From a virus: 64,000 nt of DNA. This document shows, piece by piece, positions 1 to 64,000 of the stretch. Position numbers and translations under genes: made by a program. Location: IMG/VR virus record IMGVR_UViG_3300025141_000060, positions 1-64,000 of that record. The stretch is one strand, 5' to 3'. Positions within the stretch are counted from its first letter, which is position 1. Each line of letters opens with the position of its first letter. Under the pieces are notes generated by a model. The model did no database searches. It was not told the DNA's origin and saw nothing but the letters and a program-made list of their open reading frames with translations.

Positions 1-195
1 TGGCGTCCCTAGAGCAGCAGTCAGAACCTGCTCAGGGGTATACTCTTGAACAATCTTATCTGGTTTCTCTTTCTTCTTCTGCGGTTCCTTTTTTTTAGAT
101 TTCTTTTTTGCCTTCTTCTCTTCCTTCTCCAACAAAACAAGCTCTCGCTTCTTTAAACGTGAGTAACTTTCAAGTAGTTCAGTAAAATAATCCAT
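1..195 (-). CDS. Lysine-rich protein, N-terminal fragment (cut by window edge)
   Basis: An open frame starts at an ATG at 193-195 and runs off the left edge after 65 codons, so only the N-terminus is visible. It begins MDYFTELLESYSRLKKRELV, then has a very basic low-complexity stretch of Lys with some Glu and Pro (about residues 28-47), then a less biased segment. It lies downstream of the tail tube gene, beyond that gene's terminator hairpin. In T4 this place holds the portal, but the portal here is at the other end of the window. I do not recognise the protein; a basic linker in a virion or DNA-binding protein would fit. Confidence 0.6.
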   Translation of the reverse strand, partial: MDYFTELLESYSRLKKRELVLLEKEEKKAKKKSKKKEPQKKKEKPDKIVQEYTPEQVLTAALGTP

Positions 196-212
196 ATTAT
201 ATGATAGCTAAA

Positions 213-246
213 AAAGAAACCCAACCCGCGTCCAAACGAGTTGGGT
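213..246 (-). terminator. Rho-independent terminator after the tail tube gene
   Basis: An inverted repeat ACCCAAC (219-225) / GTTGGGT (240-246) forms a stem that inner C-G pairs can extend. Read on the minus strand it is followed at once by a T-rich run (TTTCTTTTTT). It lies 25 bases after the stop of the tail tube gene and so closes the sheath-tube unit. Confidence 0.8.
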
Positions 247-270
247 CTTTAAAAAATTTACTATGGTTAA

Positions 271-906
271 TTATCCAACCTCACCATTAACAACGCCTTT
301 CTTATCGTTAGTGTTAATGAAATAATCATAGCGGAAGGTCATTTCAATGGTGTGGAAATCGTTGGTTCCGTAGTTGTACTCCCCATGAGTAATCTTCTTG
401 GGATAACAGCCATAAAGATGAATGACGTTTCGAGGTTGGCCTTTTCCATCAAGCTGAACAACGTCGATAGTTTGCTTGAAAGTATTTAACTGACCGTTGA
501 GCCCTGGAATTTTACCACCCTCAAGCTCTCCTGTGCGTGGATCATATGTTACAGCCATCAGTTCATAAAGAAGCTTATCAACCTTTGTCTTCTGTAAGTT
601 ATCAAAAGTTACAACCAACTCATCCATACTTGGACGACCAGGATAGTAAACTTTGTCGTTAACTCTATGAACCTCAATATCTTCTACACTAAATCCAATA
701 CCATTCACTTGCTTTGCTGCAAGAGTAAGGGGTTTTTGCATAGTATTTACTGGATCTTTTGCTCCAAAATGAAATGAGATCTCCCACTGATAAGCTCGTA
801 CTGAATCTAGTTCAGTAGAGATTACAGGGGTGGTTGGTTGCTCACCGCTAATTGTGCGAGCTACCTGACCATCGTTATTAATAAAATAGGGGTTTGCGTT
901 TGGCAT
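271..906 (-). CDS. Tail tube protein (T4 gp19-like)
   Basis: A 211-residue protein that would polymerise into the inner tube of a contractile tail, the channel for DNA. It follows directly downstream of the sheath gene, the T4 order (18 then 19). The family pattern is visible: an N-terminal segment leading to the beta-strand YQWEISFHF, a middle with VEDIEVHRVNDKVYYPGRP, and a C-terminal strand pair ending FHTIEMTFRYDYF. The length is a little above the T4 protein (163 residues). GGAG lies 6 bases upstream of the ATG. A terminator follows. The call rests on strand patterns and synteny and is robust. Confidence 0.9.
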   Translation of the reverse strand: MPNANPYFINNDGQVARTISGEQPTTPVISTELDSVRAYQWEISFHFGAKDPVNTMQKPLTLAAKQVNGIGFSVEDIEVHRVNDKVYYPGRPSMDELVVTFDNLQKTKVDKLLYELMAVTYDPRTGELEGGKIPGLNGQLNTFKQTIDVVQLDGKGQPRNVIHLYGCYPKKITHGEYNYGTNDFHTIEMTFRYDYFINTNDKKGVVNGEVG

Positions 907-919
907 GTTTTCTCCGTTA

Positions 920-3181
920 TCAGCCTATGTTTGCTGATTGATTTGTAATGTTAAGTTCAAAGACTAAGACTTCTGCTGCCTTTGTAGGTTTGATAAGAAT
1001 CTTGCACCAAAGCTCATTTCTATCAACTCTCACTGGAGTATTTACTGTCTCATCACAAATTACCTTAAATTCTGTGACACCCCTTCTTCGTTTTATATCC
1101 TCAAACAAGGGGACGAGAAGGGTTTGAATTCTTTCTTGAGTAATTTTATCATTAGGCTCAAAGATGAATCTCTGCGTTGACATGGTAATTACTCGCTTGA
1201 TGAAAACCATAAGCCTTCGAACATTAATCCGATCCAGCGCCGTTGGGGCACGTTGAGTGGTTCTTTGTCCAAAGATTGTGATTCCTTGCAAGGGGAAATT
1301 AACGATTGGGTTAACAATGTTACCTCCACTATAAAGACTGTCTCTATCACCTTGGTTTAAATCAACTTCAGTATCAAAAGGCTTAGTTAAACGACCACGA
1401 ACAAAGCCTGCTGGAGCGAACCAAAGCTCTGCAACACTGTCAGTGAAGCCCATTTGTCTTACAGCGAAGATAGCTGGGTCCATCCAAATATCCTTAGCCA
1501 TATAAGACTGGAATACTTTTACGGCTGGGTAGTAAAGGCATGCATAGGAGCTATTGAAAGCGGAATTCCTATAAGGGGTTTGTCCGTTTGCATATTCAAT
1601 AGCGTCTCCAGGGTTCCCAATTCCTATTGGGCAACCAAAGACTGCAAGGAAATTTCCAGTAGTTTCAGCCAGTGTTATTAAAGCATTCTGTACTCTCTGA
1701 TCACTAATACCAGGAACAATAGCGAGAGTAACAGGAACAAGCTCATCATTTAGTGCTTGCATCCCTGTTCTGGTAGGAGTTACCTGACCAATTAAAGCAT
1801 CAGCTTCTTTATCAGTATCTCCATCACCGTCACCATTTGTTCCACCAGCTAAGTTAACTGTCGTATCAACTAGTTTAATAAACCTAGGTGCTAATGGGTT
1901 CCAATCTCCAACCGTTGCACTAAATGTAGTAACTAAGACATCTGCATCGGCAGGCATCGAGACGTTGGGATATCCAGTGTAAGAATACCCGCCACCGTGA
2001 CCACTTACCTGAGTTACGCTATTGGTAAGAGCACTCAAATGAGACTCATAAAAAGGTACCGCAGCATCAGAGAAGATACTATCTTCTAAGATTAGATTGC
2101 CTTTAATGGTTTCTGATTTTAGGTCTGTAGCACCTGTGTTAATTACATCCTCTAAGTAATTTCCAGAAGCAACAAACGAGGCTTTGAATCCCTCCTCTGC
2201 TATTCCTCCATCATTAATATTAACTGTAAAGTTTCTAGAGCCTAAGGGACCTACTGTGATAGAATTTCCTAAGATACTACCATCTGCAAGTGTTGATGTG
2301 TTATACCCTGTACCAGGATAAAGTGATTCAGTTAGATAACCTATAGATGAAAGAGTATTATCTGATCCTAGTCTTGCACCAGGATTAAAAGAATAACCGT
2401 TTGTTTTTAAAGCAAAAGAGTAAGCTTGTGTTGCAGAGAGGGACGCTCTAGCACCACTTGTACTTAAGTGGTGAAGTATTCCAGAGAGACCAACAGAATA
2501 ATTACTGTCTGAGTAGGCCGAAACTGCTAAAGACGCACCTGAACCTGCATAGTTCCCTACTAAGTAAACTGCGCTGCCTTGGCTGGGTCCATCGTCGGGA
2601 CCTTGCAAAGTAGCACCAGAAGTAAAGTAAACACCAACTTCATCAGTGTCCATGTTACCACCAATGACTGACTTCATGGCTACATCTTGCGTTGTAGCAA
2701 GCTGACCACCAGACATTGTTCCTGATGGGATAGCGAAGCTTTTAGGCACGGCAAACCTTTCCCGTCCCGCACTATCAGTTACTTGAACTTTTAAATAACA
2801 GGGTTGACTAACACCAATGCCTGCCGCGCCTCCAGTATCGACAGCGGGTACTCCTGAAACAAGCATTGCAGGGCACGACCCCATAGGCATTACCCCACTT
2901 GCCGCATTGGCTCCTGTCTCAGCAACAGCGCGAACATAATATGTTTGGTTAGCCGTTTCTAAAATCTCTAAACCACCCTCTAAGCCTTGACCAGCTAAAG
3001 CCTCTTGGGGTCTACCAAAAGTTTTTACTAGATTCTCCTGGCTTGTTATAAGGGTAGCCTTATTAGTGGGGCCTTTGCTTGCAAAACCAACAATACCTAC
3101 AACCGTAGGGTTAACTGCTGGGGTGTAATCGCTAATGTCTTTCTCAATTACATATACACCTGGACTAACGAAATTTGCCAT
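920..3181 (-). CDS. Contractile tail sheath protein (T4 gp18-like)
   Basis: A 753-residue sheath subunit. The N-terminus FVSPGVYVIEKDIS, with the following VVGIVGFASKGPTN, is the classic start of phage sheath proteins. The C-terminal 250 residues hold the conserved handshake domain, including RINVRRLMVFIKR, a QRFIFEPND stretch and a final segment with WCKILIKPTKAAEVLVFEL. Between them is a long Ser/Gly/Thr-rich region (roughly residues 90-480) with little family similarity, the usual surface insertion in sheath proteins. It is about 90 residues longer than T4 gp18. The RBS is AGGAG before the ATG. It is probably co-transcribed with the tube gene 13 bases downstream. Confidence 0.95.
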   Translation of the reverse strand: MANFVSPGVYVIEKDISDYTPAVNPTVVGIVGFASKGPTNKATLITSQENLVKTFGRPQEALAGQGLEGGLEILETANQTYYVRAVAETGANAASGVMPMGSCPAMLVSGVPAVDTGGAAGIGVSQPCYLKVQVTDSAGRERFAVPKSFAIPSGTMSGGQLATTQDVAMKSVIGGNMDTDEVGVYFTSGATLQGPDDGPSQGSAVYLVGNYAGSGASLAVSAYSDSNYSVGLSGILHHLSTSGARASLSATQAYSFALKTNGYSFNPGARLGSDNTLSSIGYLTESLYPGTGYNTSTLADGSILGNSITVGPLGSRNFTVNINDGGIAEEGFKASFVASGNYLEDVINTGATDLKSETIKGNLILEDSIFSDAAVPFYESHLSALTNSVTQVSGHGGGYSYTGYPNVSMPADADVLVTTFSATVGDWNPLAPRFIKLVDTTVNLAGGTNGDGDGDTDKEADALIGQVTPTRTGMQALNDELVPVTLAIVPGISDQRVQNALITLAETTGNFLAVFGCPIGIGNPGDAIEYANGQTPYRNSAFNSSYACLYYPAVKVFQSYMAKDIWMDPAIFAVRQMGFTDSVAELWFAPAGFVRGRLTKPFDTEVDLNQGDRDSLYSGGNIVNPIVNFPLQGITIFGQRTTQRAPTALDRINVRRLMVFIKRVITMSTQRFIFEPNDKITQERIQTLLVPLFEDIKRRRGVTEFKVICDETVNTPVRVDRNELWCKILIKPTKAAEVLVFELNITNQSANIG

Positions 3182-3191
3182 AATTTATCTC

Positions 3192-3368
3192 CTAAGCATT
3201 TCTGATACTAAGCATACGACGAGCAGATAAGGTCTGCATTTGTCCACTGACAAACGAAGGAGGGACAACCATTGTCTCTCTAGGCATAAGCCAGACTCTT
3301 TTCGCTCCGCTGCTGGTGGTTAAATACAACTCTAAGCGTTGTAAGCAATCATTTGTAATACTTTTCAT
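3192..3368 (-). CDS. Small conserved-looking protein upstream of the sheath gene
   Basis: A 58-codon frame starts at the ATG at 3366-3368 and stops with TAG at 3192-3194. It reads MKSITNDCLQRLELYLTTSS at the N-terminus and ends RRMLSIRNA. An AGAGG Shine-Dalgarno sequence sits 5 bases before the ATG, and the stop lies 10 bases before the sheath start, so it fits the late operon in spacing and signals. I do not recognise a family. It fills what would otherwise be a 260-base gap. The pattern of a short helix followed by a beta-rich Pro/Val part suggests a small virion or assembly protein, but this is not shown. Confidence 0.65.
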   Translation of the reverse strand: MKSITNDCLQRLELYLTTSSGAKRVWLMPRETMVVPPSFVSGQMQTLSARRMLSIRNA

Positions 3369-3377
3369 AATAACCTC

Positions 3378-3385
3378 TATTTATA
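3378..3385 (-). promoter_or_regulatory. Late-promoter-like octamer TATAAATA
   Basis: An exact match on the minus strand to the T4 late promoter core TATAAATA. It lies 19 bases past the hairpin that follows the gp15-like gene and upstream of the 58-residue protein, sheath and tube. If spacing is as in T4, the transcript would start near 3372, very close to the first ATG, so the 58-residue gene would have almost no leader and the Shine-Dalgarno would be lost. It may mainly serve the sheath gene. AT-rich sequence makes chance matches common; the repeated arrangement elsewhere raises its credibility. Confidence 0.45.
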
Positions 3386-3404
3386 TTTAGTAAATTTAGG
3401 CCCA

Positions 3405-3431
3405 AATAGTGCTAAAAAAATTAGCACTATT
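3405..3431 (-). terminator. Hairpin after the gp15-like gene
   Basis: A perfect 11-bp inverted repeat AATAGTGCTAA (3405-3415) / TTAGCACTATT (3421-3431) with a 5-base loop. It starts 12 bases past the stop of the gp15-like gene on the minus strand. There is no strong T run after the stem, so it could end transcription weakly or be a processing or stability structure. A second, A/T-only palindrome (3430-3449) overlaps the stop codon next to it. Confidence 0.5.
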
Positions 3432-3442
3432 CTTAATACCTA

Positions 3443-4168
3443 TTAAGAATCCACTATTATTGCATCTAAATTAAGCTCTTCAATCTGTCCCGTAGATGTT
3501 ATAAGATATTTTGGACTTTTTATGTACGTTTCAACAGAAGCAGTAAATGATTTCCGAATAACTCTATCTTCTCTATCCCCTAAAGAAAAGCTATAGTTAT
3601 TAGTTTCTGAAGCTAGAAAGACTTTACTATCCTTACTAAACTGTGTGTTTAATTCAATAGAAGGGTTAAATCTAAGCCTAATTTGCTGTGATAATTGGTC
3701 CATGTCTTCCATATACTTGGCCCAAACATTAATATTATACTGTATGGTAACAGGTCTATCACACAAACTAATTATCCTCTCTGCTTTTTGTTTATCTTTA
3801 TTCCAATAGGTACTATGCATAACTACAGGAAAATATTTTTGTCTATTGGGACTTTCTATAATACTATTTTGTGAGATAGTAAGAAAAGGCAATACTAAAT
3901 TATCTGTCTGGTGTAATTTTGCTATAGTTCTATCTGGGTTTCCATATCTACATTTAGATTTTATTATTTCTAATTCATCATTAAGATAGGGCAAATCATT
4001 AAACTCGCTTAGTAAAAATCTAACAATTTCTTTGTATCCATTTAAAGGAATAACACTTTTTTTGTCCATCTGAGATATTAAATTTAATAAATACTCTTGA
4101 GATGTTATCCTTGAGGTTTTGATTAAATCAAAATTACTAGAAGTTGTTATATCAAAATTATTTGTCAT
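3443..4168 (-). CDS. Tail terminator / sheath stabiliser (T4 gp15-like)
   Basis: A 241-residue protein expected to cap the tail tube and sheath and to join the tail to the head neck. Residues 139-170 (RPVTIQYNINVWAKYMEDMD, then a QQIRLRFNPS stretch) match the signature of the gp15 family, where a strand is followed by a helix and the F-N-P turn. Position supports it: gp13-like and gp14-like genes lie upstream and the sheath downstream, as in T4. It overlaps the upstream Cys-rich gene by 4 bases (ATGA), indicating translational coupling. T4 gp15 is 272 residues. Confidence 0.75.
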   Translation of the reverse strand: MTNNFDITTSSNFDLIKTSRITSQEYLLNLISQMDKKSVIPLNGYKEIVRFLLSEFNDLPYLNDELEIIKSKCRYGNPDRTIAKLHQTDNLVLPFLTISQNSIIESPNRQKYFPVVMHSTYWNKDKQKAERIISLCDRPVTIQYNINVWAKYMEDMDQLSQQIRLRFNPSIELNTQFSKDSKVFLASETNNYSFSLGDREDRVIRKSFTASVETYIKSPKYLITSTGQIEELNLDAIIVDS

Positions 4169-4632
4169 TTTATAATGCTCTCAGTTAGAGTAACTTTTAA
4201 TACCCTATCAGCTTCTCCCCCAGGAAAAGGAGGATCTTCAACTGTTTTTTCTCTTTTTGGTTTTGGTCGAGGGCAGGTACACGCATCTTCCGCTGGAAGC
4301 CCTTGTTCAAGTGCGTGAGGAACCCCCTTTCCATAAGGACCTGAGAACTTTATATACTTACTTGAAGCGCAAGCACACTCAAAATATCTATCATCATACT
4401 CATCAGAGGCTTCGACCATACTCCAACACACTGTTGGAGGAGAAAATTTTAGTTCATTACACTCATCATTAGAAAAATCAGGGCACTCGGCCTCTGGGTG
4501 AGACTCTTTACATTCCTCAAAGTAAGTCCCTTCAAAATCATAAGTAGGTTTGGGGTGACTAGGAGTTGTAGAAGTATTTTGTCTCCAAGACCCTTCAAAC
4601 CTTCGAAATTTACAACAGTTTACTGTGGTCAT
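4165..4632 (-). CDS. Cysteine-rich protein in the neck operon, function unknown
   Basis: 155 residues with ten cysteines: a CC pair at residues 6-7, then spaced single Cys (EEC, AEC, DEC, TVC), a CAC and a CTC. The C-terminus is Pro/Lys-rich (CPRPKPKREK) and then more ordered (VLKVTLTESIIK). It is coupled by 4-base overlaps to the gp14-like gene upstream and the gp15-like gene downstream, so it is certainly expressed with the neck. Classical T4-like phages have no gene here. The Cys spacing could bind metal or form disulfides in the finished particle; neither is proven. I do not recognise a family. Confidence 0.75.
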   Translation of the reverse strand: MTTVNCCKFRRFEGSWRQNTSTTPSHPKPTYDFEGTYFEECKESHPEAECPDFSNDECNELKFSPPTVCWSMVEASDEYDDRYFECACASSKYIKFSGPYGKGVPHALEQGLPAEDACTCPRPKPKREKTVEDPPFPGGEADRVLKVTLTESIIK

Positions 4633-5198
4633 AGATCTTTATATCCCCCCACATCATTACTTAACTCGGTGAGGGGTTCATCTATAACACTTGCCTCATC
4701 ACGAAGAATCTTGGCAGCGCAGACCAGATGATAAACTCCATATAATTGAAAACTGTCTTCTTGAACCTCAAAAATTTCGTATTTTTGGTTCTGGAATTTT
4801 GGTTTGATTATATCCCCAGCAATAGGAGACCTATTGATCTTTGAGGTAATATAAGATTTATTAAAAATAAATAACTGATCGTTAGTTAACTCTAAGCCAA
4901 ACTCTGTAAGATTCTGTTCCACCGGCTTGGGTTCATAATGACCATAAACATTAATTGGTTCAGAAATTATAGGCTTATTCCTAGCCTCTAAATATATTTC
5001 ATCATAATCTTCAGAAATTAGGAACTTATAGTAGAGAAGTTCCGATCCTGCTATACGAATAAGCTCATCGTCTACTAGGTTAAAAAGATTGATATCAGCA
5101 TTCTCTTGGTCAAAAAAAGATAGATCACTCTTCCCTTCCAACTCAGGAAGAGGCAGCATGTCTGTAGACACCTCAAAAAGATCTTTCTTTCTGTCCAT
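4629..5198 (-). CDS. Neck protein (T4 gp14-like)
   Basis: 189 residues. The C-terminal half has the pattern of the gp14 neck family: a segment introducing a beta-barrel (SPIAGDIIKPKF), then QKYEIFEVQEDSFQLYGVYH, close in layout to the T4 gp14 stretch with GDLIYFP and FEINWVEPYDPFYQLG. It would form part of the collar connecting the filled head to the tail. It is co-linear with the gp13-like gene upstream (1-base overlap) and the gp15-like gene downstream. The N-terminal third is acidic and not obviously conserved. Confidence 0.72.
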   Translation of the reverse strand: MDRKKDLFEVSTDMLPLPELEGKSDLSFFDQENADINLFNLVDDELIRIAGSELLYYKFLISEDYDEIYLEARNKPIISEPINVYGHYEPKPVEQNLTEFGLELTNDQLFIFNKSYITSKINRSPIAGDIIKPKFQNQKYEIFEVQEDSFQLYGVYHLVCAAKILRDEASVIDEPLTELSNDVGGYKDL

Positions 5199-6088
5199 CA
5201 GAATGTAGTGAAGACGGGTGGCTCTTCAACCTCCATCAATAATTCTTCAATTAATGCCTGTTTTTCCTGCTGGCTTTCCGTTGCAAGCTGAGGTCCATTC
5301 AATACCGCTCCTCCCGCTGGGGAAGGAACTGAGGCAAATTTTCCTCTAATTTGAGATAAAACCCCTTTGGCAACAGCAAGGGCATATCTTTGGACCCAAT
5401 TAGTATAGTAAGGTAGAATCGTATCAGAATCAATAGCCCTATACTCCAAAATAACCTTCTCAGGAGTCTGGGAAGGAGAGGGATAAATCTGTAGGTATTT
5501 ACCACCAACAACATTAAACCCTCCGTCCTGGCTAAGAATCTTTCTGTACATCTCCAAGTTCTGTTGAAGCTGATAGAACTCAGCAATATTCATATCCCCA
5601 AACAAGAAGTTATCTTGGAAGTATTTTAAGAAAAAATCGAACTCAAGGGTACCATTCTGAGATGCGATAGTTAATAAGGTCTTTCTATATGCTACATATT
5701 CCAAATTTTGGAGCATGTAGAGAGGAATTTCATAAATATTCTGCCCCGCAGAAGCATCAAAGGTTGCATACTGTAGATTCCACAAAGGAGCATGATAATT
5801 TAATTTATTAATTGCTTCTTGTATGGATTGCTTTAATTGAAATCCCGTTAACTCTACACGGACAATAGGGAACCCTAACATCCCCAAAATATAGTCTTTA
5901 ATTATTGTCTCATAACCACTAAACTCTGTCGCAGATTCTAAAGTTAATCTATTAAGCGCAGGAGCATCTATATCCCCTGTTTGTTTGTAGTCTGTAAGTA
6001 AATATCCCCCATAATCACCTAAACTTGTTCCATAGCCATTAAGCCTTGGTTTTGGGATCTGAGGATGGTTGTTTGGTTGGCTCTTCAT
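5198..6088 (-). CDS. Neck protein (T4 gp13-like)
   Basis: 296 residues, close to the 309 of T4 gp13. The helical segment around IIKDYILGMLGFPIVRVELT, then AINKLNYHAPLW, the strand part GQNIYEIP, and a late WVQRYALAVAKGVLSQIRGKF match the head-tail adaptor layout of gp13 proteins. The start at 6088 is supported by GAGGAAA about 7 bases upstream, although the upstream AT-hook gene overlaps it by 50 bases in another frame. It would bind the portal side of the neck after DNA packaging. Confidence 0.78.
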   Translation of the reverse strand: MKSQPNNHPQIPKPRLNGYGTSLGDYGGYLLTDYKQTGDIDAPALNRLTLESATEFSGYETIIKDYILGMLGFPIVRVELTGFQLKQSIQEAINKLNYHAPLWNLQYATFDASAGQNIYEIPLYMLQNLEYVAYRKTLLTIASQNGTLEFDFFLKYFQDNFLFGDMNIAEFYQLQQNLEMYRKILSQDGGFNVVGGKYLQIYPSPSQTPEKVILEYRAIDSDTILPYYTNWVQRYALAVAKGVLSQIRGKFASVPSPAGGAVLNGPQLATESQQEKQALIEELLMEVEEPPVFTTF

Positions 6089-6278
6089 TCTTTATTTCCT
6101 CGTTATCATGTACTACTTTAGGTCTCCCCCTCTTGCGACTAGGATTATTTAAAAGAACTAAATAATCATTATCCAAAATAGCATTAGATTCAATTATTTG
6201 CTTAGGTCTAATCTCTATAATTTTATCGCCTATAGTAGTTAGCATTCTAAACTTACATTTGCTTTGATATTTATACAT
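6039..6278 (-). CDS. Small AT-hook protein between capsid and neck genes
   Basis: 79 residues if it starts at the ATG at 6278. An internal ATG at 6245 would give 68 residues (MLTTIGDKIIEIRPKQ...) and would be the better start if the late-promoter octamer at 6268-6275 is used. The body is short beta/helical sequence. Residues 48-54 are RKRGRPK, the core of an AT-hook, which binds the minor groove of AT-rich DNA; the tail is polar and probably flexible. It overlaps the gp13-like gene by 50 bases. Shine-Dalgarno matches are weak for both starts. A DNA-contact role at the packaging vertex is only inference. Confidence 0.6.
   Translation of the reverse strand: MYKYQSKCKFRMLTTIGDKIIEIRPKQIIESNAILDNDYLVLLNNPSRKRGRPKVVHDNEEIKNEEPTKQPSSDPKTKA
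6268..6275 (-). promoter_or_regulatory. Late-promoter-like octamer TATAAATA
   Basis: An exact TATAAATA on the minus strand, 23 bases past the terminator of the capsid gene and upstream of the neck genes. In T4 spacing the start point would be near 6262, inside the longer version of the AT-hook reading frame, which favours the shorter start at 6245. The arrangement hairpin then octamer repeats the one at 3378-3431. Confidence 0.5.
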
Positions 6279-6298
6279 TATTTACCACATAAAAGAAC

Positions 6299-6326
6299 AA
6301 GGGTGGGGGCCAGAGCCCCCACCCTT
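6299..6326 (-). terminator. Strong terminator after the major capsid gene
   Basis: A perfect 12-bp GC-rich stem AAGGGTGGGGGC (6299-6310) / GCCCCCACCCTT (6315-6326) with a 4-base loop, followed on the minus strand by GTTCTTTT. It lies 34 bases past the capsid stop codon. A strong terminator after the most highly expressed gene is typical of phage head operons. Confidence 0.9.
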
Positions 6327-6360
6327 TTAAAAATAATCAGTATTGTCTTAGCAATCCAAA

Positions 6361-7995
6361 TTAGACATTCGCGTTGTTTTTCACAGCGAAGAATGGTGTG
6401 AAGAGGTAGTTTGCAGTAGGCCCAACGAGTCTAATGATTCTGTAGAATCTAGACGCTGGAGCGACTTCTGCTTTACCGTAACGAGTAATGATGCCTTTTT
6501 TGGGCTGGAAAGTCTCGGGATCAGTGATGGTTGGTGTTTGCTGTAATGGAATGTAGGGGCAGTAAACATAACCCGAATCCATTGCGTTGGCACCTTTGTA
6601 ACCAATAAGAATCTCGTCCTCAGGATAAAGAGGATCAATATAGAGGTCAAACTGACCAGCAAGCTTACCCTTATACTCGACCTTAGCCCCAGCCATATTA
6701 GTGGGACCATCTGATTTCTCAATACCACCTTCCATCTTGGCAGCAGCAACAAGCATTGCGCCAACAGTGGGAGAGGTGACCATAAAGTTACCAGGACCGC
6801 GCAGGGTAGTCTTGTAAATGTCAGTTGCCGCTCTCTGGCAGAGTGCCATGAGGTTAGCATAGACATGACCAACGTGCTGAGGTGCAAAATCAAGAGCAGA
6901 GCTAGAGAAATCAATCAAGAACACGTTATCGTAAACTGACTCACCTTCGTTTCGGGTGTTGCCGTACTTACCAGCAAAATCATAATCGAATGCACTTGCA
7001 TTTGTGAAGTCTGGTTGGAAGCTCAAGTTAGGACCATTGGCTTGGTTCTGAGATTGATCCAAAGAACTTCTTTGCCAACCAAGACCAGAACCAGTATCTT
7101 GAGCAGACCTACCAACACCATAAGCAATCATCCGAAGATCTTCAATAAGTTCACGGTCGATCTCAAGGCGAAGCTCTTTACCTAGAAGGTCAGTAAGCTC
7201 CTGCTCAAGGTCGAGGTTGTGATAAGCCTTAAGGTCTTGAGAAGCCTCAAGAGTCCAAAGGGCTCTCATCTTACGAGTTCTTGCGGCAACGGGCTGCTGC
7301 TCGATGTTGAAGAGCATTTCTGGGATACCAGATCCAGAAAGACGCTCACCTGATGAGACGTTGAAGCCAAGCATTTGTGCTGGACCAGTAGAAACTACGG
7401 GTCTGTGGGTAGAACTTGCAGTGGGCCAATTAGCAATTTTACCACCAACAGTACTGGAAGGTGCGCCAGAAGCGGTCGGGGAGCCAGCGAGGGTCGCATC
7501 CCCAGCACCAATTAGACCTGAAACATCTAAACCATCGGGAACTGTATCTAGGTCGTAGCTTGCACCATCAAAGATGGGTGCCTGCACTAAACCTCTATAA
7601 GTAAGAGCATACTTACTGTAAATTGTTTGCTCGACGGGTGAGCCATCGGCGTTCCCGACTGCATCTCTTCTTGAATTACCAAGATAGAAAATCTGTGAAA
7701 CTGGTCCCTGCATAGGCTGGACGCCGACGATATTGTTGGCGATTAGCTCGGGATACACACGACGAACAAGGGGGAAAGCAAACTTTTGAAAAGTTCCCAT
7801 ACGACCAACGGTGTTCATACCACCATTGTCGCCTGCGATATCCTCATTAAGTCTATCAGAAATAATAGCCTTAGCTTGGTTCTCTAAAAGTTGTGCTGTT
7901 ACCTTCCTTGTATAGTCGTTAGTAAGTCCTTCTAATACAGGAGACCATTTATCTACGACTTCATTGGCAATACTACCATTAACGTCTACATTCAT
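6361..7995 (-). CDS. Major capsid protein (T4 gp23-like)
   Basis: 544 residues (T4 gp23 has 521). Conserved gp23 blocks are present: VDKWSPVLEG near the start, VRRVYPELIANNIVGVQPMQGPV rewritten from T4 VRRAIPNLIAFDICGVQPM, helix blocks ASQDLKAYHNLDLEQEL and LEIDRELIEDL, the NFMVTSPTVGAML strand, and FDLYIDPLYPEDEILIGYKG. A likely prohead-protease site is LNE at residues 49-51, followed by the GD.G block just as T4 cuts after LTE; the mature protein would start at residue 52. The RBS is AGGAG. Its start overlaps the end of the scaffold gene. Confidence 0.96.
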   Translation of the reverse strand: MNVDVNGSIANEVVDKWSPVLEGLTNDYTRKVTAQLLENQAKAIISDRLNEDIAGDNGGMNTVGRMGTFQKFAFPLVRRVYPELIANNIVGVQPMQGPVSQIFYLGNSRRDAVGNADGSPVEQTIYSKYALTYRGLVQAPIFDGASYDLDTVPDGLDVSGLIGAGDATLAGSPTASGAPSSTVGGKIANWPTASSTHRPVVSTGPAQMLGFNVSSGERLSGSGIPEMLFNIEQQPVAARTRKMRALWTLEASQDLKAYHNLDLEQELTDLLGKELRLEIDRELIEDLRMIAYGVGRSAQDTGSGLGWQRSSLDQSQNQANGPNLSFQPDFTNASAFDYDFAGKYGNTRNEGESVYDNVFLIDFSSSALDFAPQHVGHVYANLMALCQRAATDIYKTTLRGPGNFMVTSPTVGAMLVAAAKMEGGIEKSDGPTNMAGAKVEYKGKLAGQFDLYIDPLYPEDEILIGYKGANAMDSGYVYCPYIPLQQTPTITDPETFQPKKGIITRYGKAEVAPASRFYRIIRLVGPTANYLFTPFFAVKNNANV

Positions 7996-8630
7996 TTTAA
8001 AATCTCCTTTTTAGGCATAAAAGCCATCATGTCTTCGGTAATGAACTCGTTTGAATAACCGGGTTCAACCTGTTGTGCTGCTATCTCTTCAGAATCAACG
8101 TCTTCTGAGATAACAACTGCCTGTTCACTACTTTTGAAAGGCAATGTAGCGGATTCTTCTAAAGAAAGGACAGCTTCCTGTAGATCAACTCGCTCTTCTT
8201 CAAGGATATCAATTTTACCTGACAAAACCCTCAAAGTATTTTCCATTTTTGAGCACTCAGTAAGTGCTGTATTTAATTCACGAATAAGAACATCATTTTC
8301 TTCTTGAACTTCATCAAACTCTTTACGAGTTTGACCGACTGCGTTCTCCTCATCATCACCATTAATCTCTAAGGCCATTAAAGTTTTAAGTGATTCGAAA
8401 ATACGAGCGTTCTTAAAGGTCTCATTCTCTTGTTCCAATTCTGCTATAGCATGGCTTTTAACTTCGTCAATTTTCATGCGAAGGAAGCCGTGGACTTTAT
8501 TCTCTAAATCTTTTACTTTATTCTCAACTTCTTCTGAGATAACCTCACTAACAAGAGTAGCGATCTCATTGACCGTCTCTTCAGTGAGCCCCTCAGGGAG
8601 AAGCTGTGAAATGCTATCGAATTTGCTCAT
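7992..8630 (-). CDS. Prohead core scaffolding protein (T4 gp22-like)
   Basis: 212 residues, strongly acidic and predicted to be mostly coiled coil from about residue 15 to 165, with a long heptad-like stretch (KMENTLRVLSGKIDILEEE and flanks). It lies between the gp21-like protease and the capsid gene, the T4 order 21-22-23. N-terminal LPEGLTEETVNEIATLVSE matches the start of gp22-type cores. Several LxE/IxE tripeptides could be cut by the protease during maturation. The RBS is GGAG. It overlaps the capsid gene by 4 bases. Confidence 0.85.
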   Translation of the reverse strand: MSKFDSISQLLPEGLTEETVNEIATLVSEVISEEVENKVKDLENKVHGFLRMKIDEVKSHAIAELEQENETFKNARIFESLKTLMALEINGDDEENAVGQTRKEFDEVQEENDVLIRELNTALTECSKMENTLRVLSGKIDILEEERVDLQEAVLSLEESATLPFKSSEQAVVISEDVDSEEIAAQQVEPGYSNEFITEDMMAFMPKKEILK

Positions 8631-8664
8631 AATTAAACTCCGTGTCTATTAATATTTACTAGTG

Positions 8665-8689
8665 AAAAAAAAGTAGGTCACTTTTTTTT
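8665..8689 (-). terminator. A/T hairpin between protease and scaffold genes
   Basis: An inverted repeat AAAAAAAAGT (8665-8674) / ACTTTTTTTT (8680-8689) with a 5-base loop. On the minus strand this gives A8, loop and T8, resembling a weak terminator in which the T tract is the stem arm. A degenerate octamer AGTAAATA (8653-8660) follows within 5 bases, then GGAG and the scaffold ATG. It may attenuate read-through so that scaffold and capsid can be set separately from the protease. The rest of this 69-base gap holds nothing else visible. Confidence 0.45.
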
Positions 8690-8699
8690 ATTTTTTTGC

Positions 8700-10217
8700 T
8701 TATTCTTCTTCTTCTGCTGCTATCTTTGCTTTAAGTGCTCGACCGACTCTTCCAGGCCGTCTCTTCTTTGCAGCGTCTTGTTGGGATTGTCGTTTCCCTT
8801 CTGGAGTCTTGGCGTGAGCGGTCATAACAGCAGCCGTTCCACCCCCATCATCGTGGCTTGGAGCTTCTCGTTTTACAGGAGTCGCTGCTTCTGGCGTTGG
8901 ATGGCTTCGAAGGTCTGTAGCTCTTGTAGATGGTCGCTTAACCTGAGCCTGTCGTTGAAGTCCTTTATCTTTCCGAATTGCGGCAAGTTTAGCATCAACC
9001 CTTGCACGAACAGCGGCTTTATCTACTTGACGAATACCAGTTTGAGTTAAAGCATCTCCTTTATCTCTTAGCTTCTCACCCTTCACATCCAGTTTCCCTG
9101 CTTTCTTTAGCAAACGACCCTTTCTCCATCCATGAATAGCACCTCTAATCCCGCCTGATGGGGTTGACATATCTTTTACAGCCTCTGTGTCTCTAGTAGC
9201 CTTCTTCATCATTTGGGCTCCTTTTTGAGCAATCGCACCACCTTTTGTCCTCAGCCTTGCTTGACGCCTTTGCGTTCTTTCTGACCCTCTATGGCGAAAT
9301 GCTTCATCTAAGTCTTCTAAAAGTAGTCCTTTTAAAGCAGCATAAGTATTTAATCCTTCATAATTCTCTACGTTCTCTACAAGAAACTCCCTTAAAAATG
9401 CATACTGATTTATGCCTTCAACTACTTCCTGAGGTTCTGTAACCGTTTCAGCATCCTCATACCCCCGTGTCTTTCTCGCAACGCGAGGAGGACCTGTGTA
9501 TGCTCCGTAGAAATCTTCCCAATTACGGAAAGGGTCTTCAGCGGTAGGCTTTTTCTTGTCCTTTTTAACTTCAGTAGGCTTTCCACCTTGGTTTCCCCAC
9601 TTTGAAGTTTTTTCTCTAAGCATGTCTTTAAGCATAGTGCTAAAAACTTTTTCCTTAGCTGCTTTATCTAAAGTATCTTTAACAATCTCTTCAACTAAGG
9701 CAGATTGATCGGTTGATTCCGCTAAACCAGGGAAGGCTCCTCTGGTAGAAGGATCAGCAACTAAATCAAAGGTTACAAGTTTAAAATCTTCATTAACGTG
9801 CTTTGAGCCATCAGCTTGTTCTGATAAAGTTCCCATGCCTCTAGAAGAAATACCTACCTTAACCCCACCTTCCACTAAAGCCTGGGCAACTTTACCAGCG
9901 GGAGTGTCTAAAATCTCACACTCACCAACCAACTCACTACCTTTAAAATCCAAATTTGTAATAAGGTGAGAAACATTGCTTAGTTTAACTGAATCGTGTG
10001 TAGGATGATCAAGTTCTCCTAAAAGTCTCCTTTCAGACATAGCCTCAGCTATACGCTTAACCTCTCTTTCTAAAATTGGCTTAGAGTAAATTCTACCGTT
10101 GTTATTTTTCTCATCACACCTGCCGAAAACTCCGCGCAGTTTGGTGATATTTTTCCCATCTCGGCTCTCTTGAACCAATTGGGCGTTCTCTACTATGAAT
10201 GTGTCAGTTAAAATCAT
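8700..10217 (-). CDS. Prohead protease (T4 gp21-like) with long basic C-terminal extension
   Basis: 505 residues, against about 212 in T4. Residues 1-165 are the serine protease domain that matures the prohead: LRGVFGRCDEKNNNGRIYS, the histidine in LLGELDHP (H71), the serine in GVKVGISSRGMG (S124 or S125), and TFDLVADPS (D151). After residue 200 comes a long tail not found in T4 gp21. It is basic and repetitive, with an exact 20-residue tandem repeat at 267-306 and an Arg/Lys/Ala-rich helical part from 307 to the end, ending AKIAAEEEE. The tail may be a fused core or internal protein released by self-cleavage. It overlaps the upstream gene by 4 bases. Confidence 0.88.
   Translation of the reverse strand: MILTDTFIVENAQLVQESRDGKNITKLRGVFGRCDEKNNNGRIYSKPILEREVKRIAEAMSERRLLGELDHPTHDSVKLSNVSHLITNLDFKGSELVGECEILDTPAGKVAQALVEGGVKVGISSRGMGTLSEQADGSKHVNEDFKLVTFDLVADPSTRGAFPGLAESTDQSALVEEIVKDTLDKAAKEKVFSTMLKDMLREKTSKWGNQGGKPTEVKKDKKKPTAEDPFRNWEDFYGAYTGPPRVARKTRGYEDAETVTEPQEVVEGINQYAFLREFLVENVENYEGLNTYAALKGLLLEDLDEAFRHRGSERTQRRQARLRTKGGAIAQKGAQMMKKATRDTEAVKDMSTPSGGIRGAIHGWRKGRLLKKAGKLDVKGEKLRDKGDALTQTGIRQVDKAAVRARVDAKLAAIRKDKGLQRQAQVKRPSTRATDLRSHPTPEAATPVKREAPSHDDGGGTAAVMTAHAKTPEGKRQSQQDAAKKRRPGRVGRALKAKIAAEEEE
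9300..9419 (-). repeat. 20-residue tandem repeat in the protease extension
   Basis: Residues 267-286 (EGINQYAFLREFLVENVENY) and 287-306 (EGLNTYAALKGLLLEDLDEA) align without gaps as E-G-[IL]-N-x-Y-A-x-L-[RK]-x-x-L-x-E-x-x. Each unit ends in an LxE-like tripeptide, the type of site that T4-type prohead proteases cut. Confidence 0.8.
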
Positions 10218-10588
10218 TTTTTCTTTACCTTGTACTTGTCGAATTTTCGGGATTTTTGCTTCCCGTGTTTTTTCATTGTTCGGACTGAATGCCCTTTAAT
10301 ACTATCCCACTTCGCAGAGGGGGTCGCTGATCCAGGTGTAAATCCTTTAGCTATTCGGCCTGAACTTTTTTTACCCCAACCAGCTTTACTAATAACATAA
10401 AGCCGTGCTGCGCCTTTAGTTGAGAATATTTGACCGAGATATCCTCGACGTAAAGCAATTTTAATACTAGGGTAGTTTTTTACCTTTGATTTTTTAGCCG
10501 TTACAGGTCCATCCTTTAGAGTGTGGTATGACCCCCTCTTCTTTGGTCGGCTCTTGGCTTCAGCTAATATGTCTATTAATAAGGCCAT
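10214..10588 (-). CDS. Highly basic protein of the prohead module
   Basis: 124 residues, very rich in Lys/Arg and ending KFDKYKVKKK. A short ordered N-terminus (MALLIDILAEA) precedes a basic body containing YLGQIFSTKGAARLYVISKAGWG. It overlaps the protease by 4 bases and the upstream core gene by 13. Position (between gp68-like and gp21-like genes) and charge suggest a core or internal capsid protein that meets packaged DNA. An LAE tripeptide at residues 8-10 could be a maturation site, as in T4 internal proteins. I recognise no family. Confidence 0.7.
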   Translation of the reverse strand: MALLIDILAEAKSRPKKRGSYHTLKDGPVTAKKSKVKNYPSIKIALRRGYLGQIFSTKGAARLYVISKAGWGKKSSGRIAKGFTPGSATPSAKWDSIKGHSVRTMKKHGKQKSRKFDKYKVKKK

Positions 10589-11037
10589 GCTTTCTTACGT
10601 TTCTTTTTTTTGGTCGTTTTTCGTCTGGATCTCCCTTCTGAAGACCCAGTTCCGTTTCGTCCTACGGAATTAAATGCACCCGCATCACCACCAACCATAC
10701 CAAAGCTTTCCATTAAGGCAACAAGCTCTTTAAGATCTTCAACCTTTTTCTCATACTCTTTAACCAAATGCTGTTTGTAGACAGTTTCTTCGGTCAAAGG
10801 TACTTGAGGCTTAGGCTTAGGTTGTATTGTTTGGGGGGCTCTTTCTTTAACTTCAATGCCTGCCTTTGACCAAAGACCTTCAGACACCATTTGAGCAGCA
10901 AAATCATCGGGAACTTCGACATCGGAAACATCAGGCGCTTGGGGGGCCTGAGCAGCAGCAAACTGTACAGGCTTCCCCTTTTGCACATCTTCTTCAAGAA
11001 TGCTTTGCGCGAACTCAGCGATATCAAGCTCGTTCAT
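10576..11037 (-). CDS. Prohead core protein (T4 gp68-like by position)
   Basis: 153 residues. The N-terminal part is acidic, then comes a segment DDFAAQMVSEGLWSKAGIEV related to one in the neighbouring 125-residue protein. A Pro/Gln linker and a coiled-coil helix (residues 86-108) follow. Residues 108-130 then contain LME and VGGDAGAFNSVGRNGT, strikingly like the capsid protein around its cleavage site. The C-terminus is basic (RSRRKTTKKKKRKK). The order of an acidic protein, this one and the protease mirrors T4 67-68-21. It is probably incorporated in the core and cleaved after E110. Confidence 0.7.
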   Translation of the reverse strand: MNELDIAEFAQSILEEDVQKGKPVQFAAAQAPQAPDVSDVEVPDDFAAQMVSEGLWSKAGIEVKERAPQTIQPKPKPQVPLTEETVYKQHLVKEYEKKVEDLKELVALMESFGMVGGDAGAFNSVGRNGTGSSEGRSRRKTTKKKKRKKAWPY

Positions 11038-11414
11038 TACTCGTCTTCTTCTTCTTCTTCGTCCTCTTCGCAGCCCTCGCCGCCCTCATTGAGTTGCTCA
11101 TAGGCTACATCAAAAACATCAAGCATGCTCATAGCATGCTCCATAAGAGAATCGTCATCTAAGTTGTCAAGAACTACCTGAAGATCATCAAGATCAAAAG
11201 TAAGGTCTTCCTCAGCCTGATCCAAACCCTGGGGCTCCTCATATTCATTAGCAACACCCTTTTCGTACTCAGCTACGGTACCAATCTCACCTTCATTCTC
11301 CGAAGACTCATTAACAGTTTCTCTCTTTACAACATTAATTTTTGCTTTTTGCCAGAGGGAACTCTCAAGGATTGCGTCAACAAAATCCTTGTCTACATTT
11401 TCATTAAAATTCAT
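11037..11414 (-). CDS. Acidic prohead core protein (T4 gp67-like by position and composition)
   Basis: 125 residues with an extremely acidic C-terminus (EEDEEEEEDE), encoded by a run of GAA/GAG/GAC codons. T4 gp67, the precursor of internal peptides, has the same acidic tail and sits in the same place before 68 and 21. Residues 10-32 contain DFVDAILESSLWQKAKINVV, shared with the next gene. It shares one base with that gene. The RBS is GGAG. Upstream is a candidate late promoter with a leader of about 58 bases. Confidence 0.68.
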   Translation of the reverse strand: MNFNENVDKDFVDAILESSLWQKAKINVVKRETVNESSENEGEIGTVAEYEKGVANEYEEPQGLDQAEEDLTFDLDDLQVVLDNLDDDSLMEHAMSMLDVFDVAYEQLNEGGEGCEEDEEEEEDE

Positions 11415-11477
11415 ATTTATTCTCCATAAATCATAATAAGGGCGAAAACCCTCTACGAGTATGTACTGACTTACAGT

Positions 11478-11485
11478 GCTTTATA
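11478..11485 (-). promoter_or_regulatory. Degenerate late-promoter-like box TATAAAGC
   Basis: Minus-strand TATAAAGC matches six of eight bases of TATAAATA. It directly follows the hairpin at 11486-11505 and precedes the head operon, whose first ATG is at 11414. The intervening leader can form a small AGGG/CCCT hairpin. Otherwise the 11415-11510 gap shows only the GGAG ribosome binding site. Confidence 0.35.
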
Positions 11486-11505
11486 GCAAAAAAAAATCTT
11501 TTTGC
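11486..11505 (-). terminator. Weak hairpin after the 1148-residue structural gene
   Basis: GCAAAAA (11486-11492) pairs with TTTTTGC (11499-11505). On the minus strand the downstream arm forms part of a nine-T run. It starts 5 bases past the stop codon of the large structural gene, at the border between the tail-fibre block and the head block. Confidence 0.45.
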
Positions 11506-11510
11506 AGAGA

Positions 11511-14500
11511 TCAGGCTGTCGGGTTAAATCCTCCTGGGTCTGGGGGGCCTCCAGGAGATGGTGTTGGAGTAGATATAGGAGCCCTCTTAGCGGATATTTT
11601 AGGAGCTTCAGCATTGTCAAGCAACAAAACAGGGGAGGCATTACTAATATTTGAAATTTCTTTTACGGGAACAAAATAAGTTTCATTTACCGTTTTATCC
11701 TCAGTTATTAAATTCTGTGCGAGCCTTGCTCGAAAAAAGTACCCCACTTCTTGATCAAAACCAAAAGACCGATAAGTACTTGGCTCTAACCTAGAGTATA
11801 AATCATAAATAGTTATTGAATCTCTACTTGTTAGTGAGTAGACTGTTTTTATTTTATTTATTTCAGCCAAAGCTTTTCCTGTAGGCAACACCTTCCTAGG
11901 CAAGGATTCAGTCCCCTCTGTATATTTTTTAATAGCATTAACTGCCGTAGTATCAAAAACATACTTCACCTTCTCCTGATAAATAATATTATTCTCAATA
12001 TCTAAATCAAAATTAATGCTATCTGTAGACGTATACTCTGTCTTTAAATACACAGGCTTAAAGTCCTGGTTTTTATTTTTTCTTGTAAAAGGGGATACTC
12101 TTAATGTAGCTCGTCTAGTATTAAAAGCAACTAGTTTGGATCTTTTGTGAGAGAAAACATTCTCAGTCCTATCGCTAGGAATAATCAAAATATGCTGCGG
12201 CAACTGTCGAATTAAAATAAGATTGTCTGGTGTATTAGAAAAATTATTTAACGTGAGATCTTTCCAAGTTAAGGTTCCTGTTTTTGTTTTCTCTAGGTGA
12301 TTAAACAACATATCATCATGTCGTAAATAAACAACCATATTAGGGAACGCATTGTTTTTAACGTACTCATCTATCCCAGTAGTGGTGTAGTCATACACAG
12401 CCTTAGTTTTTCTACTAAACAGCGTATCTCCGTTTGAAACTCCATTAGGCAAATCTTCAATCGTATCCTTGTTTAATTTGAGAAAATAATAATCTGCTCT
12501 GGCGCTAGTTGTGTCAACATTATATTCCACCAAATCTGAGATATCGGAACTACAGTCTAACCTCATATGGAAATCTTCACCAGCTAAGACTGAAGCCTGG
12601 GATATCACCTCTGGCCCTAATACTTTTGCTTTTTCTAAATCAGAATGCACTGTTAAGCGATCATCCCCACCGACAGTATCTGCTAAAAAGAAATCCCCGT
12701 TCTGCATCTCTAAAGTATGAGAAGTTCCAGTTGAATCAAAAACAGTTATTTTGTCGCTATTTGGGATATAAACAGGCGTATCTACTCCTTCGGATGTAGA
12801 AAATATAATATTTTTATTGAGGTCTTCTGAGAGAGGCTTCCAATTAATTAATTTATTTTTAAGAACAACTCCGTAATCGTTTGGGTTTATAGATACGCAA
12901 TTCTGAAGTATGAGGTTGAGTGCATTATAATTATCAACACCTAGTTTATTCGTTTTTTCTATTGAAGTAGTACTTAAATCTTCTTGTGACAAAGCTACAA
13001 AATCTTCTTCAGAAAAGTATATCTCATTCCTGATTAATCCTTGAGCCATACTTGAAATAAAAGCATTTTCTAGAGGAGCCCCAGCTAAAGACAGCTTACC
13101 CTCTAAAGAGGTTTTTATATTATCGCTTAAACTATTTTTTAATTTTTTATGGGTAAAAGCGCTGTATAAATAATCAGAATCTTCACTTCCTGCATTAACA
13201 TCTAAAATACCCTTAACTGTCTCATCAACTACTGTTCCAAAAATTGATTTCTTAACAAAAGGTAACCCTAAAGATTTGATTTGTTTTGATGCACTATAAA
13301 AAGTATAATTAGGATTGGTAATTCCATTACTGTAAGTAATAGTTTGTCTTTTTCTTGCCTCTGCTTGGGGAGATATTTCTACAGGAACACTCCTATGATA
13401 TGCTCGTTTTCCTGGAGCCTCTAAAGATACAAAGGTTCTTCGTGAAGAAGTTACAGGTTGTTTACTGCTAAGGCTTTTAGGTACTTTAATTTTAGTACCC
13501 GCAAGACCATTAGTTATGGTCGTAAAATTCTCAGGACTTCCACCAGCCCCACCAGATAATAAGACGGTTAATGTATATGTGTGGACCCCGCCTCCTCCAT
13601 CACCGACCTGTATATCAACAGCTACAGGGTTTGTCCCAGTATCAAAAGAATTCTCCAAAGGTCTGAAAATAATATTTCCTGTACTATTATCTGATTCAAC
13701 ACCATTATACGAATATCCGGTCCAGCCATAAGTTTCAGACCCGCCATCATAAGTAGGAGGATTTCCTTTACTATCACGAACCCAAATATGCTCAACCTCC
13801 GAACCAGCAGGCCAATCCGTAGGTTGAAGAGTATAAATAGATTCTAAACTAGAATCATTAGTAGTTATTGTGACTGCCTCCCCCTCATCGTATCCAGGAT
13901 TACCCCCAACAAAATCAACTAGATCTAGTGGGATTCCAATCTGAATTTGATCAAGATCCCCAGAAAAACCAGGCTTAGGAGCTATAGGAATTCTCAACCC
14001 CAACTGAGGGCTTGACGGACCAATTCCTTCCAAATCTATAATCGTTGATCTAGCTTGCAGCGTCCCCCCTGGCTGCATATTAAAATTATCGTCAGTGTAT
14101 CCCGCATACTCATAAGCAGGAGGAGGTGTTAAAGTTGGGGTGTCCGTTATTTCATAATCCCCCAAAAACCAAGTCTCTGGAGTTAAAGTATGTATAACCT
14201 CTTTTTCTACTGGAGTATTGTATTGAACTATAAGGTCCCCTTTGTAGGTAATAACAGGCTCTTCAGCTTCAGGGACATCAACATCAACAATGGTAGCAGG
14301 AACACTAATATATTCTTGTGTTCTATACCACTCATTATACTCATCCCCAGCATCAAAAGGGAAGCTAACAAGCCAAGAGACTTCAAACAGAGGTGAATTA
14401 GGTGATCCAATTAGTAAGCTATCCAATAATCCAGTGTTTGCCGCATAAAAAGACTGTGCTTCGGGCGACGTTGGTATAGTAACCTCTATGGTTGGATTAT

Positions 14501-14957
14501 AAACAAAGTTGTCTTCAGAGTCTATCGTTGGGTTATCAAGCCCATAAATACGCGCACTAAAACCGTCAGGGCAATCAGGATGGTTTAATAAATCCCCTGT
14601 AATAGGCATGGATACCTCAGTTATTTCACCCCCTACAGGATTAGTTGGGTCATAAAAAACAATATCAGTATCAGCGGTTGAGATAGGAATAGACTCACAT
14701 ATAACAACAATTACAGTAGAACCTGGAGAATCTTCCGCTGGAATAAACACCCTATCAGGAAGGTCAATAAAAGGCTCCCCTGGGTAGGGTGGTCCCCCTC
14801 CCCCATTTCCAGGAGGGGGAATTTTGTCCCCCTCCAATTCGCCACCTGGAACCTCAGGTTGGTCAACAAAAGTAACCCCTGGGGGCAGCCCCCCAGGAGG
14901 CTCTTCATTTCCACCTTCTCCTGGTTGCGCTGTAGTACAATCTGAAAAGCGAACCAT
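11511..14957 (-). CDS. Large virion structural protein with Pro/Gly-rich ends, unknown
   Basis: 1148 residues. The first 75 residues are Pro/Gly-rich linkers (EEPPGGLPPG, PPPGNGGGGPPYPG) and the last 25 are similar (STPTPSPGGPPDPGG). The N-terminal half looks like a chain of beta-sandwich domains with repeated phrases such as PTIEVTIP and VQYNTPVEKEV. The region after about residue 490 changes to mixed helix and strand with KIKVPKSLSSKQPV and many polar residues. It lies downstream of two baseplate/fibre genes and ends the block. It may be a fibre, whisker or head decoration; I do not recognise it. The RBS is AAGGA. Confidence 0.7.
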   Translation of the reverse strand: MVRFSDCTTAQPGEGGNEEPPGGLPPGVTFVDQPEVPGGELEGDKIPPPGNGGGGPPYPGEPFIDLPDRVFIPAEDSPGSTVIVVICESIPISTADTDIVFYDPTNPVGGEITEVSMPITGDLLNHPDCPDGFSARIYGLDNPTIDSEDNFVYNPTIEVTIPTSPEAQSFYAANTGLLDSLLIGSPNSPLFEVSWLVSFPFDAGDEYNEWYRTQEYISVPATIVDVDVPEAEEPVITYKGDLIVQYNTPVEKEVIHTLTPETWFLGDYEITDTPTLTPPPAYEYAGYTDDNFNMQPGGTLQARSTIIDLEGIGPSSPQLGLRIPIAPKPGFSGDLDQIQIGIPLDLVDFVGGNPGYDEGEAVTITTNDSSLESIYTLQPTDWPAGSEVEHIWVRDSKGNPPTYDGGSETYGWTGYSYNGVESDNSTGNIIFRPLENSFDTGTNPVAVDIQVGDGGGGVHTYTLTVLLSGGAGGSPENFTTITNGLAGTKIKVPKSLSSKQPVTSSRRTFVSLEAPGKRAYHRSVPVEISPQAEARKRQTITYSNGITNPNYTFYSASKQIKSLGLPFVKKSIFGTVVDETVKGILDVNAGSEDSDYLYSAFTHKKLKNSLSDNIKTSLEGKLSLAGAPLENAFISSMAQGLIRNEIYFSEEDFVALSQEDLSTTSIEKTNKLGVDNYNALNLILQNCVSINPNDYGVVLKNKLINWKPLSEDLNKNIIFSTSEGVDTPVYIPNSDKITVFDSTGTSHTLEMQNGDFFLADTVGGDDRLTVHSDLEKAKVLGPEVISQASVLAGEDFHMRLDCSSDISDLVEYNVDTTSARADYYFLKLNKDTIEDLPNGVSNGDTLFSRKTKAVYDYTTTGIDEYVKNNAFPNMVVYLRHDDMLFNHLEKTKTGTLTWKDLTLNNFSNTPDNLILIRQLPQHILIIPSDRTENVFSHKRSKLVAFNTRRATLRVSPFTRKNKNQDFKPVYLKTEYTSTDSINFDLDIENNIIYQEKVKYVFDTTAVNAIKKYTEGTESLPRKVLPTGKALAEINKIKTVYSLTSRDSITIYDLYSRLEPSTYRSFGFDQEVGYFFRARLAQNLITEDKTVNETYFVPVKEISNISNASPVLLLDNAEAPKISAKRAPISTPTPSPGGPPDPGGFNPTA

Positions 14958-14968
14958 TAGTATCTTCC

Positions 14969-17179
14969 TTACCTAATAGTAGCTTCCGACCCGTCTATAT
15001 TCTGCTCTCGTTTAAGTCTTACACCACCACTAAGCCCAAAATTATTGCTTGTACTAGAACTGGTAGTAACAGTAAAGGCGACAGTTCTTTTGTGGTCTAT
15101 GTCCACTATAGTTTTATAACTTAAGTGTCCGTGAACAGTGTCTGAACCACTCGATGATACGTTCGGTTCTCCAATCCTTTCTCCATCAAGCCGTTGTTCA
15201 TGAGGAGCAGGAGCTAGTTTTTCGTCCGTATCAGCATCAACCATCTCAATCCAAAAGGTCTTACTTGCATCATGCTGTCTAGTGTCCCAAATACTTATGT
15301 CTAAGTCCAAGCTGTACCTCCCAGGGATAAGCTCTACCGTGACATCACCATCTGCGGGAGCACTAATAGCCGAAGGGGTTGAATATTCAGCAAAAGCCTC
15401 AGGCCAGTTCTCTACTAAATTACAATTAATATTTTTTGCATCATATAAAGGGCATTTAAATCCCACACCATTCGAATCTGCTACATAATTGGAACCATCT
15501 ATATGCACAGTATGTATAGTCGAGGTTAACTGGGGTTTAGGCACAACAGCAAAATTATCTAATTGACCAGTAATATCACCAGCAATGGTATTCACATACT
15601 TCATAATAAAATCTCTCATAGATTCAAGGCTATTATAAAGTTCGTATTTTCCTGTAGCTGGATTAGCCAAGGATAAAGGTGGGTTAGCAGCACCTACTCC
15701 AGCCCTCTCATTATATGTTAATTCAGCAGTTCTAAGGAAAGGACGGATATCAATAATATCATCTACCGTAATAACAGGACTACCCCTTTTAACAATTACA
15801 TAACATAAAGGAAGGACTGTTTGGCCTAAAGTAGTTAAATTAGATTCCGTCGCGTTATCTGCTAAAATAGGAGCTAAGTTCAAAAGATCATCAGGTGAAG
15901 GAAAATTATTTCCTACGTCTCTACCTTCTCCAAAAGGAGTATTATTAGTCCCTAACTGATCAGAAAGAGGGGATTGAATACTTAAATCTGCAAACTCAGA
16001 CAACTGCTGTTGTAGATCATAATATTTATCAGGATTATTCGCTTGGGAATCCCAAGGAGGAGTTCCAATAAAATCAGAATTGTTAATTATATCGTAGGCT
16101 ATGTCGCCTTGAAAACTCTTAGGGGTGAGGATTGCACCCGCACCCTTAACAACCCCTAAAGTAGGCTTCGTTATCTGCTGAGGTCCTCCTCCGCTATCTT
16201 TAACAATATGGGATGCAGGACTATCCACAGGATGAGAATACATAAATACTAAATCTATTCTAACTTGTGGGTCATACGTATCATTTTTGTCAATATAATC
16301 ATAATCTTCAAAAGGAGGAATGATTATTGATAACTGATCAGTAGAGTTAACTACAGAGGTCCTAAAGACCCCCTTCCATCTCCTACAGAAATCGACAGAT
16401 AGTTGCTGAAGGTCAGGGAGGTAAGGTGCTTCGAAAGCGGTATTACTTCTTTGTTGCCATACCGCCGATTTAATTTTTGGCAACATAGAAAGAGATAAAC
16501 TTCCAACTGATAAAAAGGTGGGATCTAAAACAGTAGTTAAAGTAAACGGGCCTCCGGGAACACTAGCGGAACTAATTGGTGGATCAGTTACAAATAAAGA
16601 GGCGTGATGTTGATAATGATCAAATAATCCATTATTATATAATAACTGATTAATTTCAGAACTTACCAGAGCTTGAAATAAAGGATTACTTAGAACAATC
16701 GAAGGTGTTGTATAAACAGGGCTTCGTGCTAAATCTATAGTAGCTACATCCTCAGAAAAAGATGCCCACAAATCTTGGGGGGATGAACTATAAGCATCAT
16801 TTATTCTAGCGGTAAACTTCCCTGGACGAACATATAAAACTCGATCAGAATTGGTTACAAATGGCTGTAAATCAGTAATCTTAGACAGTGGGATTCCCGT
16901 AACATCAGTATCAATCCCCATGATTTGATCTTTCAACCACAAACAGTTCTCATGGATTTGCTTAAGAGGAATATTATCTACTTCATAAAAGTAAGGATCA
17001 TTAGCCTTGTAATATCGAGGAGGGTCAGTAAACCTAAAAGGAGAGGATACAAAATCAAATGATGCGTCTATTGAAGCGTTTGTTAAATTAAGAACATTTG
17101 ATCCTCCGTCACCCCCTCCGTTTGAGTCATCGCCATAGGCGTTCATAAAAACATTAAAGTTATTCAAATAATTCATCAT
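14969..17179 (-). CDS. Baseplate-attached structural protein with DNxP motif
   Basis: 736 residues. Near the N-terminus (60-86) is DPYFYEVDNIPLKQIHENCL followed by WLKDQI, a segment also found in variant form in the upstream 1169-residue fibre. It probably binds the same baseplate partner. The C-terminal part (from about residue 600) reads as a beta-sandwich (VTVELIPGRYSLDLDISIW, FWIEMVDADTD) and could be a tip or lectin-like domain. Two adjacent ATGs occur; GGAG fits the second (17176) slightly better. It overlaps the fibre gene. Exact role unknown. Confidence 0.7.
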   Translation of the reverse strand: MMNYLNNFNVFMNAYGDDSNGGGDGGSNVLNLTNASIDASFDFVSSPFRFTDPPRYYKANDPYFYEVDNIPLKQIHENCLWLKDQIMGIDTDVTGIPLSKITDLQPFVTNSDRVLYVRPGKFTARINDAYSSSPQDLWASFSEDVATIDLARSPVYTTPSIVLSNPLFQALVSSEINQLLYNNGLFDHYQHHASLFVTDPPISSASVPGGPFTLTTVLDPTFLSVGSLSLSMLPKIKSAVWQQRSNTAFEAPYLPDLQQLSVDFCRRWKGVFRTSVVNSTDQLSIIIPPFEDYDYIDKNDTYDPQVRIDLVFMYSHPVDSPASHIVKDSGGGPQQITKPTLGVVKGAGAILTPKSFQGDIAYDIINNSDFIGTPPWDSQANNPDKYYDLQQQLSEFADLSIQSPLSDQLGTNNTPFGEGRDVGNNFPSPDDLLNLAPILADNATESNLTTLGQTVLPLCYVIVKRGSPVITVDDIIDIRPFLRTAELTYNERAGVGAANPPLSLANPATGKYELYNSLESMRDFIMKYVNTIAGDITGQLDNFAVVPKPQLTSTIHTVHIDGSNYVADSNGVGFKCPLYDAKNINCNLVENWPEAFAEYSTPSAISAPADGDVTVELIPGRYSLDLDISIWDTRQHDASKTFWIEMVDADTDEKLAPAPHEQRLDGERIGEPNVSSSGSDTVHGHLSYKTIVDIDHKRTVAFTVTTSSSTSNNFGLSGGVRLKREQNIDGSEATIR

Positions 17180-20100
17180 ATACTCCTATCTAAATCGAAC
17201 ATGTTAATTGATTTTAGTCCTGCTCCTTGTCCATATGTAGCCCCACCATTGCCTGGGTTCCCGATTCCACCCCAATGGGTTGTAGATTTATAAATAGATA
17301 CATTAGGTGAGGCTCTTCCTGCGATTGGGGGCGCGGCACAGTTCTTAGCATTTGCAAAAACATCAGCAGCCCCCTCATCCAAATAAACATTTGTTCCTCT
17401 ATTAGGATCTATCACAGAAGAGGGGAAATAATACCCAGATGCTTCGGCTTTTTGCCCTGAATACCCATATCTTGTGGTATAGTGCAAAAGACCTAGATTA
17501 GTTGAGGTAACATCGTGAATGCCGCTTGGAACCCCAATATTGCCAGAAAGATTATATCCTTGCGCTAAATGCTGCATAGGTCTTGTGTCACCTGTTGCAA
17601 ACTCATCTATTCCTGTATTAGTAGGGGTCGCAGAAACATACCCCACATATCTCAACATAGGATTAACACTGAAGAATAATCTAAAAGGCCCCTTATTTAA
17701 GAAAGATGAGTGTGGGAAATCTTTTACATCACCTGTATACGCTTTATTTATGGCGCTCATTTCTACCGTCATAAAAGCAGATGCGTCATTGAACCCTAAG
17801 CCGTAACGATCACAAACACTAAGGGTTGAGGTGTCTGGTGTAGAGCTTAATGCACCATATGCAATGGCAGATCCATCCCGCCAGTCACGAAAACCGTGTC
17901 CCCCCTCAGAGAGTCCGCTAAGGAAAGTAGATCTAGGCCCGTGATAAGGTGTGGCAGAGGGGGTTGCAGCACTCACGGCTAAATGGGAAGCATAGAGCTT
18001 AGAGGTATCGCCTATATTCCATATCCTAAGTTGGTTACAACCTCCTGCGGTTGAACTTGCATCGAAATAGGTCCCATCAGCTAAAGTATATCCCGTTAGG
18101 AAGTGAACGCTATTTGCTTTTACTATACTATTCCCAAAAGCTTGTACACACATCCCCCCCGTTGATAAGGTGCTTTGTATGGTAGCCGAAGCCGAATCAG
18201 TAAAAGGATTAGTTAATAGGTAATTATATGCAATTTTACCACCAGTAGCGGGTTGAATAAGCTGGTCATGTTCGGCTGCTGTCATAACATCAGAATCTAA
18301 ATCAACGTCTGCCAAATTAACATCTATATGGTTTGTAGCATAAGATGCTAAAGCGGCGTTAGGATAAAACTGCATAGACCCTGCACTAACGAATTTTGCT
18401 ATATTAGAATCACTAAAATCACTATTAGGAATAGCGCATACTGTATTAGGACTTCCTAAGTTCTCCATAATAAGTTGAGAATTATTCACAACCGCAGCAC
18501 AGGTTTTTCCTGTGGAGTGTAATTCAACAGAGGTATGGTTCCCTTTGTTTAGTAAATTAAACCCAGTAACATCTAAATTTTGATCCAACCTCTTATGCGG
18601 AACAAACTCTACCACTGAATCATTTTCGCCAAGAACACAGGTCCCAAACTGAACAATTGAGGTAGGTCCTCTGAAAGAGACCTTAGAAGAATTTTCTGCA
18701 CAAACCCCTGCTACATTCTCGGAATCTCCAAAGTCTGGGGATCCCACGATGATAGTAGCGCCTTTAACAGTCCCCATGAAATTAACTTGAGAAGAGTTAG
18801 AAGCTTTGAGAGCAGCACCCCTTAAGCCTGAAGTTGTGTTGCTTAAGGAACTAGTATGAATCCTTGCGTGAACCAAATCGGCTTTGGATCGGTTCACGGA
18901 GATAGCAGGTATGGGACCATACAGTTCCCCATGAGAATCGTTAAACCGTAATGCTCCAAATTTATCAGGTATATTAATTGTGGATACATCTAAATAAGGA
19001 CTAAACTCACTACTATTATTTAAGTTTAAATGACATCCGTTTCTATGGAAGAATGTTTGTGCCATTCTGTTGGAATCTTTATCCACAGAATAATCTCTTC
19101 GTACTAAACCGTTATTATATTTTATAACAGAATTGTCTGCTGTTATGCCATTTGTCGTATGATTTTCAACAGTTAATCGGTCAGTCGATACATAAGAGTT
19201 CTTTAGCTCTACACCTATTTTATTGTTATAAATATCTAGATTTCCACTAACATCAATAACAGAGTTGGTTGCTTTTATACCAACATCATTATATGCAACA
19301 GCTAAAGTGGCATCATTCATAGTAGTATAGGGTCTACTCTGTCCCCCAACAAAAGTACTATTTTCTAGTAGTATTCCTGTATCATGGTTTTGAATATTAA
19401 AAAAGTAATCACTTCCAGAGGCATAAGTTGGGTCTATCCTTGCATCCACCCTACTATTAATTAGGTGAAGCCCAATAGTCTTTCTACTATTCCTAGTTTC
19501 TCCAGGGTCATCAGTTCCTACTTCATAATTTCTATTCGCAACAAAACCCCGTGTTAATTTAACGTCTGAGTTAATAAATTTAGCCCCAACCTCTTTATTC
19601 CGTGTTACAGAACAATTTTCAATATAAGGGCTAGAGTTTACAACTGTAATACCAATATCATTCTTATAAGTACTGTTTTTAAATACAGTCCCACCACCAC
19701 TAACACCATCAACACAGAACCCGCGTAAATAAAGAGGCCCAGTGCAATCCTCTATAAGAACAGACGAAACAGAATTAGCGTAAGTAACTCCTGTCATTTG
19801 TCTGTCCCAAGTAGTTGCGGGAGTAGACCTTTGAATTATCGCTTCTGTATCCTGTCTGAAGGATGATACATCTAATGAAGAACAGGAACCATCTTTAACG
19901 TTATTTGTAGCTCCATAAGAGAAGTTTTCATAATTAAGAAAAGAAAATGTTGCCGATAGCTGGGTATCAGTGTTGAGGAAATTAGCATAGGAATTCGCTC
20001 CCACATCTACAAACCCATAATATAGTCTACTATTGCGACTTCTATTTCCAGCAAAATTAACTGATTGAGCAAAAGTTCTGTTATAATGTTGTACAAAAAG

Positions 20101-20685
20101 GGAAGAACAATTAGCGGAAGTGGATAACGCAGAAGTATTTAAAATAGTAGAACTTAAATCCACAGAGGATAATTCAGTTACATAACCTCTAGTCCTAGCC
20201 GCAGCAACACTTGACGCATTACCTAAGGCAGAAGCATTAACATGGGTAACTCCATTCCCTCTTCCCGAATAGATTTTAGCAAAACCTCTATTAATAATCT
20301 CTAAAACACCCGCACCTTCAACCCTGATATCCTTTAATTTTAAACCACCTAAATGACCACTAGCAGCAACTTCAATAAGGGTAGGGGTCCTAATTACCTG
20401 AGGAAGAGAGTCCACAGCATCCTGTAAATTTGTGAAAATATTGCGGTTATTAGGGTCAGCAGTCCCTGAAACAACTAAAGGCATTCCGTTTAAGGAAGAG
20501 GTAAAGTATCCTGTAGCTTTTTCCCAAAGGCCAAAAGTCCTTTCCTCTAGATCGTAGATAGGCTGATTGTCTTGTTCCCAATTGTAAAAAGATTGGCTAT
20601 CAAACTTTGTAACAAAGGGGTTAAAATATTTGTATAGTTCTGTTCCCGCTGAAGCAGAGTAAAGGTCATTTTGATTAAAAGGCAT
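17176..20685 (-). CDS. Beta-helix tail fibre or tailspike
   Basis: 1169 residues. The N-terminus (33-57) has FYNWEQDNQPIYDLEER then LW, a likely docking motif. From about residue 75 to 800 there are repeated short strands ending in Asn/Ser, such as FKNSTYKNDIGITVVNSSPY, SVTRNKEVGAKFINSDVKL and FVGG, the rung pattern of right-handed parallel beta-helices with Asn ladders. The final 300 residues change to Gly/Tyr-rich sequence with YGYSGQKAEASGYYF. Beta-helix fibres in phages bind or cut polysaccharides; I see no definite catalytic residues. The start codon follows the previous stop by 2 bases without a good Shine-Dalgarno, so it is probably coupled. Confidence 0.8.
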   Translation of the reverse strand: MPFNQNDLYSASAGTELYKYFNPFVTKFDSQSFYNWEQDNQPIYDLEERTFGLWEKATGYFTSSLNGMPLVVSGTADPNNRNIFTNLQDAVDSLPQVIRTPTLIEVAASGHLGGLKLKDIRVEGAGVLEIINRGFAKIYSGRGNGVTHVNASALGNASSVAAARTRGYVTELSSVDLSSTILNTSALSTSANCSSLFVQHYNRTFAQSVNFAGNRSRNSRLYYGFVDVGANSYANFLNTDTQLSATFSFLNYENFSYGATNNVKDGSCSSLDVSSFRQDTEAIIQRSTPATTWDRQMTGVTYANSVSSVLIEDCTGPLYLRGFCVDGVSGGGTVFKNSTYKNDIGITVVNSSPYIENCSVTRNKEVGAKFINSDVKLTRGFVANRNYEVGTDDPGETRNSRKTIGLHLINSRVDARIDPTYASGSDYFFNIQNHDTGILLENSTFVGGQSRPYTTMNDATLAVAYNDVGIKATNSVIDVSGNLDIYNNKIGVELKNSYVSTDRLTVENHTTNGITADNSVIKYNNGLVRRDYSVDKDSNRMAQTFFHRNGCHLNLNNSSEFSPYLDVSTINIPDKFGALRFNDSHGELYGPIPAISVNRSKADLVHARIHTSSLSNTTSGLRGAALKASNSSQVNFMGTVKGATIIVGSPDFGDSENVAGVCAENSSKVSFRGPTSIVQFGTCVLGENDSVVEFVPHKRLDQNLDVTGFNLLNKGNHTSVELHSTGKTCAAVVNNSQLIMENLGSPNTVCAIPNSDFSDSNIAKFVSAGSMQFYPNAALASYATNHIDVNLADVDLDSDVMTAAEHDQLIQPATGGKIAYNYLLTNPFTDSASATIQSTLSTGGMCVQAFGNSIVKANSVHFLTGYTLADGTYFDASSTAGGCNQLRIWNIGDTSKLYASHLAVSAATPSATPYHGPRSTFLSGLSEGGHGFRDWRDGSAIAYGALSSTPDTSTLSVCDRYGLGFNDASAFMTVEMSAINKAYTGDVKDFPHSSFLNKGPFRLFFSVNPMLRYVGYVSATPTNTGIDEFATGDTRPMQHLAQGYNLSGNIGVPSGIHDVTSTNLGLLHYTTRYGYSGQKAEASGYYFPSSVIDPNRGTNVYLDEGAADVFANAKNCAAPPIAGRASPNVSIYKSTTHWGGIGNPGNGGATYGQGAGLKSINMFDLDRSI

Positions 20686-20687
20686 GT

Positions 20688-21275
20688 TTAGAAATTAATA
20701 GTCCACTTAAATAAAAGTGCAAAGTTGCTAGTTTTTTTCAAACCAGTAAAAGGTCGATAAGCTACCAAAATTGGTGCTATAGGTGATACTCCTCTAGGGT
20801 TTCTCAAAAACAACCCAATCTCATCTAGATTAGTATCCAAACCATTAGCTGTATATCTATCTAAAATTAAATTAAATCTAACAGAAGTAGGGGCTACTTT
20901 TTGAATATTAGAAAAGGGGATTCTCACAAAACCCTCAGTGCTTGCTTTGATATCCCTATTTTGTATAGGCATAAGATCTTCAAGTAAAACCTCACTGCCA
21001 GCGGTTAGATATTCAGAGGTAGCTCCTCCTGTTAAAGGGGTATTAAGCTTATAGCTAGAAGTTCCATAATTGTCAGTATCGCCGCCAGTACCTACTTGAA
21101 AATTCAAAATTTGAAAATCAGAGATTGCTCCTGCTCCAGAACCCGCAAAAAGGTGTGAAAGACCTACCCCCATCCCAGAAGTAATTACATTTTTTTCCGA
21201 GAAATGGACTTCCTCAGTCCCATCCTCAAATACTTTTACAACTTCTAAATATCCTTTTGGTTTAAATTTTTCCAT
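20688..21275 (-). CDS. Stand-alone adaptor paralogue (tail fibre attachment fold)
   Basis: 195 residues that match, almost end to end, the first 205 residues of the sulfatase protein upstream and the two ends of the 617-residue protein before it. Shared parts: GYLEVVKVFEDGTEEVHFSE, then VITSGMGVGLSHLF, FQVG, DEIGLFLR, ILVAYRPF, and KTSNFALLFKWTINF at the end. It is therefore the minimal unit of a three-member family and probably the common fold that binds the baseplate or fibre. Its start and the stop of the sulfatase gene share one base. Function beyond adaptor or assembly is unknown. Confidence 0.72.
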   Translation of the reverse strand: MEKFKPKGYLEVVKVFEDGTEEVHFSEKNVITSGMGVGLSHLFAGSGAGAISDFQILNFQVGTGGDTDNYGTSSYKLNTPLTGGATSEYLTAGSEVLLEDLMPIQNRDIKASTEGFVRIPFSNIQKVAPTSVRFNLILDRYTANGLDTNLDEIGLFLRNPRGVSPIAPILVAYRPFTGLKKTSNFALLFKWTINF

Positions 21276-24200
21276 TATTCCACTGGGTCATCACCCATAC
21301 TGCCATCAGAAGGCGAACTAAATATAGTGTTAGGTACTACCCTTGTATTATAAAAACGATTAAATCCTTGATGTAACGCATCAAAAATCCTTGCTAAGTT
21401 CCAATAGTGTACACTATTATCTAGTTGTCCACCATTAGCATTGCCATTATTTATACCCCCTTGTGCTACGGGCAATTGAATAGCAGAGACAATTAAAGAA
21501 CTAGCTATATGATTCGCATAAACTCCTTTATTTTCTTCTAAAATAAGATCATTTAGTTCGTACAAATCAACCCCACTAAAATCTACAAAGCTCTGTAGAT
21601 GATACATTTCTTCATACCATTTCCCAAAACCTTGCGTTAAAGCAGTTTGAATTTGATTACCATTTTCATCAAGAACATAATCTCCTGCCGCATCCGTTTC
21701 CCAAACAAGATCACCTACATCATGAGCAAAATTAGATCCCAACCCTACCTTGCCCGAACTAGGTCTTATTAGTTTCCATACACCACCGCTAGTATCGGGA
21801 ATAGCTTCTTTAGATTCTATTGTTATAGCCACATCGGGCGCATCATTAATATTTAAATAATTTATAGTCGGAGTCCATCTAGATGGAATATATCCAATAA
21901 AATCGTCTGGGACTAGTCTCAGTGTCAATGCTTGCCTACGTCTTCTAGGAGTTGTGGGCTGAGGGGTGTATCCACCTCGCATCCCACCCAACATCTCGGG
22001 TGGGCAAAGGACACTGCTTGTAAATGATCCGTGCATTTTTTGATCGCCTGTACTATTACCTATAGGGAAGAAAGCTTCACCCCAAGAATACTGTCTTGCA
22101 TGACTTGAGGCATCGGTTACACCTTTAAGAACATTATAAAAAGAAATCGAATCAGAAGGTATATTAAGAGGGTCTCTCGCAGGCAAAGTCGTCGCCCCTG
22201 CTATATCAGCAATAGTCGCTACAATATCCGTTAAATCAATCATAGCATGCGAGCTTACGCCTGCGGAAACTCCTGCACCACTAACAAACATTGGGACAAG
22301 CATACCTCTGTCATAAAGAGTTGCTTTAAACCCATTTGCGGTGTCGTTTTCTCCTCCCCGTCTAACGGCAGAAGGTGATAACCCAGAGCAATAAGCACCT
22401 AAGTTAAGCATCTTATCGTAAGTGGCCCCTAAACCCCCTGAGCCTGTGTAACTCCCACCCAAACTACTTGCATACCCAAGACCAATAGAAGAGGCATACG
22501 CTGCTCTCCGTCCTATATCAGGGCCTAATGCTCCATTATCGGAAGTTATAATAAAAACTGTATTCGATTTTTTCGTTTCATCCAAACCTTGTAAGAAAGA
22601 ACTTAGAGTTGAATCAAAGTTTTCTAGCATAGCATTAACTGTAACCCAAGTAGAAGACGCTGAATCCGTTGCTCCTACGCCTGCCTCTAATAAGGTATGC
22701 TGATTTATAGAGGACAACCCACTATTATATATGCCTCCTGAAGGGGGCCATGTATACGGAGTGTGTGGTATGTTGGGCGAAACATACATGAAAAAGGGCT
22801 CTTGGGCTGTATTAAAATAAGCACTAGCAGCCGAGAAGATGTAGTTTGTAGTATAAGAACTTGCGTCCCCTTGCCCGTACTCAACCTCGTCCGCAGACTG
22901 CTTAAAGCTTACATAATTGGAGTCAGAAACGGTATAAGTATCAGCAGTGGGAACACCTTCCTTCGTTGGTATCCCTGGTTTGGCGACAAAATAATTAACA
23001 TATCCCATATTTTTACCACCAGTATAGTACGAAGTTGATCCATTGTTAGGCCAATCATCTGGCTCAATAAACGCACCACTATTAGGATTAAGTCCAGGTA
23101 TTGGATCAGCATCCAAATTAGAGAAAGTAGCTAAATAATCATCCCAGTAACCCTTTAAAGCAATGTGTGACCAACCATCACCTTTCCTAGTCGGGCTATT
23201 ATCTTCACAATAAACAATATCATCTTCCCATATAGATAAGTGCCATTTACCAAACATAGCACACTGATAATCAATATCAGGTCTCTTTAAAAAGTTTCCT
23301 ATGACAGGAGTAGTTGTTATAGTATTCACTCCCCCCAATCCGTCCTCAACCTGATTAGTTAAGTTTTCAAGATCTCCGGTCTTATTTAAAAACCTAAACC
23401 CAGAATTCAGGCCCTTTAAACCACCTCGCGTCCTTCTTGCCGAACTTGGGACAATTCCTATCCCAGGACCCCAGAACCCACGACCTGTGCCTCCGAAATT
23501 TTTAGTACTAAAATTATATCTTCCTGTAAGTAAAGCTGCTCTGGTGGGAGCGCAGGCTGGTTGCGCCCTAACATTAAACATTTGCATTCCAGCAGCAGCA
23601 ATTGCACTTAAGGTAGGGGTATAAGGATATAAACTACTTCCATTAACAGGATCATCTAAAACACTAAACGGGGTGGCGGCTGTATGGTTATCATTCTGTA
23701 TTTCGTAAGGATTAATAGCATCGTAGTTTCCTAAATGATCCATCCCTACATCATCTATCATAATAAGAACAACATTCTTTCGATCACCTCCAGGCGTAGT
23801 TTCCGAACTCTCCTCATCTACGATAAACTTTAATTGCCAATCAATAACTAAAGAAAAATCGCTTGTTTTTGTTATTCCTGATCCATCTGCTAACTGTTTA
23901 TATGCCACTAAAACTGATTGATCTTTTTTTATATTAGCCTTTCCATCTCTAATAAATAAACCAAATTCTGTGATAGGCACATTATTCAAATTATTTGCCA
24001 TCTCTTCTGTTAACGTCAATCTATAGTGTACCACTCCATCTATAACTTTAGTGGAATGAGAATCAGGTAAAACGGCAAACACCCCCTCATCATACTGAGT
24101 AGCGAAAGCAGCATCAAAATTTGAAGGATGATACTTGAGAATTTCGTGAGTATTAATCCGAATCTCTGAGTCTTTTCCATAATCATCTTCAAGCATTAAA

Positions 24201-24442
24201 GGATTATTGAGAGTACTTATATATTTTGCTGTGCCTGCTTCAACATGATCATCTGGGTTTAGTCTGCCTAAACCAACTTGAAAATAGCCTACGAGATGAT
24301 CTGAAAGATCAGTGGATCCCGTATCCGTAAAGATGTTGCAAAGCCCAACACCAAGTCCATCGGTAAGAATGTTATGATCTTTACATACACACTCTTCTGT
24401 ACCATCCTTAAAAACTTTAGTAATTTCTACTGATCCTTTCAT
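21275..24442 (-). CDS. Virion-associated sulfatase fused to a tail adaptor domain
   Basis: 1055 residues. Residues 1-207 are the adaptor fold shared with both neighbours. From 222 onward is a full Cys-type sulfatase of the alkaline phosphatase superfamily: metal-binding VVLIMIDDVG (D230, D231), the formylglycine signature C297-A-P-T-R301 followed by AALLTGRYN, FGKWHLS (398-403), FFMYVSPNIPHTPY (550-563), VFIITSDNG (629-637) and SHAMIDLTDIVATIADIAG. All expected catalytic motifs are present. It should remove sulfate esters from glycans, but only if the Cys is converted to formylglycine. No FGE or anSME is in the window, so the host would have to supply it. No signal peptide; the adaptor implies display on the tail. 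Confidence 0.93.
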   Translation of the reverse strand: MKGSVEITKVFKDGTEECVCKDHNILTDGLGVGLCNIFTDTGSTDLSDHLVGYFQVGLGRLNPDDHVEAGTAKYISTLNNPLMLEDDYGKDSEIRINTHEILKYHPSNFDAAFATQYDEGVFAVLPDSHSTKVIDGVVHYRLTLTEEMANNLNNVPITEFGLFIRDGKANIKKDQSVLVAYKQLADGSGITKTSDFSLVIDWQLKFIVDEESSETTPGGDRKNVVLIMIDDVGMDHLGNYDAINPYEIQNDNHTAATPFSVLDDPVNGSSLYPYTPTLSAIAAAGMQMFNVRAQPACAPTRAALLTGRYNFSTKNFGGTGRGFWGPGIGIVPSSARRTRGGLKGLNSGFRFLNKTGDLENLTNQVEDGLGGVNTITTTPVIGNFLKRPDIDYQCAMFGKWHLSIWEDDIVYCEDNSPTRKGDGWSHIALKGYWDDYLATFSNLDADPIPGLNPNSGAFIEPDDWPNNGSTSYYTGGKNMGYVNYFVAKPGIPTKEGVPTADTYTVSDSNYVSFKQSADEVEYGQGDASSYTTNYIFSAASAYFNTAQEPFFMYVSPNIPHTPYTWPPSGGIYNSGLSSINQHTLLEAGVGATDSASSTWVTVNAMLENFDSTLSSFLQGLDETKKSNTVFIITSDNGALGPDIGRRAAYASSIGLGYASSLGGSYTGSGGLGATYDKMLNLGAYCSGLSPSAVRRGGENDTANGFKATLYDRGMLVPMFVSGAGVSAGVSSHAMIDLTDIVATIADIAGATTLPARDPLNIPSDSISFYNVLKGVTDASSHARQYSWGEAFFPIGNSTGDQKMHGSFTSSVLCPPEMLGGMRGGYTPQPTTPRRRRQALTLRLVPDDFIGYIPSRWTPTINYLNINDAPDVAITIESKEAIPDTSGGVWKLIRPSSGKVGLGSNFAHDVGDLVWETDAAGDYVLDENGNQIQTALTQGFGKWYEEMYHLQSFVDFSGVDLYELNDLILEENKGVYANHIASSLIVSAIQLPVAQGGINNGNANGGQLDNSVHYWNLARIFDALHQGFNRFYNTRVVPNTIFSSPSDGSMGDDPVE

Positions 24443-26292
24443 ACTGTCCCTATAAAGTTAAGCTTCCAAACAATTGTTAGATCGGAGTACTGGTCCGCCC
24501 CAGCAACGGTCCCCGCATCTTTTATAGCACACAAATTTTTAGTTAAACTCTTTTCTGCAAATAACTTATATACTATTTTATTATAGCCTGCCCCAAATTT
24601 AAGGGGGAAACTTGGTAAGGCTTTTGGTTGTCCATCAAGTCGAGTAGTGGATAAGGTTTTATCTAAATCAAGTGTCCACAAGCCTAACTTATATATACCA
24701 CCATACATATTAGCTAACCCTAAATCACCTGATGATATTGTACAAATACAGGATAATTCACTCCCCCCAATAGCTGAAAAATCAGCGTCTGCTGAGACAA
24801 TTAATCCTGATGCTGGGTCAATAATACGGTTAGGATATATTGGTTTTCCACCTTCATCTACATTAGTAAAAGCAGTCGTTGAAGAGGGCATATACGCTCT
24901 AACAAAGCCATCTCTATCCATAGCTCTTACTGAAGACGAGTTGAAAAAGTTATCGTCCCCTGGGCTTTTTGGATAAGTCCCACTAAAATAAATGCTGCTT
25001 GTGCCACCAGTGGAATTTTCAATCTTTGATAACGACGATAAAATTGCATAATCAGTGCCGCTAGTATGGGGATAACACCCTAAAAATATATCTCCATCAA
25101 GCCCCCCTTCCTCAAAAGTTGGGCGCACACCCGACACTTTTTGGTATTTAGTGGCTCCATAGCTTTCCTCTAACTGCCAACCCCACATAAATAGGCTCCC
25201 ACCAGTAGGAGATCCATTGGAAATATTATACCTAACTTCTACTTGATCGCCATTCACAGTATTTGCATCAGTACCCAACCCTTCTAAATACGCATCCAAT
25301 CTATACCAACCAGTAGAAGACGTTTCGGAAACTACAGGAGTAACACTACCTAGTATACCATTTGTGCCTGTTACAAACTCTGGGGGAATATGCTTTCCTG
25401 CTGTTGAATCCCATAGAGAGAAGGTAGCAATATGGTTAACAGCCGTTCCTGTCTTATCTCTTATGTGCATAGTAAATCCAGAAGTTTCATTACCAAATTC
25501 AGGTTGCTTAATATAAAGACTTAGAGTATGGTCTACATTATCATGAAAACTTGTTTTCCATAAATTAACCGAGGATTGTCTTAGGCTGCCTACCGTGTTG
25601 TATGTCGAACTTACATAATAAGCAGATGTTCCGTAGAAGGGGCCTGTATGCGTTCCCGACAAAGTAGCAGTTGCAACATTAGCAGAAGTCCAGTAAGCTA
25701 AAGGAGGGTCACTCCAAGGACCTTCAGTGTAAGACAGAAGATTTGGGTTACTTTGAGAGCCAAGCCTATTTAAATTATGTCCCACCGCATGGGCTCTACC
25801 TTGCATCAACGTAGCTCCCATGTGATGATATTGACCAGACGCTGCATCTATCGCAGCCATTGTGTCAGGCTCTAATTGCTTATCTGTAGGGTTGGGAGCT
25901 AGACCTGGATCTCTTTTGGGATCGTAAGAGGATGTGGTAGAGGCTATATTTTCATTAACAAGAGACACGGCGCGAACTCTATTATCACTTTTAACGGAGC
26001 TTACATACGAATGATACTTAGAACCCACGCTCGTATAATCCGAGACACTGTGGGGATAAAAATGACCATTATTTCTATAAGCATCAGAGCTTTTACCAAA
26101 TGATATTGCCTTTATGGTAAAGTTTGAAGCGTCTGTAACACCTTTAACAGGTGCTACATTAATAGAAGAGGGGGTTGTTAAAAGAGTACAGATGTTCTCA
26201 GAAGCCCCATCGACCCACAAATTGGATTCTTTATGAACTAGTTTTTGATTATCTGTTGCAAAATTTTGATAAATTTCTACGGTACCAAACAT
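24439..26292 (-). CDS. Tail protein: split adaptor with inserted carbohydrate-binding-like domain
   Basis: 617 residues. The N-terminus (FGTVEIYQNF, then KESNLWVDGASENICTLLTT) and C-terminus (NKIVYKLFAEKSLTKN, then SDLTIVWKLNFIG) match the two halves of the adaptor in the next two genes. The middle carries extra material. Residues about 200-375 form a jelly-roll pattern (TLSLYIKQPEF, FTMHIRDKTG, GWYRLDAYLEG, LFMWGWQLEESYGATKY), typical of CBM4/9-like domains in phage fibres, where the last strand ends in W/Q-L-E. The likely job is receptor or polysaccharide binding beside the sulfatase. It is coupled to the sulfatase gene by a 4-base overlap. Confidence 0.72.
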   Translation of the reverse strand: MFGTVEIYQNFATDNQKLVHKESNLWVDGASENICTLLTTPSSINVAPVKGVTDASNFTIKAISFGKSSDAYRNNGHFYPHSVSDYTSVGSKYHSYVSSVKSDNRVRAVSLVNENIASTTSSYDPKRDPGLAPNPTDKQLEPDTMAAIDAASGQYHHMGATLMQGRAHAVGHNLNRLGSQSNPNLLSYTEGPWSDPPLAYWTSANVATATLSGTHTGPFYGTSAYYVSSTYNTVGSLRQSSVNLWKTSFHDNVDHTLSLYIKQPEFGNETSGFTMHIRDKTGTAVNHIATFSLWDSTAGKHIPPEFVTGTNGILGSVTPVVSETSSTGWYRLDAYLEGLGTDANTVNGDQVEVRYNISNGSPTGGSLFMWGWQLEESYGATKYQKVSGVRPTFEEGGLDGDIFLGCYPHTSGTDYAILSSLSKIENSTGGTSSIYFSGTYPKSPGDDNFFNSSSVRAMDRDGFVRAYMPSSTTAFTNVDEGGKPIYPNRIIDPASGLIVSADADFSAIGGSELSCICTISSGDLGLANMYGGIYKLGLWTLDLDKTLSTTRLDGQPKALPSFPLKFGAGYNKIVYKLFAEKSLTKNLCAIKDAGTVAGADQYSDLTIVWKLNFIGTV

Positions 26293-29200
26293 TTAATTAT
26301 CAACCTCCAACTGAGTATAATTTCCATAAGTTCCATCCTCACCAGTCCCCACGGGGTCTGGGTGATTTCTATAAGAAAGCCTACTTCCACCACTAGCACA
26401 ATGTACAGCAGAAGAATCAGACCAGACACGAGTATTAAATCCCTTCCTTGTTGCTGCTTTCCCTAGTTTATTAAAGTACCTAAATAAATGTAATAAATCA
26501 ATCGGCTCTATAGATTTATACCCTTTCACTGATTTTCCTATATTGGTTCCTTCTATAGACCCCGATAAAGTTAAAACCCGTGCGCTTTCTGGTTCCTGTG
26601 AGAAATTCTCGGGCCTTAAAATCCTCTTACCCAGGCTAAAGTTTATTGGACCTGAATACTCTAACCCACTATTATCGTAAAATTTAATACCTTTATAAAG
26701 ATTGGCCTTAAAAACAGAATAGGGCGCAGATGATTTAACTAAAGTTAGCTTTTTTAAACTCGAAAGATCTTTCTCATAAGTATAGACCTCGTCATTACTA
26801 TCTTTATATAATTTCCTACCTACTAAAACCTCTTCGTTTTCATATATAGTAAGCATATTTGTCTGCGCTGAGTCGTAACTAATTACATTTGCTATTTCTC
26901 CTGTAGCAGCATTGCCTCCATTATTTGAGGGTGTGGGATTAAGTTGGTTGTGCCCTAATCTAAATACACGAGACTGTTCGTATCGCCTAAAATCCCCAGC
27001 CCTAGTTGCAGCATATAATCCATACCCCCAAGTAAGTAGTTTGCAAGGAGTGTGCAGGATAGCTTCTCGCTGATTATTGCCTACTGGAAGGTCTTCAGGG
27101 AGTAACCCATCAAACCTATCGTTATACGCCTGCACAAAACATCTAAGCCCCTTATTTTGTACAGCATCTATTCCTAAGGTGGCATTTCCAGCATTCATCT
27201 CAAATGCATCATAAGGAATAGTTACCCTGACCTTATACCAGGACACTTTATCTGCGTTAGGGTATAGGGTAGTCCAAGGAACAACAATTTCTTCAACAGA
27301 AGCAGCATCATCGCCCGTATAAGAATGTCCGTTGGTTAGAATAGAGCTTGTATAGGCCCCTGCCCCCCAATAGGGAGAGGCAACAGGCTCTCCTAATTTA
27401 AGTACTAATCTTGTGTAACTATTATTACTTCCTATAGGCGCAATCGTGACCATCGCTGATGTGGCATAGTTATCTTGAAAAGATTCGTCTCCCTTAGCTT
27501 TTCCTCTAAGATAAACACAAAAACTATATGGTTGCCCTTGTATTAATTTATTTCGTTCAACATCTCGATAAACGGACAAAGGAGGGAAAGTTATACCTCC
27601 CGCCTCTGAAAAACTATTATATTGTTCGTCCGATACACCCCAAACATTTGTATTAGGGTGAGCGCGGCTTCTTCCAGCCTGGAGTTGGAAGAATGATCTT
27701 GCTGCCCCAACCATCCCTGTTGGGTCTAAAACAGTTGGAAGAAGGGGGTCCACCCCTGCTGGTACATACTCCCAATTATCTTCATCCCCTAACGCATCTA
27801 TATCTAAGAAAACATTATCGGATTCTGTTATAGTAGGTTTAACTCTCTTACTAGTAAAATCTATCTCAATGGGTTCTCCAATAGAAAAACCCACAATCCA
27901 ACCAGAAAAAGGGTTATTACCTGTATAATTTTCTAAATCACTATAAAAGAATCTATCATCTTCTTTAGAATATCCTAATGGATTAGTGTTTCCAGGTAAT
28001 AGTGTATTGAGTTCCAAGAATGTTTTTGGTGTTGAGACCATATGTTGTTCTATGCACGAGTGCCCTGGTCTAGCTAATGCTAATAATGGAGAACCCAACA
28101 AGGACCCTCGCTGGTGTGTATGGAAATAAGGCCAAACCGCTAAACCCCCTCCAAAACCCAAACTGGTTGGGTTTTGGCTGATCTCTTCTCTTTTGCCTTG
28201 AGGTATATAATCTGACCATTGGTTATAGGAGTGGAAGCCCTTTCTGGCTACCCAATAAGCTGTATGAAGATCACCGTCGTTCGCTCCGCCAGGGGCATGA
28301 TTCTCACCAAAACCACTAGGCCATTTTGTCATAGTAGAATTACATATTCCTGTGTATGGAATTTTGCCCATCAATCCATCATCTCCTACATCATCCCCAT
28401 GCTCTGAATAGAAGTTAAGAATCGCCCCACCTGGAAAAAACTCACCGCTATTGGGGTTTCTATAGCTATTCCAGTCAGGTGCTCCAATAACTGTCCACAA
28501 CTCACTAGCGTAACTCATGGGTCCACAATCACCCCCTGGATTCTCACAAACCGCTAAAATATTAGGAAGATCCCCAACAGAGGTTCTAAAGAGATCATAG
28601 GTAAGGTCCCCAGCTATATCTGTACCTACAGTAGTTGAGGATTTGGTTAATGCTAGAGGGCTTCCATCTGGCATACGTAATTCAATCTCCTGTGGAGCAT
28701 CTTGCTGCAAAGTTAAATCAGGAATAACGGCTTCATAAGGTACTTGAGCGGCATCGTTAAGTGTTTTATCTACTAAACTTATGTCATCAAAAACAACAAA
28801 TCTTTTTTCGGAATTTAGGTTGGGATATTGGAATAACTCTAAAATATAATCTTGCGATAGATCTGAATCAAAAATGTTCGCTCTATGAAGTTGAACGTGA
28901 CGCCCGTTATATATGCTGGAAAGCGAGGAATCAGCATTATAATAAGTTCCATACTCAAAAGGAACTGGAGTTTTTTGGTTTTTTGTATGGAACTTAAGCT
29001 TTACGGACTGCTTATCCTCTTCTGTTATATACCTAAGTAGTGTATTATTATCACTGATAACGTCACACTGAGTATCTTGAATCTGTATATTAGTTTCTTC
29101 CTTTCCTAAGAAAGTATGTGTATAGTTATTTAATATATTGGAAATACCTGAAGCAGCATTATTTATATTTGAAACTTTTTCCATCTTCCACTCCCCATTA

Positions 29201-32200
29201 GGAGCCCAAAAGAAAACCACAGAATCACCGTTATTAGTTTTTTCAACTTTAGTTCTAAGAACCGCACCAATGCTTCCTCCCCCTAAAATCGAAGAATCTA
29301 ACTTACCCGTAAAAAAGTTAACAGTTAACTCAAAATCATGATCAGGAATAAGTATATTTTTTTCCATCTCTGTGTAGCCAGACAAATCGAATTTTATTCT
29401 AGGTAAGCCTGCTCCTCTTGTTCGCATATAAACACACGGATTCTTTATTAGATAATTATCAAACGTAGAATTTACAGTCTTTTGGTCTGAATCAAAATTT
29501 AATATAGCAAAATCAGTAGCTATAGAACCTAAATTCAATCTATCAGATGAAGAAGTGTCAATAAAAGAAATACCGCTCAAGAAGTGAGAGGCAACAAATT
29601 CAGGATTACCGTAGTAAGGGGTGTTTGCATTTTGCACAGACGAAACACCTACCTCACCGTCAAGAAGTGCGGCACCAGAAACATTTAATTGTATATAAAA
29701 AGGATTCTGAATTTTTGTAGTTATAAGGTTTGTTGCTGGGGTGGAATCAGGCAAAAGTATCTCAGGATCTATTGCTGAACCATCAATAGAAAAATCAGAA
29801 TTATAATAAATGGGTCCGTATGTATGAGATAAAATCGTAGGACCTCCTTGCTTAACAGTAACAAGCTGATTTTCAGGCAACGAGCTTCCATCAAGTGCAG
29901 AAAGAAAATATTTATTATATGTGTTGTATATCGTATGAATCCCATTAGCGTTTCTTCTTCTAAGACTAAACTCTCTCTTATCGAGCTTAGGGGATAAATA
30001 TTTATCGAACCCAACATCCTCTATCATATTAGCAAAAGACCTTGGTACATCTTTCCAAATCGAAGAAGCAGAAAATAGGTTATAGTTAAGTTTATAAGTC
30101 TCATCAGCAATACCTTCTTTCTTCAACTCATGAAATTTAAACAATGTATAGATCTCTTCTGGTAGCGTATCCCTCCTAACAAACTGATCACAAGAGGAAA
30201 AAGCAAGTGAGTCATAGTTTCTTGATAAGAAAGCACTACTAACATTTAAATTAAAGTAAGAATCATTAGATGCAGAGCCTGCGCAATCTTTTGAATACAC
30301 CCCACTAAGGTTTTCTGGAGTTGCAGGAACTAAACCAAATGAAGAAGGATTCCAACCTAAAGGAAGAAAATCTAGTATAGAACTTGTATTATTATAGAAA
30401 GTAGGCATATTACGTCCACCTCTGTCAAACCATCCTTTTTGTTCTAAAGTGTTATGAAAATCTCTTCTTCTTAAGGATTTTCTTTTTACTGGTTGTCCTA
30501 TATTGGTAGCTGTTGGGGGCACTATCTCAATAGTATTGACAACCGAAGATACAATGTTATTAGAATATTTGGCTTGTTCTCTAGTGAATACGGGTAACTT
30601 AGCATGTTCGATGGTGCTTTGGGAATCATCAAAACCATTATATTTCTCTTCTCCTAATGCAAACCCTGTAATTCTATCGTAGATACCTGACGCAGAAAAG
30701 TTATTAAGCATTCCTGAGACTCCACAAACATCTTGCCCCCTAGCGCCAACCTCACCTACGTCTTTACGCGGAACAATAATACTAGGACATATATAATCAA
30801 TACCGCTTGCATACTCCGCTGCTTTTAAAACAACTCTTGTTCTAGGAATTGCTTTAGCAGGCACAAAATCATCCATTATAGACAAAGATTGAAGTATCTC
30901 TGCATTGCTGTACTGCCCAGAGGAGTCTTGAAATAAAATACTGGAGAAATCGCCCGAACATACCGTAAAATCAAAAGTTGAGGATTTCCCATTCCACAAA
31001 CTTAAAGCATCATAATCTTGGTATACTTTATTATCAATAATACTATCGTAATTTGGAGGTAGCTGTACGGAGGAGGTAAAGAAGACATACCCATTATCTA
31101 AATATAAATCAGTACGATCATTCCCAGATAAGATATAATTATTGGTATAATCATAGAAGCTGTTTGTAAAATTAACATCAATACAGAATCGCTCTAATTC
31201 AGATTTGTAAAAATGAAGGAGTTCGTCAGTTACAGCACAATTTCTAAAAAACTTTTCATCATCCCAAGGTGGGACAGGTGTAGTACGCCCTCTGTAATGA
31301 AATCTAAAATTATCATCGCCTTTAATAGCTAATTTTTTTGAGTATAGTTTGGAATAATACTCTCCTGTGTACCAAGTCCCCTCCCAGTTAACAATAGGCC
31401 CAAGCCAACCTCGCCCGTCCTCAGTTATATTAAGTCTAAAAGGCTCATTTCTGATAAAGAATAGATACGGATAGGCTTCTACGGCATTACTTATAATGCT
31501 GTCAACAGCCGCTCTAATATTTTGGTCTTTATTATTTGAACTATAGGTTTGTGGATCAATACCATAAGAAATAGCGGTATCAATACTGTATGTTTTTGGA
31601 TTAAACATATCAGTCTCAGTTATTAGTAAATAATAAAGTAATTGAGGAATATAGGACTCAAACATTTCTGATATTGCGCCACTAACATCAATAGGATTAT
31701 TTACAATAATGGTATCAAGTGCATCAATTAACCCTTGTTTAGTTCCTTTTTTTCTATAAAGGGATGCAGCATTTCTTATTTGATTCCTCCATGATGCAGG
31801 ATTATTTCCATAGAGTTTCCACCCTAATAAGCTGGCGAGGTATGGAAGGTACTCAGGAGGACAATTTTCAATAGATCCTAATGTTTCTAAAGATTCTACT
31901 TGATTGTCAATATCTCTTAAAGAATAAGAAAGCCCTCGTAAAAATTTATGAAAGGGACCTTTAGGTTCTGTGCTTTGTAATTCGTAATTTGAAGAGCCTA
32001 AACCAGCTTCTATAGCATTTTTTACTACTTCATCTTCCCTGTCAATATAAAGCGGGGAATAAATAACATCAATTAGAGTTTTTAGCTTATCAAGGTTTTG
32101 GGTCCCACTTGTATACGATCCAGTTCCTGACTGAAAACTCCCAGGAAGCATCTTAGCGTCTAAAGAGCTAAAATTAGAGAAGTTAGTCCAAAGATATTCT

Positions 32201-32796
32201 TGATAATCTTTAATGCCGTCATTTATTAAATACGTTGTATTTTTATAAAGGTTCTTAACAATAGAACTAGCTATCAATGATGATGGAGAAGACACAGGAC
32301 CGCTAGTATTTAAAAAATACAACCAACTTAGATTTGATATAAGGTACGCATGCGTACCTGAAGTCGTTGTTGCATAGTTTGCGGACGTATCAGAAAGCAA
32401 AGTACTAGAATTTAATGTTATTTTTGGGAGAAGAGTACCACTCAAAAAAGTAAGAAATTCAGAGGAGGTACCATAGTCCGAATACTTATAACCCAACGGA
32501 GTTAATATGTTCTGTTGGAAGTCATTAGAAGTAATGTCTGTTAGCTTATTTTGTTTTACAAAGTACTGACTAAACCCGCTTGGGGTATTTATTGCACTTA
32601 AAGTATTTGATTCAGATAGAGCACTAATATTTAATGTCTGTGCTATTTTATTGATTGATGCTAAATGGCTATTAATGATTAAGTCTGTAAGCTTAACCTG
32701 CGAGCCGCTTAAAGCGAGATCATCTTCCAGATACAAGTCTGGAGTTACTATCTTTACTGCATCTACAAAGTTTAGTTTTGAATACTTTTTTGCCAT
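26293..32796 (-). CDS. Giant baseplate wedge protein with P2 gpI-like domain (T4 gp7-like)
   Basis: 2167 residues, twice the size of T4 gp7 (1032). Residues about 312-368 contain LPYLASLLGWKLYGNNPASW, then RNQIRNAASLYRKKGTKQGL, the hallmark of the tail protein I / gp7 family. It lies right after the gp6-like gene as in T4 (6 then 7). The remaining 1800 residues seem to be a string of beta-rich domains, including a jelly-roll-like block near 1650-1850 (YSFCVYLRGKAKG, VSWYKVRVTIPYDAF) resembling carbohydrate-binding modules. It should bridge the inner baseplate wedge to peripheral fibres and probably contacts glycans itself. It starts on the last base of the gp6-like stop. Confidence 0.82.
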   Translation of the reverse strand: MAKKYSKLNFVDAVKIVTPDLYLEDDLALSGSQVKLTDLIINSHLASINKIAQTLNISALSESNTLSAINTPSGFSQYFVKQNKLTDITSNDFQQNILTPLGYKYSDYGTSSEFLTFLSGTLLPKITLNSSTLLSDTSANYATTTSGTHAYLISNLSWLYFLNTSGPVSSPSSLIASSIVKNLYKNTTYLINDGIKDYQEYLWTNFSNFSSLDAKMLPGSFQSGTGSYTSGTQNLDKLKTLIDVIYSPLYIDREDEVVKNAIEAGLGSSNYELQSTEPKGPFHKFLRGLSYSLRDIDNQVESLETLGSIENCPPEYLPYLASLLGWKLYGNNPASWRNQIRNAASLYRKKGTKQGLIDALDTIIVNNPIDVSGAISEMFESYIPQLLYYLLITETDMFNPKTYSIDTAISYGIDPQTYSSNNKDQNIRAAVDSIISNAVEAYPYLFFIRNEPFRLNITEDGRGWLGPIVNWEGTWYTGEYYSKLYSKKLAIKGDDNFRFHYRGRTTPVPPWDDEKFFRNCAVTDELLHFYKSELERFCIDVNFTNSFYDYTNNYILSGNDRTDLYLDNGYVFFTSSVQLPPNYDSIIDNKVYQDYDALSLWNGKSSTFDFTVCSGDFSSILFQDSSGQYSNAEILQSLSIMDDFVPAKAIPRTRVVLKAAEYASGIDYICPSIIVPRKDVGEVGARGQDVCGVSGMLNNFSASGIYDRITGFALGEEKYNGFDDSQSTIEHAKLPVFTREQAKYSNNIVSSVVNTIEIVPPTATNIGQPVKRKSLRRRDFHNTLEQKGWFDRGGRNMPTFYNNTSSILDFLPLGWNPSSFGLVPATPENLSGVYSKDCAGSASNDSYFNLNVSSAFLSRNYDSLAFSSCDQFVRRDTLPEEIYTLFKFHELKKEGIADETYKLNYNLFSASSIWKDVPRSFANMIEDVGFDKYLSPKLDKREFSLRRRNANGIHTIYNTYNKYFLSALDGSSLPENQLVTVKQGGPTILSHTYGPIYYNSDFSIDGSAIDPEILLPDSTPATNLITTKIQNPFYIQLNVSGAALLDGEVGVSSVQNANTPYYGNPEFVASHFLSGISFIDTSSSDRLNLGSIATDFAILNFDSDQKTVNSTFDNYLIKNPCVYMRTRGAGLPRIKFDLSGYTEMEKNILIPDHDFELTVNFFTGKLDSSILGGGSIGAVLRTKVEKTNNGDSVVFFWAPNGEWKMEKVSNINNAASGISNILNNYTHTFLGKEETNIQIQDTQCDVISDNNTLLRYITEEDKQSVKLKFHTKNQKTPVPFEYGTYYNADSSLSSIYNGRHVQLHRANIFDSDLSQDYILELFQYPNLNSEKRFVVFDDISLVDKTLNDAAQVPYEAVIPDLTLQQDAPQEIELRMPDGSPLALTKSSTTVGTDIAGDLTYDLFRTSVGDLPNILAVCENPGGDCGPMSYASELWTVIGAPDWNSYRNPNSGEFFPGGAILNFYSEHGDDVGDDGLMGKIPYTGICNSTMTKWPSGFGENHAPGGANDGDLHTAYWVARKGFHSYNQWSDYIPQGKREEISQNPTSLGFGGGLAVWPYFHTHQRGSLLGSPLLALARPGHSCIEQHMVSTPKTFLELNTLLPGNTNPLGYSKEDDRFFYSDLENYTGNNPFSGWIVGFSIGEPIEIDFTSKRVKPTITESDNVFLDIDALGDEDNWEYVPAGVDPLLPTVLDPTGMVGAARSFFQLQAGRSRAHPNTNVWGVSDEQYNSFSEAGGITFPPLSVYRDVERNKLIQGQPYSFCVYLRGKAKGDESFQDNYATSAMVTIAPIGSNNSYTRLVLKLGEPVASPYWGAGAYTSSILTNGHSYTGDDAASVEEIVVPWTTLYPNADKVSWYKVRVTIPYDAFEMNAGNATLGIDAVQNKGLRCFVQAYNDRFDGLLPEDLPVGNNQREAILHTPCKLLTWGYGLYAATRAGDFRRYEQSRVFRLGHNQLNPTPSNNGGNAATGEIANVISYDSAQTNMLTIYENEEVLVGRKLYKDSNDEVYTYEKDLSSLKKLTLVKSSAPYSVFKANLYKGIKFYDNSGLEYSGPINFSLGKRILRPENFSQEPESARVLTLSGSIEGTNIGKSVKGYKSIEPIDLLHLFRYFNKLGKAATRKGFNTRVWSDSSAVHCASGGSRLSYRNHPDPVGTGEDGTYGNYTQLEVDN

Positions 32797-34409
32797 TAGA
32801 TAAAGGTTATGTTTATAGTTACATTATTTAATTGAACTACCTCATTAAAGTCTATCGAAATAGCGTCAGAGATATTATCAATTGTTGAGTAACGTACATT
32901 TGTAAGATCAAATATCTTTCTATTTAATTCCTGAGGAACAAAAGCGTCCCCAAAACCAAATCTAGAGTAGGAAAAGAAATTAGTTATAATATTAGATGCT
33001 TCTTGTTTTACAGATTCTTCTTTATCACTTAAAGAAGAATCAACGAATAATGTAACTATAAGATCTAATGTTCTTATTAATCCATCCACAACGACAATCT
33101 CATCGGTAAGCATCTTCTTGTTCTTTATAGCTGAAAGAAGATTTGCTTTATATTCTATTGTAGCCTTCTGAAGTTGCGTTTCAGTCGCCTTTTGTAAAAC
33201 AAACAGGTCAATAATATTAGCTGAAGAGTATGCTTTTCGTGTTGAAGCAGTTCCTATCGCTGCACCCCCTGAAGGGCTACGATACCTAGAAACATACGAA
33301 GCGAAGTCTCCTAAAGTAACTAACCGATCTTGTTGTTTAAACACTAAAGGTCCATTTACCTTAGCGTTTTCAACAGTTTCCGCGTCAACACCTCCTGTTA
33401 TTACACTTGTATTTGTTAATGTTCCCGCTCCTGCATTTTTGGTTACTATAGGGGCGTTAATAATAGAGCCGAGCAAATTGCCGCGACTTCCTCCCCCAAC
33501 TCTATAAAGAACTCGATACGAAGAAGAGTTTGGTGGTGCAGCACCTACGTTGCCATCACCAAACCGAACCAAGCCATTGTAATCTTCATCATAAATAACT
33601 TCAAAAATTTTATTAGTACTTCCTGACGCAGAATAAAGATTACCTACCTGTGTGTATGTTCCTGATAAAGAATCAGAAGAATCTATATAAATTTGAACAC
33701 TATTTTCAATAATAGGTCCTTGTGTTAAAGAAATAGTCTTAAATACTTGAGTGGTATCAAATGTACCCACTTCTTCAACTAATGCCCCCTCTAATAATGC
33801 TAGATTATTCCACGATATATTTTCTTCACCCTCAGAGCTAGAGCGGGATAATGTAATCTCTGAGGTATTACTGCCTAAATTTTGTATTTTTCCCGCAACA
33901 ACAGGGTATAATGTATAAGTTACCTGACCTCCATCTTGAGGAGATGAAAGCGTAATAATTCTACTGTCTGCTTCTACAATTGGATCTGCATCTGTAGATG
34001 CTGTATCGAGTGATATTCTCGCGTTTCCCCCCGCGCTGGTGGGGCCTTTCATTCGTATACCTATAAGCTCTAACAGCTTTCGAACATTTCTTCTACTTCT
34101 AGCGGTGGGTAAAAAGTTTTCATTCGCTAAAGCATCTGCTTTAAACGATAAAACAGCACCCATATACGAAATCAGTTCAGCAAACATTACACCAAAATCA
34201 GACTCACTAAAATTTTGATAGTCCTCTGGGTATACAGCTTGCATATAATTAAATAAAGAATCCCTTAAACTACCGAAATCCGTAGCGGCATAGTTTATTA
34301 AAGAATCTTTGTTTTCAAAGTTTGCCCCCTGCTGAATTAATTTTTGGAAATCTGACGAAGCAGTTGTGAAAGGTATTGTTGTAGGAAGATTATAATTTGA
34401 TGTACTCAT
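32796..34409 (-). CDS. Baseplate wedge protein, Baseplate_J family (T4 gp6-like)
   Basis: 537 residues (T4 gp6 has 660). Hallmarks: FNYMQAVYPEDYQNFSESDF followed by GVMFAELISYMGAVLSFKAD near the N-terminus, ARSRRNVRKLLELIGIRMKG, and RFGDGNVGAAPP typical of gpJ/gp6 proteins. The C-terminus has the domain with LVTLGDFASYVSRY. It would dimerise to form the wedge ring around the hub. It sits between gp25-like (upstream, 4-base overlap) and gp7-like genes, the conserved order of contractile injection systems. Confidence 0.9.
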   Translation of the reverse strand: MSTSNYNLPTTIPFTTASSDFQKLIQQGANFENKDSLINYAATDFGSLRDSLFNYMQAVYPEDYQNFSESDFGVMFAELISYMGAVLSFKADALANENFLPTARSRRNVRKLLELIGIRMKGPTSAGGNARISLDTASTDADPIVEADSRIITLSSPQDGGQVTYTLYPVVAGKIQNLGSNTSEITLSRSSSEGEENISWNNLALLEGALVEEVGTFDTTQVFKTISLTQGPIIENSVQIYIDSSDSLSGTYTQVGNLYSASGSTNKIFEVIYDEDYNGLVRFGDGNVGAAPPNSSSYRVLYRVGGGSRGNLLGSIINAPIVTKNAGAGTLTNTSVITGGVDAETVENAKVNGPLVFKQQDRLVTLGDFASYVSRYRSPSGGAAIGTASTRKAYSSANIIDLFVLQKATETQLQKATIEYKANLLSAIKNKKMLTDEIVVVDGLIRTLDLIVTLFVDSSLSDKEESVKQEASNIITNFFSYSRFGFGDAFVPQELNRKIFDLTNVRYSTIDNISDAISIDFNEVVQLNNVTINITFI

Positions 34410-34870
34410 AATGATATAGATAATTCGCTTTGTTCTTCTGATATTCTAGAGGCTACTAGAAGCCTAATCTTTAGTCCTGGTAGCCCAAATCCTTGAGCTT
34501 TATCTGATTTTAAAATATCTAGTCTCAATATTCTAACAGTAGGCAGGTAATTACTGACTCCTCCAACTATCTCCTTTTTCATACTAATTATGAGATCCTC
34601 TGTTATGGGCTCAAAAAGAAACCTTTTTAAAGATAGTCCAAAGTTAGGAAGCATAACCCGCTCCCCTCGTTCTGTTTTAATGAATTGTCTAAGCTCACTC
34701 TTAACCAGTTCAAAGCCTTTTGTCTTAACAAAGATTCCTTTAGCAGAATTAGTTTTATCATATAAAGGATATCGAACTCCAAAAATAGCCTCAGTAGAAA
34801 CTGCATTTATTATTTCATCAGTTACTGTTGTCGCAGGGGGTACACCAAAAATATTTGTATTAGTAATCAT
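34406..34870 (-). CDS. Baseplate wedge protein, GPW/gp25 family
   Basis: 154 residues (T4 gp25 has 132). Typical features are a segment FELVKSELRQFIKTERGERV followed by MLPNFGLSLKRFLFEP, where the E-R-x-M-x-P-x-F-G-S/L motif defines the family, and a final beta-strand pair with GLKIRLLVASRI. It forms part of the wedge core and primes sheath assembly. It overlaps both neighbours by 4 bases. Confidence 0.93.
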   Translation of the reverse strand: MITNTNIFGVPPATTVTDEIINAVSTEAIFGVRYPLYDKTNSAKGIFVKTKGFELVKSELRQFIKTERGERVMLPNFGLSLKRFLFEPITEDLIISMKKEIVGGVSNYLPTVRILRLDILKSDKAQGFGLPGLKIRLLVASRISEEQSELSISL

Positions 34871-37533
34871 GTTGCTATATTTTTATAAAATCCTTTTTGA
34901 GCATTGTAGTTTTGAAGAACTTCCTTATTAGTTAGGGGCCTAGAATAAAACTTTAAACTTCCTACGAACCCGTTTAAGCCGCTTGTGAGTCCATGCCTCA
35001 TCCCCATGAAGCCACCGACTTTGCTTGAATTGATTGGGTACCCGTCTGTCCAACCTCCTCCCACAATCCATGGAGTGAAATAAGTATCATTTAAAGGGCC
35101 ATTATTAAAAACAGTAGTACCTATATTTTGAGTAACCGTAGCTGAAGAATAATAAAAACTACTAGTCTCGGAATCCTTTGGGGAAATAAAGGTAGGTAGT
35201 CTTGGGGCTTGCCCTGGATTACCCCCTAAAACTTTAGATAATGATGAAGTTGTCATTTTTACGCCATCTAAATAAACAATACATTCATTATTATCAATAT
35301 TAAAAGACATATGCAAGTGACTAAAGCTACCTGAGACATCTGTGAACTTCTTTCCACCTACACTCAAATTATCTCTAATTGTTAATTTATTATAAGTTAA
35401 ACTGTCATTAGAGCAGTTAGTATCTGGAACAAACTCAACGGAACTGCTATTAAAAGACATTGTAGGAGCAATAAAAAAGCAACTAGATGCGGTGGTAGCA
35501 GAAACATGCACACCGTTATTGGCACCAGGATCTAAATTGGAGCCAGGAATTATATAGGAATCCTCATAAATAACAGGATCTCTACTAAAACCAATTAATA
35601 AGCCTTTAGTAGTTTCTGATCCACCTGAATTATATAAACTACTAACATCAGGAACTGATTGCTCTCCCCCCGTATTCTCATTACCTAATAGGATTTTATA
35701 ATAATTATAATCTCCCCACGCACCTGCGGTCAACGGACGGAAAGCGTCTGACCCTATTTCCTTAGAAGTAGCTGATGTACCATAATTTGGGATATGCAAC
35801 CAACAATCAATACTACACCCACTTGGATTATAAAAAAGGTTCTGCATCTCCGTTGTAGGAGGAAGTCTTAAATAATTTGGTGACTTAGTTAATTTAAAGT
35901 TATTAATTTTCCACCTCGCTACGCCTCCTAGATAAGGTATACCAACACCAGACGTAAAGGCTGTTGCAACATTGCCCACTAATTGCGAGTTACCATGTGT
36001 TCCTAAAACAGCACAATTCACCACGTTATATTGATCCGAATCTGGAGAAACTACATCAGGCTTCAAGAAGTTATAAATCGCAAACAGCCCAGAACTCTCA
36101 ATGCTGTCCGTTAAAGAAATAGCGGGTGCGGCAGTTGAAGAAACAGAAGGACTGAATACAACAGAACCTTTCCCTATAGGAGGAACGACTAGAGGGTCAA
36201 CTAAAACTCTAGAGGTAACACCATAATTAGTAACAAACAGAGGTTTGATTGGTAGAACCACTCCTTCAACATCACCCGAACCAAAAGTTAAATTTTGTTG
36301 TTTATCTAAAGCAACACTTAAATTTATAGAGCTTAAGAAAGAAAAATCATTAACGGGAACATCACCTACAGCATACGCTTGTTCAGCGCCAAACAAGTCA
36401 GGAGCCTTTACCGCCACCTCTATTTGTTTTTTTCTCTTTTTAATCTTTGTATCATAAGCATCGGTAATAGAGTTCAAATTTAATCTATGATTCACTACCA
36501 AGGCGGAGTCTTCTATGTAGCCGCCATTCAACAGTTCCGTAATTTCATTAATTATTAGTTCTACCTGCTTTGTTTTTTGTCCAAGCAAAACATTCAATAA
36601 ATGATCAGCACTGTAATAATCATCTAAAGTAGATGAATCATCAATAACATTTAAATCGAAAATAGTATCTACATATTTGTTTAATACGTCAGTAGAAACT
36701 AAGGTGCCTTTTCCCCCTAGACTTGGGAAGTGGTCCATCTTCCATTTTTCACTATTTAAAACAAACCCCACATCAGAAGCAGACGGTATAGGTTTTCCGT
36801 TATACAGCCGGTTCTGGGAGTCATAGTACATTCCATCCTCTGATAAAATAAATAAACCATTCTTGGAGACAGGAGGCCCAAACACTAATCTAAAGATAGG
36901 ATCTTCTTCCGCTGCCTCGACGCTAATAGCTTGCTGTCGCTCGTATAGAATTACTCCAATATTCTGTATTAAAGTATTACACTTATCTGAAAACTCGGTG
37001 GCTTCTTCTACTTGTTGTCGCGCTAAACCTAAAGCAGCTACCCTAGCATTTTCAGTATACTGATCGGAGTGCCCACCACCAACACCCCCAGTCCCCGTCA
37101 TAGGCGCGGGTCCTGTGCTATTAAGCCAATTTTCATAGTCTTGAAGGCATCCTAATACCTCATTATACATTGCTTCTCCTTGATCAATTAAATCTTGAAA
37201 GGCTGATATAGCACCTGCCGCGCCTGCTGCCGCATTCAAAAACCCTAAATCAATCCCAAATTTACTTGAGTCGGAGAACAAGGCGAGCTTCCCTGTGTCT
37301 ACGTCATAATCGAGGATCCCCATGTCCGCAAAAAGGCCATTAACAACGCCTGCAATTGCCGCTCGGGCAGCGGCTTGACCCTCGGCTGCTGCCTTAGCCA
37401 TGCCGTTTAGAGCACCAGAATCAATAAGATTTAGCGCACCAACAGCTAAATCTAGCATGCATGTGGGGATACCAAAAGCTGTATTTAAACTAGCTACGGG
37501 GTTTGTAAAAAATTGTGGGTTAAAAGTTGCCAT
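34867..37533 (-). CDS. Baseplate-region protein with C-terminal LamG-like domain
   Basis: 888 residues. The first 130 are Ala/Gly-rich and helical (GMAKAAAEGQAAARAAIAGV). The middle has helical pairs around residues 150-390. The last 330 residues have the concanavalin/LamG layout: SIDCWLHIP, LLIGFSRDP, LHMSFNIDNNECIVYLDGVK and GFVGSLKFYSRPLTNKEVLQ then NYNAQKG. LamG domains bind glycans or proteins. The gene lies between the spike gene and gp25-like gene, a place with no such protein in T4. It is probably a peripheral baseplate protein adding receptor contact. The RBS is GAAGGA. Confidence 0.75.
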   Translation of the reverse strand: MATFNPQFFTNPVASLNTAFGIPTCMLDLAVGALNLIDSGALNGMAKAAAEGQAAARAAIAGVVNGLFADMGILDYDVDTGKLALFSDSSKFGIDLGFLNAAAGAAGAISAFQDLIDQGEAMYNEVLGCLQDYENWLNSTGPAPMTGTGGVGGGHSDQYTENARVAALGLARQQVEEATEFSDKCNTLIQNIGVILYERQQAISVEAAEEDPIFRLVFGPPVSKNGLFILSEDGMYYDSQNRLYNGKPIPSASDVGFVLNSEKWKMDHFPSLGGKGTLVSTDVLNKYVDTIFDLNVIDDSSTLDDYYSADHLLNVLLGQKTKQVELIINEITELLNGGYIEDSALVVNHRLNLNSITDAYDTKIKKRKKQIEVAVKAPDLFGAEQAYAVGDVPVNDFSFLSSINLSVALDKQQNLTFGSGDVEGVVLPIKPLFVTNYGVTSRVLVDPLVVPPIGKGSVVFSPSVSSTAAPAISLTDSIESSGLFAIYNFLKPDVVSPDSDQYNVVNCAVLGTHGNSQLVGNVATAFTSGVGIPYLGGVARWKINNFKLTKSPNYLRLPPTTEMQNLFYNPSGCSIDCWLHIPNYGTSATSKEIGSDAFRPLTAGAWGDYNYYKILLGNENTGGEQSVPDVSSLYNSGGSETTKGLLIGFSRDPVIYEDSYIIPGSNLDPGANNGVHVSATTASSCFFIAPTMSFNSSSVEFVPDTNCSNDSLTYNKLTIRDNLSVGGKKFTDVSGSFSHLHMSFNIDNNECIVYLDGVKMTTSSLSKVLGGNPGQAPRLPTFISPKDSETSSFYYSSATVTQNIGTTVFNNGPLNDTYFTPWIVGGGWTDGYPINSSKVGGFMGMRHGLTSGLNGFVGSLKFYSRPLTNKEVLQNYNAQKGFYKNIAT

Positions 37534-37546
37534 TTAAGTTCCTTCT

Positions 37547-38767
37547 CTATGGGCCATGTCCGCCCCCGCCGAAGGGGTCCGTGCCGTCGCTTCCTTCATC
37601 CGTAAGGTCGGACCAAAAATCGGAAGCAGATTGTTTTAATCTAATGTCCGTATTAGGTCCTGCTGTATAGTTATCATGCCATAGCGGATCAAAGAAAAAA
37701 GGAAAAACTCCAAAAAAAGTCTCCCAATCAATTTCATCGTTTCGCTTTCTTATTCCTATGGATCCCTGGTCTAACGTCTTATTTGTTTCGTAGGGATTAA
37801 GTTCAATAGTTCCTTCGTTCTCAACATCTGATTGGAGTATGATTGATCTTCCTGATATATTTATATCTCCCAAAGATTTTAGGTCAATTCCATTGTCAGC
37901 AAATAACTGAATTTTATTGTTGCTTCGTACCTGAAATGATGCACCTGTTGTTCCATCTTGTTGCTCGTCTCCTATACAATCAATAAAAATGCCATTACCG
38001 TGATTAACAATACTTATATCACCCCTATCAGACACAATACTTATATTCCCAGAACTACTTCTACGATTATTTTTACTAGCATGGGATCTAGTAGAACTGT
38101 TTATTATCTTTAAGTTTCTACCATCCTTGACGCGAAACACCATATCCCCCTCTTTTGATTCTACTGTTACATTTCTAGAGGCTCGCAACAATGCACCCTC
38201 AGGGCCAATCTCATCGTCACCTGCGTCTAAATCAGTTAACTTAAGAGTAGCTGCTTGATTTTTACTGTATAAGTTAACTTTTTTAGTATTAGAAGAATCA
38301 TCTAAATTAAGGCCTCGACCTTCAGCACTCCCTAACCTAACGCCCTTCCTATCTTCACTATCGTTTCTATTATCTCGTAACAACATATGATTACCTAAAG
38401 GAGTAGAAATACCATAAGACATGCTTTGGTTATTTTGTTTATAATCATCAGAATCAGCAGGATTTTTATTTTCTCCCCCTAAAGAAGGATTTTTATCAGA
38501 TGGGTGCATCTCAGTTTTCTGTATTCTATCAATACTAGGATTCACAACAGATCCTATGTAATAATAATGTGCTTCTGGGTCATTCTCTGCTCGATCATAT
38601 AAAATCTGCGTATTTGTCTCAGGAATAAAGGTTGCACCTGCATATTCCCCCCCACCATAGAAACTGACATACTTTACCTCAATCGTACTTTCCTGTTTCG
38701 CAGGGAGCACAGTAAGAGTGCCCTGTCCAGTAAAGTCTTTTTTAGATACCACAGTCCCAACATACAT
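37547..38767 (-). CDS. Baseplate central spike protein (gp5/gpV-like, no lysozyme)
   Basis: 406 residues. The N-terminal 75 residues have the OB-fold spike layout (YVGTVVSKKDFTGQGTLTVL up to HYYYIGSVV). The middle has SYGISTPLGNHMLLRDNR, typical of spike proteins. Short repeating strands then follow (GNISIVSDRGDISIVNHGNG, IQLFADNGIDLKSLGDINIS), the trimeric beta-helix needle. No lysozyme domain is present, unlike T4 gp5. The C-terminus is Gly/His-rich (FGGGGHGP). Directly upstream are a 64-residue gene and the hub. The RBS is AGGAGG. Confidence 0.8.
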   Translation of the reverse strand: MYVGTVVSKKDFTGQGTLTVLPAKQESTIEVKYVSFYGGGEYAGATFIPETNTQILYDRAENDPEAHYYYIGSVVNPSIDRIQKTEMHPSDKNPSLGGENKNPADSDDYKQNNQSMSYGISTPLGNHMLLRDNRNDSEDRKGVRLGSAEGRGLNLDDSSNTKKVNLYSKNQAATLKLTDLDAGDDEIGPEGALLRASRNVTVESKEGDMVFRVKDGRNLKIINSSTRSHASKNNRRSSSGNISIVSDRGDISIVNHGNGIFIDCIGDEQQDGTTGASFQVRSNNKIQLFADNGIDLKSLGDINISGRSIILQSDVENEGTIELNPYETNKTLDQGSIGIRKRNDEIDWETFFGVFPFFFDPLWHDNYTAGPNTDIRLKQSASDFWSDLTDEGSDGTDPFGGGGHGP

Positions 38768-38768
38768 A

Positions 38769-38963
38769 CTAAGATCCTCCTAATTTTTTTAAGTCTTCTT
38801 TTATTTTGTCTTTTTGGGCCTGCGATAAGGAGGACCTTTGAAAAATATTAAGTGTTCCGCTGCCTTTTTGATCTACTATTTTTTTATAAGGAAAAACAGG
38901 CATGCTATCTTTCTGGGAATCTAAACGAAAAATGTTCGAATCTTGTGGATTATTATTTATCAT
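38769..38963 (-). CDS. Small protein between hub and spike genes
   Basis: 64 residues: a polar N-terminus, MPVFPYKKIVDQKGSGTLNI in the middle, then a C-terminal amphipathic helix (SQAQKDKIKEDLKKLGG). It overlaps the hub gene by 11 bases and stops one base before the spike start, so it is clearly part of the operon. No family recognised. A small linker or hub accessory protein is plausible. Confidence 0.65.
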   Translation of the reverse strand: MINNNPQDSNIFRLDSQKDSMPVFPYKKIVDQKGSGTLNIFQRSSLSQAQKDKIKEDLKKLGGS

Positions 38964-41900
38964 GATTTAAAGTACTCGCAATGTCTTTTACTACAGTAAA
39001 CTCTGAATGAGCTTTATTACTTTTTATTGAATGCTTAAAACCAAGTATTCTGTACATCCCACTAAAGAAATCAGTGGTAGATCTATTTAAGGTACTCCCT
39101 CCGTTTAAGCTAGGAGTACCCTTTAACATAACAACTGCTGGTTTCGTTATATCACTATATCGAGATATATTAAACATAGGTAAGCTTTTTACGTGGCCCT
39201 TAAACTGACTTTGAAATAACGACCTAAACAACATACACATACTAATAACACCTGAACCAAAGTTTTTACTCACCTTTCTCTTTATACCATCTGACTCCAT
39301 TAAGAAAATATCGGCTAGATCAGTACTAAGTTTTGTTAAATCTAGCTGAGGACTTCCTTTGAAAGCATCGCTATAATAAGACCCAGCCGCTCCTCCGCTC
39401 TTCCTAATACGATCTAAAACACCATATATCTGCTCAAAAACCTGATCTGAGGACATGACTCCCTTAATATCTTTGTTTTGTGCGCCTAATTTTACATACC
39501 TGTACGTCATATTATAGTATATCTCCTGTATAGTTCCAAAAAACTGAGTAAATATAAAATTATCGGCATCGAATGTGTATGACATTACATTTGAATTCTT
39601 AGTATTGCCTAAAAAGAAAGGGACCCCCAGTTCAAATAAAGAATCTAAAGCTGCTTTATTTTCATCTTTTACTAAGATACCAAACTCATCAGGTATAGAG
39701 GGTATATACGCTTGCATGGCAACATCATAATCATTAAAAAATCCCAAAGGAGTCGGTTTTAAGGATCCTCTATTTACTATTTCTTGTATTTGCGCGAAAT
39801 AAGTCCCACGCATCTTACTCCTTAGCTTAGATCGAGTAGCGGGTGTAGATTTTCTTTCTTTCAGATCTTTTATAGGTGCTTGAACAATTAAGTTCATCGC
39901 CATATCCTTGTATATTCTGTTCCAAAAGGGATCTAAGAAGTAATTAGCTCCTCGGGGGGCAATTTCGCCAACAGCAGGCACACCTCGCGCAACCTGAGAT
40001 AGAATGGATCTACTCTCAGGAGTGTATATCGCTTTATTTAATATATCTCCATAAAGATAATCTTGAATTAAATCCACATCGCCAAAAATAAAGAAATTAT
40101 CATCAGAAATATTTAATGGGGTATCAGCTAAATTTTCAGCGGAGCCCCATGGCCCAGCGCGACCCCCCCTATCCACTAGAACATTTTCTTTATATCCCAC
40201 ATACGTTCCACTACCAAACTTCTCCTTAAACTTCTGAACAACTGTAGCATCATTTTCCCAAAAACTTGTGATGTGACTCATTAAAGACGGACTTTTATTT
40301 ACTACTGCCTGTAATAACTTCTTAACTGGTTCAATGAAGTTTCCATCTTGTAAAATATCTTTTTTTGTAACCCATTCTTCAAACGTGTCCAAAGGTAATT
40401 GTAAAGACAGAATCGCATCAGCAAAGACTGTCTCTTTAGCGGGAGTAAAGGGGTCCATTACGGGTATCCGCAGCTTTCGAAGGTTTTCTTCTACGTTTTC
40501 TCTAAATTCAGTATCGTCCAAAAAACCTACCCAAAATGCGGCGTCTCGGGCTGTAACAAGAGTCTCTGAGACTGCGAATAACCCTAAACCGCCAATTTTG
40601 TCCCAATAACCTATTTCTCCGTCATCCGCTCCCACATCCATAATAGAACCTTGCAAGGTCGCTTCACCTTTGGCCTCTTCTTTAATGTAATCAGGGCTAT
40701 CTTCCCACGAAAAACCACGAACTAAACGGGGATCTACTTCTGAGCCTTCCCTTTCTCGACCGCTACCCCTTAAACCGATTTTGAATAATACATCCTTTTG
40801 TAGTTGTACCAATTCCTCCATAGTTAACTTATATAAATGATCTCCTCCTGCTACACCCCCTCCTAAATCATATCGCCCAGTTTGTAACCCAAAAATTCTC
40901 TGATTCTGATAAACAATGGATTGGAGTAGGTTTTCTGTACTTAATAAAGTCGTCTCATCCTCACCCTCTCTAGCAAATCGTTCCTGAAGCTGCTTTAACC
41001 ATGCTGACGATCCTAATGTTGATGCAATAACAGGGGCTAATAAATAATCTAAATTAGGGAGGACAATTAAATGATTCTTAATTCCTAAACCATATAAATA
41101 ATGAGAAATTAATTTAACTATATTATCATGAAGAGAAGGGGTAAACCCAGGGAAGTCCAGAATCTCACGAGTGTAACCCTTCGCTCCAAAGCGGAAGTAG
41201 AGGTCCGCAGCGGCCTTCGGTGTATCTCTATATGCCATAATTGGAATAGTTGCATTCATCATCTCCTCAAGGAAATCGCTGTTCGTGTTAGGCAGTTCAT
41301 CAAACTGGCGTCCTATATGATCAGGAGTGAAATGATAGGTTACTGTTTCTTTTTTTCCATCATTCCCATATTCTAATCTTCCTAAAATATTAGAATAACA
41401 GCCACTCCAATACCTTAAATCATCGCCCACACCATAAGCAATAAAAACACGCTGACCTCTGATATTATTTCTTATGTCTTGTTTTACCCGACTCTCAGCT
41501 ATGTCTTTAAGTTCCGATCCGATAACAAGCTCTCCTGTATCGGGAAGCCGAATCCCCTCAAGCTGGTCCCTATCGGCAGCCGAATCAAGCTTTTTAGATA
41601 AAGTCTCTAATTCACTCTTTCTATACTTAATTTCAGAGATCTTTTCTCCAAGAAAAAGATAATAAAACTTCTTTAGTATCTCTAATCCTGGCTCGAAAGT
41701 AGTTAGTTTTATAATCGGCGCACCACTGTTTGAATCTCCGAAGTTATACTCATGCGTAAACTCAAGTAAATTTACGTCAGAGGAAAGTAATACAAGACTT
41801 TTTTTACCTGCGCTCTTTCTTTGATATTCTTCAATGTCCCCGTAAAGATATTGACGATTCGCTTTAGCTACTTCCCGCTCCATATCCTGCTTGAGTAGTG

Positions 41901-42033
41901 AAAAACTGTTATAATTTGCAAAGTTTTCCGCTAGAGCCTTATCTGTAGTTAAGAATATATTATAAGTTCCAACCCTAAGATCAGTTAAACTATCCACATC
42001 ACCAAAAATATTCTTTCTTCTTTGTTGCGCCAT
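38953..42033 (-). CDS. Baseplate hub protein (gp27-like by position)
   Basis: 1026 residues, much larger than T4 gp27 (391). It lies directly upstream of the spike, where the hub is expected. The C-terminal part (PAVVMLKGTPSLNGGSTLNR, then SGMYRILGFKHSIKSNKAHS) resembles the last barrel of hub proteins, where a G-x-Y-x-I strand is followed by H-x-I-x. The long middle is helical and charged. It should form the trimeric ring that binds spike and tube. The assignment rests on synteny and the C-terminal pattern; part of the length may be an extra domain of unknown role. Confidence 0.6.
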   Translation of the reverse strand: MAQQRRKNIFGDVDSLTDLRVGTYNIFLTTDKALAENFANYNSFSLLKQDMEREVAKANRQYLYGDIEEYQRKSAGKKSLVLLSSDVNLLEFTHEYNFGDSNSGAPIIKLTTFEPGLEILKKFYYLFLGEKISEIKYRKSELETLSKKLDSAADRDQLEGIRLPDTGELVIGSELKDIAESRVKQDIRNNIRGQRVFIAYGVGDDLRYWSGCYSNILGRLEYGNDGKKETVTYHFTPDHIGRQFDELPNTNSDFLEEMMNATIPIMAYRDTPKAAADLYFRFGAKGYTREILDFPGFTPSLHDNIVKLISHYLYGLGIKNHLIVLPNLDYLLAPVIASTLGSSAWLKQLQERFAREGEDETTLLSTENLLQSIVYQNQRIFGLQTGRYDLGGGVAGGDHLYKLTMEELVQLQKDVLFKIGLRGSGREREGSEVDPRLVRGFSWEDSPDYIKEEAKGEATLQGSIMDVGADDGEIGYWDKIGGLGLFAVSETLVTARDAAFWVGFLDDTEFRENVEENLRKLRIPVMDPFTPAKETVFADAILSLQLPLDTFEEWVTKKDILQDGNFIEPVKKLLQAVVNKSPSLMSHITSFWENDATVVQKFKEKFGSGTYVGYKENVLVDRGGRAGPWGSAENLADTPLNISDDNFFIFGDVDLIQDYLYGDILNKAIYTPESRSILSQVARGVPAVGEIAPRGANYFLDPFWNRIYKDMAMNLIVQAPIKDLKERKSTPATRSKLRSKMRGTYFAQIQEIVNRGSLKPTPLGFFNDYDVAMQAYIPSIPDEFGILVKDENKAALDSLFELGVPFFLGNTKNSNVMSYTFDADNFIFTQFFGTIQEIYYNMTYRYVKLGAQNKDIKGVMSSDQVFEQIYGVLDRIRKSGGAAGSYYSDAFKGSPQLDLTKLSTDLADIFLMESDGIKRKVSKNFGSGVISMCMLFRSLFQSQFKGHVKSLPMFNISRYSDITKPAVVMLKGTPSLNGGSTLNRSTTDFFSGMYRILGFKHSIKSNKAHSEFTVVKDIASTLNHDK

Positions 42034-42347
42034 TAGACTAAGTTAGGTATAGAGATCGCTGCGCCTGCCTGTAAATCTTCAAAAGGATCAAAATACGAAT
42101 TAAATTGCATAGGATACCACCAATACCCAGGAGAATCATAAAAAGTATCCGAAATTAAGTCTGGCCTCTCTTTAAACATTGCGGGGATTCTCCCTGACCT
42201 CGATGGAACAGAATTTAAGGTCATAACCATATTATCATAATCTGATCCAACAGAGGTTGTTGTTGTTTTCCCTTTGTGGGTCAAATACTCTACCCCAAAG
42301 TTGTAGCGAGTATAGCTCTTGCCCATATTATTTGTTGTTACTTCCAT
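42033..42347 (-). CDS. Baseplate wedge protein with LysM-like end (T4 gp53-like)
   Basis: 104 residues. The C-terminal half, RPDLISDTFYDSPGYWWYPM then DPFEDLQAGAAISIPN, follows the gp53/LysM-like pattern of RPDLIS, Y-W-W, D-P-F, L-x-x-G and I-x-I-P that ends many contractile-tail wedge proteins. It is shorter than T4 gp53 (196 residues). The RBS is AGGAGG. The gene touches the hub start. Confidence 0.75.
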   Translation of the reverse strand: MEVTTNNMGKSYTRYNFGVEYLTHKGKTTTTSVGSDYDNMVMTLNSVPSRSGRIPAMFKERPDLISDTFYDSPGYWWYPMQFNSYFDPFEDLQAGAAISIPNLV

Positions 42348-42358
42348 AAGTGCCTCCT

Positions 42359-43330
42359 TTAAAGACCATCACCATAAATTAAATCATGATCCCACAACAG
42401 AGGGTCGAGAGTCGTAGTTGCTTCATGTAGCATATCATCCCACCCCTTAACTTGATCAATATGTATCACATTAGTCATATCTCGGGGATCCTTATTTCGT
42501 TGAATCTCTAATAAGGATAAAGATATCTTAATTCTATTTGGCATCAAGGTTACTACATCAAAGCCAGCCTGTTCTTCCATTGATATACTATAATTTTCAA
42601 GTACGGTAGCTATATTCTGATACAAAACACCGTGAGTAAACCGTAATATTGGAGGGCCTAAAGTAGGCTGCTTTCTGTTATTAAGACAACTCATACGAAT
42701 TAAACTTACCCAAAACAACATAATATCTAAAGCTTTTGGGTATAATTTGTCGCCAACAAACCCATCTTTATGATAAGCCACCAACTCTTCATGTAACTTA
42801 AAGTCTGTAGTTAACCCATCAGTCTCTGGAATGGTGTCCCTGTCTTCTGCGGTAGCCTCATTTATTGCTTTGGCTATTTTTTTAGATTCAGATTTAGTCT
42901 TACCATCATTAAGTTTTTTCAGAAACGCTTTTCTCTTTTTATAGTAAGTAGTTTCCATTTTAGGACCCGAATTCGCATATTTCCAAGCTTCAAAAAACAT
43001 CGCAATTTTTTCTTCTTTGCTCACAGGTGCTGGGGGTTGTGCTGTTAGTTCATTTGTTGCCATATCTACAACATGTTGTAATGTGATAAAGAACTCAAGT
43101 GTATATTTTTTGGACTTAGCTCCTGTATACCCTAGAAAATTGCTTGTTCTGCCTAAAACATCATATTTAATTAAATTTGAAGACTTTTTTTCACTAATTT
43201 TAGGGTTTTCAAAAAAAGGACAAACTCGATCTAAAGTTGCATTTGATTCGTTCGTAGGAAACTCAAATACAAGACGAGATCTTTCTTGTAATAAGTTATC
43301 AATTTTAGTTGGTTCTCCATTAAATGACAT
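42359..43330 (-). CDS. Tail tube cap / baseplate initiator (T4 gp48/gp54-like)
   Basis: 323 residues, similar in length to T4 gp54 (320) and gp48 (364). Key parts are SNFLGYTGAKSKKYTLEFFI near residue 65, a helical insert (residues 105-170), then GPPILRFTHGVLYQNIATVL and MEEQAGFDVVTLMPNRIKIS, typical of proteins that begin tube assembly on the hub. Only one such gene is seen, where T4 has two. It lies just downstream of the tape measure, as in T4 (29-48-54). The RBS is AAGGA. Confidence 0.72.
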   Translation of the reverse strand: MSFNGEPTKIDNLLQERSRLVFEFPTNESNATLDRVCPFFENPKISEKKSSNLIKYDVLGRTSNFLGYTGAKSKKYTLEFFITLQHVVDMATNELTAQPPAPVSKEEKIAMFFEAWKYANSGPKMETTYYKKRKAFLKKLNDGKTKSESKKIAKAINEATAEDRDTIPETDGLTTDFKLHEELVAYHKDGFVGDKLYPKALDIMLFWVSLIRMSCLNNRKQPTLGPPILRFTHGVLYQNIATVLENYSISMEEQAGFDVVTLMPNRIKISLSLLEIQRNKDPRDMTNVIHIDQVKGWDDMLHEATTTLDPLLWDHDLIYGDGL

Positions 43331-43332
43331 TA

Positions 43333-44961
43333 TTATCTTTTCCTTAAGTTAGGCTTTCCTGTTTTTTCAACTGCGTCTGTTGTCTCATGAATAGCCTCTA
43401 CCACCTGAGCTGTGAATTCAGTCATCTCTTCCGATCTAGCTGAGTCCAAGGTTTGAACAGTATTCATTTGATTATTTATTAACATTCTTGTAAACTCTTC
43501 AAATCTGTTTGGGCCTTCATCGCGTTTAAGTTTTGCTAGTTCAATTTTATTTCTTTCTGATTCTAAATCAGCAATTTTTGAGGTAGAGCCTAGGAGATTA
43601 GGTAAGAAAAACAGTAATGTTGATAGTGCGGCATGAAGAAGCATAGACGTCCAAGTGCCAGTTTTTAAAGCGAACGTGTTCTGTTGCAAAGCTATATCAT
43701 GCTTCAGGGCTCGACGAGCTTTTCTCCAGTCTCGAATCTTCTCAACTATATGGTTATACTTATCCCAAACAAGTCTTGACGCACTGAACGCCATAAAAGC
43801 TTTTAATATGGTACCAATAGGGATGATATCATTAATAAACGTCAATATTGTAGTGGTTGTATTCAAAAGTCCAAGCACTAACCTACCAATATCTTCAGAT
43901 AAGGGTTGTAAAAGGGTATCAAAAGCTGTTCTAAAATCTGACATTAGGTTCTCCATAGCCTCTTGGTGGGGAGTAATGGCTCCATCTTTAAAGCCTTGTA
44001 CCAATTGATTAGCCATAACACCTACTGGACCTGCATAATCCATTCTAGCTCTACGCCCTGCAACTCCTGTAACTCCCGCTCCAAATCCTTGTACTTTGTC
44101 AGCAATACGCTCGAAAGTCGCTTTTAAATGTTCCGCAGAAGATCGTCCTGCCATGATTTTCTCAATATCATCGTGGATGCCCAACTTGCCTATTGAAGCC
44201 CAATCAGCGGTTACCAGTTGGTCTGTAAGTTCTCCGATTAAATCACCATGTTTTGGGAATTGTTTTGCTAAATCTTTAACACCTTGCATTGTTGCAGCAG
44301 CACCTCCTGTAAACCCTAGAACAGTTAAAGACTCTCCTAGCTTATTAATAGAGGAAATTAAGGTATCTGTACTAACTCCATAACGTAAACTACTTTTTTC
44401 TAATGAAGCAATTAAATTATTTTGCTGAAGATTGGTCATTACCCCCTGTGTTGCCATTTTTTTGTTAATATTTATTAAGGCAGCCACATTCTGACCAGTA
44501 ATCTTCATTCGGTTAGCTAATCTTATTGTCTCCCTATTGGCACTAAAAATACCTTCTCTTTGAAAGGACACCACAGAGTCCATTGATTTTTTTAACCCTC
44601 CAGGTAATCCATCAATTTTACTGCGATTAGCATCTAAAGCTTTTGTAAAATCTTGATTAAAAGCTAAAGTATTCTTTTGCGTTTCAATAGCCTCAGTTGC
44701 ATATCGCTGCAACTGCTTGCCAAACCACATCATAGGGAGTTTTACAGCAGTAAATGACCCTATGAGTTTTGGGAACTGGTTTTCGAGCTTAGTGAGCGCC
44801 ATTAGTAAAGGATCATACGACTCTTCATAAGTTCCGATATACTCCCTTTGCTTGGAGTCGTCCTGTGAGCCTTTACCTCCACCTCCATGGCCCCCACCTC
44901 CATGGGAATGAGTGCCGTCTTGCTGCAAAAGGGGGTATCTTTCTAATAAGTTAAAAATCAT
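43333..44961 (-). CDS. Tail tape measure protein (T4 gp29-like)
   Basis: 542 residues (T4 gp29 has 590). Long helices run through most of the chain. Two hydrophobic stretches are present near residues 355-390 (LVLGLLNTTTTILTFINDII) and 440-465 (LLHAALSTLLFFLPNLLG), as usual in tape measures that insert into membranes. The N-terminus is odd: a Gly/His-rich tract (HSHGGGGHGGGGKG) at 18-31. Neighbours are the tube-cap gene downstream and a hub-region gene upstream. Length is expected to set tail length, so the tail should be slightly shorter than in T4. Confidence 0.82.
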   Translation of the reverse strand: MIFNLLERYPLLQQDGTHSHGGGGHGGGGKGSQDDSKQREYIGTYEESYDPLLMALTKLENQFPKLIGSFTAVKLPMMWFGKQLQRYATEAIETQKNTLAFNQDFTKALDANRSKIDGLPGGLKKSMDSVVSFQREGIFSANRETIRLANRMKITGQNVAALININKKMATQGVMTNLQQNNLIASLEKSSLRYGVSTDTLISSINKLGESLTVLGFTGGAAATMQGVKDLAKQFPKHGDLIGELTDQLVTADWASIGKLGIHDDIEKIMAGRSSAEHLKATFERIADKVQGFGAGVTGVAGRRARMDYAGPVGVMANQLVQGFKDGAITPHQEAMENLMSDFRTAFDTLLQPLSEDIGRLVLGLLNTTTTILTFINDIIPIGTILKAFMAFSASRLVWDKYNHIVEKIRDWRKARRALKHDIALQQNTFALKTGTWTSMLLHAALSTLLFFLPNLLGSTSKIADLESERNKIELAKLKRDEGPNRFEEFTRMLINNQMNTVQTLDSARSEEMTEFTAQVVEAIHETTDAVEKTGKPNLRKR

Positions 44962-44964
44962 CTA

Positions 44965-45582
44965 CTAACCATCTAAATTTAGTCTGTATAAGGAATGCAT
45001 CCCTAAATTAAGCCTAAAGGTTCTAAACTCTGTAGTTGGAAAAAGTGCTTGCATTCCCTCAGGGGAAATATTTCCTGCATCTTTTCTTACATCTCGATTA
45101 CTTTTTTCGTTTTCCAAACTCTGGTAGGCCCTTTCTTGCTTTCTCGTTTCCATTGAATGTAAAACATTAACAACCGAAGCCATAGTATTTAGGTCTGTGC
45201 CAGAATCAATCAAAAAACACGACATCAAATCATTCTTGGTGCTTATATTTCCATAAACCCCATTTCCATATTTAGTAGCAACAATAATAGCAAAGTAAGC
45301 TTTCTTTATATACTTTAAAGAGGTATACGAAAAAACGACTAAATTTCCCGCTGTGAGAGTGCTATAACTTTTACTAGCATCTCTAGCATATAGTCGTATA
45401 AGATCCTCGGCTCTTTCTGATATTGAAGAGTTTAAACCTACAGTGTCTTCCTTAAAGCTTTGCCAAGAGAAATCATCCTCCCCCTCATTTTCCCTAATAT
45501 TATAGTAGTTCTGGAGAAAGGACGCCAAAGTATCCTTAAGGCGAAAAAAATCTCCAAAATTAGGTGTCAAAAATTCAAACAT
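44965..45582 (-). CDS. Tail/hub assembly protein of unknown family
   Basis: 205 residues, mixed helical, starting MFEFLTPNFGDFFRLKDTLA, with a hydrophobic segment YIKKAYFAIIVATKYGNG and a C-terminus PTTEFRTFRLNLGMHSLYRL. It lies directly upstream of the tape measure, where T4 has hub genes 27 and 28. No Shine-Dalgarno precedes the ATG. Instead TATAAT sits exactly 6 bases before it, so the mRNA may be leaderless. The opposite-strand gene starts 26 bases away in the other direction. Confidence 0.6.
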   Translation of the reverse strand: MFEFLTPNFGDFFRLKDTLASFLQNYYNIRENEGEDDFSWQSFKEDTVGLNSSISERAEDLIRLYARDASKSYSTLTAGNLVVFSYTSLKYIKKAYFAIIVATKYGNGVYGNISTKNDLMSCFLIDSGTDLNTMASVVNVLHSMETRKQERAYQSLENEKSNRDVRKDAGNISPEGMQALFPTTEFRTFRLNLGMHSLYRLNLDG

Positions 45583-45608
45583 GGTCTTATTATATATAAA
45601 TATTAAAT
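45583..45608. promoter_or_regulatory. Divergent promoter region with TATA boxes on both strands
   Basis: The 26 bases between two divergent start codons are almost all A/T. Minus strand: TATAAT then six bases then ATG (45582), so the usual start point would be the A of the ATG. Plus strand: TATAAATA at 45595-45602, six bases before the ATG at 45609. Neither gene has a Shine-Dalgarno sequence. Back-to-back leaderless promoters fit best, but AT-rich chance matches cannot be excluded. Confidence 0.45.
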
Positions 45609-45905
45609 ATGTATAGTAATAGTGATATAGAGTTTATTGATTTCATAGATTTAATCAATGTTACCTTAAGTAATGATTTCATTGAAAAATGGAGATATAG
45701 ATTTAGTGAAAAATTTATTAAACATTTTCAAATAAAGATATTAAATTCATTAACCAAAAGAAAAGTAATTAAAATAGAAACTTTATATAACTATCTAACG
45801 AAAAAGTGTAAATACTCAGAAGAACAGGTAGATAACTTTTTCGATGCTATTGATATTTACCTATACTCACCGATTATTCAAGGTAAATTAAAGAAGAATA
45901 AATAA
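45609..45905 (+). CDS. Small helical protein, plus-strand, unknown
   Basis: 98 residues, rich in Ile, Lys, Phe and Asp and predicted to be all helical. It contains FIKHFQIKILNSLTKRKVI and KIETLYNYLTKKCKYSEEQV, the latter able to form a helix-turn-helix-like pair. It fills the gap between minus-strand genes and is convergent with the nuclease gene. Nothing diagnostic is visible. Small transcription accessory proteins in T4-like phages (gp33 class) have a similar size and composition, but I cannot support that name. Confidence 0.6.
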   Translation: MYSNSDIEFIDFIDLINVTLSNDFIEKWRYRFSEKFIKHFQIKILNSLTKRKVIKIETLYNYLTKKCKYSEEQVDNFFDAIDIYLYSPIIQGKLKKNK

Positions 45906-45917
45906 TTATTCTTTCTT
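45890..45917. terminator. A/T-rich hairpin at a convergent gene end
   Basis: GAATAA (45896-45901) pairs with TTATTC (45906-45911). Outer AAGAA and TTCTT arms extend the stem with one bulge. It spans the abutting stop codons of the convergent 98-residue and nuclease genes and could slow polymerase from either side. It is weak. Confidence 0.35.
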
Positions 45918-46670
45918 CTTTGCTTCTTGGAGTCTTTGCTCGATCAAGCAATGGTCTGTAAATTCAGGGCATAGAGACTTATAAGAACACCAATTGCAAA
46001 ACTGATTCCTAATAGGAACTAGATCAGTTTTCTTGGACTTTCTAATCTTCCAAACATCATCAACAACGGATCTGATGTGTGCATGAATTTGATTAGTAGT
46101 ATATTGTACGTTTACAAAAGTATTTGTTAGTGGGTAGTAATGTGCGGCAGTTATCTTGTTAAGCGGCACGTTATACAGTTTATGGACTGCATAAACATAA
46201 CCCTTTAGTTGGGGGTCTTGGTAAAGTTCGACCTTACTCTTCTCCCTCTTGGATGTTTTGTAGTCTATAACTAAATAACCACCCTCTTTTCCTTTTATTA
46301 TCCTATCAATATATCCATTAATAGTGATACCTTCTGCTACTTCCAGATCGAAGTGTTGTTCTGATATACCTATTTCAGGTAAAGTAGCGTTAAATCTTAA
46401 GAAATTCCTTAAACAAGGAAGAACTTTACTATTATAAGATGAAGCAAAAGTATATTTTTCTTTTTTTTCTTCTGCCAATTTCTCTAATGTATCTAAATCG
46501 GTCGCCTCGACCCCATCTTCAAAAATTTGGTGAATATATGAACCAAAATGAAGGGCATCGGTGTTTGATAGATCGTAGTCAGCAATGCGGTCTACATAGC
46601 GATAGCGATATTTAAGTTTACATTGGTTGAACGTGTCGCGTTTTGAATTACTAATTGTATTTATGAACAT
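45906..46670 (-). CDS. PD-(D/E)XK nuclease with iron-sulfur cysteines (Cas4/RecB-AddB type)
   Basis: 254 residues from the ATG at 46670. A TTG further upstream (46685) would destroy the GAGG ribosome binding site, so the shorter start is chosen. Motifs: C17 in FNQCKLKY, GSYIHQIF (H47), NGYIDRI (D122), VIDYKTSK (D136, K138), QLKGY (154-158), and CNWCSYKSLC (C225, C228, C234). The C-(n)-C-x2-C-x5-C set is the 4Fe-4S clamp of Cas4 and AddB. It is expected to be a single-strand or end-processing exonuclease in replication or recombination. Its start codon abuts the primase start in the palindrome CATATG. Confidence 0.85.
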   Translation of the reverse strand: MFINTISNSKRDTFNQCKLKYRYRYVDRIADYDLSNTDALHFGSYIHQIFEDGVEATDLDTLEKLAEEKKEKYTFASSYNSKVLPCLRNFLRFNATLPEIGISEQHFDLEVAEGITINGYIDRIIKGKEGGYLVIDYKTSKREKSKVELYQDPQLKGYVYAVHKLYNVPLNKITAAHYYPLTNTFVNVQYTTNQIHAHIRSVVDDVWKIRKSKKTDLVPIRNQFCNWCSYKSLCPEFTDHCLIEQRLQEAKKKE

Positions 46671-47675
46671 ATGTTTAATCCTCAATTTATTAAAGACTAC
46701 CTTACCGAAAAGTTGAATACGGATTATCGTCTATCTTCTAATAGTGCGGAGTTAATCATCCCCTCTGTATTTATAGAGGATGATTATAAAAGGCATATGA
46801 GCGTTAACCTTGAAACAGGACTCTGGCAGTGCTTTAAAACGGGCAATCAAGGTAATTTCATTAAACTTTACTCAATTTTAGAGGGGATTAGCTACAGGGC
46901 TGCTGAATCAAAGCTCCTTTTTCAAGGCGCTGAGACGGGTTTATGGGATTTATGGGAGGACCAAACTGCAAAACCCAAAGAAACCCACGAAATAACGCAA
47001 AAACTAGACACCAGCGGCTTTATTCCAGTAAATATTGATAGTTATGACTCAAATAACCAACTCGTAGTTAGAGCATGGAAGTTTTTGATGGACAGAAAGC
47101 TCTTTAATCTTAAGGAGTTTGACGAAGAGCCGTATTATGTGGCTTGCGAGGGTAAATATCGAGGAAGACTTATTATCCCCTTTAAAGATTACGATGGAGA
47201 GATCTTCTTTTTCCAAGCCAGAAGCCTTATGCATGGGCTTACTCCTAAGTACCTGAATCCTAGCTCTGAAAATGGTGTAAAATCGAGCAATATTCTTTAC
47301 CCCTTCGACTTTGAGCGTGAACACCTATGCGTTTGCGAAGGACCCTCCGATGCGATTACGCTCAATTTAAATGGCTTAAATGCAACATGTACCGTAGGTA
47401 GCACAATCTCCAATGTTCAAATGCAAACCTTAAGGGAGTTCGAAGGTAGAATTATCTTAACTTACGACAACGATGCTGCTGGGACCCGTGGAATTGAAAA
47501 GTTCGAACACTTAAGAAAGAAGTACCTGATGCCGACATTTTCCATTTGCACTCCTCCCATTAAATATAAAGACTGGAATGAAGCTCATCAAGCAGGAGAG
47601 GATTTATATGAATGGTTTACTGAAAAAACCTACGAATACAACTACGATAATAAAACGCTTAGAAGCTTAGATTAA
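46671..47675 (+). CDS. DnaG-type primase with TOPRIM domain and degenerate zinc ribbon
   Basis: 334 residues. The N-terminus keeps the DnaG zinc-domain layout (MSVNLETGLWQCFKTGNQGN, then FIKLYSILEG), but the cysteine ligands are missing; only C54 remains where CxxC is expected. The TOPRIM catalytic motifs are intact: CEGPSDAIT (E223, D227) and TYDNDAAG (D266, D268), then KDWNEAH (300-306). No helicase domain follows, so a separate helicase is needed, as with T4 gp61/gp41. No Shine-Dalgarno is visible. Convergent with the first metalloprotease: TAA of one and TTA of the other are directly adjacent. Confidence 0.85.
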   Translation: MFNPQFIKDYLTEKLNTDYRLSSNSAELIIPSVFIEDDYKRHMSVNLETGLWQCFKTGNQGNFIKLYSILEGISYRAAESKLLFQGAETGLWDLWEDQTAKPKETHEITQKLDTSGFIPVNIDSYDSNNQLVVRAWKFLMDRKLFNLKEFDEEPYYVACEGKYRGRLIIPFKDYDGEIFFFQARSLMHGLTPKYLNPSSENGVKSSNILYPFDFEREHLCVCEGPSDAITLNLNGLNATCTVGSTISNVQMQTLREFEGRIILTYDNDAAGTRGIEKFEHLRKKYLMPTFSICTPPIKYKDWNEAHQAGEDLYEWFTEKTYEYNYDNKTLRSLD

Positions 47676-49547
47676 TTAAGTCTGCTTTACCTGAATAACA
47701 ATGGAGTTAGGACCTCTATTTCCTGGGTTTCTTTGGTTACTGTCTAAAATCTTAATTTGAAGTTCAGGAAAGCTTCTCCCATTAGCAGTGTAAGCATCCC
47801 AGCGTAATACAGTGTTGTAATCTTCTGCGTCTATCTTTTTTACGACTCCCGTAGAAAATCTAGCAGGAAAATGACTAGGGCAACCCATCAGCAAACCAAT
47901 ACCCTGAGGACCCCAATCAACAACTAAAGCTCCGTTGTTTGGACCATCAATATCTGGTCCATGAACGTCCAAAGGACGGAACCAAGCATTTCTTCTATAT
48001 GATATTGCTAAATATCTTTCTTCAGTTGGACAGTCATCCGCCAGATTAGCATGAACACAATTATTTTCTATCCACATCTCACTTCGATCAATATCTCTTC
48101 TTAGTAAAAGAAGCATTGTTTTAGAGTCAGCAACATTGGCTACCATATCTGGATCATCAAAAGCTTGATCATGAGCAAATAGTGTAATTTTTTGAACACC
48201 CTCTACGATTGCTGCTGGGTCTGGAAAATGAACGCATTGAGGTGGGAATTTCTCTTTAAAATGTACTCGATCAGCAGGTCCTGTTATTGGTCTCGCGCCT
48301 TTATTGGTTATAAACTTTTTAAATGCCGTAAAATGAGCCTCCTCCCACGCCCCGTACCTATTTTCAGAAGCTCCTCCAAAAGACATGAGATCCAAATTAT
48401 CTACACCCTCATAAGCATAACTAACACCATTGCAAGCATCATGCGGTGCGAGATGGTAATTATCATAACAATGCATGTCTGGCAAGCCTGCACGTTGAGG
48501 ATAATATTTTGAATCGTGGCTGTGTCCTATACTATGTCCAATTTCATGAAGGGTTACTTGAGTAACTCTTGCATCACCTAAAACTTGCGCTGCACTTGTC
48601 AAGTCTAAGAGTGCAGGAGGGTCATTAGCAAGACCTGCATCAGGCATTACAACGGTAAATACGAAAGGATCGCCCCCCGCATTACCTCCTAGATCATGGA
48701 CTTCGGGACAACCACCAAGAACAATTCCAATTTTTAGATCATATCCCACCAGATCCACACCCCCATCCCAGGATGCGCCATTCCCGTAACCATTATCCAT
48801 AAACCAGTTCTTCATCAACGTGCGAAAACCATCAGGTCCACCACAATCACAAGTCATCATGTGGCCAGGATTGCCACAAGGGTTTGTTGGGTTTGGGGAA
48901 TCAGGATTACCTACCCAAACAAAATCTAAATCAGAATTATTTGCTCCTGTATCTGGCATATTAGAACCACCAACTAATTCAAGCTGACCATGCGTGTAAT
49001 CCCTTATGCCTTTTTTAAGGTTATTACCCATTAGAGTCATGAACTCTGCCTGAGTCCAATCTGGACCCGTATAATTCTCTAGCTCGCTTGTCGAGGGCCA
49101 AAAAATTCCTACAACGGTACGGACTTCGGTTGATGTACCCCAACCAGCACCATAACCCACGGTGTCTGATGCTTTAATACCTTTTTCACCAACTTTTTTA
49201 AATTTACTTTCTATATCTTTAAAAGGGGTTTCTGGAGGAGTCATATGCCTAAAATCAGGATCTGGGGTGAGGTCGCAAGAATCAACAGAGTAGGTTCCGT
49301 CAGGATTTACTGTATGAGCACCTCCCCCAGGGTGAATACATTCTTTTCCTGGAGGCAAAAAATATCCCTTATAGTTATACGGATTGCTCATTCCGTTTAC
49401 CTCAGGACAAGTAGTATTACCCTCAGCATCGGGGTAGTTTCCGTTTGGGCCGATAGCACCCCGCCCACCAACACCTGCTCTAGGTACTCCAGCCCAAGGT
49501 GATCGTCCTCTTAATATATTCTTTCCCGATGCTCCTATTTTTGCCAT
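47676..49547 (-). CDS. Metzincin-type zinc metalloprotease 1
   Basis: 623 residues, first of four paralogues in physical order. Zinc site VTLHEIGHSIGHSH at 332-344 gives HExxHxxGxxH (H334, E335, H338, H344). A Met-turn YEGVDNLDLMSFGG has M388. Before the site are TEVRTVVGIFWPSTS (140-154), a CDCGG turn (233-237) and NWFMDNGY. After it is a beta-rich C-terminal domain (ERYLAISYRRNAWFRP, DWGPQGIG) shared by the family. The layout recalls gametolysin-like M11 peptidases. The N-terminus is Gly/Arg-rich without a signal peptide, so secretion by Sec is unlikely and virion display is more plausible. The RBS is AGGAG. A consensus-like sigma-70 promoter lies upstream. Confidence 0.85.
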   Translation of the reverse strand: MAKIGASGKNILRGRSPWAGVPRAGVGGRGAIGPNGNYPDAEGNTTCPEVNGMSNPYNYKGYFLPPGKECIHPGGGAHTVNPDGTYSVDSCDLTPDPDFRHMTPPETPFKDIESKFKKVGEKGIKASDTVGYGAGWGTSTEVRTVVGIFWPSTSELENYTGPDWTQAEFMTLMGNNLKKGIRDYTHGQLELVGGSNMPDTGANNSDLDFVWVGNPDSPNPTNPCGNPGHMMTCDCGGPDGFRTLMKNWFMDNGYGNGASWDGGVDLVGYDLKIGIVLGGCPEVHDLGGNAGGDPFVFTVVMPDAGLANDPPALLDLTSAAQVLGDARVTQVTLHEIGHSIGHSHDSKYYPQRAGLPDMHCYDNYHLAPHDACNGVSYAYEGVDNLDLMSFGGASENRYGAWEEAHFTAFKKFITNKGARPITGPADRVHFKEKFPPQCVHFPDPAAIVEGVQKITLFAHDQAFDDPDMVANVADSKTMLLLLRRDIDRSEMWIENNCVHANLADDCPTEERYLAISYRRNAWFRPLDVHGPDIDGPNNGALVVDWGPQGIGLLMGCPSHFPARFSTGVVKKIDAEDYNTVLRWDAYTANGRSFPELQIKILDSNQRNPGNRGPNSIVIQVKQT

Positions 49548-49578
49548 TTTATAAACTCCTAATATATGTAGATGCCCT

Positions 49579-49605
49579 ATTATAAGGTATGGAATATTTT
49601 GTCAA
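49579..49605 (-). promoter_or_regulatory. Sigma-70-like promoter before metalloprotease 1
   Basis: On the minus strand an exact TTGACA (49600-49605) and an exact TATAAT (49579-49584) are separated by 15 bases, two shorter than optimal. It lies 32 bases before the metalloprotease ATG and overlaps the 5' end of the plus-strand membrane protein gene. It could start host-polymerase transcription of the protease independently of late promoters. Confidence 0.5.
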
Positions 49606-49873
49606 TTTTTTAGTGTGGATTTTTACTTTAATGGGTATAACAATTATTGTTACCCAATCTTCTATCTTTAATGCTATTAGACAGAAGATAGCAAAACTTA
49701 ATAGTTATTTAGGAATGCTAGTTAGTTGCCCACTATGCTTCTCTTTTTGGGCGGGTTTATTTCTATCCCATTTTTATACAAGCTTGACGGGAAATATGTT
49801 TTTTGATGCATTACTTGCAAGCGGAGTATCTTGGTATATGACCTATGAATCTCCTCAAATGCATCACCACTGA
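49589..49873 (+). CDS. Small membrane protein (DUF1360-like)
   Basis: 94 residues. A first hydrophobic segment spans residues 3-25 (FVNFLVWIFTLMGITIIVTQ), then a basic loop. The motif YLGMLVSCPLCFSFWAGLFL at 40-59 has the C-P-x-C-F-x-F-W-x-G pattern of the DUF1360 family of small membrane proteins, followed by a further hydrophobic segment. The C-terminus is His-rich (MHHH). It sits alone on the plus strand between metalloproteases 1 and 2. Its role is unknown; a membrane-altering early protein or holin-like protein is possible but not shown. Ribosome binding is weak, with TATTAT close to the ATG. Confidence 0.68.
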   Translation: MEYFVNFLVWIFTLMGITIIVTQSSIFNAIRQKIAKLNSYLGMLVSCPLCFSFWAGLFLSHFYTSLTGNMFFDALLASGVSWYMTYESPQMHHH

Positions 49874-49906
49874 AAGAAAAACGGAGATCGTTCTGTAGAG
49901 TGATTT

Positions 49907-51595
49907 TCACCCTTGAACTATTTCTAGTTTTATCTTTTCTGGTCCTTGGTTCCCTGGCCCATCTGCTGCTTCTATGATTCTAATGGTTAACTTAGGATAA
50001 GTTATTCCATTTGCAGTATACGCTTCAAAAACTTTTTGTTCCCCTGGTCCCCCTGCTGGATAAGTAACCGAAGTATCTAACCCATATAAAGTAATTGGTC
50101 CATAAGCGGTTGAACCACAACCGTAGCCTTCTACCTGCCTCATTGGACCCCAATCTATCATTAGAGTTCCATTCATGTGCCAATCATCGGGGTAAACCTG
50201 ACCTCCAACAGTGCCTCCATTAGGTTGCGCTCTAGGTCCTTTGTACGAAGTATTTTTTCTATATGAAATACCTAGATATCTTTCTTTAGGATCCCCAACG
50301 CTTGCCATATCATCACAAGGCTGTATCTGGGACAGATCAATATCTCGACGCACTTTTATCAACATGGGCTTTCCTGTGTTTAATATATCTTGAGTTAGAG
50401 CATCTTCATAAACTCTGTCCTGTGCATATAAATCACCTGTCCAAATAACACCAGTACCAAGTCCTGATAAAGTAACTGCATTAGTATCAGTTAAATGAGC
50501 AGGACCTTGGCTTCCTACACCCCACATTTGATCAGGGATTCTTCCTATCATGTTTTTAGCATGAGCAGATGGGTGCGGTTCTCTCCACACATTAAAATTA
50601 TTTGTAAAGTATGAGGTATCCCAAGCCATTGTATCCCACATATCTATCCCCCCATAGCCTCCCTTCATTTCTGTACAAGGAAATATAGGTCCATTTGCTC
50701 TAAATGTTTCTATACAAGGATAAGGACCTCCCCCATTCGAGTACCTACCATTATGTGCATACCCCACGCTATGCAAAATTTCATGTAACGAAACTTGCCT
50801 AAGGTAACCACTAGTAAGGACACTTTCAGCTAATGCTATATAACCAGTGTCATCTGGCTGGTAAGGAGGCGCGGTCACGCTATTACGAAAAATTTCCGTA
50901 TAAAAATCAAGAAAAACAAGAGGATCCAAACTAGCACTTCCATATGAGCCGGTCCCAGGACCCGTCCAGCCATTGTGAGAACAACCAACACCAAGAGCAT
51001 ATTTAAGCTCATAATTAGCATCAGTGTATCCATTATTGTTAAACCAATTTTTTACTAATGTATGAATATTATTTGGTCCCCCACAATTACATGTCGTCAG
51101 TCCTGTTGTGCCACAATTAACGCTGGGAAGCTCACCTATCCAAACGAAATCAACATTAGATCCATTGGCTCCAACTAGTTGAACACTTCCGTAAGTAACA
51201 TCAGCTAAAGCTTTATTAATATCATTAACAAAATGCGTTTGAACTTCAGTTTGAGTCCACGGTTTAACCTCCTCCCCCAAACTACCAGTTGCTGTAAGAG
51301 GGCTATTTGGTGGATAATAAACAGCTATCACAGTCCTAAGGTTACCAGTCTGAAGTTGAACATTTGAATTGGTGTTGTATAGAGGGGGGTGCCCTATGTA
51401 CTTAGCATTTTCAGGCGGGATAGCGGTATCATTTCCACCGTTAGCATCATTAGCACACCTAAACCCAGGAGGCATTCCATTCCAATCAACACCCTCAGGG
51501 ATTTCCTGTTTTCCAACTGAGGGTATCCATCCCTGCGCTAACCGTTTTCCCCTCCCGAACCGTGATCCTCTCCCTACTGGTGTTATTCCTACCAC
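49907..51595 (-). CDS. Metzincin-type zinc metalloprotease 2
   Basis: 562 residues with a GTG start (AAGG upstream). Zinc site HEILHSVGYAH at 271-281 and Met-turn YGGIDMWDTMAW with M323. It shares with paralogues 1 and 4 the blocks GNLRTVIAVYYPPNSPL, CNCGGPNNIHTLVKNWFNNN followed by GYTDANYELK, REPHPSAHAK, DLYAQDRVYEDA, and ERYLGISYRKN plus IDWGP in the C-terminal domain. The many cysteines suggest an oxidising, extracellular working place. The N-terminus is basic and Gly-rich (GRGSRFGRGKR) with no signal peptide. Closest in feel to paralogue 4. Substrate unknown. Confidence 0.86.
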   Translation of the reverse strand: MVGITPVGRGSRFGRGKRLAQGWIPSVGKQEIPEGVDWNGMPPGFRCANDANGGNDTAIPPENAKYIGHPPLYNTNSNVQLQTGNLRTVIAVYYPPNSPLTATGSLGEEVKPWTQTEVQTHFVNDINKALADVTYGSVQLVGANGSNVDFVWIGELPSVNCGTTGLTTCNCGGPNNIHTLVKNWFNNNGYTDANYELKYALGVGCSHNGWTGPGTGSYGSASLDPLVFLDFYTEIFRNSVTAPPYQPDDTGYIALAESVLTSGYLRQVSLHEILHSVGYAHNGRYSNGGGPYPCIETFRANGPIFPCTEMKGGYGGIDMWDTMAWDTSYFTNNFNVWREPHPSAHAKNMIGRIPDQMWGVGSQGPAHLTDTNAVTLSGLGTGVIWTGDLYAQDRVYEDALTQDILNTGKPMLIKVRRDIDLSQIQPCDDMASVGDPKERYLGISYRKNTSYKGPRAQPNGGTVGGQVYPDDWHMNGTLMIDWGPMRQVEGYGCGSTAYGPITLYGLDTSVTYPAGGPGEQKVFEAYTANGITYPKLTIRIIEAADGPGNQGPEKIKLEIVQG

Positions 51596-51601
51596 AATTA
51601 T

Positions 51602-53614
51602 TTAACCTTTAGTAATTTTTATCTTAATCTTCCGTCTTTGGTTTGGAGCTACTCCCTGCTCCTCATCAACAACATAAACTTTCCATCCAGGAAAAACTAG
51701 TCCTGCTGAGGTAAATGACTCAATTTCAAACTTTTCATTATTAGGGTCAACGCCAAGGTCCACAACTCGCTCCATCGCTGCGAAAGAATTTAATCCGTTA
51801 ACCGTACTCCAAGGACCCCAATAAACCATCAAAACACCTAAGTCACTTGCTTTATATCTAGGGCTTTCTATATAACCAAAAGGCCCTGATTGTTCCATAT
51901 GAGTGTGGGATCGCCTTCTGGGACCATACTGATCAATGTGCCCCCTAGAGTAGTAAACAATATTTAAAAATCTTCTAGGAACAGGATCCAAAGCCATCCA
52001 AAAGGGAGGTTTTGGTCTATTCGATTCTAAAACTGTTTTAATCATCACCTTTTTTCCCTCTGGTGGGTCTTCTGGGAATTTAAACATATAATCTGCGGCA
52101 TCTAACCAACCTTCCCAACTCCAATTAGAAGCATTCTGATTTTCGCTTGTTAAATCATGCGTCATATCATCGGGAATAATACCCCTCCAATTTTGCATAG
52201 GTACATTAGGTTGTACAGTTCCTCCCCCAAAAGCGGTGTATCCCATTTTCTTTATTTTGGGAGCCTCTTGTGAAACATTATACGCCCCTACCGTTCCCAT
52301 AACATCGTAAATATCATTACCTACATAAAAGATAGCTGCATCTTGACACCCACCTCCATCAGGACCAGCGGATAAAAAGTAACATGGTGTATTTTGGCTA
52401 GAGTAGGAACTACTGCAATCTGCATTAGGCCAATTTTGCTCATTATATAAAAAAGAACAACCTCCATACTGTGGGACGTTGAAATTATGTAAATGAGAAA
52501 ACCCAGCACCAAAACCTTGAGTAACTAAATTATGGGCATACTCATGCAAAGCCATATTAATATAGCCTCTATTTTCGTGAACATCTTTAAAATCAGCCCA
52601 TTTTAAAATACCGTTGTCCCAAGCATCAAAATTCATAGAACCATAACACCCATACCATGGAGATGTAGGATAGTCAGTAGTTGCGTAAGGTATTTGCCAC
52701 TCCCTATCATCAGTCATACCCCAATATGGAGTTCCAGGTAAACCCCTAACGGGGCTCAAGAAAATATATAAATGCTTCCTTCCATCATCCCCTGTTGGAG
52801 ATGCGCCACCTGCCGTCCAGCAACCTGCAACAATATGAACAATTAAATTATATTCATCAAAATCAGAATCATTTTCAATGGTATCATACATTTTAGTTCT
52901 AGAGCCTGAAGTGTTACATAATTTATTAAGTAGCGCACTATTGCTGCCACCTTGAACCCCTGCACAATTTGGTCCCGTGTAAGCGGTTGTGCTTCCACAG
53001 GGCTCAGTACCGTCAAACATATACTTCGTTCCTTGGTAAACATCAGGAGAATCACTATTTTTACCAATTAAAGTAATGTTTCCTAAGAAAGCGGCTCTAA
53101 AGGCTTCAGCCCAATCTTTAGATACTACAGTGTCAAGATATGTTTGGTCCCACTTATGCTTGCTTCCGTATTCCTGTTTATCCCTATCATTAACTAATTT
53201 ATATACTTCTTCGGATGGAGCACCAGGGTTAGGACCATTCAAACACATGTTCCCATCACCCATCTTCCATAAAACAATTGCTGTTTTTTGGTTTTTTAAG
53301 AAAAGAGGAGGAGGCGTCTCCGAATTAGGGCCTACCGTCATATTTTGTGTGGGGGTTTCTGGCAATGGTTGTCCACGAAACTGTTCTCCATAAGTTTTAG
53401 GAAATTCTTCAGCATACTCTAACGCCTTGGCGTAAAAAGCTTTTTCTTCTTCTACCGTATCAGGTAATTCTTTGTTACTATCTGGCAAATAACAATGCCA
53501 CGCTGATTGATAAGGCCAACCAGTTTTGTTGTTTTTTCCATCAGAAAGTATATCCCTACTTAAATATCTCTTTACTGCCCCAGGGCCTTTAAAAATTCCT
53601 CTTCTTCCTACCAT
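51602..53614 (-). CDS. Divergent metzincin-like metalloprotease 3
   Basis: 670 residues from the ATG at 53614, which has GGAG at the right distance; an in-frame TTG four codons upstream would overlap that signal. It is the most divergent member. HEYAH at 357-361 keeps the first two zinc ligands and catalytic Glu, but the GxxH part is not in the usual place; the next His residues (374 and 376, in FSHLH) come after about 12 residues. A Met-turn YVGNDIYDVMG (M439) matches the family pattern. The C-terminal domain is shared (RFLNIVYYSRG, VYWGPW, and a KIKIKITKG end). It may have altered geometry or be a non-catalytic binding version. Confidence 0.75.
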   Translation of the reverse strand: MVGRRGIFKGPGAVKRYLSRDILSDGKNNKTGWPYQSAWHCYLPDSNKELPDTVEEEKAFYAKALEYAEEFPKTYGEQFRGQPLPETPTQNMTVGPNSETPPPLFLKNQKTAIVLWKMGDGNMCLNGPNPGAPSEEVYKLVNDRDKQEYGSKHKWDQTYLDTVVSKDWAEAFRAAFLGNITLIGKNSDSPDVYQGTKYMFDGTEPCGSTTAYTGPNCAGVQGGSNSALLNKLCNTSGSRTKMYDTIENDSDFDEYNLIVHIVAGCWTAGGASPTGDDGRKHLYIFLSPVRGLPGTPYWGMTDDREWQIPYATTDYPTSPWYGCYGSMNFDAWDNGILKWADFKDVHENRGYINMALHEYAHNLVTQGFGAGFSHLHNFNVPQYGGCSFLYNEQNWPNADCSSSYSSQNTPCYFLSAGPDGGGCQDAAIFYVGNDIYDVMGTVGAYNVSQEAPKIKKMGYTAFGGGTVQPNVPMQNWRGIIPDDMTHDLTSENQNASNWSWEGWLDAADYMFKFPEDPPEGKKVMIKTVLESNRPKPPFWMALDPVPRRFLNIVYYSRGHIDQYGPRRRSHTHMEQSGPFGYIESPRYKASDLGVLMVYWGPWSTVNGLNSFAAMERVVDLGVDPNNEKFEIESFTSAGLVFPGWKVYVVDEEQGVAPNQRRKIKIKITKG

Positions 53615-53615
53615 A

Positions 53616-55235
53616 TTAAACTCCAACGGGCTCTATTAAAACCTTAATCCTATCTGGCCCTTGTTCATCCGAGGTTCCTGCATTCTCTAGAACCCTAATG
53701 TTTAATGTTTTGTAATTTACCCCATTACCAAGATATCCGTTGTAAGTTGCTGTGGGGGTTCCTGTGGTGGTAATTATTTCTGCATTAAAGGTTTCCAACG
53801 AGCAGCTTCCATAGTTATTCAAATGATTACAATTTGTAATACTAGTATTATTACGGCAAGGACCCCAACTTGTTACAAGAGCACCATTTTGCCAATAAGG
53901 ATCTCTATACCAAGCATTTTTTCTATAATAAAGAGCTAAGTATCGGGGCTCTCCAACACCTATAGAATCACATGGAGGAAGCTCAGTAATATCTGCATCC
54001 CTTCTTATTTTTAAAAGCATAGGCTTCCCTGTAGCTAACACATCTTGAGTTCTAGGATCATCAAACTTTCTATCCATTGCGTATAAATAACCTTCCCAAC
54101 TCTCCCCGTTAGCTAAAGTTATTGTGTTAGCAGCAGGTAAGTGTGCAACCCCTTGGTTCCCTTCATGAGAAGCCCACATATAAGGCTGCCCCATCAGACT
54201 CTTTTTAAGAGCATCAGGGTGTGGTTCTCGCCAAACACTAAAGTTATTTCTTCCAGGAGTCGCACCCCAAGCCATAGTACTATAATGATCGGCTCCGCCA
54301 TAGCTGTAGCTTACCTGGGTACATCTTCCTTCGCCAAAAATAGGCCCGTTTAACCTATGCTCTTCACCACAATCAGTATTTAAATAATAAGCTGAATCAT
54401 GTGTGTATCCAATACCATGTAAAATTTCATGAATAGCGACTTGTCTTACATTACCAAACCCTAAAACGCTTGGAGCGAAAGTATCAGAAACAGTATCTTG
54501 GGGATATGGAGGAATGTTTGAGATTGTAGCATCCTCTGGATCACTCATATAGACAAACAAAGTAGGATCATAGCTCGCTGAACCACCAATAGTAACTGAA
54601 TCACTGCAACCCATAATAATAGCTAATTTCACTTCATAATTAGCATCAGAGTATCCATTATTGTTAAACCAACTTATTATGTTAGGTTTAATAGTACCAG
54701 CCCCTCCACATGTACACTGGTACTGATTATTAGTACCACAAATAGTTGATGGAATCGAGCCCACAAAAACTGCATCAACCTCAGAAGTAGCAGATCCTAT
54801 TAAGGTAGTAGTTCCATAGGTCATATCGGAAATAGCTTCTTGCATCTGCTTTCCAAAAAATTGCCGTATAGCTTCGGGGGTCCACTCATCAACTACAGCC
54901 CCTTGAGGCCCTACAGCCGCAAATTCCGCGTTAAGAGGTGAAGTATCTGGAATAAAAATACCAATTACTGTTCTGAGAGCACCACTTTGTAACTTATTGC
55001 TTCCAGGACCCACTGCTAGAGAAGCTGGTCTTGTCGAAACACTTGGGAAGGCTACTTCAGTATAATCCCCTGACTCATTTCCAGGAAGAATACAAGATAC
55101 TCCTGGTGGGAGATAGTATTGTCCACCACGAAACTCATCCCCCGTGAATCTAGTGCTATAAACCTGCTGCCTCCCTGGAGAGGTTAAATTTTGCATCCCT
55201 GCTGGGGTTAACAAACTTCTTGCTTTTCCTATCAT
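53616..55235 (-). CDS. Metzincin-type zinc metalloprotease 4
   Basis: 539 residues. Zinc site HEILHGIGYTH at 269-279 and Met-turn YGGADHYSTMAW with M321. Other family blocks: SGALRTVIGIFIPDTSPL (84-101), CTCGGAGTIK and SWFNNNGYSDANYEVKLAII (174-207), REPHPDALKKS, and a C-terminal domain with RYLALYYRKNAWYRDPYW. The N-terminus IGKARSLLTPAGMQNLTSPG has no hydrophobic signal. It is transcribed first of the four, directly after the 331-residue structural protein (3-base gap), and its stop lies 1 base before the start of number 3. Operon placement among late genes suggests it is made with the virion. Confidence 0.86.
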   Translation of the reverse strand: MIGKARSLLTPAGMQNLTSPGRQQVYSTRFTGDEFRGGQYYLPPGVSCILPGNESGDYTEVAFPSVSTRPASLAVGPGSNKLQSGALRTVIGIFIPDTSPLNAEFAAVGPQGAVVDEWTPEAIRQFFGKQMQEAISDMTYGTTTLIGSATSEVDAVFVGSIPSTICGTNNQYQCTCGGAGTIKPNIISWFNNNGYSDANYEVKLAIIMGCSDSVTIGGSASYDPTLFVYMSDPEDATISNIPPYPQDTVSDTFAPSVLGFGNVRQVAIHEILHGIGYTHDSAYYLNTDCGEEHRLNGPIFGEGRCTQVSYSYGGADHYSTMAWGATPGRNNFSVWREPHPDALKKSLMGQPYMWASHEGNQGVAHLPAANTITLANGESWEGYLYAMDRKFDDPRTQDVLATGKPMLLKIRRDADITELPPCDSIGVGEPRYLALYYRKNAWYRDPYWQNGALVTSWGPCRNNTSITNCNHLNNYGSCSLETFNAEIITTTGTPTATYNGYLGNGVNYKTLNIRVLENAGTSDEQGPDRIKVLIEPVGV

Positions 55236-55238
55236 AAT

Positions 55239-56234
55239 TTATTTAACCGTAAAGTACATTAAGGGACTTACAATTTTTTCGGCTAACATATTGTAAGTTA
55301 CTTGAACAGAATAAGTTCCTGTTTTACTGCCCAGATCACCAACCTCTAAGTCCGCTGGATTTCCGTTTTTTAAGTCGTTTACAGTATCAAAAGTGTACAC
55401 GATTGTATCATCTGATGTTATGGAAACATCAGAAGTTGCACTAACGACAGTAACTCTAGAAGGTAAATTAGAGTCTTCATTATGCTTTTTGATTACAACC
55501 GTAGCACTCGTTATAACGGAGTCTTTAAAAATGTTTTTTATATCTTCATTGATATTTTCATTTTCTACTGTAATCTCTGTTCCAATCTTTAGATCTGTTT
55601 TAGATCCTAAGATAACACGCTTATTATAAAGCCTATTTTTGGAACGTAATAATAGCGGTTCAGTTACTGTAAATACGGTGTTATCATATAGCTCAAAGTT
55701 ATTGATGTAAATTGACCAAGCAGAGTCTGTGCTCATTTTAACGGTCCATACATCAATATATCGCCCTGTACTTGAGGTAGCGTTTTGTATAACATCCCCA
55801 TTTTGGTCAAGCCCAGATAAGATACTTCCTAGACCACCATCAAGTACAGAGGCAAATTCACCAGTACCAAGTTTGTATATTCCACTCACCCCACTACATT
55901 GACGCTCAAATACCCCAGCCTCAACCTCAACATTAGGCGCTTCTCCTGTATAATTAGAAGAATCAAAACTTGTATCGGTTCCAAGTTCTCCCGTCCCGCT
56001 TGGACTAAAAACCATCCTAGCTTGTCCTGTCATAGAACTTGCTACGAGCCCCCTATCATCTAAGATAGTATTTGGGGAGAGGTTATTTGAACGATCAAAA
56101 ACGTGTACAGTACTTACAGCATAGGGATCTTGATAAGTTCCATCATTAATAAAATAGGTTCTAAGCATTACTTTAGAATCTACTTGGGGTCGATTATTTC
56201 TATCTGAAACAGGTATATTATTGATTGAGGGCAT
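55239..56234 (-). CDS. Virion structural-like protein upstream of the protease cluster
   Basis: 331 residues. The N-terminus (INNIPVSDRNNRPQVDSKVM) leads into beta-rich sequence. Residues about 160-190 (RYIDVWTVKMSTDSAWSIYI) and a C-terminal beta-sandwich (TSDDTIVYTFDTVNDLKNGN, then GTYSVQVTYNMLAEKI) look like fibre or decoration domains. No family recognised. It directly precedes the four metalloprotease genes and may be their anchor on the particle, which is inference from position only. Its ATG lies inside the end of the -1 frame extension of the gp26-like gene (17-base overlap). Confidence 0.65.
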   Translation of the reverse strand: MPSINNIPVSDRNNRPQVDSKVMLRTYFINDGTYQDPYAVSTVHVFDRSNNLSPNTILDDRGLVASSMTGQARMVFSPSGTGELGTDTSFDSSNYTGEAPNVEVEAGVFERQCSGVSGIYKLGTGEFASVLDGGLGSILSGLDQNGDVIQNATSSTGRYIDVWTVKMSTDSAWSIYINNFELYDNTVFTVTEPLLLRSKNRLYNKRVILGSKTDLKIGTEITVENENINEDIKNIFKDSVITSATVVIKKHNEDSNLPSRVTVVSATSDVSITSDDTIVYTFDTVNDLKNGNPADLEVGDLGSKTGTYSVQVTYNMLAEKIVSPLMYFTVK

Positions 56235-56397
56235 CTTTTTCTCTTTGTTTCTCTTCTGCTAAAAGCTCTAGGAAAGTAACTCTTTCCGTCCTAGTGAGTG
56301 TTTTAACATCACTATAGGATAAACCTATGTGTTTCACAAGTATATAGGCTTCACGAAGTAAGTCTGAGACTTCTATGGACCCATTTAATTCACTGAG
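56218..56397 (-). CDS. -1 frame extension of the gp26-like hub protein
   Basis: A 59-codon open frame in the -1 frame relative to the gp26-like gene, ending in TAA at 56218-56220. It has no ATG, and its only alternative start would be an internal GTG at codon 21. It begins at a T-TTT-TTC slip site four codons before the upstream stop. The peptide is helical: EVSDLLREAYILVKHIG, SYSDVKTLTRTERVTFLELL, then a charged tail. This is the pattern of tail-assembly chaperone C-termini. A fused product would be about 306 residues. T4 places genes 26 and 51 next to each other in this role. Confidence 0.68.
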   Translation of the reverse strand, partial: LSELNGSIEVSDLLREAYILVKHIGLSYSDVKTLTRTERVTFLELLAEEKQREKDALNQ

Positions 56398-57137
56398 AAA
56401 AAATTTTCGTCTAGAGGTAGGCTAACTAAATTAGAATTATTACAAGAATCGCACACATAACGAACCGAAGGTTGAACCCCATAATCAGATAACATAAGTT
56501 CTTTAATCAAAATATGGATATCCATTATAGGAAGCTGAGAAATAACCTTAGAAATTATTCTTTGGTCATCAACTCCGTCAATACTAGTAACATACCTCCA
56601 GATGTTCTCACTAAGAACAGCGGGATCTAAAAAGTTCTCATCCCCTACTGTCAAAAAAGATACAGTTGCATTCTTTTTAATACCTTTTAAGAAAACCTCT
56701 CGACCCATAAAATTAAAATCTTTAGGGACTGAAACAGATAATAACTTATCAATCTCTAGATTCAACGTATTTTCATAATTACATTGAGGACACACAGACC
56801 CAACTTTATAATCAGCGCCATAAGATAATTCTCTTACTTTTAGTAATAAAAATAATTTATCTAGTAATAAAAGCTTATCTACATCAACATTAGAAACACA
56901 TTTAGATAGTAGATAATTTGCAGGGTTAAAAGAAGCTGTTCGTGATCCTGTACTTAAAGATTTCTCATCTTCAAAAGTCATAGGCCTAACCCGCAATAAC
57001 CCTTCTTTGCCAAAATAAGGAATACCTCTTGATGGAACTTCAACATCAATCTCAGTTTCTGCTGGTAGATGCTCTAATATAGACGCAATTTGCTCGTCTT
57101 CTGTTAACACTTCTGTTTCTGGAATTTCGTTATTCAT
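56385..57137 (-). CDS. Baseplate hub assembly protein (T4 gp26-like)
   Basis: 250 residues from the ATG at 57137, supported by GAGGA 6 bases upstream; an in-frame GTG at 57176 lies inside the opposite-strand helicase gene and is less likely. Features: VEVPSRGIPYFGKEGLLRVR and PMTFEDEKSL (family N-terminus), a CPQCNYENTL and a CDSCNNSNL pair of CxxC knuckles that may bind zinc, and helices with LPIMDIHILIKELMLSDYG. T4 gp26 (208 residues) helps assemble the hub. The last codons contain T-TTT-TTC, allowing a -1 shift into the downstream frame. Confidence 0.72.
   Translation of the reverse strand: MNNEIPETEVLTEDEQIASILEHLPAETEIDVEVPSRGIPYFGKEGLLRVRPMTFEDEKSLSTGSRTASFNPANYLLSKCVSNVDVDKLLLLDKLFLLLKVRELSYGADYKVGSVCPQCNYENTLNLEIDKLLSVSVPKDFNFMGREVFLKGIKKNATVSFLTVGDENFLDPAVLSENIWRYVTSIDGVDDQRIISKVISQLPIMDIHILIKELMLSDYGVQPSVRYVCDSCNNSNLVSLPLDENFFSVN
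56397..56403 (-). promoter_or_regulatory. Slippery heptamer T-TTT-TTC for -1 frameshifting
   Basis: Minus-strand TTTTTTC read as T TTT TTC in the frame of the gp26-like gene fits X-XXY-YYZ. After slipping one base, reading continues as CTC AGT GAA into the 59-codon extension, whereas normal reading stops four codons later at TAA (56385-56387). A stimulatory structure downstream is not obvious by eye. Confidence 0.6.
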
Positions 57138-57151
57138 AGTATCCTCTAATC

Positions 57152-57157
57152 TATAAT
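57152..57157 (+). promoter_or_regulatory. -10-like box just before the UvsW-like gene
   Basis: An exact TATAAT seven bases before the ATG at 57165. No TTGACA-like box lies at the usual distance upstream, and there is no Shine-Dalgarno sequence. The predicted start point is 57164, so the message would have at most one leader base. This fits the pattern seen before other plus-strand genes in the window. Confidence 0.4.
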
Positions 57158-57164
57158 AGTATGT

Positions 57165-58526
57165 ATGGAAGTACACGTAAATACAATAAATTCGACCTTG
57201 GTTACTGATAATCCAAAACTAATCAGTGCTTTAGTGGGATTATATTCATTCAAGGTTCCAGGGGCTGAATACTCGCCCCAATATAAGCGTCGATCCTGGG
57301 ACGGCAAAAAAAAGTTTTTCTCTAAAAAAGGACAATTTAAGACAGGGCTTCTAGAAAGAGTATTAGCAGACCTTAAAAAAGTAGAAGCAGAACCCAAAAT
57401 TATAGATAATAGAAAAATAGTAAATAATAACAAGAACTATGATTTTGAAAAATTTACTTACTATGACTATCAAGAGAAAACTATACAAAAAGCTTTAGAG
57501 AAAAAAAGAATGGTTATAAAAGCACCTACAGGATCAGGAAAAACACTAATCATGGCTGGTCTTGTAAAAGCCTTAGAGGGCAAAAAAATGGTATTGCTTT
57601 TTAACGCCAAGCAGCTTTTAACACAAACATATGAATTCCTAAAGGCGTTGGATATTTCAAACTTAGGTTTGTGTTATAGTGAGGGGTTTATTTTAGGGGA
57701 TATTATGCTTTGTACTGTGCAAAGCATTGAGAAAATACTTGACACACATTTAGATGCTGATGTCTTGATGGTAGATGAGTGCCATGAGTTTAGTAATGGA
57801 AAAACTACCGTTGCAGCCATACAATCCTTCCCTAACGCTAATCATCGCTATGGGTTTACTGCTACACCTCCCGCCAACAATATTAGTAAATTTAATCTAG
57901 AGGGGGGTTTAGGTCCCGTGTACTCTGTAGCCACAACAAAAGAACTCGTTGATAAAGGGAAACTAACGAAACCAATTATTCAAATAATACATAGACCTTA
58001 TACTGCTGCATATCAAGATAATAATTTATCTTACCTTGAGATATATAATGAATTTATTATTAATAATTCTTCTAGAAATACTACTATAAAGGAGATTGTA
58101 GATGACATTAAAGAAAAAAACAAAAGAGCCCGTATACTTATACTTACCAAATCACTTGATCACGGAAGAACCTTGGAAAACTTACTTGGAGGGAGTTGTG
58201 AATTCCTCCAAGGGTGTGATTCAATCGGAGAAAGGTATGAAGCTATATCTAGATTCCGAGGATGTGGAGGATCTAGCGTCCTCATTGGTACTAAAATCCT
58301 CCAAACAGGGGTTAATATTGAAGAAATCACCCACTTCATAAATGCGAGAGGCATGAAATCAGAAATTGCCACCCTTCAGGCGCTAGGTAGAGCGTTACGG
58401 ACACATGAAACAAAAGAAAAGGTTTATGTTTATGATTTTTTCGACCAAGAAAAGTACTTAGTCGATCATTCTTTAGAAAGAGAGAAACATTATAAGGCTG
58501 AAGGCCATGAAATTAAAATAATATGA
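57165..58526 (+). CDS. uvsW: UvsW-like SF2 helicase
   Basis: 453 residues, somewhat shorter than T4 UvsW (503). The N-terminal DNA-binding segment has YKRRSWDGKKKFFSKKGQFK (40-59), resembling the W-D-G-K motif of UvsW. Helicase motifs: IKAPTGSGKT (118-127), VDECHEF (203-209), YGFTATP (229-235), VLIGTKILQTGVNIEE, and QALGRALRTH near the end. UvsW unwinds R-loops and branched DNA, and in T4 helps switch replication from origin-dependent to recombination-dependent. It is an early/middle-type gene standing alone among late genes on the other strand, and overlaps the next gene by 4 bases. Confidence 0.88.
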   Translation: MEVHVNTINSTLVTDNPKLISALVGLYSFKVPGAEYSPQYKRRSWDGKKKFFSKKGQFKTGLLERVLADLKKVEAEPKIIDNRKIVNNNKNYDFEKFTYYDYQEKTIQKALEKKRMVIKAPTGSGKTLIMAGLVKALEGKKMVLLFNAKQLLTQTYEFLKALDISNLGLCYSEGFILGDIMLCTVQSIEKILDTHLDADVLMVDECHEFSNGKTTVAAIQSFPNANHRYGFTATPPANNISKFNLEGGLGPVYSVATTKELVDKGKLTKPIIQIIHRPYTAAYQDNNLSYLEIYNEFIINNSSRNTTIKEIVDDIKEKNKRARILILTKSLDHGRTLENLLGGSCEFLQGCDSIGERYEAISRFRGCGGSSVLIGTKILQTGVNIEEITHFINARGMKSEIATLQALGRALRTHETKEKVYVYDFFDQEKYLVDHSLEREKHYKAEGHEIKII

Positions 58527-58750
58527 AAACATATAGCGAAATTAATAAAAAGTTATCTAAATTAACAGATCACGATCACCAAAAGGTACAAGAAATAGTA
58601 AAAGGTCTTCAAAATTTTTCTAAAAAGGGCGAACTTTCACCAGAAGGACTAAAAACACTTCAGAATATGCAAACATCCTTAAATACCTTTGTGGAACAAT
58701 ACTCTGACAGGGTAATTAGGCTATTAAAACAACATCATATGGTAGATTAG
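58523..58750 (+). CDS. Small coiled-coil protein coupled to the helicase
   Basis: 75 residues, wholly helical, with KKLSKLTDHDHQKVQEIVKG and LKTLQNMQTSLNTFVEQYSD. It starts within the helicase stop (ATGA) and so is translated with it. T4 has a small uvsW.1 gene after uvsW, but the sequences do not look alike, so I leave it unnamed. It could be an accessory subunit. It ends 4 bases before the convergent 76-residue membrane protein gene. Confidence 0.65.
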   Translation: MKTYSEINKKLSKLTDHDHQKVQEIVKGLQNFSKKGELSPEGLKTLQNMQTSLNTFVEQYSDRVIRLLKQHHMVD

Positions 58751-58754
58751 TATT

Positions 58755-58985
58755 TTACTCAGGAATATCAATGTCAGGATTTCCCATCTTAAGCTTTAAT
58801 CCCCAATTTTCCATATCGCGTCTAGTCCAATTGTCTTCCAGCTTCTCTTCCAGCAGATCTAGCTTATAATTAATACTAGTAAGCTGACTGCTAATCCAGA
58901 CCACACCTCCACAAAGGGCAATCACCATGCCCAGCGGCATTAATGTTTCTTTCGAGAGTACGTTTTTTTTATCTTGTGTGCCCAT
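58755..58985 (-). CDS. Small single-span membrane protein
   Basis: 76 residues. A polar N-terminus, one transmembrane helix at about 15-33 (LMPLGMVIALCGGVVWIS), then a coiled-coil stretch (NYKLDLLEEKLEDNWTRRDM) and a short tail MGNPDIDIPE. This N-in, single-span, coiled-coil form resembles small phage proteins near lysis or holin genes, but no endolysin is in the window, so the role is open. It touches the fibre gene by one base. Confidence 0.65.
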   Translation of the reverse strand: MGTQDKKNVLSKETLMPLGMVIALCGGVVWISSQLTSINYKLDLLEEKLEDNWTRRDMENWGLKLKMGNPDIDIPE

Positions 58986-59767
58986 TATTTTAATCTTCCA
59001 ATTCTAAATGTAGACCCTGTTTCTAAATGAATGGTTTTGGTTGATCCCATTTCAATAGAGATCGTTACATTCTGTCCTGCCGTTGCTGTTAATACACATT
59101 GGAATGTTCTTTCAACAGGACCTACATTTCCATAAAGTCTTGGAAGAATAGTTACACCTGCTACCCCGTCTACCTTAGCCTTAATAGTTAGTATATCATT
59201 CTGGGCTCCTGCGTCTACGACTAAATTAGCCAGTAGTTCGTATGTTCCTGCCTTAGCAACTACAAAGTATTTATTTGTGTCATCCCAAGTAATATCATCA
59301 GTATCAGATACGATACTCGTAATTGTTGCCCCAAGTCCAAAGTTTTGCTCATCTGTAGAGTCTGTGCCAGCATCATCACATTGGGCATACCCAAAAGGAG
59401 GAGGATAAGACATTCCATTAAATGTAACCCCAGAAACGGCAGTAGCTGATACACTAGTTCCCGTAATAGCAGGGGAAGTAAGTGTCGTAGAAGAGACGGT
59501 TGCTGCCACAATAGCTCCCCCTGAAAGTGAACCAAACTCAATAGTAGGAGAAATAAGTGTTGTAGAAGAAACATTTGTTCCTGTAAAAGTTCCACCTATG
59601 AAGGAGGCAGCAGATACAGAGGTAGAGGAAACAGAAGGCCATAAACTAAGTGAAGAAACCCCTGTACCTCCGTTAGAAACAGAAACAGTATCTTCGCTAG
59701 TGAACTCTCCTAAAGCAGATGGGGTTGTTCCACCATACTTAAATTTTACGGGTATTTTATCGACCAC
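58985..59767 (-). CDS. Short fibre protein with C1q/TNF-like head
   Basis: 260 residues with a GTG start. The N-terminus IPVKFKYGGTTPSALGEFTS matches the start of many phage fibres. Then come two or three Ser/Thr-rich repeats of about 22 residues (VSSTTLISPTI, VSSTTLTSPAI). The last 125 residues form a jelly roll like C1q/TNF (WDDTNKYFVVAKAGTYELLA, NDILTIKAKVDG, QNVTISIEMGST, FRIGRL). Such trimers act as short fibres or head decorations that bind surfaces. It overlaps the upstream 152-residue gene by 11 bases. Confidence 0.75.
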   Translation of the reverse strand: MVDKIPVKFKYGGTTPSALGEFTSEDTVSVSNGGTGVSSLSLWPSVSSTSVSAASFIGGTFTGTNVSSTTLISPTIEFGSLSGGAIVAATVSSTTLTSPAITGTSVSATAVSGVTFNGMSYPPPFGYAQCDDAGTDSTDEQNFGLGATITSIVSDTDDITWDDTNKYFVVAKAGTYELLANLVVDAGAQNDILTIKAKVDGVAGVTILPRLYGNVGPVERTFQCVLTATAGQNVTISIEMGSTKTIHLETGSTFRIGRLK

Positions 59768-60215
59768 GACCTCTTCCTCCCGTCATCGGGATAGCGTCCC
59801 CAGCCGTTATGCCTGTAGCCCCCGTATAGTCTATGTTAGTTGCATTGTTAAGTAAGGTCGCAGTAACAAAATTCCCTAAATTAGAACTATTAATCTTTGA
59901 TACAATCCCCGCTGCGGTTGTGGCTCCTTCAGCGACACCTGCGGTACTCACTGTACCATTATTTTTATCTCCATCAAACTCAAAACAAGATAGAACATAT
60001 CTAACCCCTGCTTGACGAAAAACCCCAAACTTTAAAAAATTACCTTTTCTTCCTCGATAAGGTCCTTTATCGGCTGTTACCTTAAATGCAGGAGTCTCAC
60101 TATTAAAAAAAGTTATAGAAGCTTGAACATTGGAGGATTTTGTAATACCAATGCCTCTACCAAAAAACCCCTTAGACGATACAGGAGCGACAGTCGTTAA
60201 ATTTACTATACTCAT
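59757..60215 (-). CDS. Virion-like protein of unknown family (152 aa)
   Basis: 152 residues. The N-terminus SIVNLTTVAPVSSKGFFGRG is followed by strands (SNVQASITFFNSETPAFKVT), a basic turn GPYRGRKGNFLKFGVF, and a Thr/Ala/Gly-rich second half ending GGRGRGR. Beta-rich composition and location between a fibre gene and another beta-rich gene suggest a structural protein. It is coupled to both neighbours. I cannot name it. Confidence 0.62.
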   Translation of the reverse strand: MSIVNLTTVAPVSSKGFFGRGIGITKSSNVQASITFFNSETPAFKVTADKGPYRGRKGNFLKFGVFRQAGVRYVLSCFEFDGDKNNGTVSTAGVAEGATTAAGIVSKINSSNLGNFVTATLLNNATNIDYTGATGITAGDAIPMTGGRGRGR

Positions 60216-60955
60216 CTAGCATCAGGTAATTGTTGATCCCGTACGGCATTAGCCCGTTTAACTACGCCGTAATTTATAGCAAACAGCCCCTCAGCTACGT
60301 CAGTTTCGTTTTCAATTGCAATCGCACTAATTTTCTGACTTGGCTGTAAAGTAAGTGTAGCCGTACCACCTCCTTGGGCAATAGCACCAGGAATCCCTGA
60401 TGTAGTGCTGGAAACACTTATACTTGATACGATTACCCCAGAGGTAGGTCCGTGATCAAAAGCGGATAGATATAATGCTGTTCCTGTACCTGAAGAGGGT
60501 TGAACCCTAAAGAATCCTTTAGATCCACTTAAATCAACTACGGAAACGTAAGGAACTTCAACTTCTGCATTGGACATTGTAACTGTAAATACGCCCGAAG
60601 TACCTGTAGGCATTACTGTTGAACAATCAACCCCAGAAGCACCACCGTTTGCATCATAAGCTCCACCAGTAAGCACTCTAACAGTAGTTTTATTTGTGTT
60701 TGTATCAAGTCGTACAGTAATGACCTCAAAAGTACAAGAAGCTGCAACAGGCCAACCCGCTAAGAAACCTCCTGATGCGGTGAAGGATGAAGTGCCTAGT
60801 GAACACGAAGCATCAGAAATGGCAATAGAATCTACAGTAAGCGCAGTGTTTACCAAATCAAACGACGAAGCATTACAACTCCCAGCCCCATCAGCAATAC
60901 GCTTTACTTCAACTAGCTTGCAGACTGGAAGGATTGTTTCTCTGAGATCACTCAC
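60212..60955 (-). CDS. Virion-like protein of unknown family (247 aa)
   Basis: 247 residues with a GTG start; GAGGAG lies right before it, inside the end of the upstream gene. It is rich in Ser/Thr/Ala/Val with alternating beta-strand patterns (FEVITVRLDTNTNKTTVRVL, GTATLTLQPSQKISAIAIEN) and five Cys in the first 125 residues. It resembles immunoglobulin-like decoration or fibre-base proteins only in composition. It forms an operon with the next two downstream genes. Confidence 0.62.
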   Translation of the reverse strand: MSDLRETILPVCKLVEVKRIADGAGSCNASSFDLVNTALTVDSIAISDASCSLGTSSFTASGGFLAGWPVAASCTFEVITVRLDTNTNKTTVRVLTGGAYDANGGASGVDCSTVMPTGTSGVFTVTMSNAEVEVPYVSVVDLSGSKGFFRVQPSSGTGTALYLSAFDHGPTSGVIVSSISVSSTTSGIPGAIAQGGGTATLTLQPSQKISAIAIENETDVAEGLFAINYGVVKRANAVRDQQLPDAR

Positions 60956-62709
60956 TCCTCACCTTCCTCGTCTTTTTCAACTTCTTGCTCTTTTTCTACT
61001 TCTTCTTCATGCTCTTCTTCTTTCTCTTTTTCTGTATCTAAACTGTCAAAATCTATTGAGTTTAAAATATCCTCAAAACTTTTGAAATCCTTCATAATTT
61101 CATCAGAAGTAGGTGTTTTTTTCTTTTCTTCCTTTTCCTCTTCTTTTTGGGGTAGCTCCTCAACTGCGGTAGTCGGATCAAGGCCCCCAGCTTCCGCATC
61201 ATTTTTAGCTTCTTTCTCATCCATGCGGGAATCATCTTCGTTAGACTCAATATGATCCTTCATACTGCTAGTCTTGAAGGCGTCAGTTTCCGTTTGCGCT
61301 TCTTCTGCCTCTGCTTTCTTTTTAGCTTCTTCGCCTCTCGCCTGAGCAGCTTTTGTCTTCTTGGATCGTTTATCGCCGCCCTCTTCTTTCTTTCTCTTTG
61401 TTTCAAGTATAATCTCTACCAATTCTTCTATAGAATCAATTTCAGAAAAAGTTTCTTTAATGGTAAGATTCTCAATTAAAGCATCATCCAAAATATCAGT
61501 ATAACCTGCTTTCTCAAAAAGAAGCTCAATAAATCTATTAACATCAATAGACTCTACTCCATTTCTCGTCCTTAGCATTTTTGCTGTTTCCAAAAGAACA
61601 TCCTTTTGCACTGAGCTTTTAGGACTAAGTTTTGATAACGCCTCAAAAATCAAAACTTGAGTATTTAAAAGACTTTTAAAAGTGGGGATATCTTTAAGAT
61701 TTTGTACACTAATCCCATACTTTTCATTCAACATAGAGAGGAAAATCTCTTTAAGTGGTTTTTTACTTTCAAAAAGATAGCTGCTAAATGCTTTAATCTC
61801 TTTAAGACTTACTTTTACTGTATCATTTAATTCCAAACTATTTGCTAGTGTTTCAGCTATCTGCTTTTTAGTGGCTAATGAGAAATAAGGGACTTCTACG
61901 ATAACTTCAACTAAAGCCTGTGCAATTGTCTGTTCATCACTCTCATAAACGAGAGAAGCTAAATTAGAGATTTTATCATTATTCAACCAAACAAGATCAA
62001 AGTTATTTTTAGACTCAACTAACTCTTTTCTAATTAATTCCTGTTTGCAAATCATCTCATATATATTATGATTTATTTCAGGAGGAATCACATAAGAAGA
62101 TTCATTTAGGTCATCATAAGAGAGTCTAGGGATATTGAAGGCATGAGAAACAGCAGAAGATAACCTAACCATGTTTTTAATTTCTGGGATATTGGCTAAA
62201 TTCTTGTTCTCAACTAAAAACTCTACTATCTGAGGCGCGACCTGTGCCATTTTTTGAAACTCTTCAGAATCAATGATTCTATTAGTTCCGTTAAATTTTT
62301 GGGACTTCTCGTAAAGTTTATTCTTTACTGACGAGAACTTAACTCTATTCTCCCATAGTTGAAGAACTTTGTTAAAACTAGTATCAGCTTCAGCAAAGTC
62401 CTCTTCAAAAATATTTTGAATAAAGTTCGATATTTTATAATCTACAAATTCATCAAATTGGTTAGTGTCTTCAAATAAATCATCTGTTTCAATTTGAATA
62501 TTTCTTAATGCTACGGTATTATCGAAATCATAATCAGCCGCAATAATATAGCCGCTTTCCGTGATAAAAGTTACCTTTTGCTCACTATCATCAATCGAAA
62601 AAACTTCTACATTCTCTCGTAAAGATCTACCCAAATAATCAGATAATTTAATTATATTGGTTACTTTCTTGTCTCTATTCTCAAAAATATGATCAAACAT
62701 GTTTTTCAT
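60952..62709 (-). CDS. Large acidic protein downstream of the portal (possible head core protein)
   Basis: 585 residues. Residues 1-430 are helical with acidic surface (FIQNIFEEDFAEADTSFNKV, LVEVIVEVPYFSLATKKQ). The last 150 residues are low-complexity Glu/Lys/Asp, ending VEKDEEGEE. An ATG three codons in (62700) is spaced better from AGGAG than the first ATG. Its position right after the portal gene is where T4 has acidic core gene 67, and the Glu-rich tail is similar in type but far longer. It may be an internal scaffold or ejected protein. An LxE-type protease site is likely but not assigned. Confidence 0.6.
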   Translation of the reverse strand: MKNMFDHIFENRDKKVTNIIKLSDYLGRSLRENVEVFSIDDSEQKVTFITESGYIIAADYDFDNTVALRNIQIETDDLFEDTNQFDEFVDYKISNFIQNIFEEDFAEADTSFNKVLQLWENRVKFSSVKNKLYEKSQKFNGTNRIIDSEEFQKMAQVAPQIVEFLVENKNLANIPEIKNMVRLSSAVSHAFNIPRLSYDDLNESSYVIPPEINHNIYEMICKQELIRKELVESKNNFDLVWLNNDKISNLASLVYESDEQTIAQALVEVIVEVPYFSLATKKQIAETLANSLELNDTVKVSLKEIKAFSSYLFESKKPLKEIFLSMLNEKYGISVQNLKDIPTFKSLLNTQVLIFEALSKLSPKSSVQKDVLLETAKMLRTRNGVESIDVNRFIELLFEKAGYTDILDDALIENLTIKETFSEIDSIEELVEIILETKRKKEEGGDKRSKKTKAAQARGEEAKKKAEAEEAQTETDAFKTSSMKDHIESNEDDSRMDEKEAKNDAEAGGLDPTTAVEELPQKEEEKEEKKKTPTSDEIMKDFKSFEDILNSIDFDSLDTEKEKEEEHEEEVEKEQEVEKDEEGEE

Positions 62710-62724
62710 TACTCCTAGGTGCTA

Positions 62725-62732
62725 AATTTATA
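62725..62732 (-). promoter_or_regulatory. Late-promoter-like octamer TATAAATT
   Basis: Minus-strand TATAAATT matches seven of eight bases of the T4 late core. It is in the 47-base gap after the portal. With T4-like spacing the RNA would begin near 62719 and would keep the AGGAG ribosome binding site of the acidic protein. A small A/T palindrome (AAAATTTT) follows the portal stop just upstream. Confidence 0.42.
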
Positions 62733-62756
62733 TATAGCAATCATTTACCTAAAATT

Positions 62757-64000
62757 TTAAGATTCTTTGATTTTTCCTAAAATTCTTTGCCAAGTTTTTT
62801 GTTCATCTACCCTATACCCCTCTTTCTTTTTAATTTTGTCTCTATACTTCATTAAAGAAGAAAAATCCTCATTCGGTCTTTCTTGCTGTGTCGGTGTTGA
62901 ATTTAGCCCTCCAGGGGTATTACCTTGAGGCAGTTCACCCGCTCCTGGTGATATCTGATTAAGCTCCTGCTGTTGGTATGCAGCTTCTTCCGACTCTTTT
63001 TTTAGTTTCTCTTTTAATAACAAAATCTCACCCTCACTCATATTATAGTATTCCTTGTAGATATAATCTTTTGGAAATAATTGAGTTTGAGTAACAGTTT
63101 GAACTATTGCTAAACGAGCCTGATCAATTTCTAATCTTCTTTTTGTAAATCTATCAGAAGGATCTGGCAATTGAATCCTTAAGTCTTTAATTAAGCTTAA
63201 AGGAAAATTCTTCATCACAAGATGACGTTTAACTAAAATCTCTAAACCTACTTCAATATCGTGTTGCACTCTCGCAACAGCCCTAGCGAATTTAACATCC
63301 AATTCCGACAGGTTCGCTTTTTTATCTGGTGCCTTATCTTTTGTTTCCACCACATAATCGCGTGGAACTTTAAGAGCCGCTAACAGCTTGTCCCTAAAGT
63401 AAGATACATCAGTCACTTCGCCTAAATTTTGCGCCCCAGGAAGGGTCTCAATCCGAGTTCCCTGGTTTCCTTTGATAGGGACAAAATAATCTTCGTCTGC
63501 TGCTAATGGGTTGTATCGAGTATCAACACCATTACCTCGCATATATTTCTCTTTTTTAAATTTTTCCTTAACTCTCTCAATAAACATCTCAGCTTTACTA
63601 GAGGGCAAGTTGCCTACATCAATATAAAAGATTCGTCTTTCTGGGGCTCTTGAGAGCCTATAAATAAGCATTGCATCTTCCATCAGACGCAATGATCTGA
63701 ATGTTTGAACCCCATAAGCAGCTACTGACTTGCCGTAGGGGTAAAATTTAGGATCAGATGTAAATAAACGAAAATGGACTATTTGATTCTTATCTAGCTC
63801 AATAAATTTAGAGTTCTTTGTTCCTGTTTGATCAATATCAAACGCACCTCCTTGAGCATAATCACTTTTTCCTGCATCTGGAATTTGCTGAAGGAATGTT
63901 TTTAGATAACCATAATCATCCTCAACGCGCAAAAGAAAATTTGGATTTAGTACCTTAACTTTTTGTATTCCAGCATCGGGGTTATTTACATCAGCAATAG
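62757..64000 (-). CDS. Portal protein (T4 gp20-like), C-terminal part, cut by window edge
   Basis: The frame is open to the right edge; about 413 residues are visible. An internal TTG at 63932 is not the true start, because coding sequence (such as VNNPDAGIQKVKVLNPNF) continues before it. Portal hallmarks: SLRLMEDAMLIYRLSRAPER followed by RIFYIDVGNLP, ADEDYFVPIKGNQGTRIETL, PGAQNLGEVTDVSYFRDKLL, and ALKVPRDYV. T4 gp20 is 524 residues, so roughly the first 100 are missing. It forms the dodecameric vertex through which DNA is packaged. The C-terminus is Gln/Pro-rich and then basic. Confidence 0.92.
   Translation of the reverse strand, partial: IADVNNPDAGIQKVKVLNPNFLLRVEDDYGYLKTFLQQIPDAGKSDYAQGGAFDIDQTGTKNSKFIELDKNQIVHFRLFTSDPKFYPYGKSVAAYGVQTFRSLRLMEDAMLIYRLSRAPERRIFYIDVGNLPSSKAEMFIERVKEKFKKEKYMRGNGVDTRYNPLAADEDYFVPIKGNQGTRIETLPGAQNLGEVTDVSYFRDKLLAALKVPRDYVVETKDKAPDKKANLSELDVKFARAVARVQHDIEVGLEILVKRHLVMKNFPLSLIKDLRIQLPDPSDRFTKRRLEIDQARLAIVQTVTQTQLFPKDYIYKEYYNMSEGEILLLKEKLKKESEEAAYQQQELNQISPGAGELPQGNTPGGLNSTPTQQERPNEDFSSLMKYRDKIKKKEGYRVDEQKTWQRILGKIKES

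Follow-up and report, generated by a model that had tools for sequence, protein, structure and literature searches.

A predicted S1-type sulfatase fused to a baseplate-region adaptor domain in a T4-like phage

The tail-spike deacetylase gp63.1 of coliphage G7C is the closest functional parallel to the protein described here. It leaves the polysaccharide backbone intact, yet its activity is essential, and in the near-identical phage Alt63 this esterase module is swapped for a lyase (PMC10743462). Furthermore, SGNH deacetylases were reported to be common among the receptor-binding proteins of Klebsiella prophages (PMC13123978). Both systems remove decorations at the phage tail without cutting the backbone (PMC10743462, PMC13123978), as is proposed for the present protein, and both carry an exchangeable catalytic module on a conserved protein, as is found here. 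However, the gp63.1 type is an SGNH esterase of unrelated fold that removes acetyl groups and requires no formylglycine, whereas the phage fusion protein contains an S1 sulfatase domain. Membership among the SGNH deacetylase tail spikes was ruled out, since the catalytic domain is positively recognized as S1 sulfatase by Pfam family (PF00884) and fold.

The catalytic domain itself resembles the S1 sulfatases (SulfAtlas S1, PF00884), such as the carrageenan sulfatases PsS1_19B (6prm) and ZgCgsA and the S1_16 kappa-carrageenan sulfatase 9fo1. With these it has in common the signature, the catalytic and metal residues and the fold including the C-terminal part. Unlike known S1 sulfatases, it is phage-encoded and attached to a baseplate-region adaptor, some members bear an insertion of 270-290 aa, and its sequence is too distant from any characterised S1 subfamily for assignment. 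When the structure model was compared with the predicted viral structures of BFVD, giant viruses (Yasminevirus, Satyrvirus, Terrestrivirus) supplied the only named proteins of sulfatase type within the first 50 matches. These differ in belonging to another lineage, that of eukaryote viruses, and in lacking a phage tail adaptor.

The sulfatase domain: sequence, conservation and fold

The window, i.e. the whole 64-kb stretch analysed here, is part of a 74,990-base IMG/VR virus record; its relevant features are listed in Table 1. The fusion gene is intact, with an ATG start and 1055 open codons, and a Pfam search of its product returned a single family, Sulfatase PF00884 (E 9.8e-23, 81.3 bits, with a gathering score of 25 bits as cut-off). 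The same family exceeded this cut-off in 14 of the 15 records searched. A sequence-only reading had claimed a complete Cys-type sulfatase with the landmarks MIDD, C-A-P-T-R with LLTGR, GKWH, IPHTP and TSDNG in order. All of them were found as stated, namely MIDDV at residue 228, C297 in CAPTR, LLTGR at 304, GKWH at 398, IPHTP at 558 and TSDNG at 633, followed by a further catalytic lysine missing from that list, K706 in KATLYDRG. The updated SulfAtlas catalytic-site pattern (the C/S-x-P/A-x-R signature), which we took together with the G-K-W-H consensus from PMC5066984, is fitted by PACAPTRAALLTG at residue 295, and this is its only match in the six frames of the window. The older PS00523 pattern does not match the region of PACAPTRAALLTG, the sole cause being an Ala at pattern position 2. 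Given the PF00884 score, the ordered motifs and the single SulfAtlas match, the sulfatase signal is far beyond chance. In addition, the sulfate site with its metal ligands, Arg, Lys and His is complete (D230, D231, R301, K399, H401, H560, D635, N636, K706).

Table 1. Features of the window that are relevant to the fusion gene, with coordinates, strand and basis of the assignment.
Feature	Coordinates	Strand	Basis
gp18-like tail sheath (contractile-tail phage)	920..3181	-	phrog_23, E 5e-73
gp23-like major head protein (T4-like)	6361..7995	-	phrog_138, E 1e-77
736-aa protein, conserved, end of module	14969..17179	-	comparison of related loci
1169-aa protein, conserved downstream of slot C, same operon	17176..20685	-	comparison of related loci
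Slot C, stand-alone paralogue of the adaptor domain, 195 aa	20688..21275	-	sequence comparison
Slot B, adaptor-sulfatase fusion, 1055 aa	21275..24442 (stop codon included)	-	ORF, PF00884
S1 sulfatase domain, residues ~219-1036	21335..23788	-	PF00884 and S1 sulfatase fold match over 219-1036
CAPTR motif with C297 (predicted formylglycine) and R301	23540..23554	-	motif, alignment and SulfAtlas pattern
N-terminal adaptor domain, residues 1-207	23822..24442	-	common with 20688-21275; phrog_5417; Foldseek to tail-fibre proteins
Slot A, 617-aa protein, start weakly like the adaptor	24439..26292	-	sequence comparison
2167-aa tail protein	26293..32796	-	phrog_48 (tail protein), weak match
gp6-like baseplate wedge subunit	32796..34409	-	phrog_219, E 2e-34
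gp25-like baseplate wedge subunit	34406..34870	-	phrog_261, E 5e-13
w34867, 888-aa structural protein; homologues elsewhere carry a C-terminal sulfatase	34867..37533	-	phrog_8510, weak

Conservation among the relatives described below points in the same direction. D230, D231, C297, P299, R301, K399, H401, H560, D635, N636 and K706 do not vary among the 13 copies covering these positions, although some of these copies are only about 32% identical to that of the window, and CxPTR, GKWH and DNG are kept in two more copies. Loss of key residues upon alignment, named beforehand as an observation that would speak against a sulfatase, was thus not seen at any of the 11 positions. Comparison with an 85% identical relative (L003) gave a dN of 0.097 and a dS of 0.415 for the sulfatase domain, which by this sequence comparison is under purifying selection. 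These findings bear on the possibility that the sulfatase fold serves only for binding, with sulfated glycans recognized as receptor by a domain that is catalytically dead or has never been matured. Enzyme folds are often reused for binding in phage fibres, and maturation requires a host enzyme that is not on the record. However, a pure binder would be expected to lose some catalytic residues, whereas none of the catalytic, metal or signature residues, the nucleophile Cys among them, varies even at about 32% identity. We therefore regard a mere binding function as unlikely.

A structure model was built from an alignment of 33 sequences (pLDDT 54, pTM 0.52), with the catalytic loop among its poorly modelled stretches; this alignment was required, as prediction from the single sequence reached a pLDDT of only 30. 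The best solved structures for the model are S1 sulfatases, with Z of 20-22 over 345-380 residues within 219-1036, so that the structure prediction proposed in the sequence-only reading resulted in matches to solved S1 sulfatases at Z of about 22. Thus, by sequence and fold, residues ~219-1036 are confirmed as a complete S1-type (formylglycine) sulfatase with predicted activity. Within S1, the fold scores of this pLDDT 54 model are tied across subfamilies with none favoured, and sequence matches in PDB and NCBIfam are weak and scattered over S1 subfamilies. Consequently, the substrate is not readable from the sequence.

This is of relevance for the idea that the protein is a formylglycine hydrolase of another ester (PMH; phosphonate monoester or phosphodiester, SulfAtlas S1_0) which would act on phosphorylated surface polymers. 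PMHs have the same signature and fold (PMC5066984), and neither Pfam family nor fold fixes the substrate. Against it stand GKWH and DNG, which are sulfatase motifs (G-K-W-H consensus), and the fact that carbohydrate and aryl sulfatases are the solved structures most closely related in both sequence and fold. At the positions compared with PMHs, K399-W-H401 and D635-N636 are present; PMHs carry Asp-His where sulfatases have Asp-Asn. Such an activity is improbable in our view, and a sulfatase remains the preferred reading.

Baseplate module, adaptor domain and related loci

The window encodes a T4-like tail sheath, a major head protein, a head maturation protease and the gp6 and gp25 baseplate wedge subunits. 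The sulfatase gene is placed between the gp25/gp6 wedge genes with the tail protein on one side and two more conserved genes on the other, and the order of gp25, gp6, tail protein and slots A to C is kept in related loci. Since the gp23-like head protein is at most 34% identical to known records among the matches listed, the phage lineage is distant from isolates. Some further features of the region were recorded. The tail protein comprises 2167 aa here, and the truncated copies of L004 and L005 measure at least 2031 and at least 2065 aa, compared with about 1280-1540 aa where complete in phages with an adaptor only or with a w34867 fusion; the extra length may correspond to further domains. 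The DNA primase and helicase genes (46671-47675 and 57165-58526) lie on the plus strand of an otherwise mostly minus-strand region. Close to head and tail genes, the minus strand carries TATAAATA at 3378-3385 and 6268-6275. It resembles the consensus of the T4 late-promoter box, but was rejected as such a signal because its total count is barely above chance.

The N-terminal part of the fusion protein had been described as a 207-residue domain shared with adjacent tail proteins. This applies to slot C, which over its complete 195 aa is 37% identical to fusion residues 2-207 (E 1.9e-21), and in a weaker form to slot A, where likeness is confined to the first ~40 residues (36% over 47 aa in the copy of L003). 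Stop and start codons overlap at both junctions, the end of slot A with the ATG of slot B (as ATGA) and the end of slot B with the ATG of slot C (as TAATG), an arrangement consistent with translational coupling of the three genes. The phrog_5417 profile matches the adaptor domain, and a Foldseek comparison of the model with BFVD returned many short phage proteins and a few named tail fibres, matched over lengths that fit the adaptor domain; a second structural comparison aligned almost exclusively the sulfatase part of the model. Phage tail-fibre proteins such as the Stenotrophomonas phage Ponderosa tail fiber thus resemble the adaptor domain in fold or profile (phrog_5417), while tail fibres of this type, unlike the fusion protein, lack a sulfatase. 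From synteny and this structural resemblance, 'tail adaptor' seems a reasonable label for residues 1-207, one that expresses likeness to tail fibres rather than an established homology with any named baseplate protein of T4.

To find relatives, IMG/VR was scanned with the fusion protein and with profiles. The sulfatase domain is present on 16 further contigs, two of them near-identical, and occurs in two architectures. Eleven contigs (12 including the window) show the slot-B type with adaptor and sulfatase, one of them, L021, ending early within the sulfatase. The other five (L006, L014, L017, L070, L072) carry the sulfatase as the C-terminus of a w34867 homologue directly upstream of gp25; L017 ends before the fusion junction, with gp25 directly after its sulfatase. 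Both w34867-fusion contigs that extend far enough lack slot B, with slot C coming immediately after slot A. Moreover, slot B is an enzyme-free adaptor of 223-254 aa in 12 distinct loci of the otherwise same operon and is missing altogether in four. The two architectures form separate groups on the tree (support 97/95), on which long branches make finer inference unsafe. Because of the two fusion contexts and the loci with an enzyme-free adaptor or without slot B, the sulfatase is, as far as these sequences indicate, a separable cargo that, within a single baseplate module, has become attached to two distinct proteins.

Two observations concern individual relatives. L016 (5329-9393) and L018 (5344-9510) contain the 270-290-aa insertion within the sulfatase domain, past the GKWH region, and a Pfam search of this insertion gave no match. 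In L024 (2694-5939), a related phage without sulfatase, slot A measures 1082 aa and matches phage families annotated as RCC1-type (regulator of chromosome condensation), which suggests that cargo is exchanged at slot A too.

The operon context also speaks to two other explanations. Metagenomic lists of viral auxiliary genes include sulfatases (PMC10029852), and the enzyme could act inside the infected cell, freeing sulfate or sugar, with its fusion being incidental. However, in 12 contigs it forms an in-frame fusion with a conserved domain of the baseplate region, elsewhere it is joined to a second structural protein, it lies inside the baseplate operon, and no free-standing copy was seen among the sulfatase-bearing contigs. 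Such a metabolic role is improbable. Cellular contamination or an assembly chimera, which had been named as a possible refutation, must be considered as well, since S1 sulfatases are abundant in marine bacteria and several GenBank 'phage' records with sulfatases are in fact bacterial DNA. Yet the junction and gene order are identical in independent contigs, the neighbours are T4-like structural genes with which the sulfatase gene agrees in GC3, and no near cellular relative was found, the best being only 24% identical (L051). Synteny across independent contigs refutes contamination, the probability of which we regard as negligible. Overall, the initial interpretation is partly supported: the phage is a genuine T4-like one, and its Cys-type S1 sulfatase is complete and joined to an adaptor of the baseplate region.

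Phage and cellular sulfatases in databases and literature

A BLAST search of 50,697 phage records with the sulfatases of the window, L006 and L016 yielded no phage relative; two weak matches fell in draft contigs labelled Acinetobacter. Three GenBank 'phage' sulfatases (L065, L066 and L067; MG065691, MT835490 and MT835799) were discarded, as their surroundings, which include transporters and metabolic genes, look like bacterial chromosome. In the open-access papers searched, no published virion or phage sulfatase was found. Papers that pair phage with sulfatase were set aside, as they concern variable proteins of FGE fold, host genes or gene lists. The 2016 SulfAtlas paper (PMC5066984) nowhere uses the word 'phage' in its main text. 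However, a PHROG family of unknown function, phrog_19870, is similar to the sulfatase domain (E 1.6e-13), so that a phage sulfatase may have been clustered earlier. Given this resemblance and the open-access scope, priority is not certain.

The nearest cellular sulfatase found in a scan of genome contigs is L051 from a Planctomycetota MAG. At 24% identity it is far too distant to name either donor or host. A search of 199 Planctomycetota genomes with the phage profile (E 1e-20) gave no match and is uninformative, because scoring was limited to five candidates per genome and even the genome of L051 remained silent.

Maturation and proposed role

Motifs of the CxPxR type, as carried by this enzyme, are substrates of FGE in aerobes or else of anaerobic maturases (PMC10154612). 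Searches for FGE (PF03781) and radical-SAM proteins (PF04055) found neither on the record of the window nor on 14 related records, all of them fragments, while the same searches gave matches in control genomes. Activation would hence depend on a host maturase, as had been predicted with host FGE or anSME in mind. This dependence follows if the sulfatase is active and no maturase is encoded elsewhere in the phage genome.

Taken together, we consider it probable (about 0.72) that the fusion in this uncultured T4-like phage is a baseplate- or tail-fibre-associated virion protein which is matured by the host and desulfates surface polysaccharide at adsorption; we infer its incorporation into the virion, its maturation, its sulfated-glycan substrate and its role at adsorption. 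Residues 1-207 would dock the protein beside its two paralogues at the baseplate. Late in infection, host FGE or anSME would turn C297 of the nascent chain into formylglycine, and the matured protein would then become part of the baseplate. Once the next cell is reached, the enzyme would take sulfate off a sulfated surface polysaccharide, be it capsule, EPS or particle matrix, and thereby might let the tail bind, move along or get to a secondary receptor. We lean towards the view that these proteins represent the first described class of virion-borne desulfatases, with progeny infectivity hanging on a modification made by FGE or anSME of the previous host.

Known tail enzymes cut backbones or remove acetyl groups, and a tail sulfatase would extend the removal of decorations to sulfate. 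As sulfate is a hallmark of many marine polysaccharides, a tail sulfatase would imply that these phages encounter sulfated glycans on cell surfaces or particles. Since S1 sulfatases are inert until formylglycine is made, the phage enzyme could be switched on only in suitable hosts, which would tie the infectivity of the progeny to host physiology in a testable way. Beyond that, phage sulfatases would constitute a new and divergent source of carbohydrate sulfatases.
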